This document shows, one piece after another, positions 1 through 64,000 of a stretch of DNA of 64,000 nt. The translations under genes were made by a program, and so were the position numbers. Location: NCBI GenBank assembly GCA_022448265.1, contig JAKVCC010000012.1, positions 1 to 64,000 of the forward strand. The letters are read 5' to 3'. Each line of letters begins with the position of its first letter. Within the stretch, counting starts at the first letter, position 1. Below the pieces are notes generated by a model. It was not told the DNA's origin. It ran no database searches and saw nothing but the letters and a program-made list of their open reading frames with translations. The DNA is from Pirellulales bacterium (GTDB lineage Bacteria; Planctomycetota; Planctomycetia; Pirellulales; Lacipirellulaceae).

Positions 1-2471
1 AGAGTGGTCAATGCGGCATCGAACTGCTGCCGGTCCGCTTGCATGGTGGCCAGTTTATGCAGGACTTTTGCCGCAGACTCGTGGTCCCTGGTTTGGCATT
101 CCGCTTGGGCCGCGTCCTTTGCATACTGAACTAAGCTATCTAGTTGTTCCGGGCCCGATGATTGAGAAAAATACTGCCAAACGCCTGGCAGTGTTTGCCA
201 GTCTGGGTGGAAGGTTTCGAGAAACGCCTCCACCGATACGTTGTTTGCCAGGAAACGGATGATTTGAAGCTGATGCCTACCCGGTTTCTGGTAGGAAGCC
301 TGCCACAAGGCGATTGCTTCTTCCACGTGTCCCGCCGCAAACCACTCTTTGCCGACCTGGTACATGATTCCGCCGTCGCGCGGAGACACGCAGAGACTTT
401 GCTTGATGTACGCAGCAACCTGCTCAGGGTTCTGGCCATCAAGAAAACAGAGCTTAGCTAAATAAAGGTAGGCCCGTGCTGTAAGTGGACTGAGCTGAAG
501 TGCTTGGCGCGCATGGTATCGCGCACGATAGAGAAGTTTTCCATGATCTCCTATAGCGCGTCGAAGCCATTGTTGGAGCTGTTTTGCTGAAGTAAATCCT
601 GAAGCCATCGATGCTTCTCGGATTTGTTCAACACTCATGACATTGTTGGATCGCAGTTGAATTGCGTTGAATAGTTGAAGATATCGCATCGTCATCTGCA
701 GATGGGCGTCGGCAGATTCTCTATCGAGAGATAGCGTTTTTTGTAATTGATAAATCATCGCCTCGAGGCGCTGGATTTTGTCATTTTCCCCAGTCTCGGC
801 AGCTGTGCCGGCTTGGAGTTGATAGAGATTCTGACGCTTATTGTGATTTGCAATCAGCAAATAGCGATTCCAGTAAGGATCAGCGCCAGCCGGTCCCAGA
901 AGGGTTGAAAGAGACCAGATTACGGCCAGAGTGGCGAGCGAGGACACAATTATCCAGCGAGGCTTGCTCCACTCGGTCACGCAGTGGCTCGGCGAGTTAT
1001 CTGCGATGCCAATCTGGGCCAAGCGCAAGAGGCATGCTGCCAGTAGCAAGGCGAGAGTTATGCATGCTGGGATGTACCAAACGAAATCGAACAGCGAATG
1101 GACGGCACTGACTACCAGGCCCGCGACAGCCGCGCCAGCAAGCGCAGTTTGTTCCGGCAGGGTGGCATTCCGTAACGCTTGCCAACTCCAGTAGCCGATC
1201 AGGATCAGCGCCGTTAGCAGCAGTGCTGCCCCTAGCCAGCCGTTTTCAGTTGGGATCTGCAAGAAACCGCTTTCCGCGTGCGTATACACTCCTTCGAACG
1301 ACTCTTGTAGATAAACGGGATAAATGGCGGTGTGGGAGCCAGCTCCTGATCCGAACCAGGACCCGGCGCGGATTGCCGACCAATTGGCTGCCCATATATT
1401 TCGTCGTCCGTGGTTGCGGTCTAGCTCTTCCAGTGATGCACTCGAAAAATCATCCACTCTCGAGGATACTTGGTTATAGCCTTCGGTCGAAAGCGCGCAG
1501 ATTGCCAATAAGCCCAGCACGGCCAGGCCTAGCAGGTAGCCTCTCGAGGCCAGGCCTTTGAAGTAATACAGCAGAGCCAAAAAAGAGCTCGCCACTGCGA
1601 GTACCAAAAGGCCTCCGCGCGATAGAGAAAGCAGCACTCCCAACGTGATCAAAACCAGCCCTAGGACCAGGCAAGCCGTTTTGGCGGTGTTTAATTTCGC
1701 AGCCCGCCTTGGAACTTCGCGCTGCTGGCGAATATGAAGGACGCACCATGCGATAAGTGGTCCAAGGCCGAGTACAAGAAAATGTGCGAAGTGATTTTTG
1801 CAAGTAAAGCTGCCCTTGGCAACATCGTAGGTTGATGTGAAAGGTACTTCATAGAACCAAAAAAAGAGGCCGTTTGCCGTGTAGTACTGCAGCAAACCAA
1901 AGCCGCCCATGGCTATTGCAGATAGAGCGATCCACTGGATGACTCGCCGTATGTCAGACAGGTTCTGAAGTCGTTGGACGGTTACGGTGAACAACAAACA
2001 ATAGGACACCAGCATCGCCAGCGATGCCTTCGTGGCGCTCGGTGTAAGAGAAAGTGTTTGCCAGGGGCCGAGATTGGGGCTGGCATCGGAAGACGCGCTA
2101 AAAAGTGTTAGCAGGCCCTGATTGCGCGGAGCAAGATACGCGAGCCATGAGGGAGGCAGCGGAACAATTTGAATCGCTACCAAGAGCGTGGCGCTGATGC
2201 CCAACAGATAGGCCCAGCTACGGGTCCACTGGGGGCGGCTGGTCAGCAATTGGTGCGCGCACCAGGAAAGTACTGCCAGACTAATGAAACTGGCGAATAC
2301 CAAATGGCCCAAAGCATGGCGGCCTCCCAAAAAAAGTGGACCAACAAATAGAACTCCTAGCAGTCCGATATCGACCAATTGCAAGCAAAGAGCAGCCGAC
2401 GGCGATTCGGCGGTCAGCGCCGCATTCTGAGATGCGGAATTGCAATTAGGCTTTTGGTGCCAAGTATGCAT
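1..2471 (-). CDS. O-antigen ligase/Wzy-family polymerase-like membrane protein with TPR-like C-terminal part; 3' end lies outside window
   Basis: Not in the ORF track because it has no stop in the window. I translated the minus strand from ATG at 2471: MHTWHQKPNCNSASQNAALTAESPSAALCLQLVDIGLLGVLFVGPLFLGGRHALGHLVFASFISLAVLSWCAHQLL... Spot-checked without in-frame stop across about 1-780 and the N-terminal part. Hydrophobic N-terminal part; TPR-like C-terminal part (ARAYLYLAKLCFLDGQNPEQVAAYIKQSL... EEAIALWQASYQ). Confidence 0.7.
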   Translation of the reverse strand, partial: MHTWHQKPNCNSASQNAALTAESPSAALCLQLVDIGLLGVLFVGPLFLGGRHALGHLVFASFISLAVLSWCAHQLLTSRPQWTRSWAYLLGISATLLVAIQIVPLPPSWLAYLAPRNQGLLTLFSASSDASPNLGPWQTLSLTPSATKASLAMLVSYCLLFTVTVQRLQNLSDIRRVIQWIALSAIAMGGFGLLQYYTANGLFFWFYEVPFTSTYDVAKGSFTCKNHFAHFLVLGLGPLIAWCVLHIRQQREVPRRAAKLNTAKTACLVLGLVLITLGVLLSLSRGGLLVLAVASSFLALLYYFKGLASRGYLLGLAVLGLLAICALSTEGYNQVSSRVDDFSSASLEELDRNHGRRNIWAANWSAIRAGSWFGSGAGSHTAIYPVYLQESFEGVYTHAESGFLQIPTENGWLGAALLLTALILIGYWSWQALRNATLPEQTALAGAAVAGLVVSAVHSLFDFVWYIPACITLALLLAACLLRLAQIGIADNSPSHCVTEWSKPRWIIVSSLATLAVIWSLSTLLGPAGADPYWNRYLLIANHNKRQNLYQLQAGTAAETGENDKIQRLEAMIYQLQKTLSLDRESADAHLQMTMRYLQLFNAIQLRSNNVMSVEQIREASMASGFTSAKQLQQWLRRAIGDHGKLLYRARYHARQALQLSPLTARAYLYLAKLCFLDGQNPEQVAAYIKQSLCVSPRDGGIMYQVGKEWFAAGHVEEAIALWQASYQKPGRHQLQIIRFLANNVSVEAFLETFHPDWQTLPGVWQYFSQSSGPEQLDSLVQYAKDAAQAECQTRDHESAAKVLHKLATMQADRQQFDAALTT

Positions 2472-2582
2472 CAAGAGTCAGTCACTATCATTGACTTTGT
2501 GTGCAATAGAAAAACGGCAACTTGGGATCAGGGCACTGGAATGCACGTTGCTTATTTTGTCGGCAATGGATTCTAATTCCCT

Positions 2583-5036
2583 TTAGGCTGCCCGACGTGG
2601 TTTGATCGATGGTTTCGAGCTGCCGGTGACGGCCGGACCAACTGGTCCTGAATTCGCAGAGGCGGTTTCCGATGACCATTGATGGGGCAGGTTTACTGCG
2701 ATCGTTGCACCATCGGTTTGCTCCGGCGGTGCGGTTGTCGTCAGTGCTTCATTTGGAAGCTCGGCATTTCCCCCATGTTCATAGTCACCGTCTTGCGTGT
2801 AGCTGTATCCGTATCCATAACCATAGCCATAACCTTGCGAATCGCTGGACAATCCGTTTGCAACTACTCCAAACAAGTGGCAGCCTGCCGCGTGGAAGCT
2901 TTCGACGGCTCGCATCACCAAGCGACGATGGTTCTTTTCGGGTTGCACGACAAGAATTGCTCCATCGACAAGTTGGCCGATAATTTGAGCATCGCTAACT
3001 GCGAGCACCGGTGGACAGTCGACGACTACACGGTCGTATTTTGATTCGGCCCATGCAAGTAGTTCCACGAATCCCTTGCCGCTTAGCAGCTCGGCCGGAT
3101 TGGGACGCCTGAGGCCGGCCGGCAGGAAGTCTAAACCATCAACGGCCGTGTGATGAATGAGTGGAGGAGCTGCGCTTGCGGGCGCCTCGGCCGATGTGAG
3201 CAAATCGGCCACGCCCGCCTGACCTTTGAGATTCATCAGCGTTGTGAAGCCCGGCCGTCTCAAATCGGCGTCGATCACCAGGGTGCGATTGCCGGCCTGT
3301 GCCAGGGCAACCGAAAGATTTGCTGAAATGGTTGTTTTACCGTCGCCAGGTTCCGAACTCGAAATGAGAATCCGGTCGCAGTTCTGCTCGCTGAGCGAAA
3401 GGACAGTTCGCAATGTGCGAAAGGCTTCAGTTTCCGGAGCATTGGGGCAAGCATGCGTGTGAATTGTGTCCAGACTTTCGCCCGGCAGTGAGTCCAGTTT
3501 TTTTACCATGGCCAGGACGGGTACGCCAAGTTGCAGGCTCAACTCTTCCGGCGAATTGAAGCGGTCGGCAAGCACGTCTTGCGCATACGCGACAATGATT
3601 CCGGAAAATGCCCCTCCCAGGAGGCATACGACAGCCACAAGCCTCAGTTGAGGCGTTACAGGATTACTATTGGCCAGTGGTGCGCGCACGACCGTCGCCC
3701 GGATAGGCACCTGAATTTGTCGGAAGTCGATGCTGGCGATCTTGTCGGTCAGCATGTCGCGCCTGGCCTCTTCACGCGCCACCTCGCGTTCCAGTGCTCG
3801 GTACTGGACGAGTGTGCCGCTGTAGGCCGCTGCCTCGGTACGAGCTTTTTCATAGGTGAGTTGAATTTGTTTCTCTTTTTCGAGTGCGTGTTGAGTCGAC
3901 TGACGGAGCAGTTTGACGACGACATCTTTAGGTAACGATTTCCCCAGGGCATCAAAGCGGTTTCCAGCGCCGGAGTGGTAATTTTGAATATATTGTTCTA
4001 GCGATAGGATCTCTTGTCCAAGTTCGACGATCCTTGGATAATTGGGGCCGTAGTACAGACTGAGGTTCTGGACTTCTTGCTGGGCCGCGACAATTTTTTC
4101 TTGCTGCGTGTTAATCACTTGTAAGTCTTGCGGACTCATTCCCATCGAGCTCAATAGCACTTGCTTGCCAAGTGTGGCTTCGAGCTGGAACAGGTGCTGG
4201 CTGAGATCCTCTCCCCGGCTGTATGCCGCTTCGGCAGTAGCAAGACTTGCCTGCAAGCTGAGGCGTTTTTCTTGTGCCAGGAGCAAGGTGTCGTTGAGCT
4301 TCATCACACGCTGGATCTTAGGATCAACAACACCGTCTTCGGTCGAAACTGCCAAATGACCGACCCGTTGTCGAAATTGCTGAAGTTCCTGCTGTTTGTG
4401 CTTCAGAGAGGACTGTATTTGGTCGCGCTCAGTCGTCAGCGCGGCGATAATCTCCCCAGCGGTGCCCTTGTGGTGCTCTCCGACAAATGCAAGATACGCC
4501 TTGATCACGGCTCGGACGACGGCCGCAGCTGTTTCCGGATTGTTTGATCGATAGGTGACTTCGATAAAGCTTTTCTTGCGAGTCACCCGTGTCCCAAGGC
4601 GAGACTCTATATTTCGAACCCAGACGCTGGGTGGCAATCCTTCGATGTCGGTGCGATGTTCAGGGTCGAGGTACTCAATGGCTTGTTCGATCACGACTGG
4701 ACTTGTCACAAGATCGCTATGCGTATCCATGATATTGCTGACCATGCTTTGGTCGCCAACCGTTGCGACACGGTCTTGGTTTTGCCCGTCGATCAAGATT
4801 TTTGCCGAAGATTCGTAGAGACGAACTGCGAAATAGTAGTAGATCACACCGCACACGGCGAAGAGATAGAGTGCAATGATGATCGTCTTTTTTCGAATCA
4901 TCAGCAGGCGCAGCAGGCGCATGATAGTCGGCACCAGCTCGCTCTCAGCGGAGGCCTCGTGATGCGACTGTACGGCGGTAGGATACTGTAAATCGTTCAA
5001 GAATTGCTCTTGGTCATCAAAGGCACACGATGTCAC
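2583..5036 (-). CDS. Polysaccharide biosynthesis tyrosine autokinase (Wzz/chain-length determinant + BY-kinase)
   Basis: 817 aa; N-terminal Wzz-like TM region, Walker A SSEPGDGKTTISANLSVAL, Walker A' TLVIDADLRRP, Walker B RVVVDCPPVLAVSDA, Tyr cluster YGYGYGYGYSY. Confidence 0.93.
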   Translation of the reverse strand: MTSCAFDDQEQFLNDLQYPTAVQSHHEASAESELVPTIMRLLRLLMIRKKTIIIALYLFAVCGVIYYYFAVRLYESSAKILIDGQNQDRVATVGDQSMVSNIMDTHSDLVTSPVVIEQAIEYLDPEHRTDIEGLPPSVWVRNIESRLGTRVTRKKSFIEVTYRSNNPETAAAVVRAVIKAYLAFVGEHHKGTAGEIIAALTTERDQIQSSLKHKQQELQQFRQRVGHLAVSTEDGVVDPKIQRVMKLNDTLLLAQEKRLSLQASLATAEAAYSRGEDLSQHLFQLEATLGKQVLLSSMGMSPQDLQVINTQQEKIVAAQQEVQNLSLYYGPNYPRIVELGQEILSLEQYIQNYHSGAGNRFDALGKSLPKDVVVKLLRQSTQHALEKEKQIQLTYEKARTEAAAYSGTLVQYRALEREVAREEARRDMLTDKIASIDFRQIQVPIRATVVRAPLANSNPVTPQLRLVAVVCLLGGAFSGIIVAYAQDVLADRFNSPEELSLQLGVPVLAMVKKLDSLPGESLDTIHTHACPNAPETEAFRTLRTVLSLSEQNCDRILISSSEPGDGKTTISANLSVALAQAGNRTLVIDADLRRPGFTTLMNLKGQAGVADLLTSAEAPASAAPPLIHHTAVDGLDFLPAGLRRPNPAELLSGKGFVELLAWAESKYDRVVVDCPPVLAVSDAQIIGQLVDGAILVVQPEKNHRRLVMRAVESFHAAGCHLFGVVANGLSSDSQGYGYGYGYGYSYTQDGDYEHGGNAELPNEALTTTAPPEQTDGATIAVNLPHQWSSETASANSGPVGPAVTGSSKPSIKPRRAA

Positions 5037-5107
5037 CGCAACCTATTAGTGCCACCGTATTGAAGCCGACGAATTGGGATTTAGGGTGCTGGACTAAACG
5101 GTTTCGT

Positions 5108-6523
5108 CTAGAACAGGTTAGCTCGGCCTGCAACTCCAACCGAAAAGCGAATGAGTCTCGTGAACACATCGACCACTACGGTTTCAGCTGTTTGTTCAAC
5201 AGTTATCGTGTCGCCGGCAGCGAGGCGTATGTTAGCAAGACCTTTTTTCTTTGCCTTTTTGTAACTTGCTTGGATTGTAATGGGTTCGGGATGATTCTCA
5301 ACGCGGCGAATGATAATCACCTTGTCGGCAACCGGCGATCGAAGTCCTCCTGATAATGCGATTGCATCAAGGAGGTGGATGTCGCGTTCGTATGGAAGTT
5401 CGACTTGTCCAGGTCGGGCTACGAGCCCCGAAACGTAGACCATCTTTTGTTCCCGACGAACCACGCGCACAACGTCTCGGTCGTTGAGTCGATAATCATC
5501 ATTGCCAATGAATTGACCGCGGGAAAGATCGATCCGGATTAAGGGAGGAGCGGGGCGCTGGGGCAGTTGTTGGCTCGGCGGCGCATCAGGCAGCCCCTGA
5601 TAGGCAGCAAGTTGAATCTCGCTTGCCCGCTTGTCTGGCGTGGTCGTCGTGGAGGATTGGTCCTGAGATTGTTGGGCCGATAAGACATCGGATGGCTGGC
5701 GTACGATTTCGATGATAGTGTCAGCATCCTCTGTGAGCCCCCCGGATGCCGCCAGGGCGCTCATTAGGTCGCAGCCACCGCGGGGCAATTTGTGGACACC
5801 GGGCTCTTTCACTGCGCCAAGCACGGTCACGCGGTTAACAGATTTTTCTTTGATTGCGACCGTTACGTGGGGGTTCAGATACATGCCACGCTCAACCCCT
5901 AACTGAGCAATGTTCTTGCTGGCGTCAAATGCTTCTATTCCGGCAACCGGGACAGTACCGATAACGGGAATGTCCACATTGCCTTCGTCAGAAACACGGG
6001 TTATTACGGGTCTAACATTTTCTTCTGCGTAGCCAGTGGCAACCGTGACCTCGATCAGGTCCCTTGGTGAAATCACCGATTCGCTTATGCCAAATTGAGC
6101 GATCTGTGCCAGGTCGATCTGTTTGCCGTGTTTGGAAGCAGCCTTGCGAAACTCTACTGGAAGGCGGTCGGCTCGATAGTGGACCGATTTGCATCCGCTC
6201 ATCATGCTGATCGCGAGAAGAACTGCCAGGGGTAAGCCGGGCAAGTTGGCGATTCGGCCAATCCGATGGGTAAACATCTGGAGCATAGCGCAGCTTGATA
6301 ACATGGGAACGGACACAGCGGCGAGTAGAGACATTTCTACTGCACCGTGTGAATGACGGGCCCTACGTAATATCCCCGAGTTGTATGGGAACGGAATAGG
6401 GGTAAGTACTTGTTTGCTAGTGCCTTCGCAAGGGCATTCTGGCGGGGCTAGCTTGTCCAGAACTGGCATTGTGTCACACCATGATGCTCCATAGATTTCT
6501 GCTCGCTTAATCCCACTTTCCAA
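5108..6523 (-). CDS. Polysaccharide biosynthesis/export protein (Wza-like, SLBB domains), probable lipoprotein; true start probably internal
   Basis: 471 aa; lipobox-like SMMSGCKS followed by ISPRDLIEVTV, VNRVTVLGAVKEPGVHKLPRGG and VYVSGLVARPGQVELPYERDIHLLDAIALSGG (SLBB repeats). Confidence 0.9.
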   Translation of the reverse strand: MESGIKRAEIYGASWCDTMPVLDKLAPPECPCEGTSKQVLTPIPFPYNSGILRRARHSHGAVEMSLLAAVSVPMLSSCAMLQMFTHRIGRIANLPGLPLAVLLAISMMSGCKSVHYRADRLPVEFRKAASKHGKQIDLAQIAQFGISESVISPRDLIEVTVATGYAEENVRPVITRVSDEGNVDIPVIGTVPVAGIEAFDASKNIAQLGVERGMYLNPHVTVAIKEKSVNRVTVLGAVKEPGVHKLPRGGCDLMSALAASGGLTEDADTIIEIVRQPSDVLSAQQSQDQSSTTTTPDKRASEIQLAAYQGLPDAPPSQQLPQRPAPPLIRIDLSRGQFIGNDDYRLNDRDVVRVVRREQKMVYVSGLVARPGQVELPYERDIHLLDAIALSGGLRSPVADKVIIIRRVENHPEPITIQASYKKAKKKGLANIRLAAGDTITVEQTAETVVVDVFTRLIRFSVGVAGRANLF

Positions 6524-7828
6524 ATGTGTTCGTTTGGTGCTGCGCTGATGGATTTTCTGTTAGGATCGGCCTATTGGCTGCTGATAGTCTTGCTGCTAAT
6601 GCTGCTCATTGACCGACAGTGTCGGCGAATTCCAGCTTTCAGACGTTGGCGGCAAGTCATGAGGGTTGCCGCCTTAGTTTGGTGTGGCACCGCCATCCTG
6701 AAGAAGTTCTACTTGGATAGTATCATTCCGCCTGGTGACGCCATTTGGCATGAAGCGATCGCGCGAGAAATCGCTGAGCTTCTCGTCTCCGGAAGTTTTG
6801 CCGAGGCGTTCGATTTGTTCGGCTTTGGCAACCCTGCGTATCGGTTCCTGCTAGGCGTTTTCTATGCCATTTCCGACGCTCCAGAATTGGTGACGTATAC
6901 AGTCAATGGTGCTTTAGCTTACTGGGGAATTTTGGCGGTGCTTGAAGCTGTCTGCCGGCACTCGGGTTGTACCAGACTGCCTGCCAGTGTCGTCGTGCCG
7001 TGCCTTTTTCTACCTTCGGGGTTGCTCTGGACGACAACGAACCTGAAGGAAGGATTGGTCCTGTGGGGAATCTGTATGATGCTCCAGTGGACCTTCCCAC
7101 AGAGGGAGAAACGTTGGGAGGCACCGCGCGGGCTAGCGTTGATAGGAATGATTGCATTGGGTTTAGTAAGACCTCATATTGCCATGATTTGGATTGTCAC
7201 TATCAACCTTTTAGGCACTTGGCGATCTCGAAGATTTGGATTGTTTGTATTGACTAGCGCTGGAGCACTGGCATGCGTGTTTTTCTTGAAGCAAGCCGCT
7301 CCCAGACTGTTCGAAGCGGCCACGGGTCAAGGTGTCACCACAGTTCTAGAGGGACGATACGAGCAGCTCACTACACGTAGTCACCTGGCGAGCAGTCATT
7401 TTTTGGAAAAAAGCCCCACTCCCGTATGGACAGGTGTGACGCTGATTCTATTCAGGCCTTGGCCTTGGGAAGTAAGCCAGCTTACTGAGATGCTTGCCGG
7501 CGTCGAGGTCTGGTGGCTCGCATCAATAGGGATATGGGCTTGGGTCCGCGTGCCCAACAAGCTGGACCATTTGAAACACCCTTGTATCGTTGCTCTATTG
7601 ATTGGACTGGCCCTGTTCGGATTTTTCTTCACGTACATGTACAACATGGGGCTGGTAGTGCGTCAGCGGCTGATGGTATTTCCAGCTGTGTGGCTGCTGT
7701 ATTCGTGGCCACTTGTCTGCAGTTACGCAAAGGTCGTGCGGTCCGTTCCGGCGCGGCGTGGTTCAACCAAAACAACGCGCCCTCAGCCGCAGGGCGTCAT
7801 CCCTGCAGGAAGCTATCAAGGTTCTTGA
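6524..7828 (+). CDS. Polytopic membrane protein of EPS cluster, function unassigned (second polymerase-like candidate)
   Basis: 434 aa with many hydrophobic segments; stop overlaps the start of the flippase gene (TGATG). Confidence 0.65.
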   Translation: MCSFGAALMDFLLGSAYWLLIVLLLMLLIDRQCRRIPAFRRWRQVMRVAALVWCGTAILKKFYLDSIIPPGDAIWHEAIAREIAELLVSGSFAEAFDLFGFGNPAYRFLLGVFYAISDAPELVTYTVNGALAYWGILAVLEAVCRHSGCTRLPASVVVPCLFLPSGLLWTTTNLKEGLVLWGICMMLQWTFPQREKRWEAPRGLALIGMIALGLVRPHIAMIWIVTINLLGTWRSRRFGLFVLTSAGALACVFFLKQAAPRLFEAATGQGVTTVLEGRYEQLTTRSHLASSHFLEKSPTPVWTGVTLILFRPWPWEVSQLTEMLAGVEVWWLASIGIWAWVRVPNKLDHLKHPCIVALLIGLALFGFFFTYMYNMGLVVRQRLMVFPAVWLLYSWPLVCSYAKVVRSVPARRGSTKTTRPQPQGVIPAGSYQGS

Positions 7829-9141
7829 TGTCCGTGCCTGAGCTGCAACAGCGTTTTGCCCACAGTGCGTTATGGTCTATTATTGGCAACGCCTCGCAGC
7901 GTTTTGGCCAATGGGCCATTTTGATTGCATTGGCGAAATTGGGCGGTGTCGAGACGATCGGCGTCTACGCCCTTGCCCTGGCTGCTTGCAATCCGTTGAT
8001 GATGCTCAGTTACCTGCAACTAGGGACGGTGTTAGCGGCCGATTCGTCTGAGCAGTATCCCTTTGCATATTATTGGCAGTTGCGCGTTCTGCTCTGCGTG
8101 GGCGCAGCGGCCGTAATTGTCTGCTTGGCCTTCACATGTGGAGTGAGTAGCTCTGAACTGTCGGTGATCAGTGTCTTAGCGCTGGCCAAGGTGGCTGAGG
8201 GCTTAAGCGATATCCGGCATGGTTTGCTTAAGCGAGCCGATCGCATGGATTTACTTGCGCTGACGCAATGCGTGCGAGCAGTGGTCACATTGGTCTTGTT
8301 TGTGACTACCTTCTCTCTTACCGGTGATTTGTTTAGGAGCGTTCTAGCCCTAGCGTGTGGTTGGGTAGCCTGTCTAGTGCTCATTGATGTGCCATTGTCT
8401 CGTGCGGTCATGTCATCGACAGACTCCGCATCGTTGGCTCATTGCAGGCTTAGGTTCGGAAGAAAGCAGTGGTGGCCTCTGGCGGTATCCGCAATACCGC
8501 TGGGATTGATCTCCTTGGTAGTTTCCCTCTATGCCTATCTGCCTCAATATTTATTAAAAGCAGGTTGGGGCGAGGCGCAGCTGGGAATTTTTGTGGCAGT
8601 TGTGTCTTTGCCTATCGTGCTTGAAACTATCGCGCGCAGCGTGGCTCAAGCAACCATTCCCCGCTTTGCGGCTTTCTGTGCGAACGGTGATGCTACAGGA
8701 TTTAGGCGGTTGTATCGCAAGTCGCTAGCTGTCTTTGTTTCGTTGGGCTCCAGTGGGGTTCTAATTGCGTGGCTCTGGGGCGAACAGTTGCTGAGGTGGC
8801 TATTCAGTCCTGAGCTTGCCCGTCATCAGTCACTTCTTCTGGTGATGACACTAGCAGCTGCGGCCTCGTTTTTGTGTAGCTATGCTTCGATTTTTATCAC
8901 GTTGAAGCAATATGTGGCTTTTCTGAAGCTTTGGAGTCTTAGTTTGTCGGTGCTAGCGGCGTTGGGCTTGCTGCTGATACCTGTTTACGGTGTGCATGGA
9001 GCAGCGTGGGCCGTTGTTGGGAGTAATCTGATTAGGATTGCCTTGATTCACCATTCCATTTACAAGCTGCTCAGAATATCTTTCGTCGCACGACCAGACG
9101 CTCAGCAGCCACCCTCGTCGAGCGTTATGCAAGCGGCCTGA
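7828..9141 (+). CDS. Wzx-like polysaccharide flippase / lipopolysaccharide biosynthesis protein
   Basis: In-frame ATG at 7828 within ORF 7513-9141: MSVPELQQRFAHSALWSIIGNASQRFGQWAILIALAKLGG...; about 12 hydrophobic segments, MATE/Wzx-like pattern. Confidence 0.82.
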   Translation: MSVPELQQRFAHSALWSIIGNASQRFGQWAILIALAKLGGVETIGVYALALAACNPLMMLSYLQLGTVLAADSSEQYPFAYYWQLRVLLCVGAAAVIVCLAFTCGVSSSELSVISVLALAKVAEGLSDIRHGLLKRADRMDLLALTQCVRAVVTLVLFVTTFSLTGDLFRSVLALACGWVACLVLIDVPLSRAVMSSTDSASLAHCRLRFGRKQWWPLAVSAIPLGLISLVVSLYAYLPQYLLKAGWGEAQLGIFVAVVSLPIVLETIARSVAQATIPRFAAFCANGDATGFRRLYRKSLAVFVSLGSSGVLIAWLWGEQLLRWLFSPELARHQSLLLVMTLAAAASFLCSYASIFITLKQYVAFLKLWSLSLSVLAALGLLLIPVYGVHGAAWAVVGSNLIRIALIHHSIYKLLRISFVARPDAQQPPSSSVMQAA

Positions 9142-9215
9142 AGGCGCTTGCCCGTTGCTGGACGGTATACACGCTCTTTTGAGTTTTACTTTTTACCAAC
9201 GAAAACCGAAAAAGT

Positions 9216-10190
9216 ATGACTGCGACCAAAGCAGTTATCCCGAAACCCTCCAGTTTTGGCAGTCTGCCAAATAGCTCAAGGTGCCCCGACTTTTTTATCG
9301 TTGGCGCACCACGTTGCGGTACAACTGCTCTTCACCGCTGGCTGCGTCAGCATCCGCGCGTTTACCTGCCATCGATCAAAGAGTGCCACTACTTTGCCAC
9401 CGATTTAGAGCGTTTCCGTACAATACATACCCAGCAAGAATATCTGCGATTGTTTCGAGATGTAGGCAGTCACCACCAAGCTGTGGGTGAGGCATCGGTG
9501 ATGTATCTCAGTTCGCAATTTGCAATCAAAAACATACACCGGTTCAATCCTGATGCCAGGATTATTGTGACTCTGCGGAATCCATTGACGATGCTCCCCT
9601 CATGGCATGACCAGTTGTTAGTGACCCTGCAAGAAGACGTTACGACTTTTGAAAAGGCTTGGGCAATGCAGGCCGAACGGCGTGGAGGAAGAGCAATACC
9701 ATCTTCTTGTACCGTGCCGCAATCGTTACAGTATTCAGCTATTGGACAACTCGGCGCCCAAGTTTCTCGTCTGTTGCAGCAGTTTGACAAGCAGCAAATT
9801 CACTTCGTGGTGTATGACGATTTAAGCCAACATCCTGATGCGACTTACAAGATTTTACTGCAAAGGCTTGGAGTGGACTTTGACGGCCGCAGCGACTTTT
9901 CTAAAGTCAATCGGAATCGTGAAATTTCTTCGGCCTGGCTGCGACGATTTTGGCAGCGGAATCGTCTGGCTAGGCAACGGCTGCAGGTAATCCGTAAGGT
10001 GTTGGGCGATTCACTTTATGATCGCGCACGCGACTTTGTCATGCCGCGTTTGTCACGGCCCAAGCATCGCGGACAGCTGTCTGCGAGCATGCGGGAGATG
10101 CTGCGTGCTGAATTTTGCGAGGATGTAGCCTTGCTGTCTGATTTGGTCGGGCGAGATTTCAGCCACTGGCTTCATTGCGAATCCGCGTAG
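9216..10190 (+). CDS. Sulfotransferase family protein
   Basis: PAPS 5'-phosphosulfate loop-like FFIVGAPRCGTTALHRWLRQHPRVYLPSIKECHYFATD and downstream ARIIVTLRNPLTMLPSWHDQ. Confidence 0.9.
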   Translation: MTATKAVIPKPSSFGSLPNSSRCPDFFIVGAPRCGTTALHRWLRQHPRVYLPSIKECHYFATDLERFRTIHTQQEYLRLFRDVGSHHQAVGEASVMYLSSQFAIKNIHRFNPDARIIVTLRNPLTMLPSWHDQLLVTLQEDVTTFEKAWAMQAERRGGRAIPSSCTVPQSLQYSAIGQLGAQVSRLLQQFDKQQIHFVVYDDLSQHPDATYKILLQRLGVDFDGRSDFSKVNRNREISSAWLRRFWQRNRLARQRLQVIRKVLGDSLYDRARDFVMPRLSRPKHRGQLSASMREMLRAEFCEDVALLSDLVGRDFSHWLHCESA

Positions 10191-10256
10191 TTGACTGCAA
10201 ATTGCTGTGGTGTAAATCCCTCTGGAATAAAATAACCGGATAACGATCGGAATAAC

Positions 10257-10898
10257 ATGTACCGAGAAGACGTTATTTTGCCGCTAGTGAAGGAAAAGTG
10301 CGTGCTAGATTGTGGCGGCGTCGACCATTGCTTTGTCGAGCACAAACGTGACGAAGGATCATGGCTACACGATCAAATTCGTAGCCGAGCCAAAGAGTGC
10401 GTGGGAGTTGATATTCTCGAAGATCGAGTGGATCAGCTGAACTCGATCGATGGCTACAAGTTTCTTGTGGCAAACGTAGAAGAGCTTGATTTTCACGAAC
10501 AATTTGACGTAGTCGTTGCCGGTGAACTGATCGAACACATCTACAACGCCGGCCTTTTCCTTGACGGGGCCTGGCGCGCCCTTAAAGACAACGGAACGCT
10601 TGTCGTCACAACACCGAATTTCCAAGCTTTTTCAAGAATGGTTTATATGGTGGTCCGTGGGAAGGAAGTATGTCATGAGGAGCATACGTGCTACTACAGC
10701 CGGCAGACACTTTCCTATCTTGTAGAGCGTCATGGATTTGAAATCAAAGAGTTTCATGTTCTCGGTAGGCCGGCGCAGACTCGTCTTAGGACTTGGATAC
10801 GCTCTGCCGTACATGCCGTCCGGCCTCAGCTAGGAGAACAACTTGTTATGGTAGCCGAAAAGAAAAGTAAGCAAAGCAAATACAGCGACAAATGGTAG
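10257..10898 (+). CDS. Class I SAM-dependent methyltransferase
   Basis: VLDCGGVDH, CVGVDILEDRVDQLN, FDVVVAGELIEHIYNAGLFLDGAWRALKDNGTLVVTTPN. Confidence 0.88.
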   Translation: MYREDVILPLVKEKCVLDCGGVDHCFVEHKRDEGSWLHDQIRSRAKECVGVDILEDRVDQLNSIDGYKFLVANVEELDFHEQFDVVVAGELIEHIYNAGLFLDGAWRALKDNGTLVVTTPNFQAFSRMVYMVVRGKEVCHEEHTCYYSRQTLSYLVERHGFEIKEFHVLGRPAQTRLRTWIRSAVHAVRPQLGEQLVMVAEKKSKQSKYSDKW

Positions 10899-10987
10899 TG
10901 ATCCTGTTTTTCCAATGCAGGGTGACCCAGCCGTCTCGACATTTAAAGCTTCTATCACATCCAAACGATGGAAATTCAGAAATCAAC

Positions 10988-12214
10988 ATGAACGAACAAT
11001 CTGCAAATCCTGCAGCCCAACGTGTTTTACATCTTGTGCATGGGCTCAACCGTGGCGGGATTGAAATATGGTTGCTGGAGATGATGCAATATATTTCACG
11101 ACAGAAACTGGAGATGGATGTTTGCTGCAAAGGTCCAGAGTTGGGTGTGTTGGCAGAGGACTTTCGCCAAGCAGGGGCAAATGTCATCCACCTGCCCCAG
11201 AAGCGGAACCCCCTGGTTTTTGTGCGAGCACTTCGTGATCTACTGATTCGAATGCGTTATGACGCGATTCACGTCCACACTGGGGCCCATAGCAGCTGGT
11301 CTGTGCGAGCTGCCCAATCGGCGGGTGTTCCGGTGATTACGACTTTTCATAACACGCGGTTTCCGCGCGAGTCGAAATGGACCTCGTCTCCTTTGCTTGG
11401 GCAGGCAGTGAAGCAATATACCAGTTGGAGCATTCGGTACGCCGTTAAAAAATCGCAACTCGTGACGGGCGTTTCACAGGGATCTGCTGACGTTGTGCAG
11501 AAAATAAGCCGCGTTCAGAAACCGAAATGCGAAGTTGTTTACTTGGGAGTTGAAGACCCTTTGGTGATTTCGCAGGGTGAAATCGAGCAAAAACGTAAAG
11601 CATTGCAACTGACCTCTGCGGACAAGGTGTTCATTCATGTTGGAAGCTTAACTGAGCAGAAAAACCACCTTGGCTTACTTGAAGTCTTTCGGCTTATTCA
11701 CAAGAAGATACCCCAAGCAAGACTCCTCATCGTCGGTACGGGTCCTTGTCGAGAAGTTATCGAGCAGCGTACTGGTGAACTTGGCTTGCAGGACTCGGCT
11801 CAATTGCTTGGTTTGAGGACAGATGTCTCAGAACTTATGCAGGCGAGTGACCTACTGCTCTTTCCGTCAATTCGTGAGGGGCTGAGCCTTGCGCTGATGG
11901 AGGCGAGTGCCGCTCGACTGCCTATCGTAGCCTCCAACATCCCAGGTAATTTCGAAGCAACAGCAGGAGGAAAAACTGGCCGGCTTCACGAAGTCGAAGA
12001 CTATGCGGCTATGGCTAATTCGGCGTGTGAGTTGGTCCAACAGCCGGCCTTGGCTGCAGAGATCACCCATAGCGCTCGCCGGGTTTATGAACAGAACTTT
12101 TCACTGGAGACGTCTGCTACGCGTTGGCAAGACCTCTATAGACGCGTAATTGCTGATTTCACTGGAGAACGATTGTTACAAAGTTCTTCCAGTCTGCCAG
12201 AAAAAGCTGCCTGA
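10988..12214 (+). CDS. Glycosyltransferase family 4 (GT-B)
   Basis: In-frame ATG at 10988: VLHLVHGLNRGGIEIWLLEMMQYI... FIHVGSLTEQKNHLGLLEVF... LLLFPSIREGLSLALMEASAARLPIVASNIPGN. Confidence 0.92.
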   Translation: MNEQSANPAAQRVLHLVHGLNRGGIEIWLLEMMQYISRQKLEMDVCCKGPELGVLAEDFRQAGANVIHLPQKRNPLVFVRALRDLLIRMRYDAIHVHTGAHSSWSVRAAQSAGVPVITTFHNTRFPRESKWTSSPLLGQAVKQYTSWSIRYAVKKSQLVTGVSQGSADVVQKISRVQKPKCEVVYLGVEDPLVISQGEIEQKRKALQLTSADKVFIHVGSLTEQKNHLGLLEVFRLIHKKIPQARLLIVGTGPCREVIEQRTGELGLQDSAQLLGLRTDVSELMQASDLLLFPSIREGLSLALMEASAARLPIVASNIPGNFEATAGGKTGRLHEVEDYAAMANSACELVQQPALAAEITHSARRVYEQNFSLETSATRWQDLYRRVIADFTGERLLQSSSSLPEKAA

Positions 12215-12690
12215 TGCTCCCGTTCATCTTCAGGGAAGCAACCGTGCGCGATTCTATTTAACACGGCAGGCATGCATCGAGATGTTTTTTACAGGCGGTC
12301 AACATTGCTACAGCCAACATGCAGGGCAAACTGCATCCGCGGCCAAATAGCTTTTTAGAGATTGCAAAGCTATCGCTGAAAAGTTTTTGTTACAGATTGA
12401 TAGGCCTCAGTTTTTGTCACAAAAGTGAATATAGTTTCTAGGAGGTATAGCAGGAGTTTTTGCGGCGTTGGTAGTCACTTCTTTGTAGGCGCGTAACGAA
12501 TTAGCGTTCTTGAAAAGCTACGCAAATAGATCTAACGACTGTGTCTAAATCCTGCTGCCCACCGATAATAACGTGCATTTCTGGCTGGTCCACAAAACGA
12601 CATGCACGCGCGATGGCACATGTCATTGCAAATGCACGACCTGCGGAAAAAAGAGTGCCAAAGTGGCGCCGTCTAGTAGTTGCTCAATAA

Positions 12691-13377
12691 CTACAAAAAA
12701 AACTCACTATAACGTTCAAGGGCGCGGAAGTCATTTTCATACAGTTTGCGGATTCTTCGCAAATCATCGTCCGTTTTTGGAATCGAATGAGGATCGGACG
12801 CGTTACGTTTTGCGGAAAAATCCAAGTTGCGAAACCACTTTAGACTTTGCAGCTTTGGCAATTCGGAAACCCGGCACAGAGTCAGATTTGTCGCATGAAG
12901 GTCGTTCGCCAGTACATCAAGGTACCAGGACTGAGTCCGAAAAACCGGATCGCGCTCTGAATCGGGAAGCTTTTCAAGGTGGTCTAAAAACTCGGATACG
13001 CTCCTTATTTTCTGATAGGACTCTGCGTTGGCAATTATGCCGTCTGTCCCACCTCCACCCGATGCATATTTGCACGATGACAAGAACCGTGCTACCGGAT
13101 CTCGCCAGATTGCCAGGATCGGCAGCCCCTCTTTGTTTTCACTAATCAACTGGCTCAGTCGCATATGGCCCAGTCGGCGCCTGTACAAACTGAATGCAAT
13201 ACTCGATCCGGCGTTTTTTGGAATGTGGCAAAAAATCAATCCAGCGCTACTATAGTGCGAATGTCGGTACGTACGATAAGCCCGATCCCAAATGTTAGGT
13301 AGCAGCGGTCTGACGACTCGCAAAATGGCTGATTTTGCTTTGGCCGACGTTTTTGCGTTCAGCACAGGAAAATTCAT
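12691..13377 (-). CDS. Sulfotransferase family 2-like protein
   Basis: GLIFCHIPKNAGSSIAFSLYRRRLGHMRLSQL... LPILAIWRDPVARFLSSCKYA (PSB and PB-like motifs). Confidence 0.82.
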   Translation of the reverse strand: MNFPVLNAKTSAKAKSAILRVVRPLLPNIWDRAYRTYRHSHYSSAGLIFCHIPKNAGSSIAFSLYRRRLGHMRLSQLISENKEGLPILAIWRDPVARFLSSCKYASGGGGTDGIIANAESYQKIRSVSEFLDHLEKLPDSERDPVFRTQSWYLDVLANDLHATNLTLCRVSELPKLQSLKWFRNLDFSAKRNASDPHSIPKTDDDLRRIRKLYENDFRALERYSEFFL

Positions 13378-13927
13378 GGGTTTTGAGGAGGGAAGAGGTG
13401 TTAGGGCCGATTGGCACTTAGGTTGTTGTCGCGCGGCAGTTAACGGACGTAAATACGAGGGGGCCCCTCCTGCGTATTCTTTAAGAAAATCGAACCTTCC
13501 AAAAGACTAGAAGGCCTCTTCGATGCTCGATTCATTTTGTTCACGGTTTGCAGCGACACGACGTGATAACCAGCTGTTTTTCGCCTCTGCTCAATGAGCA
13601 GGCTATCCGATTCCTCTTTGGCGGAACAAGTGTAATACAAGTATCGCCAAAATCTAACAGTACAATCCCCGCTAGCAAACATCCGGTTGATTAGCGTTCC
13701 TGTAGTCGGATTATGGCATTGTCGTAAACGCCTGGTCTCGTATTGCTGATATAGTCTTCATTTTCTACAACTCCATGCCGTCCGGTTGCAGGTAATTGGG
13801 GGCATAAGGCCAGAACGCCACCGGCAGAGCGCTGGAGGGACTCCTTGCGCTATATTCGGACGCAGAAGCAAAGGTGGGTGCCACCTGCTACCATTTGCCT
13901 CTGACGCTCTCACCTAACGGATTATTC

Positions 13928-15139
13928 ATGCTTAACCTTATTCACATTACTACCATCCCCCAGACTTTCGGATTTCTAAAAGGTCAGATGCGTACCATGC
14001 AACGATGGGGATTGACCGTCGGGGCGATTACGTCACCAGCCTCAGAAGACTTGGAGAAACTTGACGCAGAGGATTTTCCCACAACACGCGTCCCGATGAG
14101 GCGAGCTATCAGCCCGATCGCGGACCTCATTGCGATTTTTTATTTGGTTGGGCACTTGCGCCGCATTCGACCTGCAATCGTTCATGCCCATACTCCCAAA
14201 GCGGGACTTCTTGGAATGCTGGCGGCAACAATAGCAAGAGTGCCAGTACGCATCTATCATCTTCATGGGATGCGTTTTCAAACATTAAGTGGCTGGCGTC
14301 GCTGGTTGACGGTTGCTGGTGATCGGCTTGCTTGCTCGCTGGCAACGCAGGTTTTATCTGTCGGAAATTCAGTAAGACAAGCGGCGATAGAGGAAGGAAT
14401 CGTCAATTCCGAAAACGTAAAAGTTCTTGGGTATGGCAGTATTGATGGCGTCGATGCTACCGAGCGTTTTAATCCTGCTCGTCAAACTGCGGCCATGCAG
14501 CGTAGCACTAGAGAAGAGTTGGGATTTACAGAGGACTCACCTATTCTAGGTTTCGTTGGCCGTCTGGTTGTCGATAAGGGAGTTGTCGAATTAGCCGATG
14601 CTTGGTCGACACTGCGAGCTCAGTTTCCAAGCCTGCATCTCATTATTGTCGGGATGTACGACAACAATGAACGATTGCCATCTGAGGTGCAAAAATTACT
14701 GGACGATGACCCCCGAATAACTATGGTTGGTCATGTAACTGACATAGAACGCTATTACGCCATCATGGATGTGCTGTGCCTGCCAACATACCGCGAAGGT
14801 TTACCTTACGCTCTGATCGAAGCAGCCGCCATGGAGGTGCCTGTTGTTGCCACGCATGTGTGTGGCTGTGTAGACGCGGTTGTCGACGGCGTTACCGGAA
14901 AATTAGTGGCCCCGAGAGATAGCTCGGGCATGGCTAGAGCACTTGCTAGCTATCTGACGGATACAGCGATTCGTCGCCAACATGGCATGGCGGCTCGCAA
15001 ACGAGTTCTAGACTACTTTCATCCGTCGTTAGTGAGAGAACAAGTTTACCGAGAGTACAAACGACTGGCGGATTGTCAGGGAATTTCTGACTTGTTAGAC
15101 AGAAAGACAGATGCGATGTCGGATCGCTGTGCAGCATAG
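13928..15139 (+). CDS. Glycosyltransferase family 4 (GT-B)
   Basis: ORF 13874-15139, likely start MLNLIHITTIPQTFGFLKGQM; ILGFVGRLVVDKGVVELADAW... DVLCLPTYREGLPYALIEAAAMEVPVVATHVCGC. Confidence 0.92.
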   Translation: MLNLIHITTIPQTFGFLKGQMRTMQRWGLTVGAITSPASEDLEKLDAEDFPTTRVPMRRAISPIADLIAIFYLVGHLRRIRPAIVHAHTPKAGLLGMLAATIARVPVRIYHLHGMRFQTLSGWRRWLTVAGDRLACSLATQVLSVGNSVRQAAIEEGIVNSENVKVLGYGSIDGVDATERFNPARQTAAMQRSTREELGFTEDSPILGFVGRLVVDKGVVELADAWSTLRAQFPSLHLIIVGMYDNNERLPSEVQKLLDDDPRITMVGHVTDIERYYAIMDVLCLPTYREGLPYALIEAAAMEVPVVATHVCGCVDAVVDGVTGKLVAPRDSSGMARALASYLTDTAIRRQHGMAARKRVLDYFHPSLVREQVYREYKRLADCQGISDLLDRKTDAMSDRCAA

Positions 15140-15245
15140 CATTGCATTCATGCGTTGATTAGGCGCAGAATGAATGTCATCAATTAAGACTTACAAACAA
15201 AGGCATGCCAGTTTGTATGCAGAGATTCGCCTGGACTGATTCACC

Positions 15246-15890
15246 ATGAATAGTAGTTTGTACGGTCGTTATTTCAAACGCATCCTTGATGTTGCAGTCG
15301 CATTTGCATTGTTCGTTTTGTTGGCTCCGCTTCTTCTGGTAATTGCATTTTTAGTGCGCATACGACTCGGCCCGTCAGTTCTCTACACTCAAACGCGGAC
15401 AGGACGGCACAATCGGCCGTTTAAGCTGATTAAGTTTCGTACGATGACAACAGAGTGTAACAGTACAGGGGAATTGCTGCCCGACGAGTTCCGTATGACA
15501 AAGTTAGGCCGTTTGCTTCGTGCTAGTAGCTTGGACGAGCTGCCGGGGATTTGGAACGTGCTGCGAGGCGAGATGAGTCTTGTGGGGCCGCGGCCGCTGC
15601 TGGTCGCGTATTTGCCACGTTACTCGTCCGTGCAGGCACGGCGCCACGAGGTTCGACCTGGAATTACCGGTTTGGCGCAGGTGCGAGGGCGCAATGCGAT
15701 TTCTTGGGAGGAAAAGTTTGCCCACGATGTCCAGTACGTTGATAATCATTCGCTTGCACTTGACCTGTGGATCTTTTCCCAAACAGTTTTTGCAGTATTC
15801 CGGCGGCGGGGCATCTCAGCTGATGGACATGCAACGATGCCTGAATTCATGGGCAGCGCCGAGGTAGGTCTTAGTCGGCGCGCAGCATAA
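15246..15890 (+). CDS. Undecaprenyl-phosphate sugar transferase (bacterial sugar transferase; initiating enzyme)
   Basis: YFKRILDVAVAFALFVLLAPLLLVIAFLVR, FKLIKFRTMT, SLDELPGIWNVLRGEMSLVGPRPLL, RHEVRPGITGLAQVRGRNAISWEEKFAHDVQYVDNHSLALDLWI. Confidence 0.96.
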   Translation: MNSSLYGRYFKRILDVAVAFALFVLLAPLLLVIAFLVRIRLGPSVLYTQTRTGRHNRPFKLIKFRTMTTECNSTGELLPDEFRMTKLGRLLRASSLDELPGIWNVLRGEMSLVGPRPLLVAYLPRYSSVQARRHEVRPGITGLAQVRGRNAISWEEKFAHDVQYVDNHSLALDLWIFSQTVFAVFRRRGISADGHATMPEFMGSAEVGLSRRAA

Positions 15891-16210
15891 GCGTTTGTCG
15901 TAGCTAAGCAGAAGTGCGATGAGCGATTGCTTCAAAGCTGCCTGGGTGAAATCCCATGAGCTGCCGCAATTCTTTCGATCGATCATTGCCTGAAAGTGTG
16001 GCACTGCAGATCTGCCCAGGTATGACTGCTGCCGTTTGGTCCAGATATAGGCCGTCCACCGATCCGGCGTGAGCACCCGGTTGTCGTTATAGGCGAGTAT
16101 CTCCCAGATGATCTGATGGCAGAGGTCCAAGTCGTTGGGGAGTGGGACGGCGTCTATGCACATGCCGCCAAACCAGTGATCAAGGCAATAGCATTTTCAG
16201 ACGTGGAAAC
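15846..16210 (-). pseudogene. Possible remnant of a protein-coding gene (unidentified family)
   Basis: Protein-like minus-strand segment KCYCLDHWFGGMCIDAVPLPNDLDLCHQIIWEILAYNDNRVLTPDRWTAYIWTKRQQSYLGRSAVPHFQAMIDRKNCGSSWDFTQ, truncated upstream by a TGA and running into the 3' end of the sugar transferase gene. Confidence 0.25.
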
Positions 16211-16843
16211 CCTGAAAAGAGCAAAAATCCGCCACTTGGAGCGTCCCCGAGTTTTCGCTTGCAGGGGGCGTGAACGGTTGCCGTTTTCACGTGCGTTGCA
16301 GTTGATTTTCTCAGTTACCAATTGAATTGCTGGAAGGAGATCACTACTGGTTCATCACACTGTGCCAATTCAGTGGGCCCGTTCCTTGGTATAGTTTGGC
16401 GCCGAAAATTTGAACTGCTGGCAAACATGGCAAAGTAGCACAGTTGCTTACAGCCGTTTGTCACCCGCTACCCTGATAGCAACGATAGCTGGCTTAATGA
16501 TTGCTCTAGTCGCTTTACTTAAGAACTAGGTATACACCCTGCAGAAAACAAGTAGGAAACGAGCATCTGAGCCTAGCTTCGTAGTGGTTCGCACATGTTA
16601 GGTCTTTTGCGCAGCTTGCATGCCAATTCGCTTGTGAGTCGCCTTTTTCAGCCCTTTACTAAAACGTTTTAACCAGGGTGACGTTCGCGCTTGCCACACT
16701 ATACCAGTATCCTGCGCCTTCGCGCCCGCTGATTATCAGCGCTGCGATGTAACTATGATTCACTTGGATACTTTCCTGGAAGGCGTGTCAGGCGGCGTGA
16801 GAGTGCGCGCGGTTTATTTCCACCTATTGCGGAGCCCCAACTC

Positions 16844-17815
16844 GTGCCTCAGCACCTTTTGATTGTCTCGGCAGGACGACGTTGTTTGCTCGTGCGCTAT
16901 TTTCAGCAAGCTTTCTCTCACGCGGACTGTGGGGTACAGGTCCTCGCTGCTGACATGGCGCCCGATTTGTCTTCGGCTTGTCAGGCCGCTGATGGATACC
17001 TGGCAACCCCTGCGATTCAAGATCCTGACTACATCGATCGACTTCTCGAGCTTTGCCAAGCAAATGATATTCGGGTTGCTATCCCCACGATCGACACAGA
17101 CTTGCTGATGCTGGCAGAAAACCGAGACCGGTTTGCAATGCATGGAATCGAGTTGCTCGTGTCCGACCAGGATCTGGTGAGACAATGCCGCGACAAACGG
17201 CTCACTGTCGAACTTTTTGCCCGGCACGGCGTTTGCTCGCCAGCTCAGGTAGACCCGCGCCAGGAAAGCGCTTTTCCGCTGATTGCAAAGCCTTACGATG
17301 GCAGTTCGAGCAACAACTTGCACGTTGTGCGCAGTGTTGCCGATCTGCATCCGAGACTGCTCGAAGACACGAAACTTGTATTCTTCGAATATCTTTCGCG
17401 TGAAGAGCACGACGAGTACACCGTCGATATGTACTTCGATCGCGACAGTGTTCTCAAGTGTTTTGTTCCTCGCTTGCGGATAGAAACGCGCGCTGGCGAA
17501 GTTAGCAAAGGCCGAACTGTTAAGCTCCCGGCGTTAGACTCGTTACGAGAGAAATTCCAGCACTTGCCCGGAGCACGCGGTTGTTTGACGATGCAATTAT
17601 TTGTGCGGACGATAGATGGAAAGCTCTCCGGCATTGAGATCAACCCCCGCTTTGGTGGTGGCTATCCGTTGAGTTATGAAGCTGGCGCAAACTTTCCAGC
17701 CTGGATTGTCTCGGAGTACTTTCACCATGAAAACATTCGATACTTCGACGCATGGCAGGACCGGCTCACCATGCTCCGCTACGATGCTCACGTCCTTGTC
17801 TCAAGTGCCGCTTAG
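16844..17815 (+). CDS. ATP-grasp domain protein (CarB/PylC-like ligase)
   Basis: HLLIVSAGRRCLLVRYFQQAF, FPLIAKPYDGSSSNNLHVV, KLSGIEINPRFGGGYPLSYEAGANFPAWIVSEYF. Confidence 0.88.
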   Translation: MPQHLLIVSAGRRCLLVRYFQQAFSHADCGVQVLAADMAPDLSSACQAADGYLATPAIQDPDYIDRLLELCQANDIRVAIPTIDTDLLMLAENRDRFAMHGIELLVSDQDLVRQCRDKRLTVELFARHGVCSPAQVDPRQESAFPLIAKPYDGSSSNNLHVVRSVADLHPRLLEDTKLVFFEYLSREEHDEYTVDMYFDRDSVLKCFVPRLRIETRAGEVSKGRTVKLPALDSLREKFQHLPGARGCLTMQLFVRTIDGKLSGIEINPRFGGGYPLSYEAGANFPAWIVSEYFHHENIRYFDAWQDRLTMLRYDAHVLVSSAA

Positions 17816-18449
17816 CGACGATTGTGCACTCGTGTTTGATTTGGACGACACGCTTTATCTCGAGCGAGATTTTCTCGAATCCGGGTTCCGTGAGGTAGCA
17901 CGCAATATTGATCCGGTGCGCAGCGTAGAAATAAGCCGACGGCTAGAGCATCTGTACGACGATGGAGATCATGACCCCATTGGCGCATTGCTTGCCGAAA
18001 TAGGCAGGGTCGCGGAGAAGTCGGCACTGTTACGGATCTACCGGGAGCATTTGCCATCACTCCAACTGACGCGGTCAATTGCCAGGTTGCTACAGCGTCA
18101 AATGGGTGGGCAGCGCCCGATTGGACTACTATCCGACGGACGCTCAGTGACGCAGCGCAATAAAATTTGTGCGCTGGGACTCGACCAGCTGGTTAGCGAA
18201 ATTGTGATTTCCGAGGAATTTGGGTCGGCCAAACCGAACGAGAAAAATTTTCTTCATTTCCAGTCAGTATTCCCACATCGTCGATATGCCTACGTTGGTG
18301 ACAACCTGGCTAAAGACTTTGTTGCACCCAATCGATTAGGTTGGACAACGATCGGGCTCTTAGATCAGGGAGAAAATATTCACCCTCAACGTTTTGAATC
18401 GGTGCCCAGAAGCTATCATCCGCAATATTGGATCGAGAAAATTGCTTAG
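17784..18449 (+). CDS. HAD-superfamily hydrolase
   Basis: ATG at 17784 in ORF 17676-18449: CALVFDLDDTLYLERDFLESGF... IGLLSDGRSVTQRNKICALGL... FGSAKPNEKNFLHF... YAYVGDNLAKDFVAPNRLGW. Overlaps the ATP-grasp gene by 32 bp. Confidence 0.88.
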   Translation: MLTSLSQVPLSDDCALVFDLDDTLYLERDFLESGFREVARNIDPVRSVEISRRLEHLYDDGDHDPIGALLAEIGRVAEKSALLRIYREHLPSLQLTRSIARLLQRQMGGQRPIGLLSDGRSVTQRNKICALGLDQLVSEIVISEEFGSAKPNEKNFLHFQSVFPHRRYAYVGDNLAKDFVAPNRLGWTTIGLLDQGENIHPQRFESVPRSYHPQYWIEKIA

Positions 18450-18611
18450 CTTCGCATAATCTCGCGTAGTGATTCAGCGAGATGTTTTTTGGGCAGAGGT
18501 GGGGTCACCACGGGTATTTTGTTATTGTCGCTATCAGCCTAGTTTACTACCTTGTACCGACCCGCTCATGTCCCTCGCATCTGCTGGCCCCTCAGACGCT
18601 GGTGCGTACGT

Positions 18612-19805
18612 ATGGCAAACGAAAGTTCCAAGTTGTCTCAGCGACCGGCTTCGCAATCTAATCGCGTATTCCTTTCAGCACCGCACATGTCGGGCGACGA
18701 ATTGGCATTGATTGAGGAGGCGTTCCTGTCGAATTGGATCGCCCCGCTCGGACCCCACGTCGATGCATTTGAAGAAGAGTTTGCCGCCAAGCTTGGGGTG
18801 GATCATGCAGTAGTGCTTTCGAGCGGCACCGCGGCGTTGCATTTGGCCTTGTTGATAGCGGGCGTTGAGCCAGGTGACAAAGTAGTCACTTCAACACTTA
18901 CCTTCGTCGCAACTGCCAATGCAATTGGTTACACCGGGGCAGAGCCAACCTTCATTGATAGCGAGCGGTCAAGTTGGAACATGGATCCGCAGCTGTTGGC
19001 GGAGGAGCTTGCCGACGCCGCCCAAAAAGGTCAATTGCCCCGCGCCGTAGTAGTGGTCGACATATGTGGCCAAAGCGCTGATTGGAAACCAATTCGCGAA
19101 CTTACCGACGAATACGAAATCCCGCTTATTGCTGACAGTGCCGAATCGCTTGGTGCAACCTACGGTGATAGAGCCGCCGGAACTCTGGGTGATATCGGTT
19201 GTTTCTCGTTCAACGGAAACAAGATTATCACAACCGGCGGCGGCGGAATGCTGGTGACAGACAACGGGGACTGGGCTAGGCAGGTACGCCATTTGGCAAC
19301 GCAAGCGCGCGATCCTGCTCCCCATTATGAGCATTCGCAGCAGGGGTACAACTATCGGCTCAGCAATCTCCTGGCAGCAGTAGGGCGTGGTCAGCTGCGC
19401 GTGCTCGAACAGCGCGTCGACGAGAGGCGCGCAGTTTTTGAGTACTACCAAGATGCCATTGGGAACCTGCCCGGCATCGAGTTTATGCCCGAGGCCAAAT
19501 TCGGACGATCGACCCGTTGGCTCACTTGCCTGCTTGTGGACGCGTCTCTTTCGGGCGTATCTCCTGAACGTCTTCTGCAAGAGTTTGCTGCTGAGAATAT
19601 CGAAGCGCGTCCGATGTGGAAACCGATGCACCTGCAACCGTTATTTCGTGACGCGCAGTACCGTGGTGGGAAGGTGGCCGAGGATATTTTTGCGCGCGGT
19701 TTATGTTTGCCCAGTGGATCGAGTCTTACCGAACAGGACTTGCAGCGGATTGCGTCAGTTTTCCGATCTGTTTTTCCCGATTTGAAAAAACCCCTGGTGG
19801 CTTGA
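18612..19805 (+). CDS. DegT/DnrJ/EryC1/StrS family aminotransferase (sugar aminotransferase)
   Basis: VFLSAPHMSGDELALIEEAFLSNWIAPLGPHVDAFEEEFA..., VVLSSGTAALHLAL, LIADSAESLGATY, GCFSFNGNKIITTGGGGMLVT. Confidence 0.95.
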   Translation: MANESSKLSQRPASQSNRVFLSAPHMSGDELALIEEAFLSNWIAPLGPHVDAFEEEFAAKLGVDHAVVLSSGTAALHLALLIAGVEPGDKVVTSTLTFVATANAIGYTGAEPTFIDSERSSWNMDPQLLAEELADAAQKGQLPRAVVVVDICGQSADWKPIRELTDEYEIPLIADSAESLGATYGDRAAGTLGDIGCFSFNGNKIITTGGGGMLVTDNGDWARQVRHLATQARDPAPHYEHSQQGYNYRLSNLLAAVGRGQLRVLEQRVDERRAVFEYYQDAIGNLPGIEFMPEAKFGRSTRWLTCLLVDASLSGVSPERLLQEFAAENIEARPMWKPMHLQPLFRDAQYRGGKVAEDIFARGLCLPSGSSLTEQDLQRIASVFRSVFPDLKKPLVA

Positions 19806-20106
19806 TCCTTTACGACGGTATCGCATGCCGGCTAGCGAATCCAAACTAATGGGCCTTCAGATTGTCTGAAACACGACCAGGGTAGATGGAACTCCCTGGC
19901 CAATTTGGTTATCTATGGTTTTGATTCACAGGGCTCGCAGGCCGGCGACCCTTGATGATGGGCGATCCTTTGCACCTGGTTTAGCGGTAGTTAATGTCGG
20001 GATTTTGGCTGCCAGGCCAGGGTTTTTCTGCTCGTCCTGGGATGCTGGCGGGTGACGACGCGTACGCTCAAACGGTGGTTGGCACAGAAGTCTTAACAGC
20101 AGCCGG

Positions 20107-23100
20107 CTAGATCCAATCACCAATCTTTTGGAATACCAAGTCCGTTGCCTGGACGTGCGCGTTATTGTTGCCACCGTTAATCGCAAAAGCTTGTACGTTG
20201 GCGAAGTCATTGACGCGGTTATTGAAGTTGGTTCCGGACAAAGTGACATCGCTACCGGTAGCCTGCAAGCTGTCGTCTCCGGTGGAATCGAAAAGCTTTG
20301 CAACGTCATTGCCCTGGGACGAGGTCGTATGGGTTTGGTCGAATAGCCTAGCGTAGTTCAAAAATCCCACGCCCGACATAATTGCTCTGTTATGGAAAGC
20401 TCGATACGTATCGTCTCCAGAAGAATCATGAAAAGTAGCTGTGTCATATCCTGTCGATGCGTAGGCATACGTAGCACAAAACCCGGATGCGTAGTTGTGG
20501 AACCCGGTGCCGCTTAAAGTAACGTAGTTGAAATAGGATTCATAAACATCGTTGCCTGGTGAGTCGTAGAACCTTGCTTCGTCGTTACCCTGAGAAGAGT
20601 ATCCATAGTTGGCGGAGAAATTATTGGCCCGATTATAAAACCCAGTACCCTGTAGTATGGCGCGATTGTGGTAGGCACGAAAATCATCGTCGCCAACCGA
20701 ATCATAAAATTTTGCAATGTCATAGCCTTGGGTCGAATAGGCATAGGTACTACTGAACTGGCTGGCGGCGTGAGAAAAGCCTATGCCCGAGAAGGTGGCG
20801 TGGTCGTAATAGCCTTCGTACAGATCATCACCTGCGGAGTCATAGAAAGCAGCAGTGTCATCGCCCGCTGTCGAATAGGCGTAGGTCTGAGCAAAGTATT
20901 TTGCGGTGTTATTGAAGCCAGTGCCAACCATCAACGCATAACGGCTGTACCCTTTGAATGTGTCACTGCCGATGGAATCATAGAAACGGGCAATGTCCTG
21001 ACCGCCAAAGGAGTGTGCTTGAGTTCTTGCAAAGCCATCAGCGGAGTTGAAATAGCCGCTTCCGGTCATCGTTGCTCGGTCGTGGTGTGCCAGAAATTCA
21101 TCATTGCCAACTGAGTCGTAGAAGTTGGCAAAATCATTGCCCCCGGTCGAGTAGGCGTAATTCTCATCAAACATGCGAACATAGTTGAAATACCCGCTTC
21201 CGGAGAGCATCATCTTGTTGTGGTATGCCCTGAGTAGATCGTACTCAGCTGTGTCGTAGAAAGTCGCCACATCATGGCCGGAAGTAGCATAGGTGTAGGT
21301 CAACGCGAAATCGTTGGCGCGATTTGAGAACCCGCTACCCGCCAGTGTCACATGATCCGAATAGCCGGTGTAGGTGTCGTCCCCTGACGAATCGTAGAGG
21401 CGCGCCGCGTCGGTGCCTTGTGTCGAATAGGCATGAGTCGAAGCAAAGTCCCGGGCGTAGTTGTAGAAGCCAGTCCCCTTCATGATCGCGCGGTTGTAAT
21501 AGGCGCGGTAGTCGTCGTTTCCGGCGGAGTCATGTAGTTCGGCGTGGTCGGTGCCACCGGTCGAGTAGGCATAGGTTTCAGAAAAATCGTACGCGGTGTG
21601 CGTAAAACCTGTGCCGGAAAAGGCGACATCTGACATGCGAGCAACCAAGATATCGTCCCCGGCGCTGTCGTAGAGTGTGGCAGTGTCGTTGCCGCCATTG
21701 CCATAGACATCGACGGTTTCCATGTCGTGCGCTAATACTGCGAAACCATTGCCGTTCAATGTGGCCTGTCCGACGCTCAGGACGGCGGTCTCATTTCCAC
21801 TAGTGCCCGTTAGCGTGATCGAGTCGTTGCCCGTACTGCCGGCAAAGTTTACGTTGGTGACGGAAATTGCTGCAAAGCTGTAGGAGACACCGTTGACGAC
21901 GACCTGGTATGTGTTGCCGGCGGCAAAGCTAAAGACGTCGTCACCTGCGGTGCCCGCGACTTGCACGGTGGTGCCGCTCAGTGATACGAGATTGGTCAAG
22001 CGGAAGTCAACGTCGTTATTGGTTCCCGATACCTTGAGGAAGACCTCATCACCGGCACTGGCATAAACATCAACGCGTGAGGCGCTTCCTACGGAGTTGC
22101 CCGTATCGATGAGCTGTAGGCTGTAATCGTAGAGTTCCAAGCTCACTTGGCCGCTGGTGTTATCAAACATGGCCTCGGCAGTTAGGTAGCCAGCGCTGGC
22201 GGCTTCGAAACGGTACCAGGTTTCTCCCGCGATCGAAACATCATCGAGTTCGTTGAAGGCGACGGACCCCCAGTCTGTGAATGAAAACGTTGACTCCGAG
22301 GTGATGTCCAGATCGTAGTAGCCCAATCCGTCGGCGGACGACAAGCCTACTGTATAGTTCTGTCCTGCCGTGACATTGACAGTGAAGATTTCGTTGTCAT
22401 CGCCGCTCCAGGTGCCGGTTCCACCAGACACCTGCCAGGAGGTATCTATCGCGTGCGTCATGTTCGACGCAGTAAACGTGACGGTGCCCGAATTTTCAGC
22501 GGTGAAGGCGAAATAGTCGATATCGCCCAGCGTGGTGATCGCTCCGCTCATCGATATGGGGTCATTGACCATGCCGAGGCTATAAGCGGAGTCGAGGCTC
22601 GAGCCGTAATCGTCTATGGGCATCAGCGCGTAGATGGCGGCTTCCAAATTGAGGCGGTCGTACCAGGTATTGGTGGCGGTATCGTAAAATGAGTCCGCCG
22701 TGGCGGCCATCTGATCATAGATTGTGTCTTGGGTAATATTCGTGTGGCCGGCAAACTCCATCGCTTCACGGATGAGCACGCTCGATCCGGCCACGTAGGG
22801 GGCCGCCATGCTCGTGCCCGAGAAGCGGGCAAAGTCGTCGTCGGTGCCATTGTTGTTGCCAGCGTAATCGGGCACCGTGCTAGTGATCCAGCGCCCAGGG
22901 GCGGCGATGGCGCGTGAATGGCGCTGGCTGAAGTAGCTTAGCAGCCCGCTGTCGTCGGTCGACATTACCGGTATGACGTGCGAGCTTGCTGCCGGATAAC
23001 TTAGGCCCGCCTCGGTATGGCTGGTGTAGCTATTGCCGGCCGCGACCGAAATAAAGATACCGTCGGCTTCCAACTGGGCGAATTCGTCTTCAAGATTTGC

Positions 23101-23793
23101 CCAGTTTGGAATCGTGTCCGAGTTCCAATTTGCCACACCGAGCGACAGGTTTACCGCAGTGATTGGATTTTCAAAACTATTGCGATTCGTATGCACCCAG
23201 TCTAGGGCATTCTCGACCCAGGAGAAGTAACCAGCACCGACATCATCGAACACCCGTAGCCCAACCAGGTCCACTCCCGGGGCAACTCCCGTATGGGTGC
23301 TGTCGTTGCTGCCGATGATTCCCGAGACGTGCGTGCCATGCGAACCCTCGGGGCCGTCGTCGTAGGGATTAGCGTCGTTTTCACCAGTGAAATCCCAGCC
23401 GCCGACAACGCGATAGTTTTTTCCAAATCCACCGCCTAGCGCTGCGTGGTCGTAGGCGATTCCGCTGTCGATGACGGCGACCGTTTGACCAATACCCGAA
23501 AATCCGTAGTCGCTGCGGACCTGAGTCAGCCCGGTTTGGTCGTGGGCGCTGGCCAGGGATTGATCGATTTGACGCAAGTGCTCTTCGAGCGAATTTTGAT
23601 AGGATGTGTCGATCCAAAAATCGGGAGTCGACTCCTGATGATGATCCAAGGCGAGGGGAGCATCGGCCAGCGCATGGTGCTGCACGCTACACCCTAGTAG
23701 TCCACCCAGTGGATCGGCTGACATCACGAGCCGATCTTCCAGCGTTTCCATCTTGCCAGACCAGCGAAATTGCGGGTGGTGTTCTTTGGGCAT
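20107..23793 (-). CDS. Giant S8 (subtilisin) family serine protease with LEPR-XLL-like N-terminus, PPC-like region and C-terminal 46-aa repeats
   Basis: 1228 aa; METLEDRLVMSAD N-terminus; catalytic triad motifs VAVIDSGIAYDH, GSHGTHVSGII, FSGTSMAAPYVAG; about 11 tandem repeats of the type [DG]DxYxAYxxxAxLSGTGFxNxAxxFxxTYAYSTxGxDxAxFYDSxG. Confidence 0.93.
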   Translation of the reverse strand: MPKEHHPQFRWSGKMETLEDRLVMSADPLGGLLGCSVQHHALADAPLALDHHQESTPDFWIDTSYQNSLEEHLRQIDQSLASAHDQTGLTQVRSDYGFSGIGQTVAVIDSGIAYDHAALGGGFGKNYRVVGGWDFTGENDANPYDDGPEGSHGTHVSGIIGSNDSTHTGVAPGVDLVGLRVFDDVGAGYFSWVENALDWVHTNRNSFENPITAVNLSLGVANWNSDTIPNWANLEDEFAQLEADGIFISVAAGNSYTSHTEAGLSYPAASSHVIPVMSTDDSGLLSYFSQRHSRAIAAPGRWITSTVPDYAGNNNGTDDDFARFSGTSMAAPYVAGSSVLIREAMEFAGHTNITQDTIYDQMAATADSFYDTATNTWYDRLNLEAAIYALMPIDDYGSSLDSAYSLGMVNDPISMSGAITTLGDIDYFAFTAENSGTVTFTASNMTHAIDTSWQVSGGTGTWSGDDNEIFTVNVTAGQNYTVGLSSADGLGYYDLDITSESTFSFTDWGSVAFNELDDVSIAGETWYRFEAASAGYLTAEAMFDNTSGQVSLELYDYSLQLIDTGNSVGSASRVDVYASAGDEVFLKVSGTNNDVDFRLTNLVSLSGTTVQVAGTAGDDVFSFAAGNTYQVVVNGVSYSFAAISVTNVNFAGSTGNDSITLTGTSGNETAVLSVGQATLNGNGFAVLAHDMETVDVYGNGGNDTATLYDSAGDDILVARMSDVAFSGTGFTHTAYDFSETYAYSTGGTDHAELHDSAGNDDYRAYYNRAIMKGTGFYNYARDFASTHAYSTQGTDAARLYDSSGDDTYTGYSDHVTLAGSGFSNRANDFALTYTYATSGHDVATFYDTAEYDLLRAYHNKMMLSGSGYFNYVRMFDENYAYSTGGNDFANFYDSVGNDEFLAHHDRATMTGSGYFNSADGFARTQAHSFGGQDIARFYDSIGSDTFKGYSRYALMVGTGFNNTAKYFAQTYAYSTAGDDTAAFYDSAGDDLYEGYYDHATFSGIGFSHAASQFSSTYAYSTQGYDIAKFYDSVGDDDFRAYHNRAILQGTGFYNRANNFSANYGYSSQGNDEARFYDSPGNDVYESYFNYVTLSGTGFHNYASGFCATYAYASTGYDTATFHDSSGDDTYRAFHNRAIMSGVGFLNYARLFDQTHTTSSQGNDVAKLFDSTGDDSLQATGSDVTLSGTNFNNRVNDFANVQAFAINGGNNNAHVQATDLVFQKIGDWI
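20110..21654 (-). repeat. Protein-level tandem repeat, about 11 x 138 bp (46 aa) inside the S8 protease CDS
   Basis: Manual alignment of the translated C-terminus: consecutive 46-residue units such as DTYTGYSDHVTLAGSGFSNRANDFALTYTYATSGHDVATFYDTAEY / DLLRAYHNKMMLSGSGYFNYVRMFDENYAYSTGGNDFANFYDSVGN / DEFLAHHDRATMTGSGYFNSADGFARTQAHSFGGQDIARFYDSIGS. Confidence 0.93.
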
Positions 23794-24813
23794 TGCTTCC
23801 CCCCCTAGGGAAATGGCGACTCGTTCGACAAGGACGGCTTGTCTGAAAGTGTATTAGGCGTGAGTGGTGTGGGATGAGTCGGGGATGCAGCCACGGGAGG
23901 GGAGACAACCGCGCCAAGAAAAGCTTGTGGGTGAAACATCGGGCCGCGTCACTCTGGTGAGAAGAGCGGACGCCCCGAGATCCATCGAAAGCCTAGTTCA
24001 AAAATGCTAGGAAAGTCGGTGCTTTTCTGAGGTCTTGTGGAGAAATATAGCACCCACCTGCGCTGTGACTGGCTTCTTCCGCCGGGCGTGTTGACGACCG
24101 TCCACATGGTCGCCGCATCGTGATGCGCGAATACAACGTTCTGTTGTCTTTTTGCCACAACCTGGAACCCATTTCAAAACCAACAATCAGCGTCAAGATC
24201 CCCGAGAATTGTGGCCCCAAAACGGTTAATCGGAGATAAAAATTACGAGAGTGCTAGACGAGAATTGATTTTTACAACTAGTTCTAATACGTCTTCCAGG
24301 TAAACGTGTTCGCTTTCAGACAAATGTTGCGGCCGGGTGGGAGTAGCCCTGCCCCACGGTACGTCAGCCACGTATCTTGGAGCAATATTTCCCGTCCAGC
24401 GCAGCTTGTCCAGCAATTGGGGGTCAGGGGATCAAGAGGCCCGTTGATGTCCGGAAACGTGCAAGAGATTTCCAACAACGAAACGATTGATAGCCCCAGT
24501 CCGCTCGCTGATCCAATCGACTCGAGCGCGGCCCTACTACACGCGCCGCCAAGTAGTGCTCATTGAAGGGAGCGGTCTGGAGCACAGCCAGAAAACCAGG
24601 GCATTACTGGGAGATGGCCTCCGCTGCGGCACTCTTGTCCGTGTCGATGAGCCGTCGCGGTTGAGCGCTGTCATGAAGCCTTCGTGCTCGCACATGCCAT
24701 GGCAGCCATAATGAGAGTGTGTTGCTAAGCAAAGTCGTCAGTATAGACTGTGATCAGCTCTTCGATACGATGCCAGTTCATGGCCGCCCTTTGGCATTTC
24801 TGCCAAAAACCAC

Positions 24814-25173
24814 TTATGTTCCAAATCCCATGGTGGTGTAAAAGGCCAAGTTAGGCTGGGTTACGTCCATGCGACCAATTTGGGCAATCACGCCTACCGT
24901 ACTCTCAACCTTGATCGCATATTGCCCAAACGGAATCTGAAATCCATCGATCGGTTCGTTGGTGCGAATGCACCTGACGCGCTCGGCGCCAATGGAGCCT
25001 GCATGGAGCACGACTGGGTCGCGGTCGGTAAAGTAAATGGTGAGTGAGACGTCGGCGTCTTGTTCGTTGGGGTTCAGCAATACGAGCGACTCGTGGCCCA
25101 TCAGTTCGCCATCGCCCGGATTCGGTAGATCTCCGTCTGGAAAGAACCAGATCTTCTTGCCGTAGTCGCTCAT
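24814..25173 (-). CDS. Anabaena sensory rhodopsin transducer (ASRT)-family small protein
   Basis: 119 aa; KIWFFPDGDLP...GHESLVLLNPNEQDADVSLTIYFTDRDPV resembles the ASRT family signature (HE..ciLN....dA.v.iTiYy.D..Pv). Confidence 0.82.
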   Translation of the reverse strand: MSDYGKKIWFFPDGDLPNPGDGELMGHESLVLLNPNEQDADVSLTIYFTDRDPVVLHAGSIGAERVRCIRTNEPIDGFQIPFGQYAIKVESTVGVIAQIGRMDVTQPNLAFYTTMGFGT

Positions 25174-25176
25174 AAA

Positions 25177-25938
25177 TTATGCCATTAAAATTTTTCTGAG
25201 ATGTCTTAGTATGCTTGCTTTTGCGGTATCGCCATACTCTTTAGTCGCGTCTTTGGCAGTACTCGCATACCACTTGTCGGCAGTGAGTTTCTTCATATCG
25301 ACCCCTTCCGGGCAAAGCGACAACATTAGCGAGGTCTCACCAATACCCGCGTGGTCGAATGTGTATTCATTTTGCGTTTGAGCGTCCATGAGTGCATGGA
25401 GTTGGATCCAGCTGAACGGATCGCTACCTTCGGCATGTTTGTCGTAGTAGTCGCTCATTCCTTTGCAGCCCCACCAGCCTTCACCATGCTGGTCTTCGAG
25501 GAAATCAAAAATGGTCTTACGCGCGGCAGTTTTGAAGGCCAAGTCGGTGGGCATGCCGGCAGAAAAATTCTCTGTTTGGTGGTGAACAATCCCATGAATA
25601 TTCCTGAAGCCTACTTTCAATAGGCTCATAAATAGCCCTTTGGCCATGGGAATGATTTGCTCACAATCCACATGGATCGCCCCGCTACGTTCGGATTTTT
25701 CAACGGCGTAACTCGCTGCGCCATAGTAGAAGGGCGGTAAAATGACCAGGTCGAGTTCCTGCTCGAGTAGCTCGACCATGCGAATGACTACGAGCGTGTC
25801 GACGCCAAGGGCTAGGTGTTCAGCATGGTATTCCAATACGCCAATGGGCAACACGATGGGCCAGTTTTCGTCGATGGCCTGATGAATCTGATGAGGCAGC
25901 ATCATCTCGTACCGCATAACGAATCTCTCCTGGAGCAA
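25177..25938 (-). CDS. Creatininase (creatinine amidohydrolase) family protein
   Basis: WPIVLPIGVLEYHAEHLALGVDTLVV matches the E-x-H...H-L...G-x-D-T metal site of the family; VRNIHGIVHHQTEN-like segment follows. Confidence 0.85.
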   Translation of the reverse strand: MLQERFVMRYEMMLPHQIHQAIDENWPIVLPIGVLEYHAEHLALGVDTLVVIRMVELLEQELDLVILPPFYYGAASYAVEKSERSGAIHVDCEQIIPMAKGLFMSLLKVGFRNIHGIVHHQTENFSAGMPTDLAFKTAARKTIFDFLEDQHGEGWWGCKGMSDYYDKHAEGSDPFSWIQLHALMDAQTQNEYTFDHAGIGETSLMLSLCPEGVDMKKLTADKWYASTAKDATKEYGDTAKASILRHLRKILMA

Positions 25939-25941
25939 GAC

Positions 25942-27120
25942 CTAACAATCAACCTCAATGAGCTCCATCCGTGAGCCACTATTGAGCATTTTAGCGGGAC
26001 CTGATTCGGTTACTAGCAGGCCGTTTTCCCAACGCAAGCCAAAGTCGTCGGATGCGAAAAAGGTGTCGGCCTGAAACGTCATGTTGGGTTCAAGAGCGTA
26101 TTTGCTGACGGTTTCGAGCCAGGGTTTTTCGACTTCAATTAAACCCAATCCGTGGCAAGGACCATAGAGATAGTAGTCAGCAAAACCAGCCTTTTTCACT
26201 ACATCTTCGTAGTGCTGGGCAATCTGGCCCGACACGGCTCCGGCCTGCATGAATTCATAGGTCTTGTAGTGCATTTCTTTGCCGAACTCGATTAATTTTT
26301 TTTGCGAATCGGTCATTTTTCCCAGGCAGACTGGTCTGCCAACCGAGGGCGAATAGCCATCGACCTTACCGCCGACGTTGATCTGTACGATATCGCCTTT
26401 TTCAAAAGTGCGATGGGTGCCTCGTGAAATGGCATTGGTGGTTTTTTTGCCGCCAAACGCATAGACCGTATGGGCTTCTGATTCAGCGCCGTGGCGATAT
26501 AAGGTTTCTACCGCCACGCCAGTCAGTTCCAGTTCGGTCATGCCCGGTTTGACTGCCGCGATCATGGCTTGCATGGCTAATTCGCCCAGTCGTAACCCTT
26601 CGCGCAGGCAGGCAATCTCATCGGGCGATTTGATGCTCCGCAGGCGAGTCATAATGATGTCGTCGGCATTGACGATTTCCGCATTGGGAAACGCATCCCG
26701 CAGGCCTTCGTACATCGCCATATTCGTGCATAGATAACCGGCCAACCCGATGCGTTTTGGGTTGCTCACGCCAATCGATGCGAAAACGTCGCCGTATTTG
26801 CTGACCGCGACCCCGGGATAGGCCGGATCGGCCGTTTCACGATATTCGGTCATTAAATGAATGTGGTCCAGCTTGGATCGTCCGCGCGCATACTCTTCCG
26901 ATTCCGGGCCGATCAGCAGGGCTGCCTGGCCTGACGGAGCAATGGCGACGCCGCCCATTTCGAACAGGGGCCAATAGGCCGTGAAGTAGCGGACATTGGC
27001 GTAGTCTGCCTCGTTAGAATTGGCCACCAAAATGTCCAGATCCGCTGCGGCGAGCAGTTCTGAAGCCCTAGCGATACGCTGGAGATATTGGGACTCCGGA
27101 ATAGAAACTCGATCTGGCAT
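25942..27120 (-). CDS. M24-fold (Xaa-Pro peptidase/creatinase-like) protein with altered metal-ligand positions
   Basis: 392 aa pita-bread-fold motifs: IKSPDEIACLREGLRLGELAMQAMIAAVKPGMTELEL, GPCHGLGLIEVE, ENGLLVTESG. Confidence 0.88.
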   Translation of the reverse strand: MPDRVSIPESQYLQRIARASELLAAADLDILVANSNEADYANVRYFTAYWPLFEMGGVAIAPSGQAALLIGPESEEYARGRSKLDHIHLMTEYRETADPAYPGVAVSKYGDVFASIGVSNPKRIGLAGYLCTNMAMYEGLRDAFPNAEIVNADDIIMTRLRSIKSPDEIACLREGLRLGELAMQAMIAAVKPGMTELELTGVAVETLYRHGAESEAHTVYAFGGKKTTNAISRGTHRTFEKGDIVQINVGGKVDGYSPSVGRPVCLGKMTDSQKKLIEFGKEMHYKTYEFMQAGAVSGQIAQHYEDVVKKAGFADYYLYGPCHGLGLIEVEKPWLETVSKYALEPNMTFQADTFFASDDFGLRWENGLLVTESGPAKMLNSGSRMELIEVDC

Positions 27121-27180
27121 TATGACTCTCCTAAAAACTCTTTATCACACTGAACCTTAACGGGAAAATTGGCTTTCTGT

Positions 27181-28644
27181 TCAGCCACCCCACGGATTCG
27201 GTGTCGGATCAAGGTTGACGATCACGTTTTTGAGCTTTGTGTAACTTTCGACCGCCTCGATTCCCATGTCTGCACCGATGCCGCTGCTGCGGTGCCCTTC
27301 GTAAGGAATGGAGGGTACCCAGTAATTGTTGGTGTTGACCCATACAAATCCACTATCGACCTGAGCGGCAAGGCGGTGAGCACGACTAAGGTCGGCCGTC
27401 CAAATGGCGGTCGCTAGGCCATAGCTGGTTTGATTGGCAATTCGTACCACCTCATCTTCGTCGTCGAAGTTGATGACCGATAATACGGGTCCAAAGATTT
27501 CTTCGGTTGCGATGCGCGCCCCTGGATCTACGTTGTCGAACATTGTCGGGTTGACGTAATAACCCTTTTTAAGATTTGACTGACGCGTGCCGCATACGAT
27601 TGGCTCGTAATCTTGCTGACCAATCGCGATATATGCAGTGACCTTGTCAAACTGCCCGCGCGAGACAAGTGGACCCAGCTTGGTGTCGTCATCCATAGGG
27701 TCGCCGACATGGAGAAGATCAAGTTTTGCCTTCAATCTCTCGACAAACTCGTCGTGAATGTTTTGGTGTAGAACAAGACGCGAGCCGGTTGTGCATATTT
27801 GCCCCGTGTTGTAGCAGCTTGTGAGTACAGTCGATGCCAATGCTGCGTCCATGTCAGCATCCGCACAAATGATGTTAGCCGTTTTGCCGCCGAGTTCGAG
27901 CGTTACCTTCTGAATGTTGTCGCCGGCGGAGCGCATGATAGCTTTGCCAACTTCGGTGGATCCTGTGAAAGAGACCTTGTCGACACCCGGGTTTCCGACA
28001 AGCTCTGCTCCGGTGTCGCCGTAGCCGGTAACCACGTTGACCACTCCCGGTGGTATCCCCGCTTCTAAGGCGAGTTGGCCAATGCGAATTGCTGATCGCG
28101 GCGACTGCTCGGCCGGTTTAAGGATAATCACATTTCCGTAGGCCAAGGAAGGAGCGAGCTTTTGAACCGCCAACAGCGAGGGGAAATTCCAGGGCAGGAT
28201 TCCCGCGACGACTCCCACTGGTTCACGGATCGTATAGACGTGTTTACTTGGATCGAGGGGAATTTGACTGCCGCGTACTTTGTCGCACATCCCCGCAAAG
28301 AAGAGCATAAACTCCACGCATGTCGGCAGGTCGTGATCGCGGGAATGGACGTACGGCTTGCCCATGTCCTGAGTGTCCAAGAGCGCGATCTCGTCGGTAT
28401 TTTCCGCGATCAACTCTGCCAACCTGTAAAGTAGCTTGCCCCGCTCGCTCGGCATCATTTTTGTCCAGGGACCGTGGTCGAACGCATGACGCGCCGTCTC
28501 GACCGCGTGGGCAACATCCTGTGGGTCGGCATGAGGTACGCTGGCATGCACGGATTCCGTCGCTGGGTTGACGATCTCCACCCATCGGTCACTGCGTGAG
28601 GTGCAATTTTCGTGACCGATTAGCATTTCCATTGCTTTTGTCAT
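27181..28644 (-). CDS. Aldehyde dehydrogenase family protein
   Basis: 487 aa; GVVAGILPWNFPSLLAVQKLAPSLAYGNVIILKPAEQSP, KVSFTGSTEVGKAIM, TLELGGKTANIICADADMD, CYNTGQICTTGSRLVLH, EEIFGPVLSVINF. Confidence 0.97.
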   Translation of the reverse strand: MTKAMEMLIGHENCTSRSDRWVEIVNPATESVHASVPHADPQDVAHAVETARHAFDHGPWTKMMPSERGKLLYRLAELIAENTDEIALLDTQDMGKPYVHSRDHDLPTCVEFMLFFAGMCDKVRGSQIPLDPSKHVYTIREPVGVVAGILPWNFPSLLAVQKLAPSLAYGNVIILKPAEQSPRSAIRIGQLALEAGIPPGVVNVVTGYGDTGAELVGNPGVDKVSFTGSTEVGKAIMRSAGDNIQKVTLELGGKTANIICADADMDAALASTVLTSCYNTGQICTTGSRLVLHQNIHDEFVERLKAKLDLLHVGDPMDDDTKLGPLVSRGQFDKVTAYIAIGQQDYEPIVCGTRQSNLKKGYYVNPTMFDNVDPGARIATEEIFGPVLSVINFDDEDEVVRIANQTSYGLATAIWTADLSRAHRLAAQVDSGFVWVNTNNYWVPSIPYEGHRSSGIGADMGIEAVESYTKLKNVIVNLDPTPNPWGG

Positions 28645-28813
28645 CGAACGTCACCTCAAAAATTTTAGATCGTATACAGGCAAATAACCCACCAGCCAGG
28701 ACAACCAACTTACCACGAATCCGCAACGACTTGGACTAGGTGATATGGCCAAAATGAGCCAAAAAACGGAAGGCTGGAAGTTGCCGGAAATAGTCGCCAT
28801 GGCCGATGTGATA

Positions 28814-29896
28814 CTAATTTGCTCTGCCGTCGATTGGCCACACATCGACAACCTGCCCAGCTTGGTGAACGAACAACTGGGGATGGAGATTGCACGTCGT
28901 GCAGGCGTGGCTAGCAAGAACCTCGACTTTGTCGCCAACTTGCCAGGCGGGAACCTTGCGGATGACCAGATGCTCTTCCGCACCAAAAAGCGGAATCTCG
29001 ACCTCTGGCTCGCCTTTGACCTTCGGCAAGCCAAATTCAGCGCCAATCATTTTTGCTCCCGCATCCAGGACGGCCTGGTCGGGGCGACAGCTGATGACTG
29101 TGGTGAGCAGCGAAAGGGCTATTTCGAATTCCGGTACAAGCTCGTGATAGCGCCAGTCCATGGTTGCGTAGGTGCCCGCTTGTACTTCATCGACACCATC
29201 CATGCAGCCGGTGATTTTATAGGTTGACGACGAACATCCACTAACGACACCGACTTTAATTCCGCTGTTTTCAAAAATTTCACGCGTGTTTGTCCCAAGC
29301 AACATCGACTGTGTTGCCATCTGTGTCCGAGTTTTCGAGTCGTCGATATATACACAATGGCCTTCGTAGGCTTGGAGTCCACGAAATGTGGTCCCAGGAA
29401 GATCCACGATCTGCTTCGCCAAATTGAGGGCTGGCTCCCCATGTGCAACGCCGCACCGACCCATGCCTATATCAACTTCGATTAGCAAGTCAACTGAAAC
29501 GTTCGAATTTTTGGCGGCATCGGATATCGCTTGCGCTTGAGGTAACGCATCGACGGCAACCGCAACTGTACAGCATTTTGCTAAGAGAATTAGCCGATCG
29601 ATCTTGCCGGGTCCAACAACCTGATTGGCGATTAAAATATTCTTAACACCAGCTCTTTCCAGCGATTCTGCTTCAGTGATATTGGCACAGGTCATTCCAA
29701 CGACGGATCCAGCCGCCATCTGCCGTTGGGCGATCTTTGTACATTTGTGATTCTTGAAATGGGGGCGAAGGCTGGCCGGTCGGTCGGCAAAAAAAGATGC
29801 CATCCGAGAAATATTACGGTCGCTTGCATCCAGATCCAGCAATAGTGCCGGAGTCTCGAGATCGTTAATCGAATTGCCGATGGCATTTTGAGGCAT
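28814..29896 (-). CDS. DSD1/D-threonine aldolase-like PLP-dependent enzyme (alanine racemase N-terminal-type barrel)
   Basis: DLETPALLLDLDASDRNISRMASFFADRPASLRPHFKNHKCTKIAQRQMAAGSVVGMTCANITEAESLERAGVKNILIANQVVGPGKIDRL; C-terminal EEHLVIRKVP...GDKVEVLASHACTTCNLH metal-site-like segment. Confidence 0.93.
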   Translation of the reverse strand: MPQNAIGNSINDLETPALLLDLDASDRNISRMASFFADRPASLRPHFKNHKCTKIAQRQMAAGSVVGMTCANITEAESLERAGVKNILIANQVVGPGKIDRLILLAKCCTVAVAVDALPQAQAISDAAKNSNVSVDLLIEVDIGMGRCGVAHGEPALNLAKQIVDLPGTTFRGLQAYEGHCVYIDDSKTRTQMATQSMLLGTNTREIFENSGIKVGVVSGCSSSTYKITGCMDGVDEVQAGTYATMDWRYHELVPEFEIALSLLTTVISCRPDQAVLDAGAKMIGAEFGLPKVKGEPEVEIPLFGAEEHLVIRKVPAWQVGDKVEVLASHACTTCNLHPQLFVHQAGQVVDVWPIDGRAN

Positions 29897-30234
29897 GGCT
29901 CATCCATACAGATCTAAATGGTGCGCCAGTATGAAGCAATTCGTTGGGGCACTGACGTAGGGATCAACTGTACCGTCAGGCAGACCAGACTTGAAGGCGC
30001 AATCTGGGTAGCAGCCGTTTAGACAACTCGCTGGACCAGCCTCAGCTGGCAGAACCATTAATGCTTGTACTAGAGTCACTCGGTGCTGGCACGTACGCCT
30101 CGTGTGTCGGAACGGATGCCGGTGGAGGTGGAAATCTACCGTCCCGAGTTCCGCCTGTTATTGAGGTCGATGGCGAGATTCCGTTCGGTATACTGGACTC
30201 TGCAGTTGTCCAGTCATTTCAATCAAAAAGATCG

Positions 30235-30990
30235 ATGCAAATGCACTATCAGCAGTACCGGAAAAAATTCGAGCGTGACGGTTTTGTTGTCGTTCCGCAG
30301 TTCCTAACCGAAGACGAATTTGCCGAATTGACCGTTAACCTCGATCGATATATTCGCACTGTGGTCCCGACACTCTCGGATGCCGATGCATTTTATCAGG
30401 ACAAGAGTCGCCCGGAGACCCTCAAGCAGTTACAGCGCATGGGGATCGACCCTTTCTTTGCGGCCTACTCCAATCACCCACGTTGGCAGGCGATGGCTGA
30501 GGCTTTGCTCGGAGAGCGTGCGGAGGGCCAGGACCCAGAATGGTTCAACAAGCCGCCGGCGATGGAGCACCCGACACCGCCTCATCAAGATAATTATTAC
30601 TTCAAGTTGAATCCGCCGAATGTTTTGACGGCATGGTTGGCACTTGATCAAGTCGATCAACAAAATGGATGCCTGCGATACGTTGTCGGCTCGCACAAGC
30701 GCGGTCTGCGATCTCATGATGTCACCTCAGTCTTGGGTTTTTCGCAGGGCATTACCGACTATGGTCCGGTGGACGAGTCACGCGAAGTGGTGGCCACGCT
30801 GCAGCCCCGCGACCTCGTTGTGCATCATGGAGAGACCATTCATCGAGCGGACAGGAATACGTCAGTCAGCCGTAATCGCCGCGCGTTCGCTGTGGTCTAT
30901 CGTGGCATCAGCTGCCAGCTCGACGAAGAAGCACAAAGGCGTTACCTGGAAAGGGCACGCCAACAACAGGCGTCGATGGAACTTGAGTAG
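30235..30990 (+). CDS. Phytanoyl-CoA dioxygenase (PhyH) family protein
   Basis: Within ORF 30061-30990; likely start ATG 30235/30241: FERDGFVVVPQFLTEDEFAEL... PPHQDNYYFKLNPPNVLTAWLALDQVDQQNGCLRYVVGSHKRG... LVVHHGETIHRADRNTSVSRNRRAFAVVYRG (H-x-D...H, R). Confidence 0.92.
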   Translation: MQMHYQQYRKKFERDGFVVVPQFLTEDEFAELTVNLDRYIRTVVPTLSDADAFYQDKSRPETLKQLQRMGIDPFFAAYSNHPRWQAMAEALLGERAEGQDPEWFNKPPAMEHPTPPHQDNYYFKLNPPNVLTAWLALDQVDQQNGCLRYVVGSHKRGLRSHDVTSVLGFSQGITDYGPVDESREVVATLQPRDLVVHHGETIHRADRNTSVSRNRRAFAVVYRGISCQLDEEAQRRYLERARQQQASMELE

Positions 30991-31220
30991 CCCGAATATT
31001 TCATCCCCCTCTGCTGCAAGTCCAGATAATTCTTTACTGCGTTCAATGCCGGAATTGCGCAAGCTTGTTCCGGCCTGCGATCTCGACGGCCCACACATTA
31101 TCTGCGGGCACGCTTGACGATGTGCCAATCGAGTGCGTGCACCGCTGCGCAGAGCACGAGCAAGAGTATTTTATACGAAGTCTCGGCCCGTCGGGACGCG
31201 GTTGCCACTTACCGCTGGTC

Positions 31221-32000
31221 TCAATCGTTATCCGGTGACACTCTCCGCTCGGGCACCGTCCGCTTAGGCGGACCAGTGTAGGTGATTTCGCTAGGATCGG
31301 GGGCCTTGAACGGTCGCTCGCGAGTCGTTTGTTCGTGTGCGTGAGCCACATAACCCGGCGCGCGGCCGATGATGAAAAAAGCTTTGCCGAGCGCTGGATC
31401 AATATCCATATCACACATGAGTGCCGCAATGGCGCCGTCGACGTTCATGTTTAGCCGTCGGCCCAAGACGTGCTCACTGGACTCTTCGAGCTCGCCAGCA
31501 AACGCAGTGTGCGGCCCTCGCAGACCCCAAGCGTCGGCCAGCTTCAAAAGGACTACTGCCCGGGGATCTCGCGTGTGTGTACGGTGACCAAATCCTGGTA
31601 ATCGCTTGCCCGCGCTGCGCATTTTGGTGAACAGCTCGGTCGCTGATCGCTGCTGCGAGACCGCCTGATAAAGCATCTGAGCACACGGCTCGATTGCCCC
31701 GCCGTGCCACTCACCAATCGCGCTCACCCCGGCAGCAACGGCCGATTGCAGAGGAACTCCGCTCGATGCGACAAACCGCACCGCGTCGACACTCGGTGAA
31801 GCGAGTCCATGATCGCAGCAGGCGACAAGTATGGCCTCCATCAGTTTTCCTTGTTTGCCCGAGGGTAGCTCACCGGTTAATAGCAAGTAGACCACCTCAC
31901 CAAAGCTGCACCTTTCGGTGAGCTGATCCACAGGGTAACCACGAACGAGTATTTCGTCGCTCTCGACGTGACTGATCTGTGTGCGCCAGAATTCACTCAT
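31221..32000 (-). CDS. Citrate synthase-superfamily short protein (citryl-CoA lyase-like)
   Basis: 259 aa; EWHGGAIEPCAQMLYQ, LPGFGHRTHTRDPRAVVLLKLAD, NVDGAIAALMCDMDIDP, GRAPGYVAHAHEQ match the catalytic-half motifs of citrate synthase, without the N-terminal half of full-length enzymes. Confidence 0.85.
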   Translation of the reverse strand: MSEFWRTQISHVESDEILVRGYPVDQLTERCSFGEVVYLLLTGELPSGKQGKLMEAILVACCDHGLASPSVDAVRFVASSGVPLQSAVAAGVSAIGEWHGGAIEPCAQMLYQAVSQQRSATELFTKMRSAGKRLPGFGHRTHTRDPRAVVLLKLADAWGLRGPHTAFAGELEESSEHVLGRRLNMNVDGAIAALMCDMDIDPALGKAFFIIGRAPGYVAHAHEQTTRERPFKAPDPSEITYTGPPKRTVPERRVSPDND

Positions 32001-32878
32001 GATGCGAGCCCCGTTAAAATGTCGTCAAATGTTTCAGCAACGAAGACACCCGCTTTGCGCAAGGCGGTCTTTTTTCCACTTATCGAACCGTGTCCCCCCT
32101 CGACCATTACAGCGGCATGTCCAAAACGAACGCCTTCCATATCGTCGACGAATTGGCCGGCCAAAAACGCATTGATCCGTAACCGCGTGCCATGTTCCTG
32201 AAGATATTGGGCCAGTTGTTCCTCAGCCGTTCCGCCGGGCTCGCCGTAAATCACAACGGCATCCGTGGTGGGATCGTCTTCGAGCAGCCTGATCAGATCA
32301 GTGAAATTGGAACCCACCATCGGATCGCCGCCGACTCCAACCGCTAGGCACTGACCAATGCCGTGGCTGGTGAGAAAGCTGGCGATTTCGGTGGTCATGC
32401 CGCCGCTGCGCGAAAGAATGGCCACACGGCCTGGTACAAATGATCGCTTCACGTTATCGAGCCGACCCCCGATCGTACCCAGCTTGGCAATGCCGGGACG
32501 AATCAGCCCTAGTGTGTTGGGTCCTATCACTGTGCAACCAGCCTGTCTTGCCAGATGGAGGATTTTGCATGTGTCAAGCCGCGGCACGCGCTCGGTCATA
32601 ATCAGGCATAACTTTATACCGCCAGCAATCGCTTCGAGAGTTGCATCGAGTACAGCGGGTGCGGGTACCGAGACAACACTGACGGTCGACGGATGTTGGG
32701 CCACCGCATCACGTACTGTGTCAAAAACGGGCACTCCATGGATTTCCTGGCCACCCTTGCCTGGAGTTACGCCGGCAACGATCCGGCTGCCGTAGTCGAT
32801 CATATCCGACACCATTGCCGAAGCCTCTCGGCCCGTGATGCCTTGAACTAAAATATTTGCGTCCCGGTCAAGCAACAT
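31997..32878 (-). CDS. Succinyl-CoA synthetase alpha-like (acyl-CoA synthetase NDP-forming, CoA-binding subunit)
   Basis: ILVQGITGREASAMVSDMIDYGSRIVAGVTPGKGGQEIHGVPVFDTVRDAV, CTVIGPNTLGLIRPG, VAILSRSGGMTTEIASFLTSHGIGQCLAVGVGGDP, phospho-His region RFGHAAVMVEGGHGSISGKKTALRKAGV. Confidence 0.9.
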   Translation of the reverse strand: MLLDRDANILVQGITGREASAMVSDMIDYGSRIVAGVTPGKGGQEIHGVPVFDTVRDAVAQHPSTVSVVSVPAPAVLDATLEAIAGGIKLCLIMTERVPRLDTCKILHLARQAGCTVIGPNTLGLIRPGIAKLGTIGGRLDNVKRSFVPGRVAILSRSGGMTTEIASFLTSHGIGQCLAVGVGGDPMVGSNFTDLIRLLEDDPTTDAVVIYGEPGGTAEEQLAQYLQEHGTRLRINAFLAGQFVDDMEGVRFGHAAVMVEGGHGSISGKKTALRKAGVFVAETFDDILTGLAS

Positions 32879-32884
32879 ATTTGT

Positions 32885-34081
32885 TCATCCGTTGCACGGT
32901 TCGTGTAGCACGGCAAGCTGGGATGCCCTGTCGAGTGAAATCTCGCGGCCTAGGGCTTCGACCCCTGCGCGGGCAAGAATCTCGCGTGCTTCTTGCTCCC
33001 AGGAACCAGGAATACGAAACACACTGACGACTTTGGTTGGGTCGAGGCCGGCCCGTTGGATACCTTCGAGCACGCCGGCGGCCATCACATCTGCCCGGGT
33101 ATTGTTGACGACGTTCATGATGACGGCGAGCTGGCGCACGCCCGGCTTGGACAACAGCAGCGCGGTAAGCGCAGCGACTTTTTCTTGTGTCGGATTACCA
33201 CCGACTTCGCAATAGTTGGCCGGCCGGCCGCCATGACGACGAATCGCGTCGAATACCGTTAGGCTGGCGCCCCCCCCACCGATCAAAAGGGCCAGGTCAC
33301 CGTCGAACTCTACGACGCGTCCGGCCACACCACGATGATCCATCGAATCGATGCGCTGGGCTGCAAGTTCTAGTTCGGTAGCCGGCCGGCCCGTGCCCGA
33401 CGAAGGCTGGCTTCCTGGTATTTTCAGACGATCGAGTTGGCGGTACCATGCGTCGTCCTCAATCTCAATGTGCGCATCAACTCCAATAAGGTGGAAATCT
33501 TCCGTTTCACCCAGCGGGTTGATCTCAAGGGTTATGGCGTCAATCGTCAGAAATACTGCGGTTAGCTTCGCAAGGATTTGGCCCACCCCAATCATGGTCT
33601 TGCCGCTCAATCCGGCCGAGCAGGCTAGTTCGCGCCCCTGATAATCGCTAAGACCTCGAAATGGATCGAACAAACATCTTTGAATTTGCCCGCCGTCTGC
33701 ATCTTCTACTTCAATCCCACCTGCCTGGCTGACTAGCGCCACCGGCAACTTGGCTGATGTGTCCCACGTTGCGCCGACGTATATTTCTCGTTTCAAGGAG
33801 AGTTTGGGCTCCACGGAAATCTGGCGGACGGGCACGCTTTGTAGCGTGAGATCCAACAACGTCTTCGCGGCATCGCGCGTCTCGTCCGGCGATTCCACAA
33901 ATTTCACACCACCTGCCTTGCCGCGACCACCGAAGGGTACCTGCGCCTTAAGTACCGCGCTCTGGCCCAGGTTTCGTACCGCTTGAACTGCGGCGTCGGG
34001 TGTATCTACGATTACCTGTTGATTAAGCGGCAGCCCAAAACGGGTGAGCAGTTGTTTGCATTGATGTTCTAGCAGTTTCAT
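32885..34081 (-). CDS. Succinyl-CoA synthetase beta-like (ATP-grasp subunit of NDP-forming acyl-CoA synthetase)
   Basis: MKLLEHQCKQLLTRFGLPLNQQVIVDTPDAAVQAVRNLGQSAVLKAQVPFGGRGKAGGVKFV..., LEINPLGE, LALLIGGGGASLTVFDAIRRHGGRPANYCEVGGNPTQEKV. Confidence 0.9.
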   Translation of the reverse strand: MKLLEHQCKQLLTRFGLPLNQQVIVDTPDAAVQAVRNLGQSAVLKAQVPFGGRGKAGGVKFVESPDETRDAAKTLLDLTLQSVPVRQISVEPKLSLKREIYVGATWDTSAKLPVALVSQAGGIEVEDADGGQIQRCLFDPFRGLSDYQGRELACSAGLSGKTMIGVGQILAKLTAVFLTIDAITLEINPLGETEDFHLIGVDAHIEIEDDAWYRQLDRLKIPGSQPSSGTGRPATELELAAQRIDSMDHRGVAGRVVEFDGDLALLIGGGGASLTVFDAIRRHGGRPANYCEVGGNPTQEKVAALTALLLSKPGVRQLAVIMNVVNNTRADVMAAGVLEGIQRAGLDPTKVVSVFRIPGSWEQEAREILARAGVEALGREISLDRASQLAVLHEPCNG

Positions 34082-34775
34082 TGGTTTCTTTCGTGCGTTT
34101 TAGCATATTGGATTCGGCGCGCGTGGACAACTCTCTGGCCGATTCTAAATCGTCCCTCTGAGCCGCGTTTCCTACTGAGGTTAATGAATTGGCGCACACT
34201 CGCTGTCTGGCGGGGACGACAACTCCGGACCTAGGTCATTTGAGATACCAGGCTCTCGGAGTGAGATTGCCCTTTTCACTCGCACTCCAGTCGCTAGCTC
34301 GCTATGCCGTCGATCTAGGTCACCAAAACGGGAATTATCGATGCGCGCGATTCCGTTTTGCCTAAGGCGATTTAGTTCCCCAACGGTAACTTGTTCTGTT
34401 CGTTTGGGGCAGCGGAGGTGTTTAGGTTGCGTGCCATACCGAGTGGGCACGCTCGCGCGATTTTGGTTGACGGGTTCCACACATGTGCTGGAGTTCCTTG
34501 AGTGGCTTGGCAAACCATCAACGGCTGGTCTGCTTTTCTCGCCTAATCGGGCCGATTGGCGGTGGCAACCTGTTCAGTTATCCTATAGAAAACATTGATT
34601 GAAGTAATGCTCCCAATTTTAATTTAACACGCGCGGCAGGCCGGTGCCCCGGTGGCAGCTTCAAAAACCTGAGCCGTAGCCGCAGCGTCGAGTTGGTGCT
34701 AGTCACATGTCGGAGCCTGGACTTGTAGTACCCAAGGCTAGCGGCTTTGGCTCAGATTAACTTGGGGATGAAGCT

Positions 34776-35615
34776 TTGAGTGCGCATGAGCGGTTTGATC
34801 TGACGGGTAAGACGGCACTGGTCACCGGCGGCAGTCGTGGTATTGGTCGTGGCATTGCTTTGGGACTGGCCGAACATGGCGCTGACGTAGCGATCGTGTA
34901 TCGCGCAGCAGAGTCCGCGGCCAAGGAAGTCGGCGCGGCGATTGGCAACCTTGGCCGCCAGCACTGGATTTATCAGCAAGACTTAGCTGACACAGAATCG
35001 CTGCACGCGTTCGCTGATCGCGTGTGGGCCGATACCGGAAAGATTGATATTCTGGTTAATAACGCTGGCCATGCATACCTTGAACGGTTTAATCAGATTA
35101 CTCCGGAGCATTGGCGGCAAGTGTTGGCGGTCAATCTGGACGCCGTTTTTTTTCTGACGCAACGGGTTGCCGAGAAGATGATCTCGGCGGGTATTAAAGG
35201 ACGGGTCATCAACCTTTCGTCTAAAAACGGACTGGTCGCTGAAGCAGGGCTAGCCCACTATAATGCTTCAAAAGGCGCGCTGGAGTTGTTGACCCAATCG
35301 TTGTCGATCGAGTTAGGCGAACACGGCATCACGGTCAATAACATTGCACCCGGTGTCATCGAGACCGACATTATTGGTGAGTTTGACATGGACTTCGAGC
35401 AGTTTGTGCCATATTGCAATGAGCATGTTCCGCTGGAGGGCCGCTGGGGATCGGTCGAGGAATGTGTAGGAATTGCCGTCATGTTGGCTTCGCCGGCGGG
35501 ATCCTATATTACCGGCCAACATATTGTTAACGACGGCGGTGTGCTGGCGCAGCAGATGCCCCGGATGCAGTTTATGCCGGCGTATAAGAACACGCTTGAC
35601 GATTCAGGCAAGTGA
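34776..35615 (+). CDS. SDR-family oxidoreductase (TTG start)
   Basis: LTGKTALVTGGSRGIGRGIALGLAEHGADVAIV, ILVNNAGHA, NLSSKNGLVAEAGLAHYNASKGALELL. Confidence 0.95.
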   Translation: MSAHERFDLTGKTALVTGGSRGIGRGIALGLAEHGADVAIVYRAAESAAKEVGAAIGNLGRQHWIYQQDLADTESLHAFADRVWADTGKIDILVNNAGHAYLERFNQITPEHWRQVLAVNLDAVFFLTQRVAEKMISAGIKGRVINLSSKNGLVAEAGLAHYNASKGALELLTQSLSIELGEHGITVNNIAPGVIETDIIGEFDMDFEQFVPYCNEHVPLEGRWGSVEECVGIAVMLASPAGSYITGQHIVNDGGVLAQQMPRMQFMPAYKNTLDDSGK

Positions 35616-35667
35616 GGTTTTCAAATGCTTGAACCAATAAATAATTCGTAAGGAAGAGATTTCTAGA

Positions 35668-36459
35668 ATGCGACCAAGTCGAATTAGAACCAAACTCCAG
35701 CGGAATGAGCCTGTGCTGATCACAGCACTGCATCTCACCGATCCGTCCATTCACGAGTTGACGAGCCTGATGGGTTTCGATGGAATTTGGTTGGACATGG
35801 AGCACCACACTTTTAGTCTCGAGACAGCAAGCAGCTTGATGCGAGCTGCCCGTGTTGGGGCAGCCGACATTGTCGCCCGGCCAGCTAAGGGAGAGTTCAT
35901 GCGGATGCAGCGGATGCTTGAGGCAGGCGCCCAGGCCATCATGTATCCACGTTGCGACGACGCGAGAGAGGCTGCCGAAGTGGCCAAGTGGATGAAGTTT
36001 CCTCCGTTGGGAAAACGGGGATTCGACGGGGGGAATCCCGATATGCCGTATTGCACGATGCCGATGGACCAGTACGTCCGCCAAGCCAACGAACAGACGT
36101 TGCTTGTATTGCAGGTCGAGCAGCCGAATACCGTTGAAGAAGTCGAAGAGATAGCTGCTGTCGAAGGTGTCGACGTGCTGTTTGTGGGAAAAGCGGACCT
36201 TAGCCTTCAGGGAGGTGTTCCTGGTCAAATGGATCATGAATCGGTCCGCGACGCGATCCACAAAACTGCCCAAGCGGCCAAGAATTCTGGCAAGCACTGG
36301 GGATGCCCTAGCGCGTCGGTTCAGCAGACCGAAGAATTACTAGGGATGGGAGCTCGATTTATCGCGCACAACGCCGACATTGTGATGATAAAAAACGCCT
36401 TGGAGCAGATGCGAAGCAACTTTGCTCCATTGGGTTTTACGTTTGACGATCGCATTTAG
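35668..36459 (+). CDS. HpcH/HpaI aldolase family protein (class II 2-keto-3-deoxy sugar acid aldolase-like)
   Basis: GFDGIWLDMEHHTFSLETASSLMRAAR, RMLEAGAQAIMYPRCDDAREAAEVAKWMKFPPLGKRGFDGG, LQVEQPNTVEEVEEIAAVEGVDVLFVGKADLSLQGGVPG. Confidence 0.93.
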   Translation: MRPSRIRTKLQRNEPVLITALHLTDPSIHELTSLMGFDGIWLDMEHHTFSLETASSLMRAARVGAADIVARPAKGEFMRMQRMLEAGAQAIMYPRCDDAREAAEVAKWMKFPPLGKRGFDGGNPDMPYCTMPMDQYVRQANEQTLLVLQVEQPNTVEEVEEIAAVEGVDVLFVGKADLSLQGGVPGQMDHESVRDAIHKTAQAAKNSGKHWGCPSASVQQTEELLGMGARFIAHNADIVMIKNALEQMRSNFAPLGFTFDDRI

Positions 36460-36497
36460 CGATTGCATTCCAATGTTCGTGGCAATTACCCGCTGCA

Positions 36498-37499
36498 ATG
36501 ACTGAATTAAGAAAAGTACTTGTGGTTGGATCCGGTGCGATCGGCGAGCGCCACATTCGCTGTTTCCAGTCAACCGGACGTGCACAGCTCTCTCTTTGTG
36601 AGGTAAATCCCGACTTGGGGCGACGGGTCGCTCGGCAGTACGAGATTGACGAGGTATACACGGATCTGAATGCCGCCCTGCAGAGCCGACCCGAAGCGGC
36701 GGTGATTGCCACACCGGCCCCGCTCCACGTCCCAATGGCCTGCATGTTGGCCGATGCTGGAGTTGCTCTATTGATTGAAAAACCCCTCAGCACCAGCTTC
36801 ATCGATATCGATCGCCTTTTGCAGATTGTCGAGCGGAATCGGGTAGTCACTTCGGTTGCATACGTTTATCGAGCGATGCCCATGCTTGCGGCCATGCGAC
36901 AAGCGATTGTCGAGGAGAGGTTCGGGCGGCCGGTGCAGTTGACGTTGGTGGCCGGGCAACATTTTCCTACGTATCGACCGGCGTACTGTGACACCTACTA
37001 CAAGGATCGGGCGACCGGTGGCGGTGCGATCCAGGACGCGCTCACGCATATGCTTAACGTTGGGGAATGGCTAGTTGGGCCTATCGACCGTCTGGTGGCA
37101 GATGCGTCGCATCAAGTTCTCCATGGTGTCGATGTAGAAGATACTGTGCACGTGTGTGCCCGGCATGGCGACGTGTTGGCCAGCTACAGTATGAATCAAT
37201 ACCAGGCACCCAATGAAACAACATTTACCGTCGTCTGCGAGGAGGGCACTGCCCGATTCGAATTGCATCGGCAGCAGTGGAGTTGGATGACGCTGCCTGA
37301 CCAGCCATGGCAGGAAGAGTCCCAAGGTGAATTTGCTCGGGACGCCGCATTTGTTTGGCAGGCCAACATGTTTCTTGATGCGGTTGAAGGCCGTGCACTG
37401 CCACTATGCACCTTGCAGGAAGGGCTGCAGACACTCCGCTGTAACTTAGCCGTGTTGGCTTCGGTTGAACAAGGAACCTGGAAAAATGTGCTATCGTAG
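36498..37499 (+). CDS. Gfo/Idh/MocA family oxidoreductase
   Basis: KVLVVGSGAIGERHIRCFQSTGRAQLSLCEVN, AAVIATPAPLHVPMACMLADAGVALLIEKPLSTSFID. Confidence 0.94.
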   Translation: MTELRKVLVVGSGAIGERHIRCFQSTGRAQLSLCEVNPDLGRRVARQYEIDEVYTDLNAALQSRPEAAVIATPAPLHVPMACMLADAGVALLIEKPLSTSFIDIDRLLQIVERNRVVTSVAYVYRAMPMLAAMRQAIVEERFGRPVQLTLVAGQHFPTYRPAYCDTYYKDRATGGGAIQDALTHMLNVGEWLVGPIDRLVADASHQVLHGVDVEDTVHVCARHGDVLASYSMNQYQAPNETTFTVVCEEGTARFELHRQQWSWMTLPDQPWQEESQGEFARDAAFVWQANMFLDAVEGRALPLCTLQEGLQTLRCNLAVLASVEQGTWKNVLS

Positions 37500-37537
37500 T
37501 GAATGACATTAATCCACGACTGGGGCAATTTTAAACC

Positions 37538-38347
37538 ATGACTTCTCCATCAAAAAACGAACTAACCATCCAGCAACTGTTCGATTTGAGTGGCAAGGTT
37601 GCCTTGATTACTGGTGGGGCGGGCCACCTCGGCCGTTCAATGTCTGTCGCACTTGCCGAAGCCGGTGCATCTGTGGTGGTTAGCAGTCGCGAAGAGTCTC
37701 GCGCGACAGCAGTCGCCGACGGCCTTCCTTGCGTCGGCGAAGCGCAGCACTTCGGAATAGCAATTGACCACTTGGACCCCGATTCTATCCGTCTCGGTTT
37801 TCAACAGGCGCTCACCGGGGCCGGCCAAGTCGACGTGTTGATCAATAACGGACTGGAAGTACTTGGTAACGATTTGACGAGCTGTACCTTTCAGCAATTT
37901 GCAGAGCACCAAGCTAACAACGCGGGTTATTTTGAATTGGCCCGATTTGTGAGAGACCATGCGGTGATCCGCAAAACTCAGGCAAGCATTGTTCTTGTCG
38001 GCTCGATGTACGGCATGGTGGGGTCGTATCCGGATGTCTACGCGGGGGTTGGCAATGCGAGTCCTGTGGCCTACCAAGCGCTAAAAGGCGGTACGCTGCA
38101 GATGGCACGCCACCTGGCCGTGTATTGGGCTACCGATTCCGTACGGGTGAACAGCCTCAGCCCGGGGCCTTTTCCAGGGTCCGCAGCGCCGGAAGCATTA
38201 GTGAGCCGGCTAGCGACACATTCGCCCATGGGGCGCATCGGCCAGCCGCAGGAGCTCAAGGGCGCTGTTGTTTTTTTGGCCAGCGAAGCCAGCAGCTATG
38301 TGACTGGGCAGAATTTGGTCGTGGATGGCGGCTGGACTGCTTGGTGA
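37538..38347 (+). CDS. SDR-family oxidoreductase
   Basis: LSGKVALITGGAGHLGRSMSVALAEAGASVVVSSR, VLINNGLEVLG, VRVNSLSPGPFPG, ASSYVTGQNLVVDGGWTAW. Confidence 0.94.
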   Translation: MTSPSKNELTIQQLFDLSGKVALITGGAGHLGRSMSVALAEAGASVVVSSREESRATAVADGLPCVGEAQHFGIAIDHLDPDSIRLGFQQALTGAGQVDVLINNGLEVLGNDLTSCTFQQFAEHQANNAGYFELARFVRDHAVIRKTQASIVLVGSMYGMVGSYPDVYAGVGNASPVAYQALKGGTLQMARHLAVYWATDSVRVNSLSPGPFPGSAAPEALVSRLATHSPMGRIGQPQELKGAVVFLASEASSYVTGQNLVVDGGWTAW

Positions 38348-38544
38348 TACAGGTTTGAAAATAATTCGGGCATTTTGAACTGAAGTAAGATTCTTTGTTG
38401 AACAGAGAGAGAACTGAGATCCCTGAGAGGATTGCCTTCGTTGCCTCTGTTCACTACTGGTCAATAAAGATGTGAGGCCTAAATGCCGCAGTTTTTTTGA
38501 TCCGCACCTTAGGACGAACCGCTCATTACAGACGAGAAAAACTC

Positions 38545-39861
38545 ATGGATTCGAAAACGCAAAGTCTTTACCGCCGTGCTAAAAAGCGGATACCGGGCGG
38601 TACTCAACTTCTGAGCAAACGCCCAGAGAACCAGGCACCTAGCCAGTGGCCTGCGTATTTTTGCGAGGCACGTGGCTGCGAAGTTTGGGACCTTGAAGGC
38701 CGCCATTACTACGATATGTCGACAGGAGGAGTAGGTAGCTGCCTGCTAGGGTTTGGGAACCCGGACGTCACGGCCGCTGTGCAACAGCGGATCAGCCGTG
38801 GCTCAATGTGTTCGCTCAATCCTCCCGAAGAAGTGCAGCTAGCCGACGAGCTTATCGACATCCATCCTTGGGCCGAACAAGCTAGATTCACCAGAACGGG
38901 TGGCGAGGCTATGGCGGTGGCTGTCCGCATTGCCCGAGCAACGACGAGGCGGTCAACGGTTGCAGTCTGCGGGTACCATGGTTGGCACGACTGGTACCTG
39001 GCTGCCAATTTGGGCGAGGGCGATGGGCTTGCCGGGGGGTTGATGCCTGGGTTGGAGCCCCGTGGCGTTCCGGCAGAGCTGCGCGGTACCGCGGTCCCCT
39101 TCCACTTCAATCGGCCAGAAGAGGTCGAGGAGATTTTTCGCCGTCATGGTGATCGTCTAGCGGCGGTAGTGATGGAACCAGCCCGCTACCAGGACCCAGA
39201 GCCGGGCTTTCTTGAAATGATTCGCGAAGGGGCACATCGGTGTGGTGCCTTGCTGGTACTAGATGAAATAACGATTGGGTGGCGTTTGCATCTGGGCGGG
39301 GGACACCTGAAGTTCGGAGTCGATCCGGATATAGCCGTGTTTGCCAAGGCGCTTGGCAACGGTCACCCCATCGGTGCGGTGATCGGAACCGAAGAGGCAA
39401 TGGAGGGTGCGCACGAATCATTCATCAGTAGCACCTATTGGACGGAGAGTGTTGGCCCGGTAGCGGCTCTTGCCACGCTCGCGCAAATGCGCAGCATCGA
39501 TGTTCCAGCCCATGTGGCCCAAGTTGGAACTGCGATCATCCAACATTGGCAGCGGTCGGCGAGCCAGCAAGGGATACCGATCGTAACCGGTGAAAGTTAT
39601 CCGTGTCTCGCCACGTTCAGTTTTGAGCACGAGCTATCCCAAGAACTTCGAACACTGTACACACAGCTAATGCTGGAACGCGGATTTCTAGCCGGACCGG
39701 TCATCTATCCGACGCTCGCTCACACAGGTGAGATTGTCGCTAAATACACCAGTGCGATTGACCAGGTGTTTGAGAAGATCAAGCAATCACTTGAAACCGG
39801 CAAGATAACTGAGGCGCTGAAGGGTCCTGTCGCACATAGAGGTTTTCAGCGGCTGACATAG
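38545..39861 (+). CDS. Class III aminotransferase (glutamate-1-semialdehyde aminomutase-like)
   Basis: YRRAKKRIPGGTQLLSKRPENQAPSQWPAYFCEARGCEVWDLEGRHYYDMSTGGVGSCLLGFGNPDV, RFTRTGGEAMAVAVRIARA, LLVLDEITIGWRLHLGG, FAKALGNGHPIGAVIGTEEAM. Confidence 0.94.
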   Translation: MDSKTQSLYRRAKKRIPGGTQLLSKRPENQAPSQWPAYFCEARGCEVWDLEGRHYYDMSTGGVGSCLLGFGNPDVTAAVQQRISRGSMCSLNPPEEVQLADELIDIHPWAEQARFTRTGGEAMAVAVRIARATTRRSTVAVCGYHGWHDWYLAANLGEGDGLAGGLMPGLEPRGVPAELRGTAVPFHFNRPEEVEEIFRRHGDRLAAVVMEPARYQDPEPGFLEMIREGAHRCGALLVLDEITIGWRLHLGGGHLKFGVDPDIAVFAKALGNGHPIGAVIGTEEAMEGAHESFISSTYWTESVGPVAALATLAQMRSIDVPAHVAQVGTAIIQHWQRSASQQGIPIVTGESYPCLATFSFEHELSQELRTLYTQLMLERGFLAGPVIYPTLAHTGEIVAKYTSAIDQVFEKIKQSLETGKITEALKGPVAHRGFQRLT

Positions 39862-40001
39862 GTGGAATTGCCAGCGCGCTGCGGATTGACGCTGATTTCG
39901 CGAAATCGCACCACAGGCTGTAGGTATCGCGCTGCAAGCACAAGGCAAGATTGCCGAGTCTAAGGAGAATTTTCGTCGAGCACCGCACATCAATCCCAAC
40001 T

Positions 40002-40031
40002 AAAAAAAAGACAGGTGCATATTTGGCACCC
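40002..40031 (-). terminator. Possible weak intrinsic terminator (minus strand)
   Basis: Minus strand GGTGC-CAAATAT-GCACC followed by TGTCTTTTTTTT; stem only 5 bp. Confidence 0.35.
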
Positions 40032-40301
40032 GCTTTCTCAAGTCATCAGACGCAGTGAAAAAAAGGTTGGGCACTAGGCAATAGAAGATGATTCTCGATG
40101 GGAAAATCTCAAGGGTTTTTGTGAGGATTGTTTTGAAGGCTTTATATTTCTTGTCCTTAGAAAACATCCGCTTTCGCCCTGTTTTCCGCAGCAGGATGTG
40201 AGGCAAGAGCCTGCCGGGCGCGTGGCTCGCAGTCCTCAGCTCGAGATCATTTTTTGCACCGCATTAGCGCTGGCAATATATGTATCTGTCCCCTTTTCTA
40301 T

Positions 40302-41474
40302 TTATTTCGGTTCGTACAACTGCGAGATTGGAAATACGCGCCAACGCTCTACAGAGCCTGCTCCCTCGGGAGGACTTGCAGCGTATCGAATAAAGACCTT
40401 TTTCTTGGATAAGTAAATTCTTCCGTAATGGTAGTGCATGAAACCATCGGGGATGTTGCCCATCAAGTTGTCTCGCCCACTGCTGCCGCGGATCATCGGC
40501 TGCAATGGAGGTGGTTTTACCCACGCACTTTTTTGGAGTCCTGGGCTAAGCCCTAGAGTCTGCACGTTTTCCCATGTTAGGCCGTCATCTTTGGAGATGG
40601 CGATTGCGAGTCGCCCGCGCCGATACCCATTGCTGATTTCTTCGGCCGACACCATGTTCCACAACAATACCAAGTCGCCCGTTTCCGGCAATCGCCTTAG
40701 CGCACAAGGAGAATTCGACATGGCAATGCTTGTCGCCCGGACCTTCATCCAATGTTCGCCACCGTCTTCGCTCGTGCTTTGCAGGATGCGTCCACAACTG
40801 GAACGCATGAAGCACAGGAGGTGCCCGTCTTTGAGTTCGACTACGACTGGTTCTTCGCAAGTTACATGCCCCTGGAGACCGTCTTGGAAATATCCCATCA
40901 TGAATCCCCTGCCTTGGTCGTTCACGCTACAGCGCCAAGAGTTGCCTTCGTCATCGCTATAGCAGACGAAGCTCCCCGACATCTCCGGGTGGTGCGTATG
41001 CGTTTCCAGGCGAATTACCGCCCCTTTCCACCTGGCGTATCCGCCACGCTCATTGACGTCGAAATCGGGATGCTTTCCGTACATTCCCAGGTAGTACGGC
41101 ACCACAATCCGGCCTTGATTGCGCGCAGATTGGAGCTGGATCGCCACATCGTCAAGTTTTGAGCTCAGTTTGAATGGACTGATCTGGCCGCCGCGCTGCC
41201 AGCTTTTTCCACCATCGGCCGAAGTCTCTGCATGATTGTCACGTTCGCGGAACAGCTTGCCGGAGAGCAGTCGCAGGTGCTGTGGACGCTCGTTTTTGTG
41301 GGCTGCAAACGATAGTTCGCTGGCCAGCCGCGGCTCATTGGCCGCCACATCATTTGCCGCAATTGGCAATAAAAGGCAAACGCCTGAAATGACCCAATTC
41401 AACGATAATTCAATACCATTATGTTTTTTCACGATAACTTTCCCGTTAACAATTGGCGCTGAGTGGCGCGCCAA
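40302..41474 (-). CDS. Exo-alpha-sialidase / BNR-repeat secreted protein
   Basis: Signal-like N-terminus and four Asp-box motifs: TSADGGKSW, YSDDEGNSW, TSEDGGEHW, ISKDDGLTW. Confidence 0.88.
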   Translation of the reverse strand: MARHSAPIVNGKVIVKKHNGIELSLNWVISGVCLLLPIAANDVAANEPRLASELSFAAHKNERPQHLRLLSGKLFRERDNHAETSADGGKSWQRGGQISPFKLSSKLDDVAIQLQSARNQGRIVVPYYLGMYGKHPDFDVNERGGYARWKGAVIRLETHTHHPEMSGSFVCYSDDEGNSWRCSVNDQGRGFMMGYFQDGLQGHVTCEEPVVVELKDGHLLCFMRSSCGRILQSTSEDGGEHWMKVRATSIAMSNSPCALRRLPETGDLVLLWNMVSAEEISNGYRRGRLAIAISKDDGLTWENVQTLGLSPGLQKSAWVKPPPLQPMIRGSSGRDNLMGNIPDGFMHYHYGRIYLSKKKVFIRYAASPPEGAGSVERWRVFPISQLYEPK

Positions 41475-41736
41475 TATGTCTCCAAGCAGAGTGAGGAGAC
41501 AAGGTAGTGAAATGACGTGGGCGCCGCTGATCGAGGTTTCATTATGAATTCTAAGAATTATTCAGACAACCGGCCCTCCAAAAAAGGCACGCCATTCACT
41601 AAAGTTACTAAGGAGCGAATCTTGTCCGTGTCGGATTGGCTGGCTAGGGCAACCAGGGGTTACAGCGGTTGAAACAGTAGCTGAGGCGAGGCAGGCAACA
41701 GCAGGCATTCAAATAACGCTTTCATGGATCACACCT

Positions 41737-44019
41737 ATGATCAAAAAAATGATTTTGGCTTTTTCAACCAGCGCGGTGTGCCTGGCCACAGTTGTCCCTT
41801 TATTCCTTTCAGCGACTGCGTATGCCGGCAACCTGATCGTTAATGGTGATTTTAGTCAGGGCAAGCCCGGCAACGAGGTTTTTGGCTGGACATTGGATTT
41901 AGCAGAAGATCAGCCAGGCGGATGCAAAGTGGTAGAAGGTCGTGATGCGGAAAGCCGTGACTTGCGACTGTTCAATGACAAGCGTGGTGAATCGTTTGTT
42001 AGTCAGACAGTGGCTGTCCGGCCGTGGCGGTGGTACGTGGCAGAGGTGTGGGTTAATACCGACCAGATGGTCAGTCCTGATGCCCGCGTCTATTTAAAGA
42101 ATGGACGCAAGCGGGGTCAGTGGCAGTACTATATGGACCATTTTCACAAGCCGCCGTCCGGATGGCGCGTGATACGGGCGTTTGATCACTCAGGAGACAG
42201 TGATCAGTTGACCTTAGAGATTGGTGGTACGGGTTTTAGCGGCGCGCTACTCATCGGCCAGCCGGTTGTCCGCGAGTGCAGCCTCGTCGAAGCGGTATCA
42301 TATCACTTCAAGCCAAATCCCCGCCGTCCGGGCATTTACGGTCCTCCAGTCAACGCCCAGAAGGGGCAGCCTGGGTACGCCTTCTTGCGGAGCAATGTTC
42401 GACGGGTCGCACGTGACTTCCCAAATGCGCTTAGGATTTCAATGGATCTTCCGGAGTCGGAGGATGGGGACCCCAGGATCTCGTTGTGGTTGCCACCGGG
42501 CGTTCGCTTCTTGAAGTTGAGGCCGCATGGCGGTGGAAAGAGGCCGCCTAAGGTGACGAAGTTACCGATGGGTGCGCACGCCCCGGGTGGCCAGCATCTC
42601 GAGCTCTTTACCGGACGCGGTGAAGGCAATCTGCTGGTTGAGTCGGATCTTGATCCGGGTGAACGTGCTACCGGGTACGTGTCCTACGAGTGGAATGGCG
42701 GTTATCAACTACCCCGCCCCGTGTTCTTTGAAGGCGTGGAATTGCCGAGCATCGCCGCTCCGAAACGGATTGTCACTGCGCTCGATGCCTATAGCGCCGC
42801 GTACCTGAACTGGGAGAATCTTCGACCCAATCTTACCGGCCAGGAGGCGATGGTCCGCGACCTGCAGCGTATGGGTTTTAATCGTCTGCAATTGTGGGGT
42901 GGCGACCCCAGGCCTTACGCCCAATTGGGGATTGAGGCGGGCTCCTCTTACGGAGGCAGCTTTGCCGTCGATCCGAAAAAATTTCCCGAATCAGGCGCCG
43001 TCACATTCGGTGGAGAGCGCAGTGCAGAAGTGATGTGCCCTTCGTATCGGGGGCCTGGGTTTGTAGAGAACGAGTGGATCGAGCAATTGAAAAAAACTGC
43101 GGCGGTCAGCTCATCGGTGAACCTGGACGATGAGGTTTACCTGATGAGTGGTATCGGTCCGGAGATCTGTTTTTGCGATCGTTGTATTAGTCGTTGGAAC
43201 ACGTGGTTGGGTACTCACCAGCCAGGCTTGAACGATATATCCCCGCAGGAATTCTTCCAGCGGGCACACAGGTATCCAAAACACTATGAAGCATGGCTGC
43301 GCTTTCGCTGTGCGCTGGTGGCGGAGCGGTACGGCATCTTGCGGGAAATCTTTTTAGAGGCGGTCAAGCAATCTGGTGTAAAGACCACCCCGGCGCCAGA
43401 ATTTGGGGCGTTCACCGGCGAGGAGATGTTGATCGGACTTTCCTCTGTAGGGGCCTTGAGTGGGGTACTCGACTTTATTTCGCCGATGATTTATCGGGAT
43501 GCCAATGGTGTGCGCGAAGAAGTCCATGAACTTGCTCCGCTCAGCCAAGGGAAGTTGGTGGTATGCCTAGCACCTGGCTACAACATTAGTTTGCCCGGGG
43601 ACGCTCGGTCGCAGGTACTCGAAGCCGTCATGGGGGGGGCCAAGGGTTTTGTCGCGTGGAATTTGGATATTGGTCCCATCACCACCGGTCACCTGGCAGA
43701 TATGTCTGAGGCGATAAAGATGTTTGCTCCCGTCGAAGATGTCATTTTGGACGGCGAGGTTGATTTGGGATATGTCGCTGACAGGGATTCAACAAATCTA
43801 CTGGCCCGAAAACAGGGGGACGAGCGTGTTCTGCTTGTCTCAGACTATTCACCGGGCGCTCGGCAGATAATGGTGACAGTCTTGGGCCAGTCTCAGCTCC
43901 AAGTGATTGATCTTTTTTCCGATGAAGTGGTCGCGAGCCTAAATGCGACAGAGCGTAGCTTCGCGGTCAATGTTAGGGACTATTTTCAGGCGAGGCTTTT
44001 CCACCTGAAGCCGTACTAA
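41737..44019 (+). CDS. Secreted glycoside-hydrolase-like protein (N-terminal carbohydrate-binding-like region + TIM-barrel-like region)
   Basis: Signal peptide MIKKMILAFSTSAVCLATVVPLFLSATAYA; NLIVNGDFSQG...; GIGPEICFCDRCISRWNTWL...; ISPMIYRDANGVREEVHELAPL; AVMGGAKGFVAWNLDIGP. Confidence 0.7.
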   Translation: MIKKMILAFSTSAVCLATVVPLFLSATAYAGNLIVNGDFSQGKPGNEVFGWTLDLAEDQPGGCKVVEGRDAESRDLRLFNDKRGESFVSQTVAVRPWRWYVAEVWVNTDQMVSPDARVYLKNGRKRGQWQYYMDHFHKPPSGWRVIRAFDHSGDSDQLTLEIGGTGFSGALLIGQPVVRECSLVEAVSYHFKPNPRRPGIYGPPVNAQKGQPGYAFLRSNVRRVARDFPNALRISMDLPESEDGDPRISLWLPPGVRFLKLRPHGGGKRPPKVTKLPMGAHAPGGQHLELFTGRGEGNLLVESDLDPGERATGYVSYEWNGGYQLPRPVFFEGVELPSIAAPKRIVTALDAYSAAYLNWENLRPNLTGQEAMVRDLQRMGFNRLQLWGGDPRPYAQLGIEAGSSYGGSFAVDPKKFPESGAVTFGGERSAEVMCPSYRGPGFVENEWIEQLKKTAAVSSSVNLDDEVYLMSGIGPEICFCDRCISRWNTWLGTHQPGLNDISPQEFFQRAHRYPKHYEAWLRFRCALVAERYGILREIFLEAVKQSGVKTTPAPEFGAFTGEEMLIGLSSVGALSGVLDFISPMIYRDANGVREEVHELAPLSQGKLVVCLAPGYNISLPGDARSQVLEAVMGGAKGFVAWNLDIGPITTGHLADMSEAIKMFAPVEDVILDGEVDLGYVADRDSTNLLARKQGDERVLLVSDYSPGARQIMVTVLGQSQLQVIDLFSDEVVASLNATERSFAVNVRDYFQARLFHLKPY

Positions 44020-44044
44020 CACCTGCTCCAAGGAAATCATCCGC

Positions 44045-44914
44045 GTGTTACCGGACGTCAAACCATACGACCTTGAAAAAATCGTCCCCATCCGGGGGCT
44101 GGACCATCCGGAGTCGATCGGTGTTGGCCCTGACGGCGTCGCCTACACAACCGGCACCGGTTGTCAGGTGTATCAGATCGATCTGAACAACAACACCTAC
44201 GAACAGTTTGCCCGCACCGACCATCGCTGTCTCGGGAGCGTCGTCGATGCCACGGGAAATATGTACGCGGCGCACACGATCGCTGGAAACGTACTCAAAA
44301 TAACACCTGCAGGCGAAGTGAGTGTTTACGCAACGCTCCCCAGAGGAAATAGTCTTCCCTGCGCCAACTACCCAGCGTTTGACCGTCAGGGCCACATGTA
44401 CCTGTCTGATAGCGGCGACTGGTCGGGCGCGTGTAATGGTCATATCTACAAGATTCCACCTGGCGGTGGAGAGGCACAGTTATGGTTTCCCGAGCCGGTC
44501 GACACACCCAATGCTATCGCTCTGGACGCTGAGGAGAAGTCCCTTTTTTTTGTAGAGACGTTTGGCAACTCGGTATCGCGCGTCGCCATCAATGGCGATG
44601 GATCAGCTGGCCGGCGTGAGCAAGTTGTGCATCTACCGCGCCACATCCCTGATGGAATCGCTATTGATGAATCGGGCCGGATCTGGATTGCCTGCCATCG
44701 GCCCGACAGGATCTACTATTTTGACTTGGAAACAAGGCGACTGGAGATATTTGCCGACGATTGGCGCGGGCATTTTCTTCGCGGGCCAACCGATGTTGCG
44801 TTTGCTGGAGCCAACCGCGACATCTTATTGGCTGCATCTCTAGATAACTTGGTTGTCCATCGCTTCGACAACGTGGGCGTCAAGGGCCTGCGCTTAAATC
44901 ATCCCAAGCTTTAA
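44045..44914 (+). CDS. SMP-30/gluconolactonase/LRE family protein (GTG start)
   Basis: GLDHPESIGVGPDGVAYTTGTGCQVYQIDL, TPNAIALDAEEKSLFFVETFGNSVSRVAINGDG, HIPDGIAIDESGRIWIACHRPDRIYYFD. Confidence 0.93.
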   Translation: MLPDVKPYDLEKIVPIRGLDHPESIGVGPDGVAYTTGTGCQVYQIDLNNNTYEQFARTDHRCLGSVVDATGNMYAAHTIAGNVLKITPAGEVSVYATLPRGNSLPCANYPAFDRQGHMYLSDSGDWSGACNGHIYKIPPGGGEAQLWFPEPVDTPNAIALDAEEKSLFFVETFGNSVSRVAINGDGSAGRREQVVHLPRHIPDGIAIDESGRIWIACHRPDRIYYFDLETRRLEIFADDWRGHFLRGPTDVAFAGANRDILLAASLDNLVVHRFDNVGVKGLRLNHPKL

Positions 44915-44921
44915 AAAGACA

Positions 44922-45971
44922 ATGGCAATTTCTCACGAAAAACTGCGCGTCGGGCTAATTGGTACTGGTAGTTTTGGGCCAAATTTTGCGACGTACATCA
45001 CAGAGCATGCCGATTTGGTTGCCGTTTGTGATCCGAATCCGGCTGGTCGGGATGAATTCGCTAAGCAAACCGGGCTCAGACTTCCTGAGTTTGATCATCA
45101 CGAGGGGCTGCTCGAGGCGGCGGATGTGGACGCCGTGGTCATCTGCAGTCCGAATGCGACGCACAAGGAAATCGCGGTTGCAGCGGCTGAGCAAGGCAAG
45201 CATGTTTTTTGTGAAAAGGCGATGGCCACTTGCGTGCCCGACTGCTGGGAGATGGTTCGTGCTTGTGACAAGGCGAATACTCGGCTCATGGTTGGCCACA
45301 AGCGGCGCCTTCGCCCACCTTGGGCGCGGATGATTGAATTGCGCAAAGAACTAGGTGATGTGTTGGCGATTACGTCCTGTGGCTACTTCGATTCGCGGCC
45401 CTATCCGTTTGCCGAAAGCTGGTGGAGATTTCGCGACAAATCGGGCGGGACGTTGATGGTTTCGGGCGTTCACGTCGTTGATTGGATGCGTGCCATGTGT
45501 GGGGATGTAGCCTCGGTTCGTGCATTGGCCGCTCCGCAAGCCGACCGACGGTACGACTTTCCTGATACGCTTCATGTGGCACTGGAATTTAATTCGGGGG
45601 CAGTCGCCTCGCTGAGCGTGTCGCTAGTTTACCCGCCGCTCAAGTTCCGCGAGTCGGGTGGACCACAGGTCGTTTATCAAGACGGTGGTGCGCGGCTGGT
45701 CGCGCAGATGGAGCAGTTGGACCTCTACTGGCAGCGGCAGGACGAGGCAGAGTCACACTTTGAGCAGTTTGACGACATTGGTATCGATCACGCTTTTAGC
45801 CAAGAGTTTGGCGACTTTGTCCGTTGGGTGGCTGACGCAGATTACGAACCCTGTTTGACTTGGCGAGAAGGACTCCGCTGTGTGGAGGTGATGGAGGCCG
45901 CCCACCGCTCGGCCGACGAAGGCGGTTCGATCATTCGGCTGCCCCTGTATCCGGAGCTAGAGATAACTTGA
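44922..45971 (+). CDS. Gfo/Idh/MocA family oxidoreductase
   Basis: LRVGLIGTGSFGPNFATYITEHADLVAVCDPN, DAVVICSPNATHKEIAVAAAEQGKHVFCEKAMA. Confidence 0.95.
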   Translation: MAISHEKLRVGLIGTGSFGPNFATYITEHADLVAVCDPNPAGRDEFAKQTGLRLPEFDHHEGLLEAADVDAVVICSPNATHKEIAVAAAEQGKHVFCEKAMATCVPDCWEMVRACDKANTRLMVGHKRRLRPPWARMIELRKELGDVLAITSCGYFDSRPYPFAESWWRFRDKSGGTLMVSGVHVVDWMRAMCGDVASVRALAAPQADRRYDFPDTLHVALEFNSGAVASLSVSLVYPPLKFRESGGPQVVYQDGGARLVAQMEQLDLYWQRQDEAESHFEQFDDIGIDHAFSQEFGDFVRWVADADYEPCLTWREGLRCVEVMEAAHRSADEGGSIIRLPLYPELEIT

Positions 45972-46042
45972 CGACATGCAAGTCCACTCACAAACATCGA
46001 TTTTTTCAAGAGGAGTAGTTATTTTGGGAAACACAAGTCCAG

Positions 46043-46996
46043 ATGCCGAATAACGAGCAAACTGCCCAGCCGAAGATCGCTGTGATTGGTGCTACCAGTG
46101 TTGACATCACGATCCGCGAAGCCCCGGATTGGATGGGGCATACTGGACGCGACATCTATACGCGGGAGTCCATGCACGCTCTTGAGGCCCCAATAGAGAT
46201 GGGACTCGGCGGCAATGGTGGAGCCGCGGCGTATGTGCTTGGCAAATTGGGCTTGCCCGTAGAGCTCTTAACGTCGATCGGTACTGATGCACCTGGGCAA
46301 CTGGTCCGCGGCTGGTTGCAGCAGGCTGGCGTTCGGTCCATAGAGACGATGCCTGCCGATTCGACGATGGTTGCTCTCTCGGCAGTCGACGGTCAAGGGA
46401 AACGACAGGGTTGTCTGCAACATCCTGGTGCCAAGCTCGATTGGTTGGTATCGGCGAGCGACACGGAGGCCGCATGGCTGCTGGTTATGGTTCATTCGTT
46501 GGTCACGCCAGACGAACTACAAACGGTACATCAGACGATGCGGAAATTTCGTCAGGCGGATCGCTTGATCGCCTTGGACTCTGGGATGGGATGGATCTTG
46601 AATCGTGCCGAACCGAAACGGATACACGCTCTGTGGGGGCATGCGCACGTTGTAATTGGCACATTGGACGAATTGTCGCATTGGACTGGTAAGAAGGATC
46701 CCGAGTCGGTCGCCCAGGACATTCTGGGGCACGGTGCCGCGCACGTCGTCATCAAAATGGGTGCAGACGGCGCCTCCTACCAATCTGCGGTTTATGCCTT
46801 CAGTCATCAGCCGGCTATTTCTATCGCGCGGTCTGATCGCAGTATCGGAGCTGGCGACGCGTTTGCTGGGGCGCTAGTGGGCTCGTTGGCCACAGGCCAA
46901 CCTCTTCCTATTGCAGTGACAAATGCGCAGCACGTTGCGGCCCAAGTTGTTGAGTCCGGGCGAGGCGTGTTGGCGATTTCTCCCGTTAATTCATAG
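46043..46996 (+). CDS. PfkB-family carbohydrate kinase
   Basis: KIAVIGATSVDITI..., MGLGGNGGAAAYVLGKLGLPVELLTSIGTDAPGQLVRGWLQQAGV, C-terminal SIGAGDAFAGALVGSLATGQPL. Confidence 0.95.
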   Translation: MPNNEQTAQPKIAVIGATSVDITIREAPDWMGHTGRDIYTRESMHALEAPIEMGLGGNGGAAAYVLGKLGLPVELLTSIGTDAPGQLVRGWLQQAGVRSIETMPADSTMVALSAVDGQGKRQGCLQHPGAKLDWLVSASDTEAAWLLVMVHSLVTPDELQTVHQTMRKFRQADRLIALDSGMGWILNRAEPKRIHALWGHAHVVIGTLDELSHWTGKKDPESVAQDILGHGAAHVVIKMGADGASYQSAVYAFSHQPAISIARSDRSIGAGDAFAGALVGSLATGQPLPIAVTNAQHVAAQVVESGRGVLAISPVNS

Positions 46997-47016
46997 TTAA
47001 TCATTTCGGAGTTAAT

Positions 47017-47802
47017 ATGAAAACTTTTAGTCAGCGATTGAAGGCGGGCGAAGTTGTATTCGGCGCGACCGTCATGGAATATTTACGGCCGTCCTTGGTT
47101 AAGACATTTTGCAACGCTGGTTTTGACTATCTCTTTATTGAGAACGAGCACGCTCTGTTTAGCCAAGAGCGTCTGTCTGATTTTATCCTCTGCGCTAGGG
47201 ATCATGGATTGGCGGTGGTTGTCAAAACGGGCCAACTTGAGCGAGCTGCTACCGCCAGGCTTTTGGAGGCTGGGGCCTTGGGTATCCAGCTGCCGCGTAC
47301 CGAATGCTTATCCGACCTGGAGCAGCTGCAAAGTTTTATGAAATATCCGCCTCATGGCACACGGGCCAGCGCTACTGGCTACGGAAATAGTGCCTATGTG
47401 AAGCCCACCAACAAACGGCAGTGGTACGACCAGATGAACGAGGAGACGTTTCTCGTAGCCCATATCGAAACGCGCAAGGGTGTCGAGAATATCGACCAGA
47501 TCGTCTCATTGCCCGGACTTGACATCTGTTTGGTGGGCACCAGCGACCTGAGTCTCGATTACGGTAGGCCAGGCGATTATACCAGCGACGAGTCGCGCGC
47601 ACTCATTCAGCAGGTTTTTGATGCGGCTCGCCATCAGGGCGTGGCATGCGGTATCCCAGCCAGCGATTATGACTCGGTGAAATACTGGATCGAGCACGGC
47701 GTCCAGTTTTTTGAATGTGCGACCGAGATAGACCTGATTCGTTCTGCAGCAGGCCGTCTCATCAACGATCTCCACCGCGCCCGTGAGGCTTGTGCGAGGT
47801 AA
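47017..47802 (+). CDS. HpcH/HpaI aldolase family protein (second copy)
   Basis: MKTFSQRLKAGEVVFGATVMEYLRPSLVKTFCNAGFDYLFIENEHALFSQERLSDFI, GALGIQLPRTECLSDLEQLQSFMKYPPHGTRASATGYG, VGTSDLSLDYGRPGDY. Confidence 0.93.
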   Translation: MKTFSQRLKAGEVVFGATVMEYLRPSLVKTFCNAGFDYLFIENEHALFSQERLSDFILCARDHGLAVVVKTGQLERAATARLLEAGALGIQLPRTECLSDLEQLQSFMKYPPHGTRASATGYGNSAYVKPTNKRQWYDQMNEETFLVAHIETRKGVENIDQIVSLPGLDICLVGTSDLSLDYGRPGDYTSDESRALIQQVFDAARHQGVACGIPASDYDSVKYWIEHGVQFFECATEIDLIRSAAGRLINDLHRAREACAR

Positions 47803-47878
47803 CGGGTGCAGGTTCTCCAATGGCGTGTTTTTGGCTTCGTTGGACAGGATTATATCGAAGTAAGTTTTCTTAGCTGCT

Positions 47879-47926
47879 TGGGTGAAAACATTAAGCCAAA
47901 ATGAAATAAGCTTTCCACCCTTTTTT
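47879..47926 (+). terminator. Possible intrinsic terminator after the HpcH aldolase gene
   Basis: gggtgaaa ... tttccaccc imperfect stem (one bulge) immediately followed by TTTTTTCCCTTTT; the spacing between arms is long. Confidence 0.35.
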
Positions 47927-47952
47927 CCCTTTTCAAAGAGGCCTGACCACTT

Positions 47953-50196
47953 TTACTTTAAGAGAAAGTCGCAATTGATAACTTTTTCCATGAGGTCGAT
48001 CGGTACATAGAAGTAGTGATTCGAGGCCTCAAAGCCGATACGCGAGTCTTTTTGGGCGAGCGCAAAGAGTTTCGTGGCAAGCATGATCTCGTGGTCAAGG
48101 ATTCGCTGGCGTTCTGTGGAGAGTTTTTGTCGATCGATGGAGCTAAGGCCGGGTTGACCTAGTGTATCACGGGTCAAGACGAAGCGAATCTGGTTTCCGG
48201 TGCTGGCGAAATGCAAGTAGACCGCCTGTGCCAGCCCAAGATCTAATTCGGCGGTCCGGTGCTTGTCCTCAGGGGCCGCCTCAACGGCCTTTTTGAGATG
48301 AGTCAGCCCGGTTTCCCAAGCGGTGGCCATCTTTTCAAACTGTTTCGCCAGTACCTCGGCAGGGTACACACCGCGCCAGCGGTCGACATCGTCGTACGGA
48401 ATGCCAACCATCGTTGATTGGTAGCCCGTCGGCTCGTTATAGAGAAGATTCGCCGGACCCATATGCTGCGGGGCAAAGTAAAGTACATCGATATCGAAAG
48501 GAAACTCACGAAAAGCGTTGCTGAAATCTGTCCAAGCATGGCGTGCGTGGGGAGCCGCCGCCGCGCCATATCGGTCGGTGGCAATCGCGTCTAGGACCGT
48601 TTCTTTGTTTGCGCCAGGCAAGGTTCTAAATAGATGGGCGACTTGCAGATTCGGCGACGGATAGCCGCCCAGCGACCAACTCAGCATGGTGCCGTCGACC
48701 TCGGCCGCAGCAAGATTTTGGCAGTGCTCAGCAACCAGATCGAGCACAGGCAGAAACGGCACTGCGGAGAGTTCCCATGAGTTGTTCAGCTGCACCTTGG
48801 CGACCGTTTTCAGGCCCCGTTGTTTGGCCAATGCCCAATGCCGCGCTGCACGCGGACCGGGTCCCACGGCCGAGATCGAATACTCTCCGATCTGGGTAGC
48901 GACTCCGCCGCGCTGGATCGGAATTGACCATTCACTCACCGACATGAGTTCAATCCTTGCGGGCAGCTTAGCGATTATTTCGGAGGCATCGCCATGAGAA
49001 TTCCAACCCCAGTCTGAACAGATGACGCGCGCACTGGCGTTGCCCCGATGCACCCCCTCTTCGATGGCCGCGTTGACTTCCGCCACGATTTCAGCCTGGC
49101 TGCGGCCTTGACAGCGTGGGCAGTCGCTCTGCCCTTCTGCAAAAGCACAGTTGGTCGGATTTTCCGAGGCGGTGATTGTAAAGACCCCCGCCAAGTCGGG
49201 AACTTCGCGAAACAGATGTTCTAGCGCATCTCTGATCCACTGGCGAACCCGTGGATCGCTACTGCACATCGTGACCAGACCTCGCGAACGAATGCCGGCC
49301 ATCTCGGGGCGATTCTTGAAAAAATCAGGCGGCATCGCCCGCGGCTCGTTTATGTAGAGGTAGATGCCGATGCCAAACTTTTTGGTCTTCTCTACAAGGC
49401 GGCGCAAGTTGGCCAATCGCTCTCGGTGGCCAGCACCAAACTCCGAGAAATGTTCCCCGCCCGGCGCCAGCTGACGGAGAATGACATGCATCCAAACTCC
49501 ATTCACGCCTGCCTCGGCCAGTCTGGCCAACAGGGACTCGGGGTAAGGATTTGCATTTGCATCGCTGAGCGCATCACCTAAGGAGCCAAAATAAGAGTGG
49601 ATGAAGCGCAAGCTTTGCTGATTTGCTTCGGTTGGTCTGGCCACCGCTCGGTCGCCTAAGTCCAACGGACCGAATTGCTCAGAAAAATGGAATCGTGGCT
49701 CGGCCGACTGCGACCGTTGGTCGCCAAGATGACGGGCAACGAGACGTTTGATCTCGGCCGCCCGCTTTTGGGCCCGAGAGTCTGGCTCGCGATATCGCAG
49801 GGGTTCGCATTTTGGTTTGAGGCTCCCCAGCTTGATAAATAAAAAGTCTTCTTCATTAAGGGTAAAGGCAAGCTGCTTGGCCGACATCCCTAAGAGAAGT
49901 AGCAACTGATCATACGACAGCAAGTGCCAGTTTCGGCGAATGATGGTAATCGAGCCACGCGTGAGCATATGAGGCTCGACTGGCGGTGCCGCTGGCAGGC
50001 CCATCGACGTGGCAATGCGGGTAATGTTTTCCGTCTTTGTGCCAACCACTGCCGCTAGATGGCTGGGCTCGACAAGCTGCCAGTTCCGCCACACCAGCGC
50101 ATGCAAGCGATCAGGAAAGTGGGGTGTCTGGAGCGATTCCGGCTGCGAGCCAACCGGTAGCGACCCTTCATCCAGTGCGACGCGATAATCAGTCAT
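47953..50196 (-). CDS. Cytoplasmic glycoside-hydrolase-like protein with duplicated HTH-like N-terminal segment
   Basis: 747 aa; N-terminal LVWRNWQLVEPSHLAAVVGTKTENITRIATSMGLP and IIRRNWHLLSYDQLLLLLGMSAKQLAFTLNEEDFLFIKLG; later barrel-like motifs AGVFTITASENPTNCAFAEGQSDCPRCQGRSQAEIVAEVN, SDWGWNSHGDASEIIAKLP. Confidence 0.7.
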   Translation of the reverse strand: MTDYRVALDEGSLPVGSQPESLQTPHFPDRLHALVWRNWQLVEPSHLAAVVGTKTENITRIATSMGLPAAPPVEPHMLTRGSITIIRRNWHLLSYDQLLLLLGMSAKQLAFTLNEEDFLFIKLGSLKPKCEPLRYREPDSRAQKRAAEIKRLVARHLGDQRSQSAEPRFHFSEQFGPLDLGDRAVARPTEANQQSLRFIHSYFGSLGDALSDANANPYPESLLARLAEAGVNGVWMHVILRQLAPGGEHFSEFGAGHRERLANLRRLVEKTKKFGIGIYLYINEPRAMPPDFFKNRPEMAGIRSRGLVTMCSSDPRVRQWIRDALEHLFREVPDLAGVFTITASENPTNCAFAEGQSDCPRCQGRSQAEIVAEVNAAIEEGVHRGNASARVICSDWGWNSHGDASEIIAKLPARIELMSVSEWSIPIQRGGVATQIGEYSISAVGPGPRAARHWALAKQRGLKTVAKVQLNNSWELSAVPFLPVLDLVAEHCQNLAAAEVDGTMLSWSLGGYPSPNLQVAHLFRTLPGANKETVLDAIATDRYGAAAAPHARHAWTDFSNAFREFPFDIDVLYFAPQHMGPANLLYNEPTGYQSTMVGIPYDDVDRWRGVYPAEVLAKQFEKMATAWETGLTHLKKAVEAAPEDKHRTAELDLGLAQAVYLHFASTGNQIRFVLTRDTLGQPGLSSIDRQKLSTERQRILDHEIMLATKLFALAQKDSRIGFEASNHYFYVPIDLMEKVINCDFLLK

Positions 50197-52147
50197 GCTG
50201 TTCTACCCAACCGTCGTCATGTTCGTCTCTTTCTCTTACGGCCAGGCGGTGCAACATTTTTTTGATATCAATGATTCCACCCGTGGTAAGCCAGACAGTA
50301 GTTCCAATGCCAACGATAAAGATCATCCAAACATAAAAATGCCAAAAGCAGGTCCACAACTCCGTTGAGACATCAAAAAATACGTTGTATATAGATCCTA
50401 AAATAAAAATGAGAGACCAGGCTATAGTCCAGCCTGTAATTGACAGAAAAATGATTTTGTCTTTGAGATTGAAGTCTTTTCCTAGTCCAAGCAGAGTTGC
50501 TAGGCCTCCTGCCTGTTCATCTGTAACTTCAGTGGCATCCGCAGGATGAGCGTATTCGCCTCGATGAAGCAGTTTATCCATATTGTGAACATGCCGTTTG
50601 CCTAGCAAGGAAACAAGAATGTACAGCACACTGGCACCGACCATACCAATCAACAGTAGGAATTGCGAGTTGACCGGAAATTCCTTGCCGTCATGCAATT
50701 CTGGCCAGACGAATCGCATTACAAACCCGAATACGGACAGGGCAACTCCAAAGCCGACGCTCGAATAGGCGGCGGCAGTCGTACCTCTCTTCCAATACAA
50801 ACCACCGATGATTGACGCACCTGCCCCACCAAGCCACATGAGGCCTGTTAGTGCCATAAACATCATGATTGGCTGGTTTTGAGGCCATAGTAGGCTAAAC
50901 AAGTAAATGAAGCCACCTACGCCGCCGATCGACCATCGCAGCAACCTGAGATGCTGTTGGGAATCCAGGGGCTTGTCGCGAAAGGGCATGACAACGTCCT
51001 GAATGAAAATGCTTCCCCAGGAATGCATATACGTTTGGTGCGTGCTAATCATTGCTGCTAACATAACGGCGCAAAAACCGCCCATAAGAATGGTCGGCAG
51101 GAATCGATTTAAGATCAACGTAGTCGTGACTTGATTTTGCAAGGTCTCGTTGGTGATAGTAGAGAGTTGCTCGTTAACACTTGTTGCATTGACGCCCCAG
51201 TAACCCTGGTGCATCAAAACAAATGCTGCGAGCGGAAGTATCATTATCATCAACTGCTGGGTCAGAGTTCTCCAAAAACCCATGACCTGCCCCATACGGG
51301 CCTCATGAGCATTAGTTGCTGCCGCAAAATAGCCCTGAGTCCCCTGCCAAGCCATACAGCCATAGATATATTGAACGCCAATGATCAGGAAAAACCACAT
51401 GTTGAAATCCTTCGTGCCTGCAGCCTGAAAGGGATGCAACATGGATTTCCCAGGCGGCTGCTGCGAAAGAGCCGTGACGAACTGCGACCAAGGAATCTTG
51501 ATAAAGATAAACGCTGACACGGCGCAAAGGAAAACGTTAAAGAATGTGCCCTGGATAAAATTAGTCGTGATGACAGTAACCAGGCCGCCCGTAAACGTGA
51601 AAGCTAACGCGATGGCCAAGAGAACTGCCATCAGTACTGCGTGCGTCAGCTCAATATCCAGCACGCCCAGTAGCGTTACTTCGTAGGTGGGCAGATTGCA
51701 AAAATTGATGAAGAACCGGGTTCCTACCGCAGGGAAAATTCCCATATTAAGTATGCCCGCAAGGAAAATGATAAAACCAGAAAAAATGCGAAATCGCCTC
51801 GAATATCGCATCTCAAAAAACTGCGCCAGCGTCATCGCTCTTGTCTGTCGGTACCGATACTGGACCCACCCAGAAAGGGCCACAAAGATTTGAACGATGA
51901 ACTGGACCAAGAACCACCACGCAGCGGAAAACCCTGCCACGTAGTACAACTCAAACCAACCAACCACACTGATGGCGCCAATATTGGTAATGCCCTGAGA
52001 GACACCCAGCACATAGCGGTCAGCGCATCGGTTGGCTACCAGGAAATCGGCGACACCCGTGCTGAACTTGCGGGTCTTACGGACCGCATAGCCCATACAG
52101 AAAAGAAGCGAACCCACGATCACCCAATCTAGCAACTGCAAGTCCAT
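50189..52147 (-). CDS. Sodium:solute symporter (SSS) family transporter
   Basis: 652 aa, polytopic; FSTGVADFLVANRCADRYVLGVSQGITNIGAISVVGWFELYYVAGFSAAWWFLV...; overlaps the next gene by 8 bp. Confidence 0.92.
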   Translation of the reverse strand: MDLQLLDWVIVGSLLFCMGYAVRKTRKFSTGVADFLVANRCADRYVLGVSQGITNIGAISVVGWFELYYVAGFSAAWWFLVQFIVQIFVALSGWVQYRYRQTRAMTLAQFFEMRYSRRFRIFSGFIIFLAGILNMGIFPAVGTRFFINFCNLPTYEVTLLGVLDIELTHAVLMAVLLAIALAFTFTGGLVTVITTNFIQGTFFNVFLCAVSAFIFIKIPWSQFVTALSQQPPGKSMLHPFQAAGTKDFNMWFFLIIGVQYIYGCMAWQGTQGYFAAATNAHEARMGQVMGFWRTLTQQLMIMILPLAAFVLMHQGYWGVNATSVNEQLSTITNETLQNQVTTTLILNRFLPTILMGGFCAVMLAAMISTHQTYMHSWGSIFIQDVVMPFRDKPLDSQQHLRLLRWSIGGVGGFIYLFSLLWPQNQPIMMFMALTGLMWLGGAGASIIGGLYWKRGTTAAAYSSVGFGVALSVFGFVMRFVWPELHDGKEFPVNSQFLLLIGMVGASVLYILVSLLGKRHVHNMDKLLHRGEYAHPADATEVTDEQAGGLATLLGLGKDFNLKDKIIFLSITGWTIAWSLIFILGSIYNVFFDVSTELWTCFWHFYVWMIFIVGIGTTVWLTTGGIIDIKKMLHRLAVRERDEHDDGWVEQHD

Positions 52148-52200
52148 CGACGGCTTCTCCTTCGGAAATAACGCTTGTCAGGTCGAATCGCTGGACGATT

Positions 52201-54420
52201 TTACAATTGCAACGAGTCGCGTTTGTCGCGTATCGGCCGGTAGCAGTACTCGTTCATCATGGCCACCGCGCCCAGGTCACCATGATCTTTGGCGACATCA
52301 ACGTAAGTCTGGAGCGCCTCGCGGATTGCATCGTATGCCAGGCTGGCATTCTGCAGAGCTTCGGCCGGCCTATTGGCCTTTTCCGCACGGGACGTTGCGC
52401 CAAAGGCCTGGGCCGCGTCCAGATAGCGGACTGCAAAATGCAGCCGGGCCACCATGTAGTTGAGGTACGCACGCCCCTCCGACCGGCACCCTTGCCGTGC
52501 AAGTTTCATGGCCGCCAGCGCTTCACGATAGAGCTGATGGTCTACCTCGATTTCTTTAGATAATCCGCCACTGTCGTAGTGTTTGGTCATCATCGTAGGT
52601 ACCGGAAAACCGAATCCCAACCCATGTTCGTCTAACCTCAGCGTGATTTTCTCCAATAGCGCAAATGCTTCCAGTGCGGGCACAACGGCATCGCTGCCGC
52701 ATACGTGTTCGACCTGGTCGCTATAGGCCTCTTCCGGAGTTACCGACGCATCCCAACTGGAGCGAGCCAGATAGTGAACGAGCGGATCCTGTTCGCCGAC
52801 CGTCCAGTAGCGGGTATAGAACCCAGCCCAACCACTCTTACGCAAATCCGCCATCAGCTTATGAATCGAGCCTGTTGCCAGTTGCGGCAGCACTCCCACG
52901 TTGTCGTCGGCGAGTGTCAAGATCAGGCTCACCGGCACGTCCTTGGAGGGAGTCGCTCGCACGAGATCACGGCGGCGAAGTACGCGACTCGCCGTGTAGT
53001 CGATGTTGTTGACGACTTCACCCCCGGGGGGTGTGACCCGCGCGACTAGCGAAAACAACTCGGGCGTGATCCCGTCGTAGATTAGCTTCACGTCCTCGCG
53101 GGTGCTCGGCCGCTTAAGTAGTTGACTCCCGCGAACCAGTGAGTCAAAGAGCCAGAGCGTGGCAAGGTCTCCTTGAACCTGATTCTCGACTCGCTCCCCG
53201 CCGCCGGGGAAATTGGTCCGGCTGCGGGCGCGGGCGCACAGCTCGTCGTAGGTTCCCAGATTGGCAAGGCCATACTTCTCTCCTAGACGCCGATAGGCTT
53301 CGCGCCCGTGGCTTAACCAGTGCCGCCGTTCAGGCACGCTGACCTGGACGAAATCGACCTCTGGGTAGGTTTCGATGTGTGCCCGCACGACCGTGCCGAC
53401 CATTTCGGCCAGCAGCGGGTCCTCTAGTGGTTGGTTGTTGCCCGGGCCGACGGTGAGGCCGCCCAGTTGATTGAGCGCCTGGGCGGATGGCATCACCTTG
53501 CAAAACTCCTTTGGCCAGCCAAATGGGTCGAACGAGACGACTGTCTCCATCCCCAACCTACGCGCCTTGCTATGGATGCCCCGCACCAGCGCGACGGCTC
53601 GACGATGAAGCTCCTTGGCCGAGCTTGCGCCAACGAATTCTGGATTCGTAAACACGGTCATGCCGGGAAATTTGTCGCCGCCTATGCAATCGTCGTCGAT
53701 CGGGTGCCGCTGTCCGAAGTAGAGAACGCCCGGCGGCTTGGACATCCCGCGCAGCGCGTAGTCGACAAACGGTTGATGGGGCCACAAGAAGGTGTGGATG
53801 CGATTGTATTTCATTTTGGCAATCTGCCCGAGGAACCGCTCGTTCTCAGCCAGGCTCCAGGAGACCGGCCCAAGCGGCAGATCGTTCACCAGCCGCCAGC
53901 AGCGCACCCGCATATTGGGTTCCATGACAACGTCGAGTTTTGGCAGGCCTGGCCAGGCTCGCTTCGGCGGATAGACATCGCGGTCGACCAGGTAGCGGAC
54001 TCCCCATCGCTCAACCAGCTCGTAGGCCGCCCACATGGTGGCAACCGGACTGCCCCCACCGATCACCAACACCGGTTTTCCGGCCAGCCTAGCGCGTTTC
54101 AAGACAATGCCTTGGGCGCTAAGTTTTGGCCAGCCGCTTGCGCCCAGCGCCTCGGCCACGGCGGGGTTGGTTTTAGGCGTGCCGACCAGCAAGCCAATCC
54201 CCGTCGATGGGTGCATGTCGTGCGTCGCCAGTACCGGGATGCCGAAAAGCTTGTCTAGATAGTCACGCAGCTCTTTGGCGGCCAACTGCTCCAGGACGGG
54301 AGCGTTCCGTTGCACAACGATAGCCACCTCCTCGTCGGCCCGTACACGCGACGGCCACACGAGGCACGCTAGGCATCCCAAAAGAGGTATCAGCGGTAGG
54401 CGACTGGCGGTGGTCTTCAT
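52201..54420 (-). CDS. DUF4838/alpha-glucuronidase-N-terminal-like secreted glycosidase-like protein
   Basis: 739 aa; signal peptide; IVVQRNAPVLEQLAAKELRDYLDKLFGIPV..., GIGLLVGTPKTNPAVAEAL, PVLVIGGGSPVATMWAAYELVERWGVRYLVDRDVYP. Confidence 0.8.
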   Translation of the reverse strand: MKTTASRLPLIPLLGCLACLVWPSRVRADEEVAIVVQRNAPVLEQLAAKELRDYLDKLFGIPVLATHDMHPSTGIGLLVGTPKTNPAVAEALGASGWPKLSAQGIVLKRARLAGKPVLVIGGGSPVATMWAAYELVERWGVRYLVDRDVYPPKRAWPGLPKLDVVMEPNMRVRCWRLVNDLPLGPVSWSLAENERFLGQIAKMKYNRIHTFLWPHQPFVDYALRGMSKPPGVLYFGQRHPIDDDCIGGDKFPGMTVFTNPEFVGASSAKELHRRAVALVRGIHSKARRLGMETVVSFDPFGWPKEFCKVMPSAQALNQLGGLTVGPGNNQPLEDPLLAEMVGTVVRAHIETYPEVDFVQVSVPERRHWLSHGREAYRRLGEKYGLANLGTYDELCARARSRTNFPGGGERVENQVQGDLATLWLFDSLVRGSQLLKRPSTREDVKLIYDGITPELFSLVARVTPPGGEVVNNIDYTASRVLRRRDLVRATPSKDVPVSLILTLADDNVGVLPQLATGSIHKLMADLRKSGWAGFYTRYWTVGEQDPLVHYLARSSWDASVTPEEAYSDQVEHVCGSDAVVPALEAFALLEKITLRLDEHGLGFGFPVPTMMTKHYDSGGLSKEIEVDHQLYREALAAMKLARQGCRSEGRAYLNYMVARLHFAVRYLDAAQAFGATSRAEKANRPAEALQNASLAYDAIREALQTYVDVAKDHGDLGAVAMMNEYCYRPIRDKRDSLQL

Positions 54421-54461
54421 CTGTTTAGGCTTTCGTTACGCAGCATGTTGAAGTGAACTCG

Positions 54462-55874
54462 TCAGTCGCCTGCGGCGTGCCCGCCAGAAGGTGCCAATCC
54501 TTCGCTGGCCGGCTCGGCCACTGCCACCCCTCGGATCGGGCGGAGCCGATCGAAAAGGAACAATCCTACACAACCCGCTAGGCCACAGACGGCCGCGGCC
54601 AGGAAAGGCCCGGTGGCCTGGAATTCAGCGGCATTGGGGTCCCAAATCCGCGGAGCGATCCAGGTGAATACGGTGCTCCCCAGGCCAGAAATCGTGATCG
54701 TCAGGCCAATCGTTGTTGCGCGGAGATCGTCCGGCATGTGCTCCGACATATAACCCGAGTGGGACCATCGCATAAACTGGCGCACGAACTCGAACGCTGC
54801 CACGCTCCAAAAAAGTTGCCATACCAGCTGGCTGGCGCCGATCGCCAGCACCGCCAGCGAAAAGCAGCCGAGCATCCCGACCGCAGCGATGCCAGGAGCA
54901 CGTCGCCCCGCGAGCAGTCCTACTGCGGCACCGCCGGGGATCCACATTGCCACTTTGAGAAGATTTAGCCAGATCCAGCCATTGTCGGCGCCGCCGGCGA
55001 GGATCAGCCCCATTTCCTTGGCGCGATAGGGGAGAAACTGGTTGGATGCCTGAAATACGGGGCCCCCAAAGAGGCACAGCGCTGCGACCAAGGCCCAAAA
55101 CTTGGGATCTCGCGTCAATCGCTGCAAATCGCCGATTGTTTGGCTCCAGCCGGGAGCCAGGGCGTGGTCGAAACGGCCGGGACGCTGCCCCCACAATCCA
55201 ATGAAAGTGGCAGAGAGCAGTGTCGTCACGGTCAGCAACCAGAACATTAGCTCGAAATCGGCAAGCGCGGGTGCCGACATCGTGGGCTCAAGATTGAGCA
55301 ATCGCGCCCCGAAGTCGGACCAGTTGCCCGCGCCCAGCAGCGATGCGAATTCGTCGTAGTAGATTAGGCAGCGACCACCCAGCTGGCCAAACACGCTCCC
55401 CACTCCCAAAGAGACCATCATTGCGCCGTTGGAGAATCCTTTTTTCTCCGGGGCAACCATTTGAACGAGCGATATTCCGGCAATCCACATCATCGCACCG
55501 GTGAGTCCCTGCCAGATGGCAAGCGCAGAAATCAGATTTGGGTGCGGATGGGTGGTTAGGGCCAGCGGAATCAAAACTTTGCCCAGCAGGGCGCCACACC
55601 AGACGGCCCGTTCGCCGTAGCGCCGCGCCAGCAGTCCTGCCAGTAGGGGACCGACGATCCAAGGCAGAACCTTGTATTTGACGACCTCAGCCCACACGTC
55701 AAGCGGAAAACTGCCGCCGGCGAGTCGCGCTGCCTCCGAGCGGGCCTCAAAATAGAGCGGCAAGGCGTACTCGAGCATGTTGATGTAAAAGAAGCTCACC
55801 AGCGCTACGGGTACGACAATCAGGAGCCGCGCGGTGCCTGCCGCAGAGCGTTGATCGGGTTGTTGCACGGTCAT
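54462..55874 (-). CDS. MFS-type transporter
   Basis: 470 aa polytopic protein: LIVVPVALVSFFYINMLEYALPLYFEAR..., GPLLAGLLARRYGERAVWCGALLGKVLIPLAL, IWIAGISLVQMVAPEKKGFSNGAMMVSLGVGSVFGQLGG. Confidence 0.83.
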   Translation of the reverse strand: MTVQQPDQRSAAGTARLLIVVPVALVSFFYINMLEYALPLYFEARSEAARLAGGSFPLDVWAEVVKYKVLPWIVGPLLAGLLARRYGERAVWCGALLGKVLIPLALTTHPHPNLISALAIWQGLTGAMMWIAGISLVQMVAPEKKGFSNGAMMVSLGVGSVFGQLGGRCLIYYDEFASLLGAGNWSDFGARLLNLEPTMSAPALADFELMFWLLTVTTLLSATFIGLWGQRPGRFDHALAPGWSQTIGDLQRLTRDPKFWALVAALCLFGGPVFQASNQFLPYRAKEMGLILAGGADNGWIWLNLLKVAMWIPGGAAVGLLAGRRAPGIAAVGMLGCFSLAVLAIGASQLVWQLFWSVAAFEFVRQFMRWSHSGYMSEHMPDDLRATTIGLTITISGLGSTVFTWIAPRIWDPNAAEFQATGPFLAAAVCGLAGCVGLFLFDRLRPIRGVAVAEPASEGLAPSGGHAAGD

Positions 55875-56127
55875 AGGGATCGCCCCTGTGAGTGAACCTA
55901 GGGTATTTCGTCAGTTGCCGTTCTATGGAATACTTGTGCACTCCTGGGTACGCCCATCGCCCGCACCTATTACCATTCGATTGTCACGTGTTTGGTTTTT
56001 CGGCGAAGGACGGTGGCTCCACTTTCCAGGTGGAAAATTTATGACTCGGAGAGTCGTGTTACAATGGAGCTAGTCCAAAGTCATTGAGCTCGATGAAGCG
56101 CTCGCGCGACCCTAGCCATTTATCACT

Positions 56128-57282
56128 ATGAAGATAACGTCGATCAACACGCATGTCATGGGTATTCCGGGACCGGGCGGGCGGGGGCCGCAGCGCAATT
56201 GGATTTTTGTGGAGGTTCACTCTGATGAGGGCCTCACGGGCGTGGGCGAAGCGACGACCGAATATCACGAACTGGCCGTTGTCGCGATGATCGACGAGCA
56301 CTTCGCGCCGTTGCTGGTGGGCCAAGACCCGACCCGCATCACGCATCTTTGGCAGCAAATGCGACGGTTTTTCTGGTGGCGCGGCGGTGTTGTTGCCACC
56401 AGCGCGGCCAGTGGCATCGAGCAGGCGCTCTGGGACCTCGCCGGCAAGGCCTACGAGCAGCCCGTCTACAAGCTGCTAGGAGGCGCTGTGCGCGACCGCG
56501 TGCGGGTCTACGCGCGGAGTGACCTGGGATTGGCAGGCGACGCTGAGGAAGCCCGCACCGCAGTCGAGGAAGGATTCGATGCCTTCAAGTTCGGGTCGGG
56601 CAATTACGTAGTTCCCTTCGATGACGAAAAACAAGTCGACGTTGCCCTGGCGGCCTGCCAAGGCATTCGTGATGCGGCTGGGCCGGACTGTGATTTGATG
56701 ATCGACTGCGGCGGCATCTATTCGCAGCAAGCCGCCCACCGGTTGATCGCTGGCCTTAGAAAAATCGGCATGCTGTTTGTCGAAGAGCCCGTGAATGCCG
56801 ACACGCCAGCGGGGCTCGTCGCGCTCCGGCAAGCGTTTCCGGAAATACGGATCGCCGCGGGGGAGCGGCTCGTCACCCGCTGGGGATTTCGCCAGTGGCT
56901 GGAACAGGGCGCGGTCGACGTGATTCAGGCCGACATCTCGCACTGCGGCGGCATCGGCGAACTCTTGCGGATCGCGGCCTATGCCGAGGTGTACAACGTG
57001 CAGATGGCGCCCCACAATCCGTACGGTCCGGTCGCCCTGGCGGCCAACCTGCAAGCTTGCGCCAGCATGCCCAACTTCATGATCCTCGAACATTGTCGGC
57101 ACCGGCCGTGGCTTGACGAGGTGCAGGTCGAGGGGCACGTGGTAAGAGGCGGCCACATCGAACTCAGCGACCGTCCTGGTCTGGGGATTGAGCTGGATTG
57201 GGACTACGTCAAGCGGCACCCGTACCAGCCCTTGCCGTTGCGAACGTTTTCAGACCCGAGCGGTGGCCTGCCGATGGTTTAG
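56128..57282 (+). CDS. Mandelate racemase/muconate lactonizing enzyme (enolase) superfamily dehydratase, galactonate-dehydratase-like
   Basis: MKITSINTHVMGIPG...; DCDLMIDCGGIYS, MLFVEEPVNADTPAGLVALRQ, RIAAGERLVTRWGFRQWLEQGAVDVIQADISHCGGIGE, MAPHNPYGPVALAANLQ. Confidence 0.95.
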   Translation: MKITSINTHVMGIPGPGGRGPQRNWIFVEVHSDEGLTGVGEATTEYHELAVVAMIDEHFAPLLVGQDPTRITHLWQQMRRFFWWRGGVVATSAASGIEQALWDLAGKAYEQPVYKLLGGAVRDRVRVYARSDLGLAGDAEEARTAVEEGFDAFKFGSGNYVVPFDDEKQVDVALAACQGIRDAAGPDCDLMIDCGGIYSQQAAHRLIAGLRKIGMLFVEEPVNADTPAGLVALRQAFPEIRIAAGERLVTRWGFRQWLEQGAVDVIQADISHCGGIGELLRIAAYAEVYNVQMAPHNPYGPVALAANLQACASMPNFMILEHCRHRPWLDEVQVEGHVVRGGHIELSDRPGLGIELDWDYVKRHPYQPLPLRTFSDPSGGLPMV

Positions 57283-57465
57283 AGTGTTTGGTCCTTGGTC
57301 TTTTCTACGGTCAAACCCACTCCCTGATCCTGCACATTGATTGGCTCTGGGCCGTTCTGATGGTACGGTGCAGACTCTACGACAAGTTATTTTGCAGCTA
57401 TTCTCAGAGCACTATTCGCCCTCTAAGCACTAGTCTCCAGGGTGCGTATCTGGTTTGGAGAAACG

Positions 57466-58530
57466 ATGCAGCACGCGAATACCGCCAAGCCTCGCCATGC
57501 CCCTGTTGCGCTGATCAAACGGTCTGTCACGCGCAGGTTCGAAGCCACTCACCGCCGTGCTTTTACGCTCGTCGAACTGTTAGTGGTGATTGCTATCATT
57601 GGCGTTCTGGTCGCCTTGTTGCTGCCGGCGATTCAGGCGGCTCGCGAAGCGGCGCGGCGGACCCAATGCGTCAACAACTCCAAGCAGCTCGGTCTCGCCG
57701 TGGCCAACTTTGAGTCCCAAAACGGACGTTTGCCCGCGGGTGGGAACTATCCGGGAAAAGAGTATTCCATGATGCTGATCATTTTGCCATATATCGAGGC
57801 GAGTCCGCTCTACGGCCAATATGCCTTCGATGAGCGCATTTACTTTTTCGAGAACAAGGAGGTCACACGCATTCAGCTGCCGGCCTACGTTTGTCCCAGT
57901 GACGATGCACTGGGACGATTCTGGGGGAACGATAGCATCGGCGACAGATTTGCCCGCTCCAACTATGCCGCTTCCTACGGCAGTTCGGGGCAGGCGCCAG
58001 ACCTCGATCCCGCGGGTACGCATTATGCCCATGTCCGTCCATACGATCATGACGGTCCGCAACTGGAGAGTGACGGCATGTTCCGCATCCAGGCCAGCAA
58101 GATGGGACGCAGATTGGCGGAGGTCACTGACGGGACCTCGCAGACTGCCATGATTGCCGAAATAATTGCAGGGCAAAGTGACAGGGTTGTCGACACCAAC
58201 GACCGAGGCGACCTGCGCGGTCTATGGGCCCACATCTGGATGGGAGCGGCCGCTTACACGCATTGGCTCACGCCCAATAGCAGTGTCGGGGATGCGTTAC
58301 GGATCCAATGGTGCGTCGACATGCCCGAGCAAGGATTGCCTTGCACCGACTCTGACTTTCCGAGCATTCCAGGGGGTCACGAATACGCAGCCGCCCGCAG
58401 CCATCATCCGGGCGGTGTGAATGTCACTTTTGGTGACGGCCACGTTGGCTTCTATGCCGACGAAGTCGATTACGACCTGTGGCAGGCGGTAGCCACCATG
58501 GACGGGGGCGAGGTGACCGGCGCACCGTGA
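57466..58530 (+). CDS. DUF1559 domain-containing protein with type IV prepilin-like N-terminus
   Basis: RRAFTLVELLVVIAIIGVLVALLLPAIQAAREAARRTQCVNNSKQLGLAVANFESQNGRLPAGG... and C-terminal HPGGVNVTFGDGHVGFYADEVDYDLWQAVATMDGGE. Confidence 0.97.
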   Translation: MQHANTAKPRHAPVALIKRSVTRRFEATHRRAFTLVELLVVIAIIGVLVALLLPAIQAAREAARRTQCVNNSKQLGLAVANFESQNGRLPAGGNYPGKEYSMMLIILPYIEASPLYGQYAFDERIYFFENKEVTRIQLPAYVCPSDDALGRFWGNDSIGDRFARSNYAASYGSSGQAPDLDPAGTHYAHVRPYDHDGPQLESDGMFRIQASKMGRRLAEVTDGTSQTAMIAEIIAGQSDRVVDTNDRGDLRGLWAHIWMGAAAYTHWLTPNSSVGDALRIQWCVDMPEQGLPCTDSDFPSIPGGHEYAAARSHHPGGVNVTFGDGHVGFYADEVDYDLWQAVATMDGGEVTGAP

Positions 58531-59017
58531 CCGGCCTACGCGTAACTGGCCCTTGCCCACAATTCGGTCGCGAATCACCTGCGGACCGGGGGTGCGGGGA
58601 GTGGGAATAGCCGCTATGCGGGCGCTTCTTCGGATACTAACTCATCCGGCTATAGCTTCCTGGGGTGGGAGCCCACCGTACATCACGAGTCGAGTCAGCG
58701 CCTGCGAATCACTTCAGGATTTCACACCCCCCAATCTTTAGGCACGAGTTGGATCTAAATCGACTCCTCTCGTGCCTCGTAACTCACAACTGCCCTCGAA
58801 CCACCTTGCAACTCGTGGCGCTATTGGGGGGCGGCTACTCTGTCACAACTGCCATGTGCAAGAAGCCCCCCACCCCCCCGGGGTTTGGGGGTATCGCAGT
58901 TCCGGCATGCGCTGCCAACACGCGTTGCCTGCTGGCGATGGCGGAACTGTTCCGACTTGTTCCGGCCTACGAGTACGGCCTAGTGGTCGTATGCGCGCAA
59001 AAAACCGTATGCGCGCA

Positions 59018-59052
59018 AAAAAAGAGGGTACAGTGCATCGGGCACTGTACCC
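59018..59052 (-). terminator. Strong intrinsic terminator of the PEP-CTERM gene (minus strand)
   Basis: Minus strand GGGTACAGTGC-CCGAT-GCACTGTACCC (perfect 11-bp stem) followed by TCTTTTTTT, starting about 32 bp after the PEP-CTERM stop. Confidence 0.9.
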
Positions 59053-59083
59053 CCGTGAGGTTAGCATTCAAACGCGACGCCGA

Positions 59084-59983
59084 TTAGCAGTGCCGACGAC
59101 GAAGCAGAAGCAAACTGGAACCCAGGGCCAGCATGGTCAGGCTTGCCGGCTCGGGGACGATTTCATACATAACGTTGTCGAATGTGACGTCTCTGGACAT
59201 TTGAATTGCAAAGTGCGTCGCCTGAGCGGGAGGTGCGCTCGCACCTATGCTCGCACTTTGTATCCACGCGCCTCCGACTGCCGGACGGTGATAGGCGGTG
59301 CCGACCGACATAAAGCCATCTCCACCGACCTCCACCTCAAGCATGACCTGCAACCAACCCTCCGCATCGGTAACCGACGAGCCAGCCGTCCAGTCAAGCG
59401 CACCAGCGGGCTGAGCACCACCGCCGCCGACACCAAGTCCGCCACTAGCACCCCCCTTAAGAAGCGCTTGCATTACTGTTTCTTCCCAAGGCACACCAGC
59501 ACCATTGTCCGAGGAAAGGGAATCACTGCCAATAAACAAGTGCGAATTGCCGCCAATGCCGCCGTCAGCGTTGGTGTTGTTGGATAAATTGGCATGTGCC
59601 CAGAGCCGAACGATAGAATTCGCCGGGACAGCTCCTCCTGGAATCGCAAAGGAATGGCCGTGGCCCGGGGCGTTACCGTTCATATTGGAAATACCATTGG
59701 TATTGTCATAACCACTTGGTGATCTACCCGCCGCGGGGTGAGGACCATTTGCGTCGACAATGATCGCTGGATCCTGCGGGTTGTCGTGCACATAGTAGTC
59801 GCCCCAACCACTGGCAGCGTAGAGTGGGTCACCATTAAATGACCCAGGGCCGGAATCCGCTTGACGTCCCGTGTAGCTATTAAAATCGTCGATGAGAATT
59901 CCCTGAGCGGATGCATTCGCTGCCGCAATCGCGACAGTTAAACACATGATTGCCGCAATACTTTTCCTGACAAACATTAGCAA
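59084..59983 (-). CDS. PEP-CTERM sorting domain-containing secreted protein
   Basis: 299 aa; signal peptide and C-terminal VPEPASLTMLALGSSLLLLRRRHC. Confidence 0.95.
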   Translation of the reverse strand: MLMFVRKSIAAIMCLTVAIAAANASAQGILIDDFNSYTGRQADSGPGSFNGDPLYAASGWGDYYVHDNPQDPAIIVDANGPHPAAGRSPSGYDNTNGISNMNGNAPGHGHSFAIPGGAVPANSIVRLWAHANLSNNTNADGGIGGNSHLFIGSDSLSSDNGAGVPWEETVMQALLKGGASGGLGVGGGGAQPAGALDWTAGSSVTDAEGWLQVMLEVEVGGDGFMSVGTAYHRPAVGGAWIQSASIGASAPPAQATHFAIQMSRDVTFDNVMYEIVPEPASLTMLALGSSLLLLRRRHC

Positions 59984-60126
59984 ACTCCCCCCCCAATAAA
60001 AGGAAACAAACCAGAAATTTTATTACAATTGCGCACCAACAACGGATGCAGCAACAAGTCAGCCCAAACCCGTCATAACTATCTTAACCCGTGCAAAGTA
60101 AGCGGGATCGGCGTGACCGTCAAGCA

Positions 60127-60159
60127 TTTTCCAGCCTTTTCCAGCCTTTTCCAGCCTTT
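60127..60159. repeat. 10-bp tandem repeat ttttccagcc x about 3.3 (intergenic)
   Basis: ttttccagcc ttttccagcc ttttccagcc ttt read directly. Confidence 0.95.
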
Positions 60160-60291
60160 CACACCTGCTTTTTTACCAGGATATAGCTTGTTTCCGGCTG
60201 TAATACTCATAATCTCTCGTATCCGGCAAGCTGTGAAACTCAGTCGGACCGACACCATGGCGAGGCTTATTTCGCATTTTTTCAGAGGAGA

Positions 60292-61638
60292 TCACACTCG
60301 CCGCATTCCGCGCATGGATTTTTCGATATTCCATGGATGACCGTAGGCGTCTCGGGCGGCAGCATTGATTTCGGCCATTGCCTGGGGATCCATTTTGCGG
60401 GGAAAGGGCATCCGCTGCGGGGTGGCCGTGCGGTGCACCATCTCCAGGACCGTGTCGGTGGTCCGGAGTATGGCCTGCGAAGAGACGTTGGCGATGTTGT
60501 CCAGCTTGGTGTGAAACGCCCACTGCCCTCCCGTACGAAAGCACCACACCGAGGGAATGCCCAGCATGTTGAGCGGAAACATGTCGGAATAGATCACAAC
60601 TTGGTCAACCAGCGCGGCGCCGTGTTTACGAGCGTCGTACGTTTTTCGGACAAAGCCGTGTAACGCCGGCGTGCCGGCCAGGGTCACGGTGTCTTCGCCG
60701 GCGATCGCCCCAATCGAATCGAGGTTGATGCAAACCTTGATTTTGGCGGCATCGGTTACCTGTCGGGTGGCGTAGAGATACGAACCTACGCTCAAGCGTT
60801 CTTCGACTCCGAAGCAGACCAGTCGTACAGTACGATTTAATCGAGCCCGCCGCAGCAACCGTGCCAGTTCCATGACGGCCGCCGTGCCGCTGGCGTTGTC
60901 GTTAGCGCCTGGCGAGCCTGCCACCGAATCGATGTGGCTGGTGATAAGAATGACGTCGCTGGCCGATTTGCCCTGGCCAGGAATCTCGGCCCACACATTT
61001 TGGCTTTCCGACGCGACGCGTCGGCCCGTGGTGGTAACCGAGAGCCTGGTTTTCCCTTGTTTTAGCCTGGTTTTCCCTTGTTTTAGAATGTCGACGGCTA
61101 CCAAATGGGGCACCCCCACCACAGGAAGACCAAAGTCGAGCATCCATTGGGGCGCGGCACCTACCGAAATCGGCGTGCGGTACTGAGTGCGATGGTCCAC
61201 TACCACCAGTGCCTTGAGTCCCGTTTTCATCAGGCGGCGGCGCAAGGCAGGTGACCTCAGGTTAAGCGACCCCAGTAGTAGACCTATCTTCCCTTTCAAC
61301 CCGGGCTGCTGCAGGTCGCAGCTAGTACCCGTTTGCAGGAAGACAAGGTCGCCGGTCACGCCTTGCTCGGGTGTGTTGGGCGTGTACAGCATGGGACGGG
61401 CGGAACTTATGCGACGCGGTTTCTCGCCGTTCACGATCTCCAGGCGGCATGTTTGAGGAAGGTAGTCGGGGAAGCGGAAGCGAAATTGCCCGGAAGCGAG
61501 TCCTAGACGCTGGAAGTGGCGCTCGACCGAGTGGGCAGCTTTTTTCTCCGCCTGACTGCCTGCCACTCGGCTGCCAATCTCAACGCTTAGCATGTGAAGA
61601 TGTTTTTCAATTTCTCTAATAGAAGCGCTCATTCCCAA
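60292..61638 (-). CDS. M28-family metallopeptidase/aminopeptidase-like protein
   Basis: 448 aa; DVILITSHIDSVAGSPGANDNASGTAAVMELARLLRRARLNRTVRLVCFGVEE; CINLDSIGA; downstream SVWCFRTGGQWAFHTKLDN. Confidence 0.9.
   Translation of the reverse strand: MGMSASIREIEKHLHMLSVEIGSRVAGSQAEKKAAHSVERHFQRLGLASGQFRFRFPDYLPQTCRLEIVNGEKPRRISSARPMLYTPNTPEQGVTGDLVFLQTGTSCDLQQPGLKGKIGLLLGSLNLRSPALRRRLMKTGLKALVVVDHRTQYRTPISVGAAPQWMLDFGLPVVGVPHLVAVDILKQGKTRLKQGKTRLSVTTTGRRVASESQNVWAEIPGQGKSASDVILITSHIDSVAGSPGANDNASGTAAVMELARLLRRARLNRTVRLVCFGVEERLSVGSYLYATRQVTDAAKIKVCINLDSIGAIAGEDTVTLAGTPALHGFVRKTYDARKHGAALVDQVVIYSDMFPLNMLGIPSVWCFRTGGQWAFHTKLDNIANVSSQAILRTTDTVLEMVHRTATPQRMPFPRKMDPQAMAEINAAARDAYGHPWNIEKSMRGMRRV
61043..61084 (-). 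repeat. Perfect in-frame 21-bp tandem duplication within the M28 peptidase CDS
   Basis: agcctggttttcccttgtttt x2, giving LKQGKTR LKQGKTR in the protein. Confidence 0.95.
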
Positions 61639-61647
61639 CCGGCTCCC

Positions 61648-63306
61648 CTACTGCACGACAATCTCTACCCATGTGATCTCGACGTCCTCATCCGCAAAGA
61701 CTTCGACCAGATTGTAGCCTTCACTCACCGCCGATGCCGGCACGTCGTAGATGTGGCGGTCGCCTAGTTCGGGAGGTTTCGACCCAGCCGCCTGCACATG
61801 GACGGGAGCTGTGAGCTTCGACCAAGAGCAGCCAATACCGTTGAGGTGGACGCGGGGTGGTGAGGACGCGTCGGCCAGTTTTAATTTCAATTCAATGTGG
61901 GTCCGCTCGTCCGCTCGTGGCTCAGGACCAATGTGCAGGCGAAACACACCGTGCCGGCCGGTGAAGGGGAGCCATTGTGCTGAACGGGACGCGCCCGCGG
62001 CCCACGGCGCAGTGATCGACAGGGCATGGCGTCGCGAACTGTTGCAGAGTACCTGGTAAGAGCCGGCATCCGCCAATAATCGATCGTAGTCGCAGCGTGG
62101 CCAGTACTGATAGGGCCCGGTAAAAAGATTAAAAAAGTAGACTCCATCGGCCCCGCGGTGCAGCCCGCTTGCCAAGACGCCTCGCATTTCCTCGTGGGTC
62201 ATCGTGCGACGCCCACTGGCGCCCGAATTGATCCCGTCTCCCAGGCTCACCGCCACATCCACGTCAGTCCCGACCAACAATCCTTTCCACGTTTCGATTG
62301 GCATATCGGTATCGACTGAAAACCAAAACGAGCCCGCCACGATCAGGTCGACCAGCCCAGCGCGCGCCCATGCGACTGCGTCTAGACCATGCCGGCGTGC
62401 GATCCAAGGCTTTCCCGGTACACGTACGGCCAACTCGACCGGGTGTCCCAATCGTTTTGCTGCTTTTCGCGTCAAGCTGCGAGCTTGTTCGATGAATGTC
62501 AACATGAGCTTCGCGCCTTCATGCTCACGCCCATCTCGAAAGTAGAGCCAAAAGCGGAGAAAGTCGAGTTCCAAACCGTCTAGGTCGTAACGGGAGCACA
62601 CCTCCTGGACGAGATTCATGTAGTGGTGTCGCACCGCGGGTTGCTCGTAATCCAATCCATGTTCCAGGTGCCACTCGGGATGCGACTTCCAGAAAGTGCT
62701 ATGGTATGGGTGGTCGGGCCGATTCGGGTGATGGGAGTCGTTCATGCGGAGCGAGATCCATGGCGACACACGTTTTTTTCGCGCGCGGTCAATCATTCGC
62801 TTGGGATAGTCGCACCCTTTGTCATGTAGCGCCCACGTGTTTTTGATCCACTGCGCCTCGTGAGCGTCGGGCCCCATTCTTCGCGCCGGCTCAATGCCGG
62901 AAAACAGTGGCTGGTCTTGACCGGCATTTGGGTCATAACCGTCCCAGATAGATTCCCAGACATCGCTGCGATAGTTTGTGCGTTGCGCATTGACATTGAT
63001 CAGTAGATCGGTAACGCCGGCTGCCGCGTGCAGATCCACAAACTTATCAATTGTTGCTGGCGTGACAGGTCCGAAAGTCCCCACAAAGTATTCAGTACTG
63101 TCCAGATTGTAGAATAGCCGACCAGGCGAAGCGTTGTCGTCGCTTGTTTTCTCCGCGCCCCACCCAATAAGAAACAAAAGGCTAAAAGCCATCAGGCTGC
63201 AGACGAACTGAAATAAACGAAATGCGCCTCCCACAAGAAGTTCACTCCAGAGCAGAAAAATTGACGAGAATGATAACCGTCTGCGGTTCGTGTTGGGCAG
63301 GCACAC
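61648..63306 (-). CDS. Putative TIM-barrel glycoside-hydrolase-like protein with C-terminal beta-sandwich-like domain
   Basis: 552 aa; DKFVDLHAAAGVTDLLINVNAQRTNY..., RARKKRVSPWISLRMNDSHHP..., SRYDLDGLELDFLRFWLYF, GADGVYFFNLFTG. Confidence 0.7.
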   Translation of the reverse strand: MCLPNTNRRRLSFSSIFLLWSELLVGGAFRLFQFVCSLMAFSLLFLIGWGAEKTSDDNASPGRLFYNLDSTEYFVGTFGPVTPATIDKFVDLHAAAGVTDLLINVNAQRTNYRSDVWESIWDGYDPNAGQDQPLFSGIEPARRMGPDAHEAQWIKNTWALHDKGCDYPKRMIDRARKKRVSPWISLRMNDSHHPNRPDHPYHSTFWKSHPEWHLEHGLDYEQPAVRHHYMNLVQEVCSRYDLDGLELDFLRFWLYFRDGREHEGAKLMLTFIEQARSLTRKAAKRLGHPVELAVRVPGKPWIARRHGLDAVAWARAGLVDLIVAGSFWFSVDTDMPIETWKGLLVGTDVDVAVSLGDGINSGASGRRTMTHEEMRGVLASGLHRGADGVYFFNLFTGPYQYWPRCDYDRLLADAGSYQVLCNSSRRHALSITAPWAAGASRSAQWLPFTGRHGVFRLHIGPEPRADERTHIELKLKLADASSPPRVHLNGIGCSWSKLTAPVHVQAAGSKPPELGDRHIYDVPASAVSEGYNLVEVFADEDVEITWVEIVVQ

Positions 63307-63558
63307 TGGCCTCTGATAGCAATTTTGTCAAGATTTCGACTTCTTCTGTTAATCGCATCGACGAGACGACCCTTGCAAACGGTTGTTGCTTGCTTCGGAA
63401 GCCGTCAAATACCGGTCGCCAGGACGAACGTTACGTTGCCGGATATCATCCTCCAACTTAATCGCGATCTTCTCAATCGTTGTTAAGGGGAGCATGTTGG
63501 CGCTCATGATTGAATCAACCACCTGTTTTGATCAACAGGGTCTAAAAAATATTTGAAT

Positions 63559-64000
63559 TTAACGTTGTGAGCTCAGGGCAAACGGAAATTCGTTGGGACC
63601 GTCGGCGGTCACCTTGGCAGTCAGTTCACTTTTCTTGTTGTAACTCGCGGGAATGTACTGTTCATACTCATCGACCATCCCGCCCTTCGCCTTGGGATCC
63701 ATCATAATCGCAGTAGGGTCGGAAACTTGTTTGCCGGTCTTACGCGTGGCGGTGATCACGACGCGAAACGTTCCATCCATCGTGCCCCGGTCAGGCGCGA
63801 TGTAATAACGACCATCCACGATCTGGCCGCCTGCGGTTGGCCCGCGTGTACCGGGGAGGGGGAAGAAATCAATCGCGCCGGCGGCCAGTGGCTTGTCGTC
63901 CAGGGTTACCGATCCCTCCAGGGCCCGCCTGTCGCCCTTCCCTCCACATGCCGACAATGTGACGCAGATCGACAGTGCCAGCGCGCAGGCATATGCCGGT
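63559..64000 (-). CDS. Small transthyretin-like/carboxypeptidase-regulatory-like lipoprotein, 5' end outside window
   Basis: Minus frame is open to the window edge: PAYACALALSICVTLSACGGKGDRRALEGSVTLDDKPLAAGAIDFFPLPGTRGPTAGGQIVDGRYYI...; lipobox LSAC; typical planctomycete V-x-x-DGKPL-x-x-A type start of fold. Confidence 0.85.
   Translation of the reverse strand, partial: PAYACALALSICVTLSACGGKGDRRALEGSVTLDDKPLAAGAIDFFPLPGTRGPTAGGQIVDGRYYIAPDRGTMDGTFRVVITATRKTGKQVSDPTAIMMDPKAKGGMVDEYEQYIPASYNKKSELTAKVTADGPNEFPFALSSQR

Follow-up and report, generated by a model that had tools for sequence, protein, structure and literature searches.

The window, by which we mean the whole 64,000-nt stretch of DNA that was analysed, carries a gene for a subtilase, which is a known enzyme type, joined to an uncatalogued repeat that is predicted to form a solenoid; it is a real conserved feature rather than a new system. 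In its Bythopirellula-like planctomycete host the gene is read on the minus strand, from an ATG at 23793 to 20107, and the plus-strand frame over the same positions contains many stops (Table 1). The S8 triad motifs noticed in the original prediction were confirmed by a match to Pfam PF00082 (E = 1.3e-36), with the catalytic residues D109, H152 and S328 and the oxyanion residue N254 all in place, and the S8 part of the structural model matched solved subtilisins in Foldseek with a target-normalised TM of ~0.8. The intact triad suggests that the domain is catalytically competent and proteolytic. The identity of the protein as a T7SS mycosin (TIGR03921) was rejected, since its score of 108.8 bits compares with an equivalog score of at least 278.75. 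The middle region probably consists of two PPC/collagen-binding-like beta-sandwiches, as judged from the model, and gave a weak profile match to the ColH collagen-binding domain 3jqw (E = 0.006). Matches of this region to AlphaRep were treated as spurious, with no matching stretch.

Table 1. Features of the protease gene and of the neighbouring polysaccharide locus (window positions; res, residues of the protein)
Feature	Position	Strand	Details or basis
Wzx/Wzy-type polysaccharide locus	1..19805		Pfam
CDS, S8 protease / solenoid protein	20107..23793	-	1228 aa, ~132 kDa, pI 4.2, 2 Cys
LEPR-XLL / planctomycete extracellular N-terminal signal-like motif, res 15-32 (METLEDRLVMSAD)	23698..23751	-	NF012209, PF07595
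Peptidase S8 (subtilase) domain, res 101-366	22696..23493	-	PF00082, Foldseek subtilisin fold
All-beta middle region, res 388-606	21976..22632	-	AF2 secondary structure and weak 3jqw profile match
Two degenerate solenoid units, res 608-653 and 654-699	21697..21972	-	46-aa register and strand pattern
Eleven 46-aa repeat units, res 700-1205	20179..21696	-	self-identity offsets, unit alignment, AF2
C-terminal tail, res 1206-1228 (NGGNNNAHVQATDLVFQKIGDWI)	20110..20178	-	conserved in orthologues

The LEPR-XLL-like N-terminus, also pointed out at the start, scored 20.3 bits against NCBIfam NF012209 (LEPR-8K), above the curated cut-off of 17, and the related PF07595 matched weakly, at 16.6 bits, below its own cut-off. 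LEPR-XLL has been reported as a planctomycete cell-surface signal, and its bearers were detected in a planctomycete proteome (PMC8567305). Hence, we infer from the motif that the protease is exported by the LEPR-XLL route. At the other end of the protein, the short tail is conserved in orthologues as xxAxDYxFxxxGxW, and it is kept even in members with a linker between it and the repeats. Many LEPR-XLL/Planc_extracel proteins of the Lacipirellulaceae, whatever their domains, carry a C-terminal motif Phi-[DE]-x-Phi-[FYW] (L199-L251, L257-L276), with endings such as LEQVFG, LDEVFSEMGS and FDAVFSGLG, which may be compared with positions 20110-20178 of the window. This motif was defined post hoc, and in the genomes used to define it, it was present in 30 of 53 LEPR proteins versus 30 of 585 control ORFs, or 10/24 versus 19/399 after clustering of the tails. 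One possibility is that it acts as a sorting signal at the C-terminus, in combination with the N-terminal LEPR motif; this stays a lead, because the enrichment is weaker after de-redundancy and only 5 of 19 proteins from three other genera have the ending (p = 0.003). None of 53 other LEPR proteins, which came from three genomes of the family, had the 46-aa repeat. On contig C6 of the same genome, a second LEPR-XLL protein of 1696 aa (L192:8174-13264) has a subtilase GTSMAxP-type motif and no repeat array, and near it, on the opposite strand, lies a gene for a 1767-aa PF07595 protein.

The neighbourhood of the gene was described with Pfam, which assigned to the adjoining polysaccharide (EPS) locus an O-antigen ligase/polymerase (Wzy_C), a Wzz/BY-kinase, export proteins (Poly_export/SLBB), a flippase, a sulfotransferase, GT1s, a sugar transferase (15246-15890) and a DegT aminotransferase (18552-19805). 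The DegT gene is the last of the EPS genes and converges on the protease gene, in agreement with the convergent arrangement that had been noted before. The other flank is occupied by a catabolic-looking cluster (creatininase by Pfam, the rest from translations). A homologue of the sugar transferase and/or of DegT was located within ~7 kb of the protease in 17 of 24 other loci of the family, always 3′ of the protease gene, usually in convergent orientation and separated from it by varying genes. Such a homologue was absent from all 18 control loci (p = 1.4e-6), the controls being a convenience sample of other repeat proteins, other parts of the own genome and remote subtilases, not random positions. 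Only two sugar transferases of the PF02397 family are encoded in the 3.6 Mb of the own genome. The presence of the same protein beside the same kind of polysaccharide cluster across the family suggests that the protease probably works in or on the polysaccharide coat of the cell. Outside the family, the link was seen in only 1 of 15 other Pirellulales loci, and it may therefore reflect positional history. This bears on the explanation that the protein is an ordinary scavenging subtilase for extracellular protein, and that its adjacency to EPS genes is shared ancestral gene order without functional meaning. The catabolic-looking cluster, the variability of the EPS neighbours themselves and the confinement of the link mostly to one family are consistent with such a role. 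However, the link outlasts strong divergence of the EPS genes and varied intervening genes in many genera, which makes neutral gene order unlikely, and we consider the scavenging explanation a less probable one.

The C-terminal half of the protein is dominated by the repeat. The self-identity of residues 601-1228 peaked at offsets of 46 (0.39) and 92 (0.38), did not exceed 0.145 at any offset other than a multiple of 46, and the offset-46 peak was absent from the first 400 residues. The original prediction of about eleven 46-aa repeats was right for the array itself, which has exactly 11 units and zero indels, but it missed the C-terminal tail and two degenerate units, which lie directly upstream in the 46-aa register, show the same strand pattern with pLDDT >90, and bring the predicted solenoid to ~13 units. 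The repeat consensus proposed there was essentially right when compared with the alignment of units; over 363 units from many proteins it reads GxDxAx[LF]YDSAG[DN]Dx[FYL]xAxxxRAx[ML]xGxG[FY]xNxAxGF[DE]x[VT]xAYAT. The regularly spaced Asp-Ser-x-Gly-Asp-Asp was likewise recovered as ladders of aspartate at column 3 (99% of the units), column 14 (95%) and column 9 (88%). The mean pairwise identity of the units is 45% at the amino acid and 53% at the nucleotide level and does not fall with distance along the array, and the units of the window protein have no positional correspondence with those of close relatives. The saturated DNA divergence, together with the missing distance decay and the missing positional orthology of units between species, indicates that the array is old, as had been supposed, and the latter observation also suggests that arrays turn over while the unit length and register are kept.

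The repeat was placed outside described families by the original prediction, and no Pfam, NCBIfam or PHROGs family matched it, nor did any PDB sequence; phages and plasmids gave no match either. In its own genome the repeat occurs in the S8 protease only. A profile built from the eleven units detected it in 81 of 197 genomes of the host's order, 28 of them among the 37 genomes listed for its family, and a broader profile run across the phylum detected it in 8 of 392 genomes, seven of the same order and one of the same class. Thus, by these profiles, the repeat seems almost confined to the host's order among the genomes searched within the phylum. The only carrier outside the order in the phylum draw (G152) has the repeat in three proteins (L087, L088), and horizontal transfer or deep ancestry is possible there.

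Orthologues of the protease were found in relatives that include Bythopirellula polymerisocia, Lacipirellula limnantheis, Botrimarina and Aeoliella, at ~46-75% identity over the protease and middle region, except for one fragment at 84%. Their uninterrupted arrays comprise 2-15 units, each 45-51 aa long, which suggests constraint on the length and register of the units but not on their number, as would fit an arm or spacer. A long arm is not required in all cases, since the array is as short as 2-3 units in some relatives. While the contig scan used full-length alignment, it was the genome profile search alone that yielded the carriers lacking an S8 domain. In these, the same array follows other heads, namely a C25 peptidase (L081), a cyclophilin/Ig protein (L075), an FG-GAP protein (L094) and a beta-helix protein (L085), and the repeat appears to be a portable C-terminal module with a distribution wider than the S8 protease alone. 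Matches of the FG-GAP protein to AtzE/GatA were far below the cut-off and were treated as noise. The C25 protein, from a single-contig genome of the same order (G167; L081:3251-7876), combines a gingipain-family peptidase with a P-domain, SdrD_B and a 46-47 aa array. Giant open frames of 3300-7600 aa carry repeat stretches in the same genome (L083, L084) and in three others (G334, G408, G416), and these giant repeat proteins are probably surface proteins.

The AlphaFold2 (AF2) model of five units with the tail was a beta-solenoid with five strands per unit (pLDDT 96.4, pTM 0.91). A regular strand pattern of the same kind began near residue 609 in the full-length model and ran to its end, with a break at residues 1028-1071, where the low pLDDT was read as an alignment gap, because the same units scored >90 in the five-unit model. 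Since AF2 can invent confident beta-solenoids for perfect repeats (PMC11795689), the inward/outward pattern was tested independently. At the predicted strand positions of 363 units, 0.5% of residues were charged in the inward columns and 24% in the outward ones, a contrast that is partly by construction, as the choice of inward columns was made by eye, following the alternation. Column entropy alternated along the strands in a permutation test that is independent of this choice (p = 5e-5). Stacked coils and in/out alternation, which define the beta-solenoid class, are thus present by prediction, and the C-terminal half is predicted to be a regular beta-solenoid of ~13 units, in line with the solenoid first proposed for it. 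The repeat model had no match at E ≤ 0.001 in the PDB and BFVD, its nearest Foldseek matches being RTX beta-rolls (TM 0.26-0.33, E ≥ 0.012).

The surface of this predicted solenoid is relevant to the possibility that it is mainly ligand-binding, as an adhesin or polysaccharide-binding structure that docks the protease onto its own EPS or algal polysaccharide, and not a spacer. Tyrosines are exposed on the strands in column 8 (70% of the units) and column 43 (52%), and such aromatic columns, the conserved EPS neighbourhood, and the occurrence of the array on further putative surface proteins, FG-GAP among them, could be explained in this way. On the other hand, the repeat is acidic (pI 4.45), unlike typical polyanion binders, and, apart from these columns, the outward positions vary widely (mean entropy 3.26 bits), without a conserved cleft; a mainly ligand-binding function is, in our judgement, rather unlikely. 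A second possibility is that the repeats behave like an RTX beta-roll, staying disordered in the cell until extracellular Ca2+ makes them fold, which would drive export, with the tail serving as the secretion signal. The two G-x-D turns per unit, the RTX beta-rolls as best Foldseek matches and the conserved tail, even where separated by a linker, would fit this mechanism. However, HemolysinCabind (PF00353) gave no hit on the protease at E < 1, the hhalign score of 11.2 was inside the range of column-permuted controls, which reached 14.0, and the best structural match to an RTX parallel beta-roll had E = 0.012, TMq 0.26 and rmsd 11.6. Membership in the RTX family by sequence was rejected on the first two of these results, as in the original prediction, and RTX-like export is improbable. 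Finally, that the solenoid is an AF2 artefact, with repeats that form another beta structure such as beads or stay disordered, would suit the known AF2 repeat bias (PMC11795689) and the lack of known structural relatives, but we give it very little credence, as the units are natural and divergent, the model is supported by an alignment, and the strict alternation of uncharged and charged positions argues against artefactual solenoids, of which buried stacked charges are the reported mark (PMC11795689).

The protein shares parts with several known systems. Of the secreted S8 subtilases with C-terminal beta-domains, Tk-SP (PDB 3afg/9ues), which has an extra C-terminal beta domain, is among the best sequence and fold matches and has the same S8 fold and triad, but it lacks both the 46-aa repeat solenoid and the LEPR-XLL N-terminus. 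Serralysins (P. aeruginosa alkaline protease 1kap, PrtC) likewise join a protease head to a C-terminal solenoid with G-x-D turns, while their head is a metalloprotease and their 9-residue repeat has no profile similarity to the 46-aa repeat (TM ~0.3). The LEPR-XLL/Planc_extracel proteins (NF012209, PF07595) have the N-terminal motif and large size in common with the protease, but that class is defined by the N-terminus alone. The C25 (gingipain-type) protein of G167 has the same array and a similar tail behind a different, cysteine protease with its P-domain and SdrD_B. It is conceivable, and we propose it tentatively, that the repeat is a beta-solenoid type without a solved counterpart, with which Pirellulales display enzymes at the surface (subtilase, gingipain-like C25 peptidase, cyclophilin) as a portable module at the C-terminus, and which in Lacipirellulaceae is genetically tied to EPS.

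For the protein itself, we find it somewhat likely that it is a subtilase which is exported, is associated with the matrix or the surface, and sits on a rigid solenoid that Ca2+ probably stabilises. The LEPR-XLL N-terminus would direct export by an uncharacterised route, and the S8 domain would cleave extracellular proteins. The predicted solenoid, with its stacked Gly-x-Asp turns probably filled by Ca2+, could act as a rigid arm or platform, by which the catalytic head would be kept within the secreted polysaccharide matrix or at the surface of the cell. The conserved position of the gene at the 3′ edge of the EPS cluster suggests that the protease may remodel or protect the EPS coat, or process proteins embedded there. 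A profile of the repeat would annotate many currently unnamed giant surface proteins of Pirellulales. The surface biology of planctomycetes, including the export and retention of LEPR-XLL proteins and their function in the coat, is poorly understood, and a family-wide, EPS-linked protease with an uncatalogued, well-defined repeat module is a concrete target for questions about both the coat and the solenoid.
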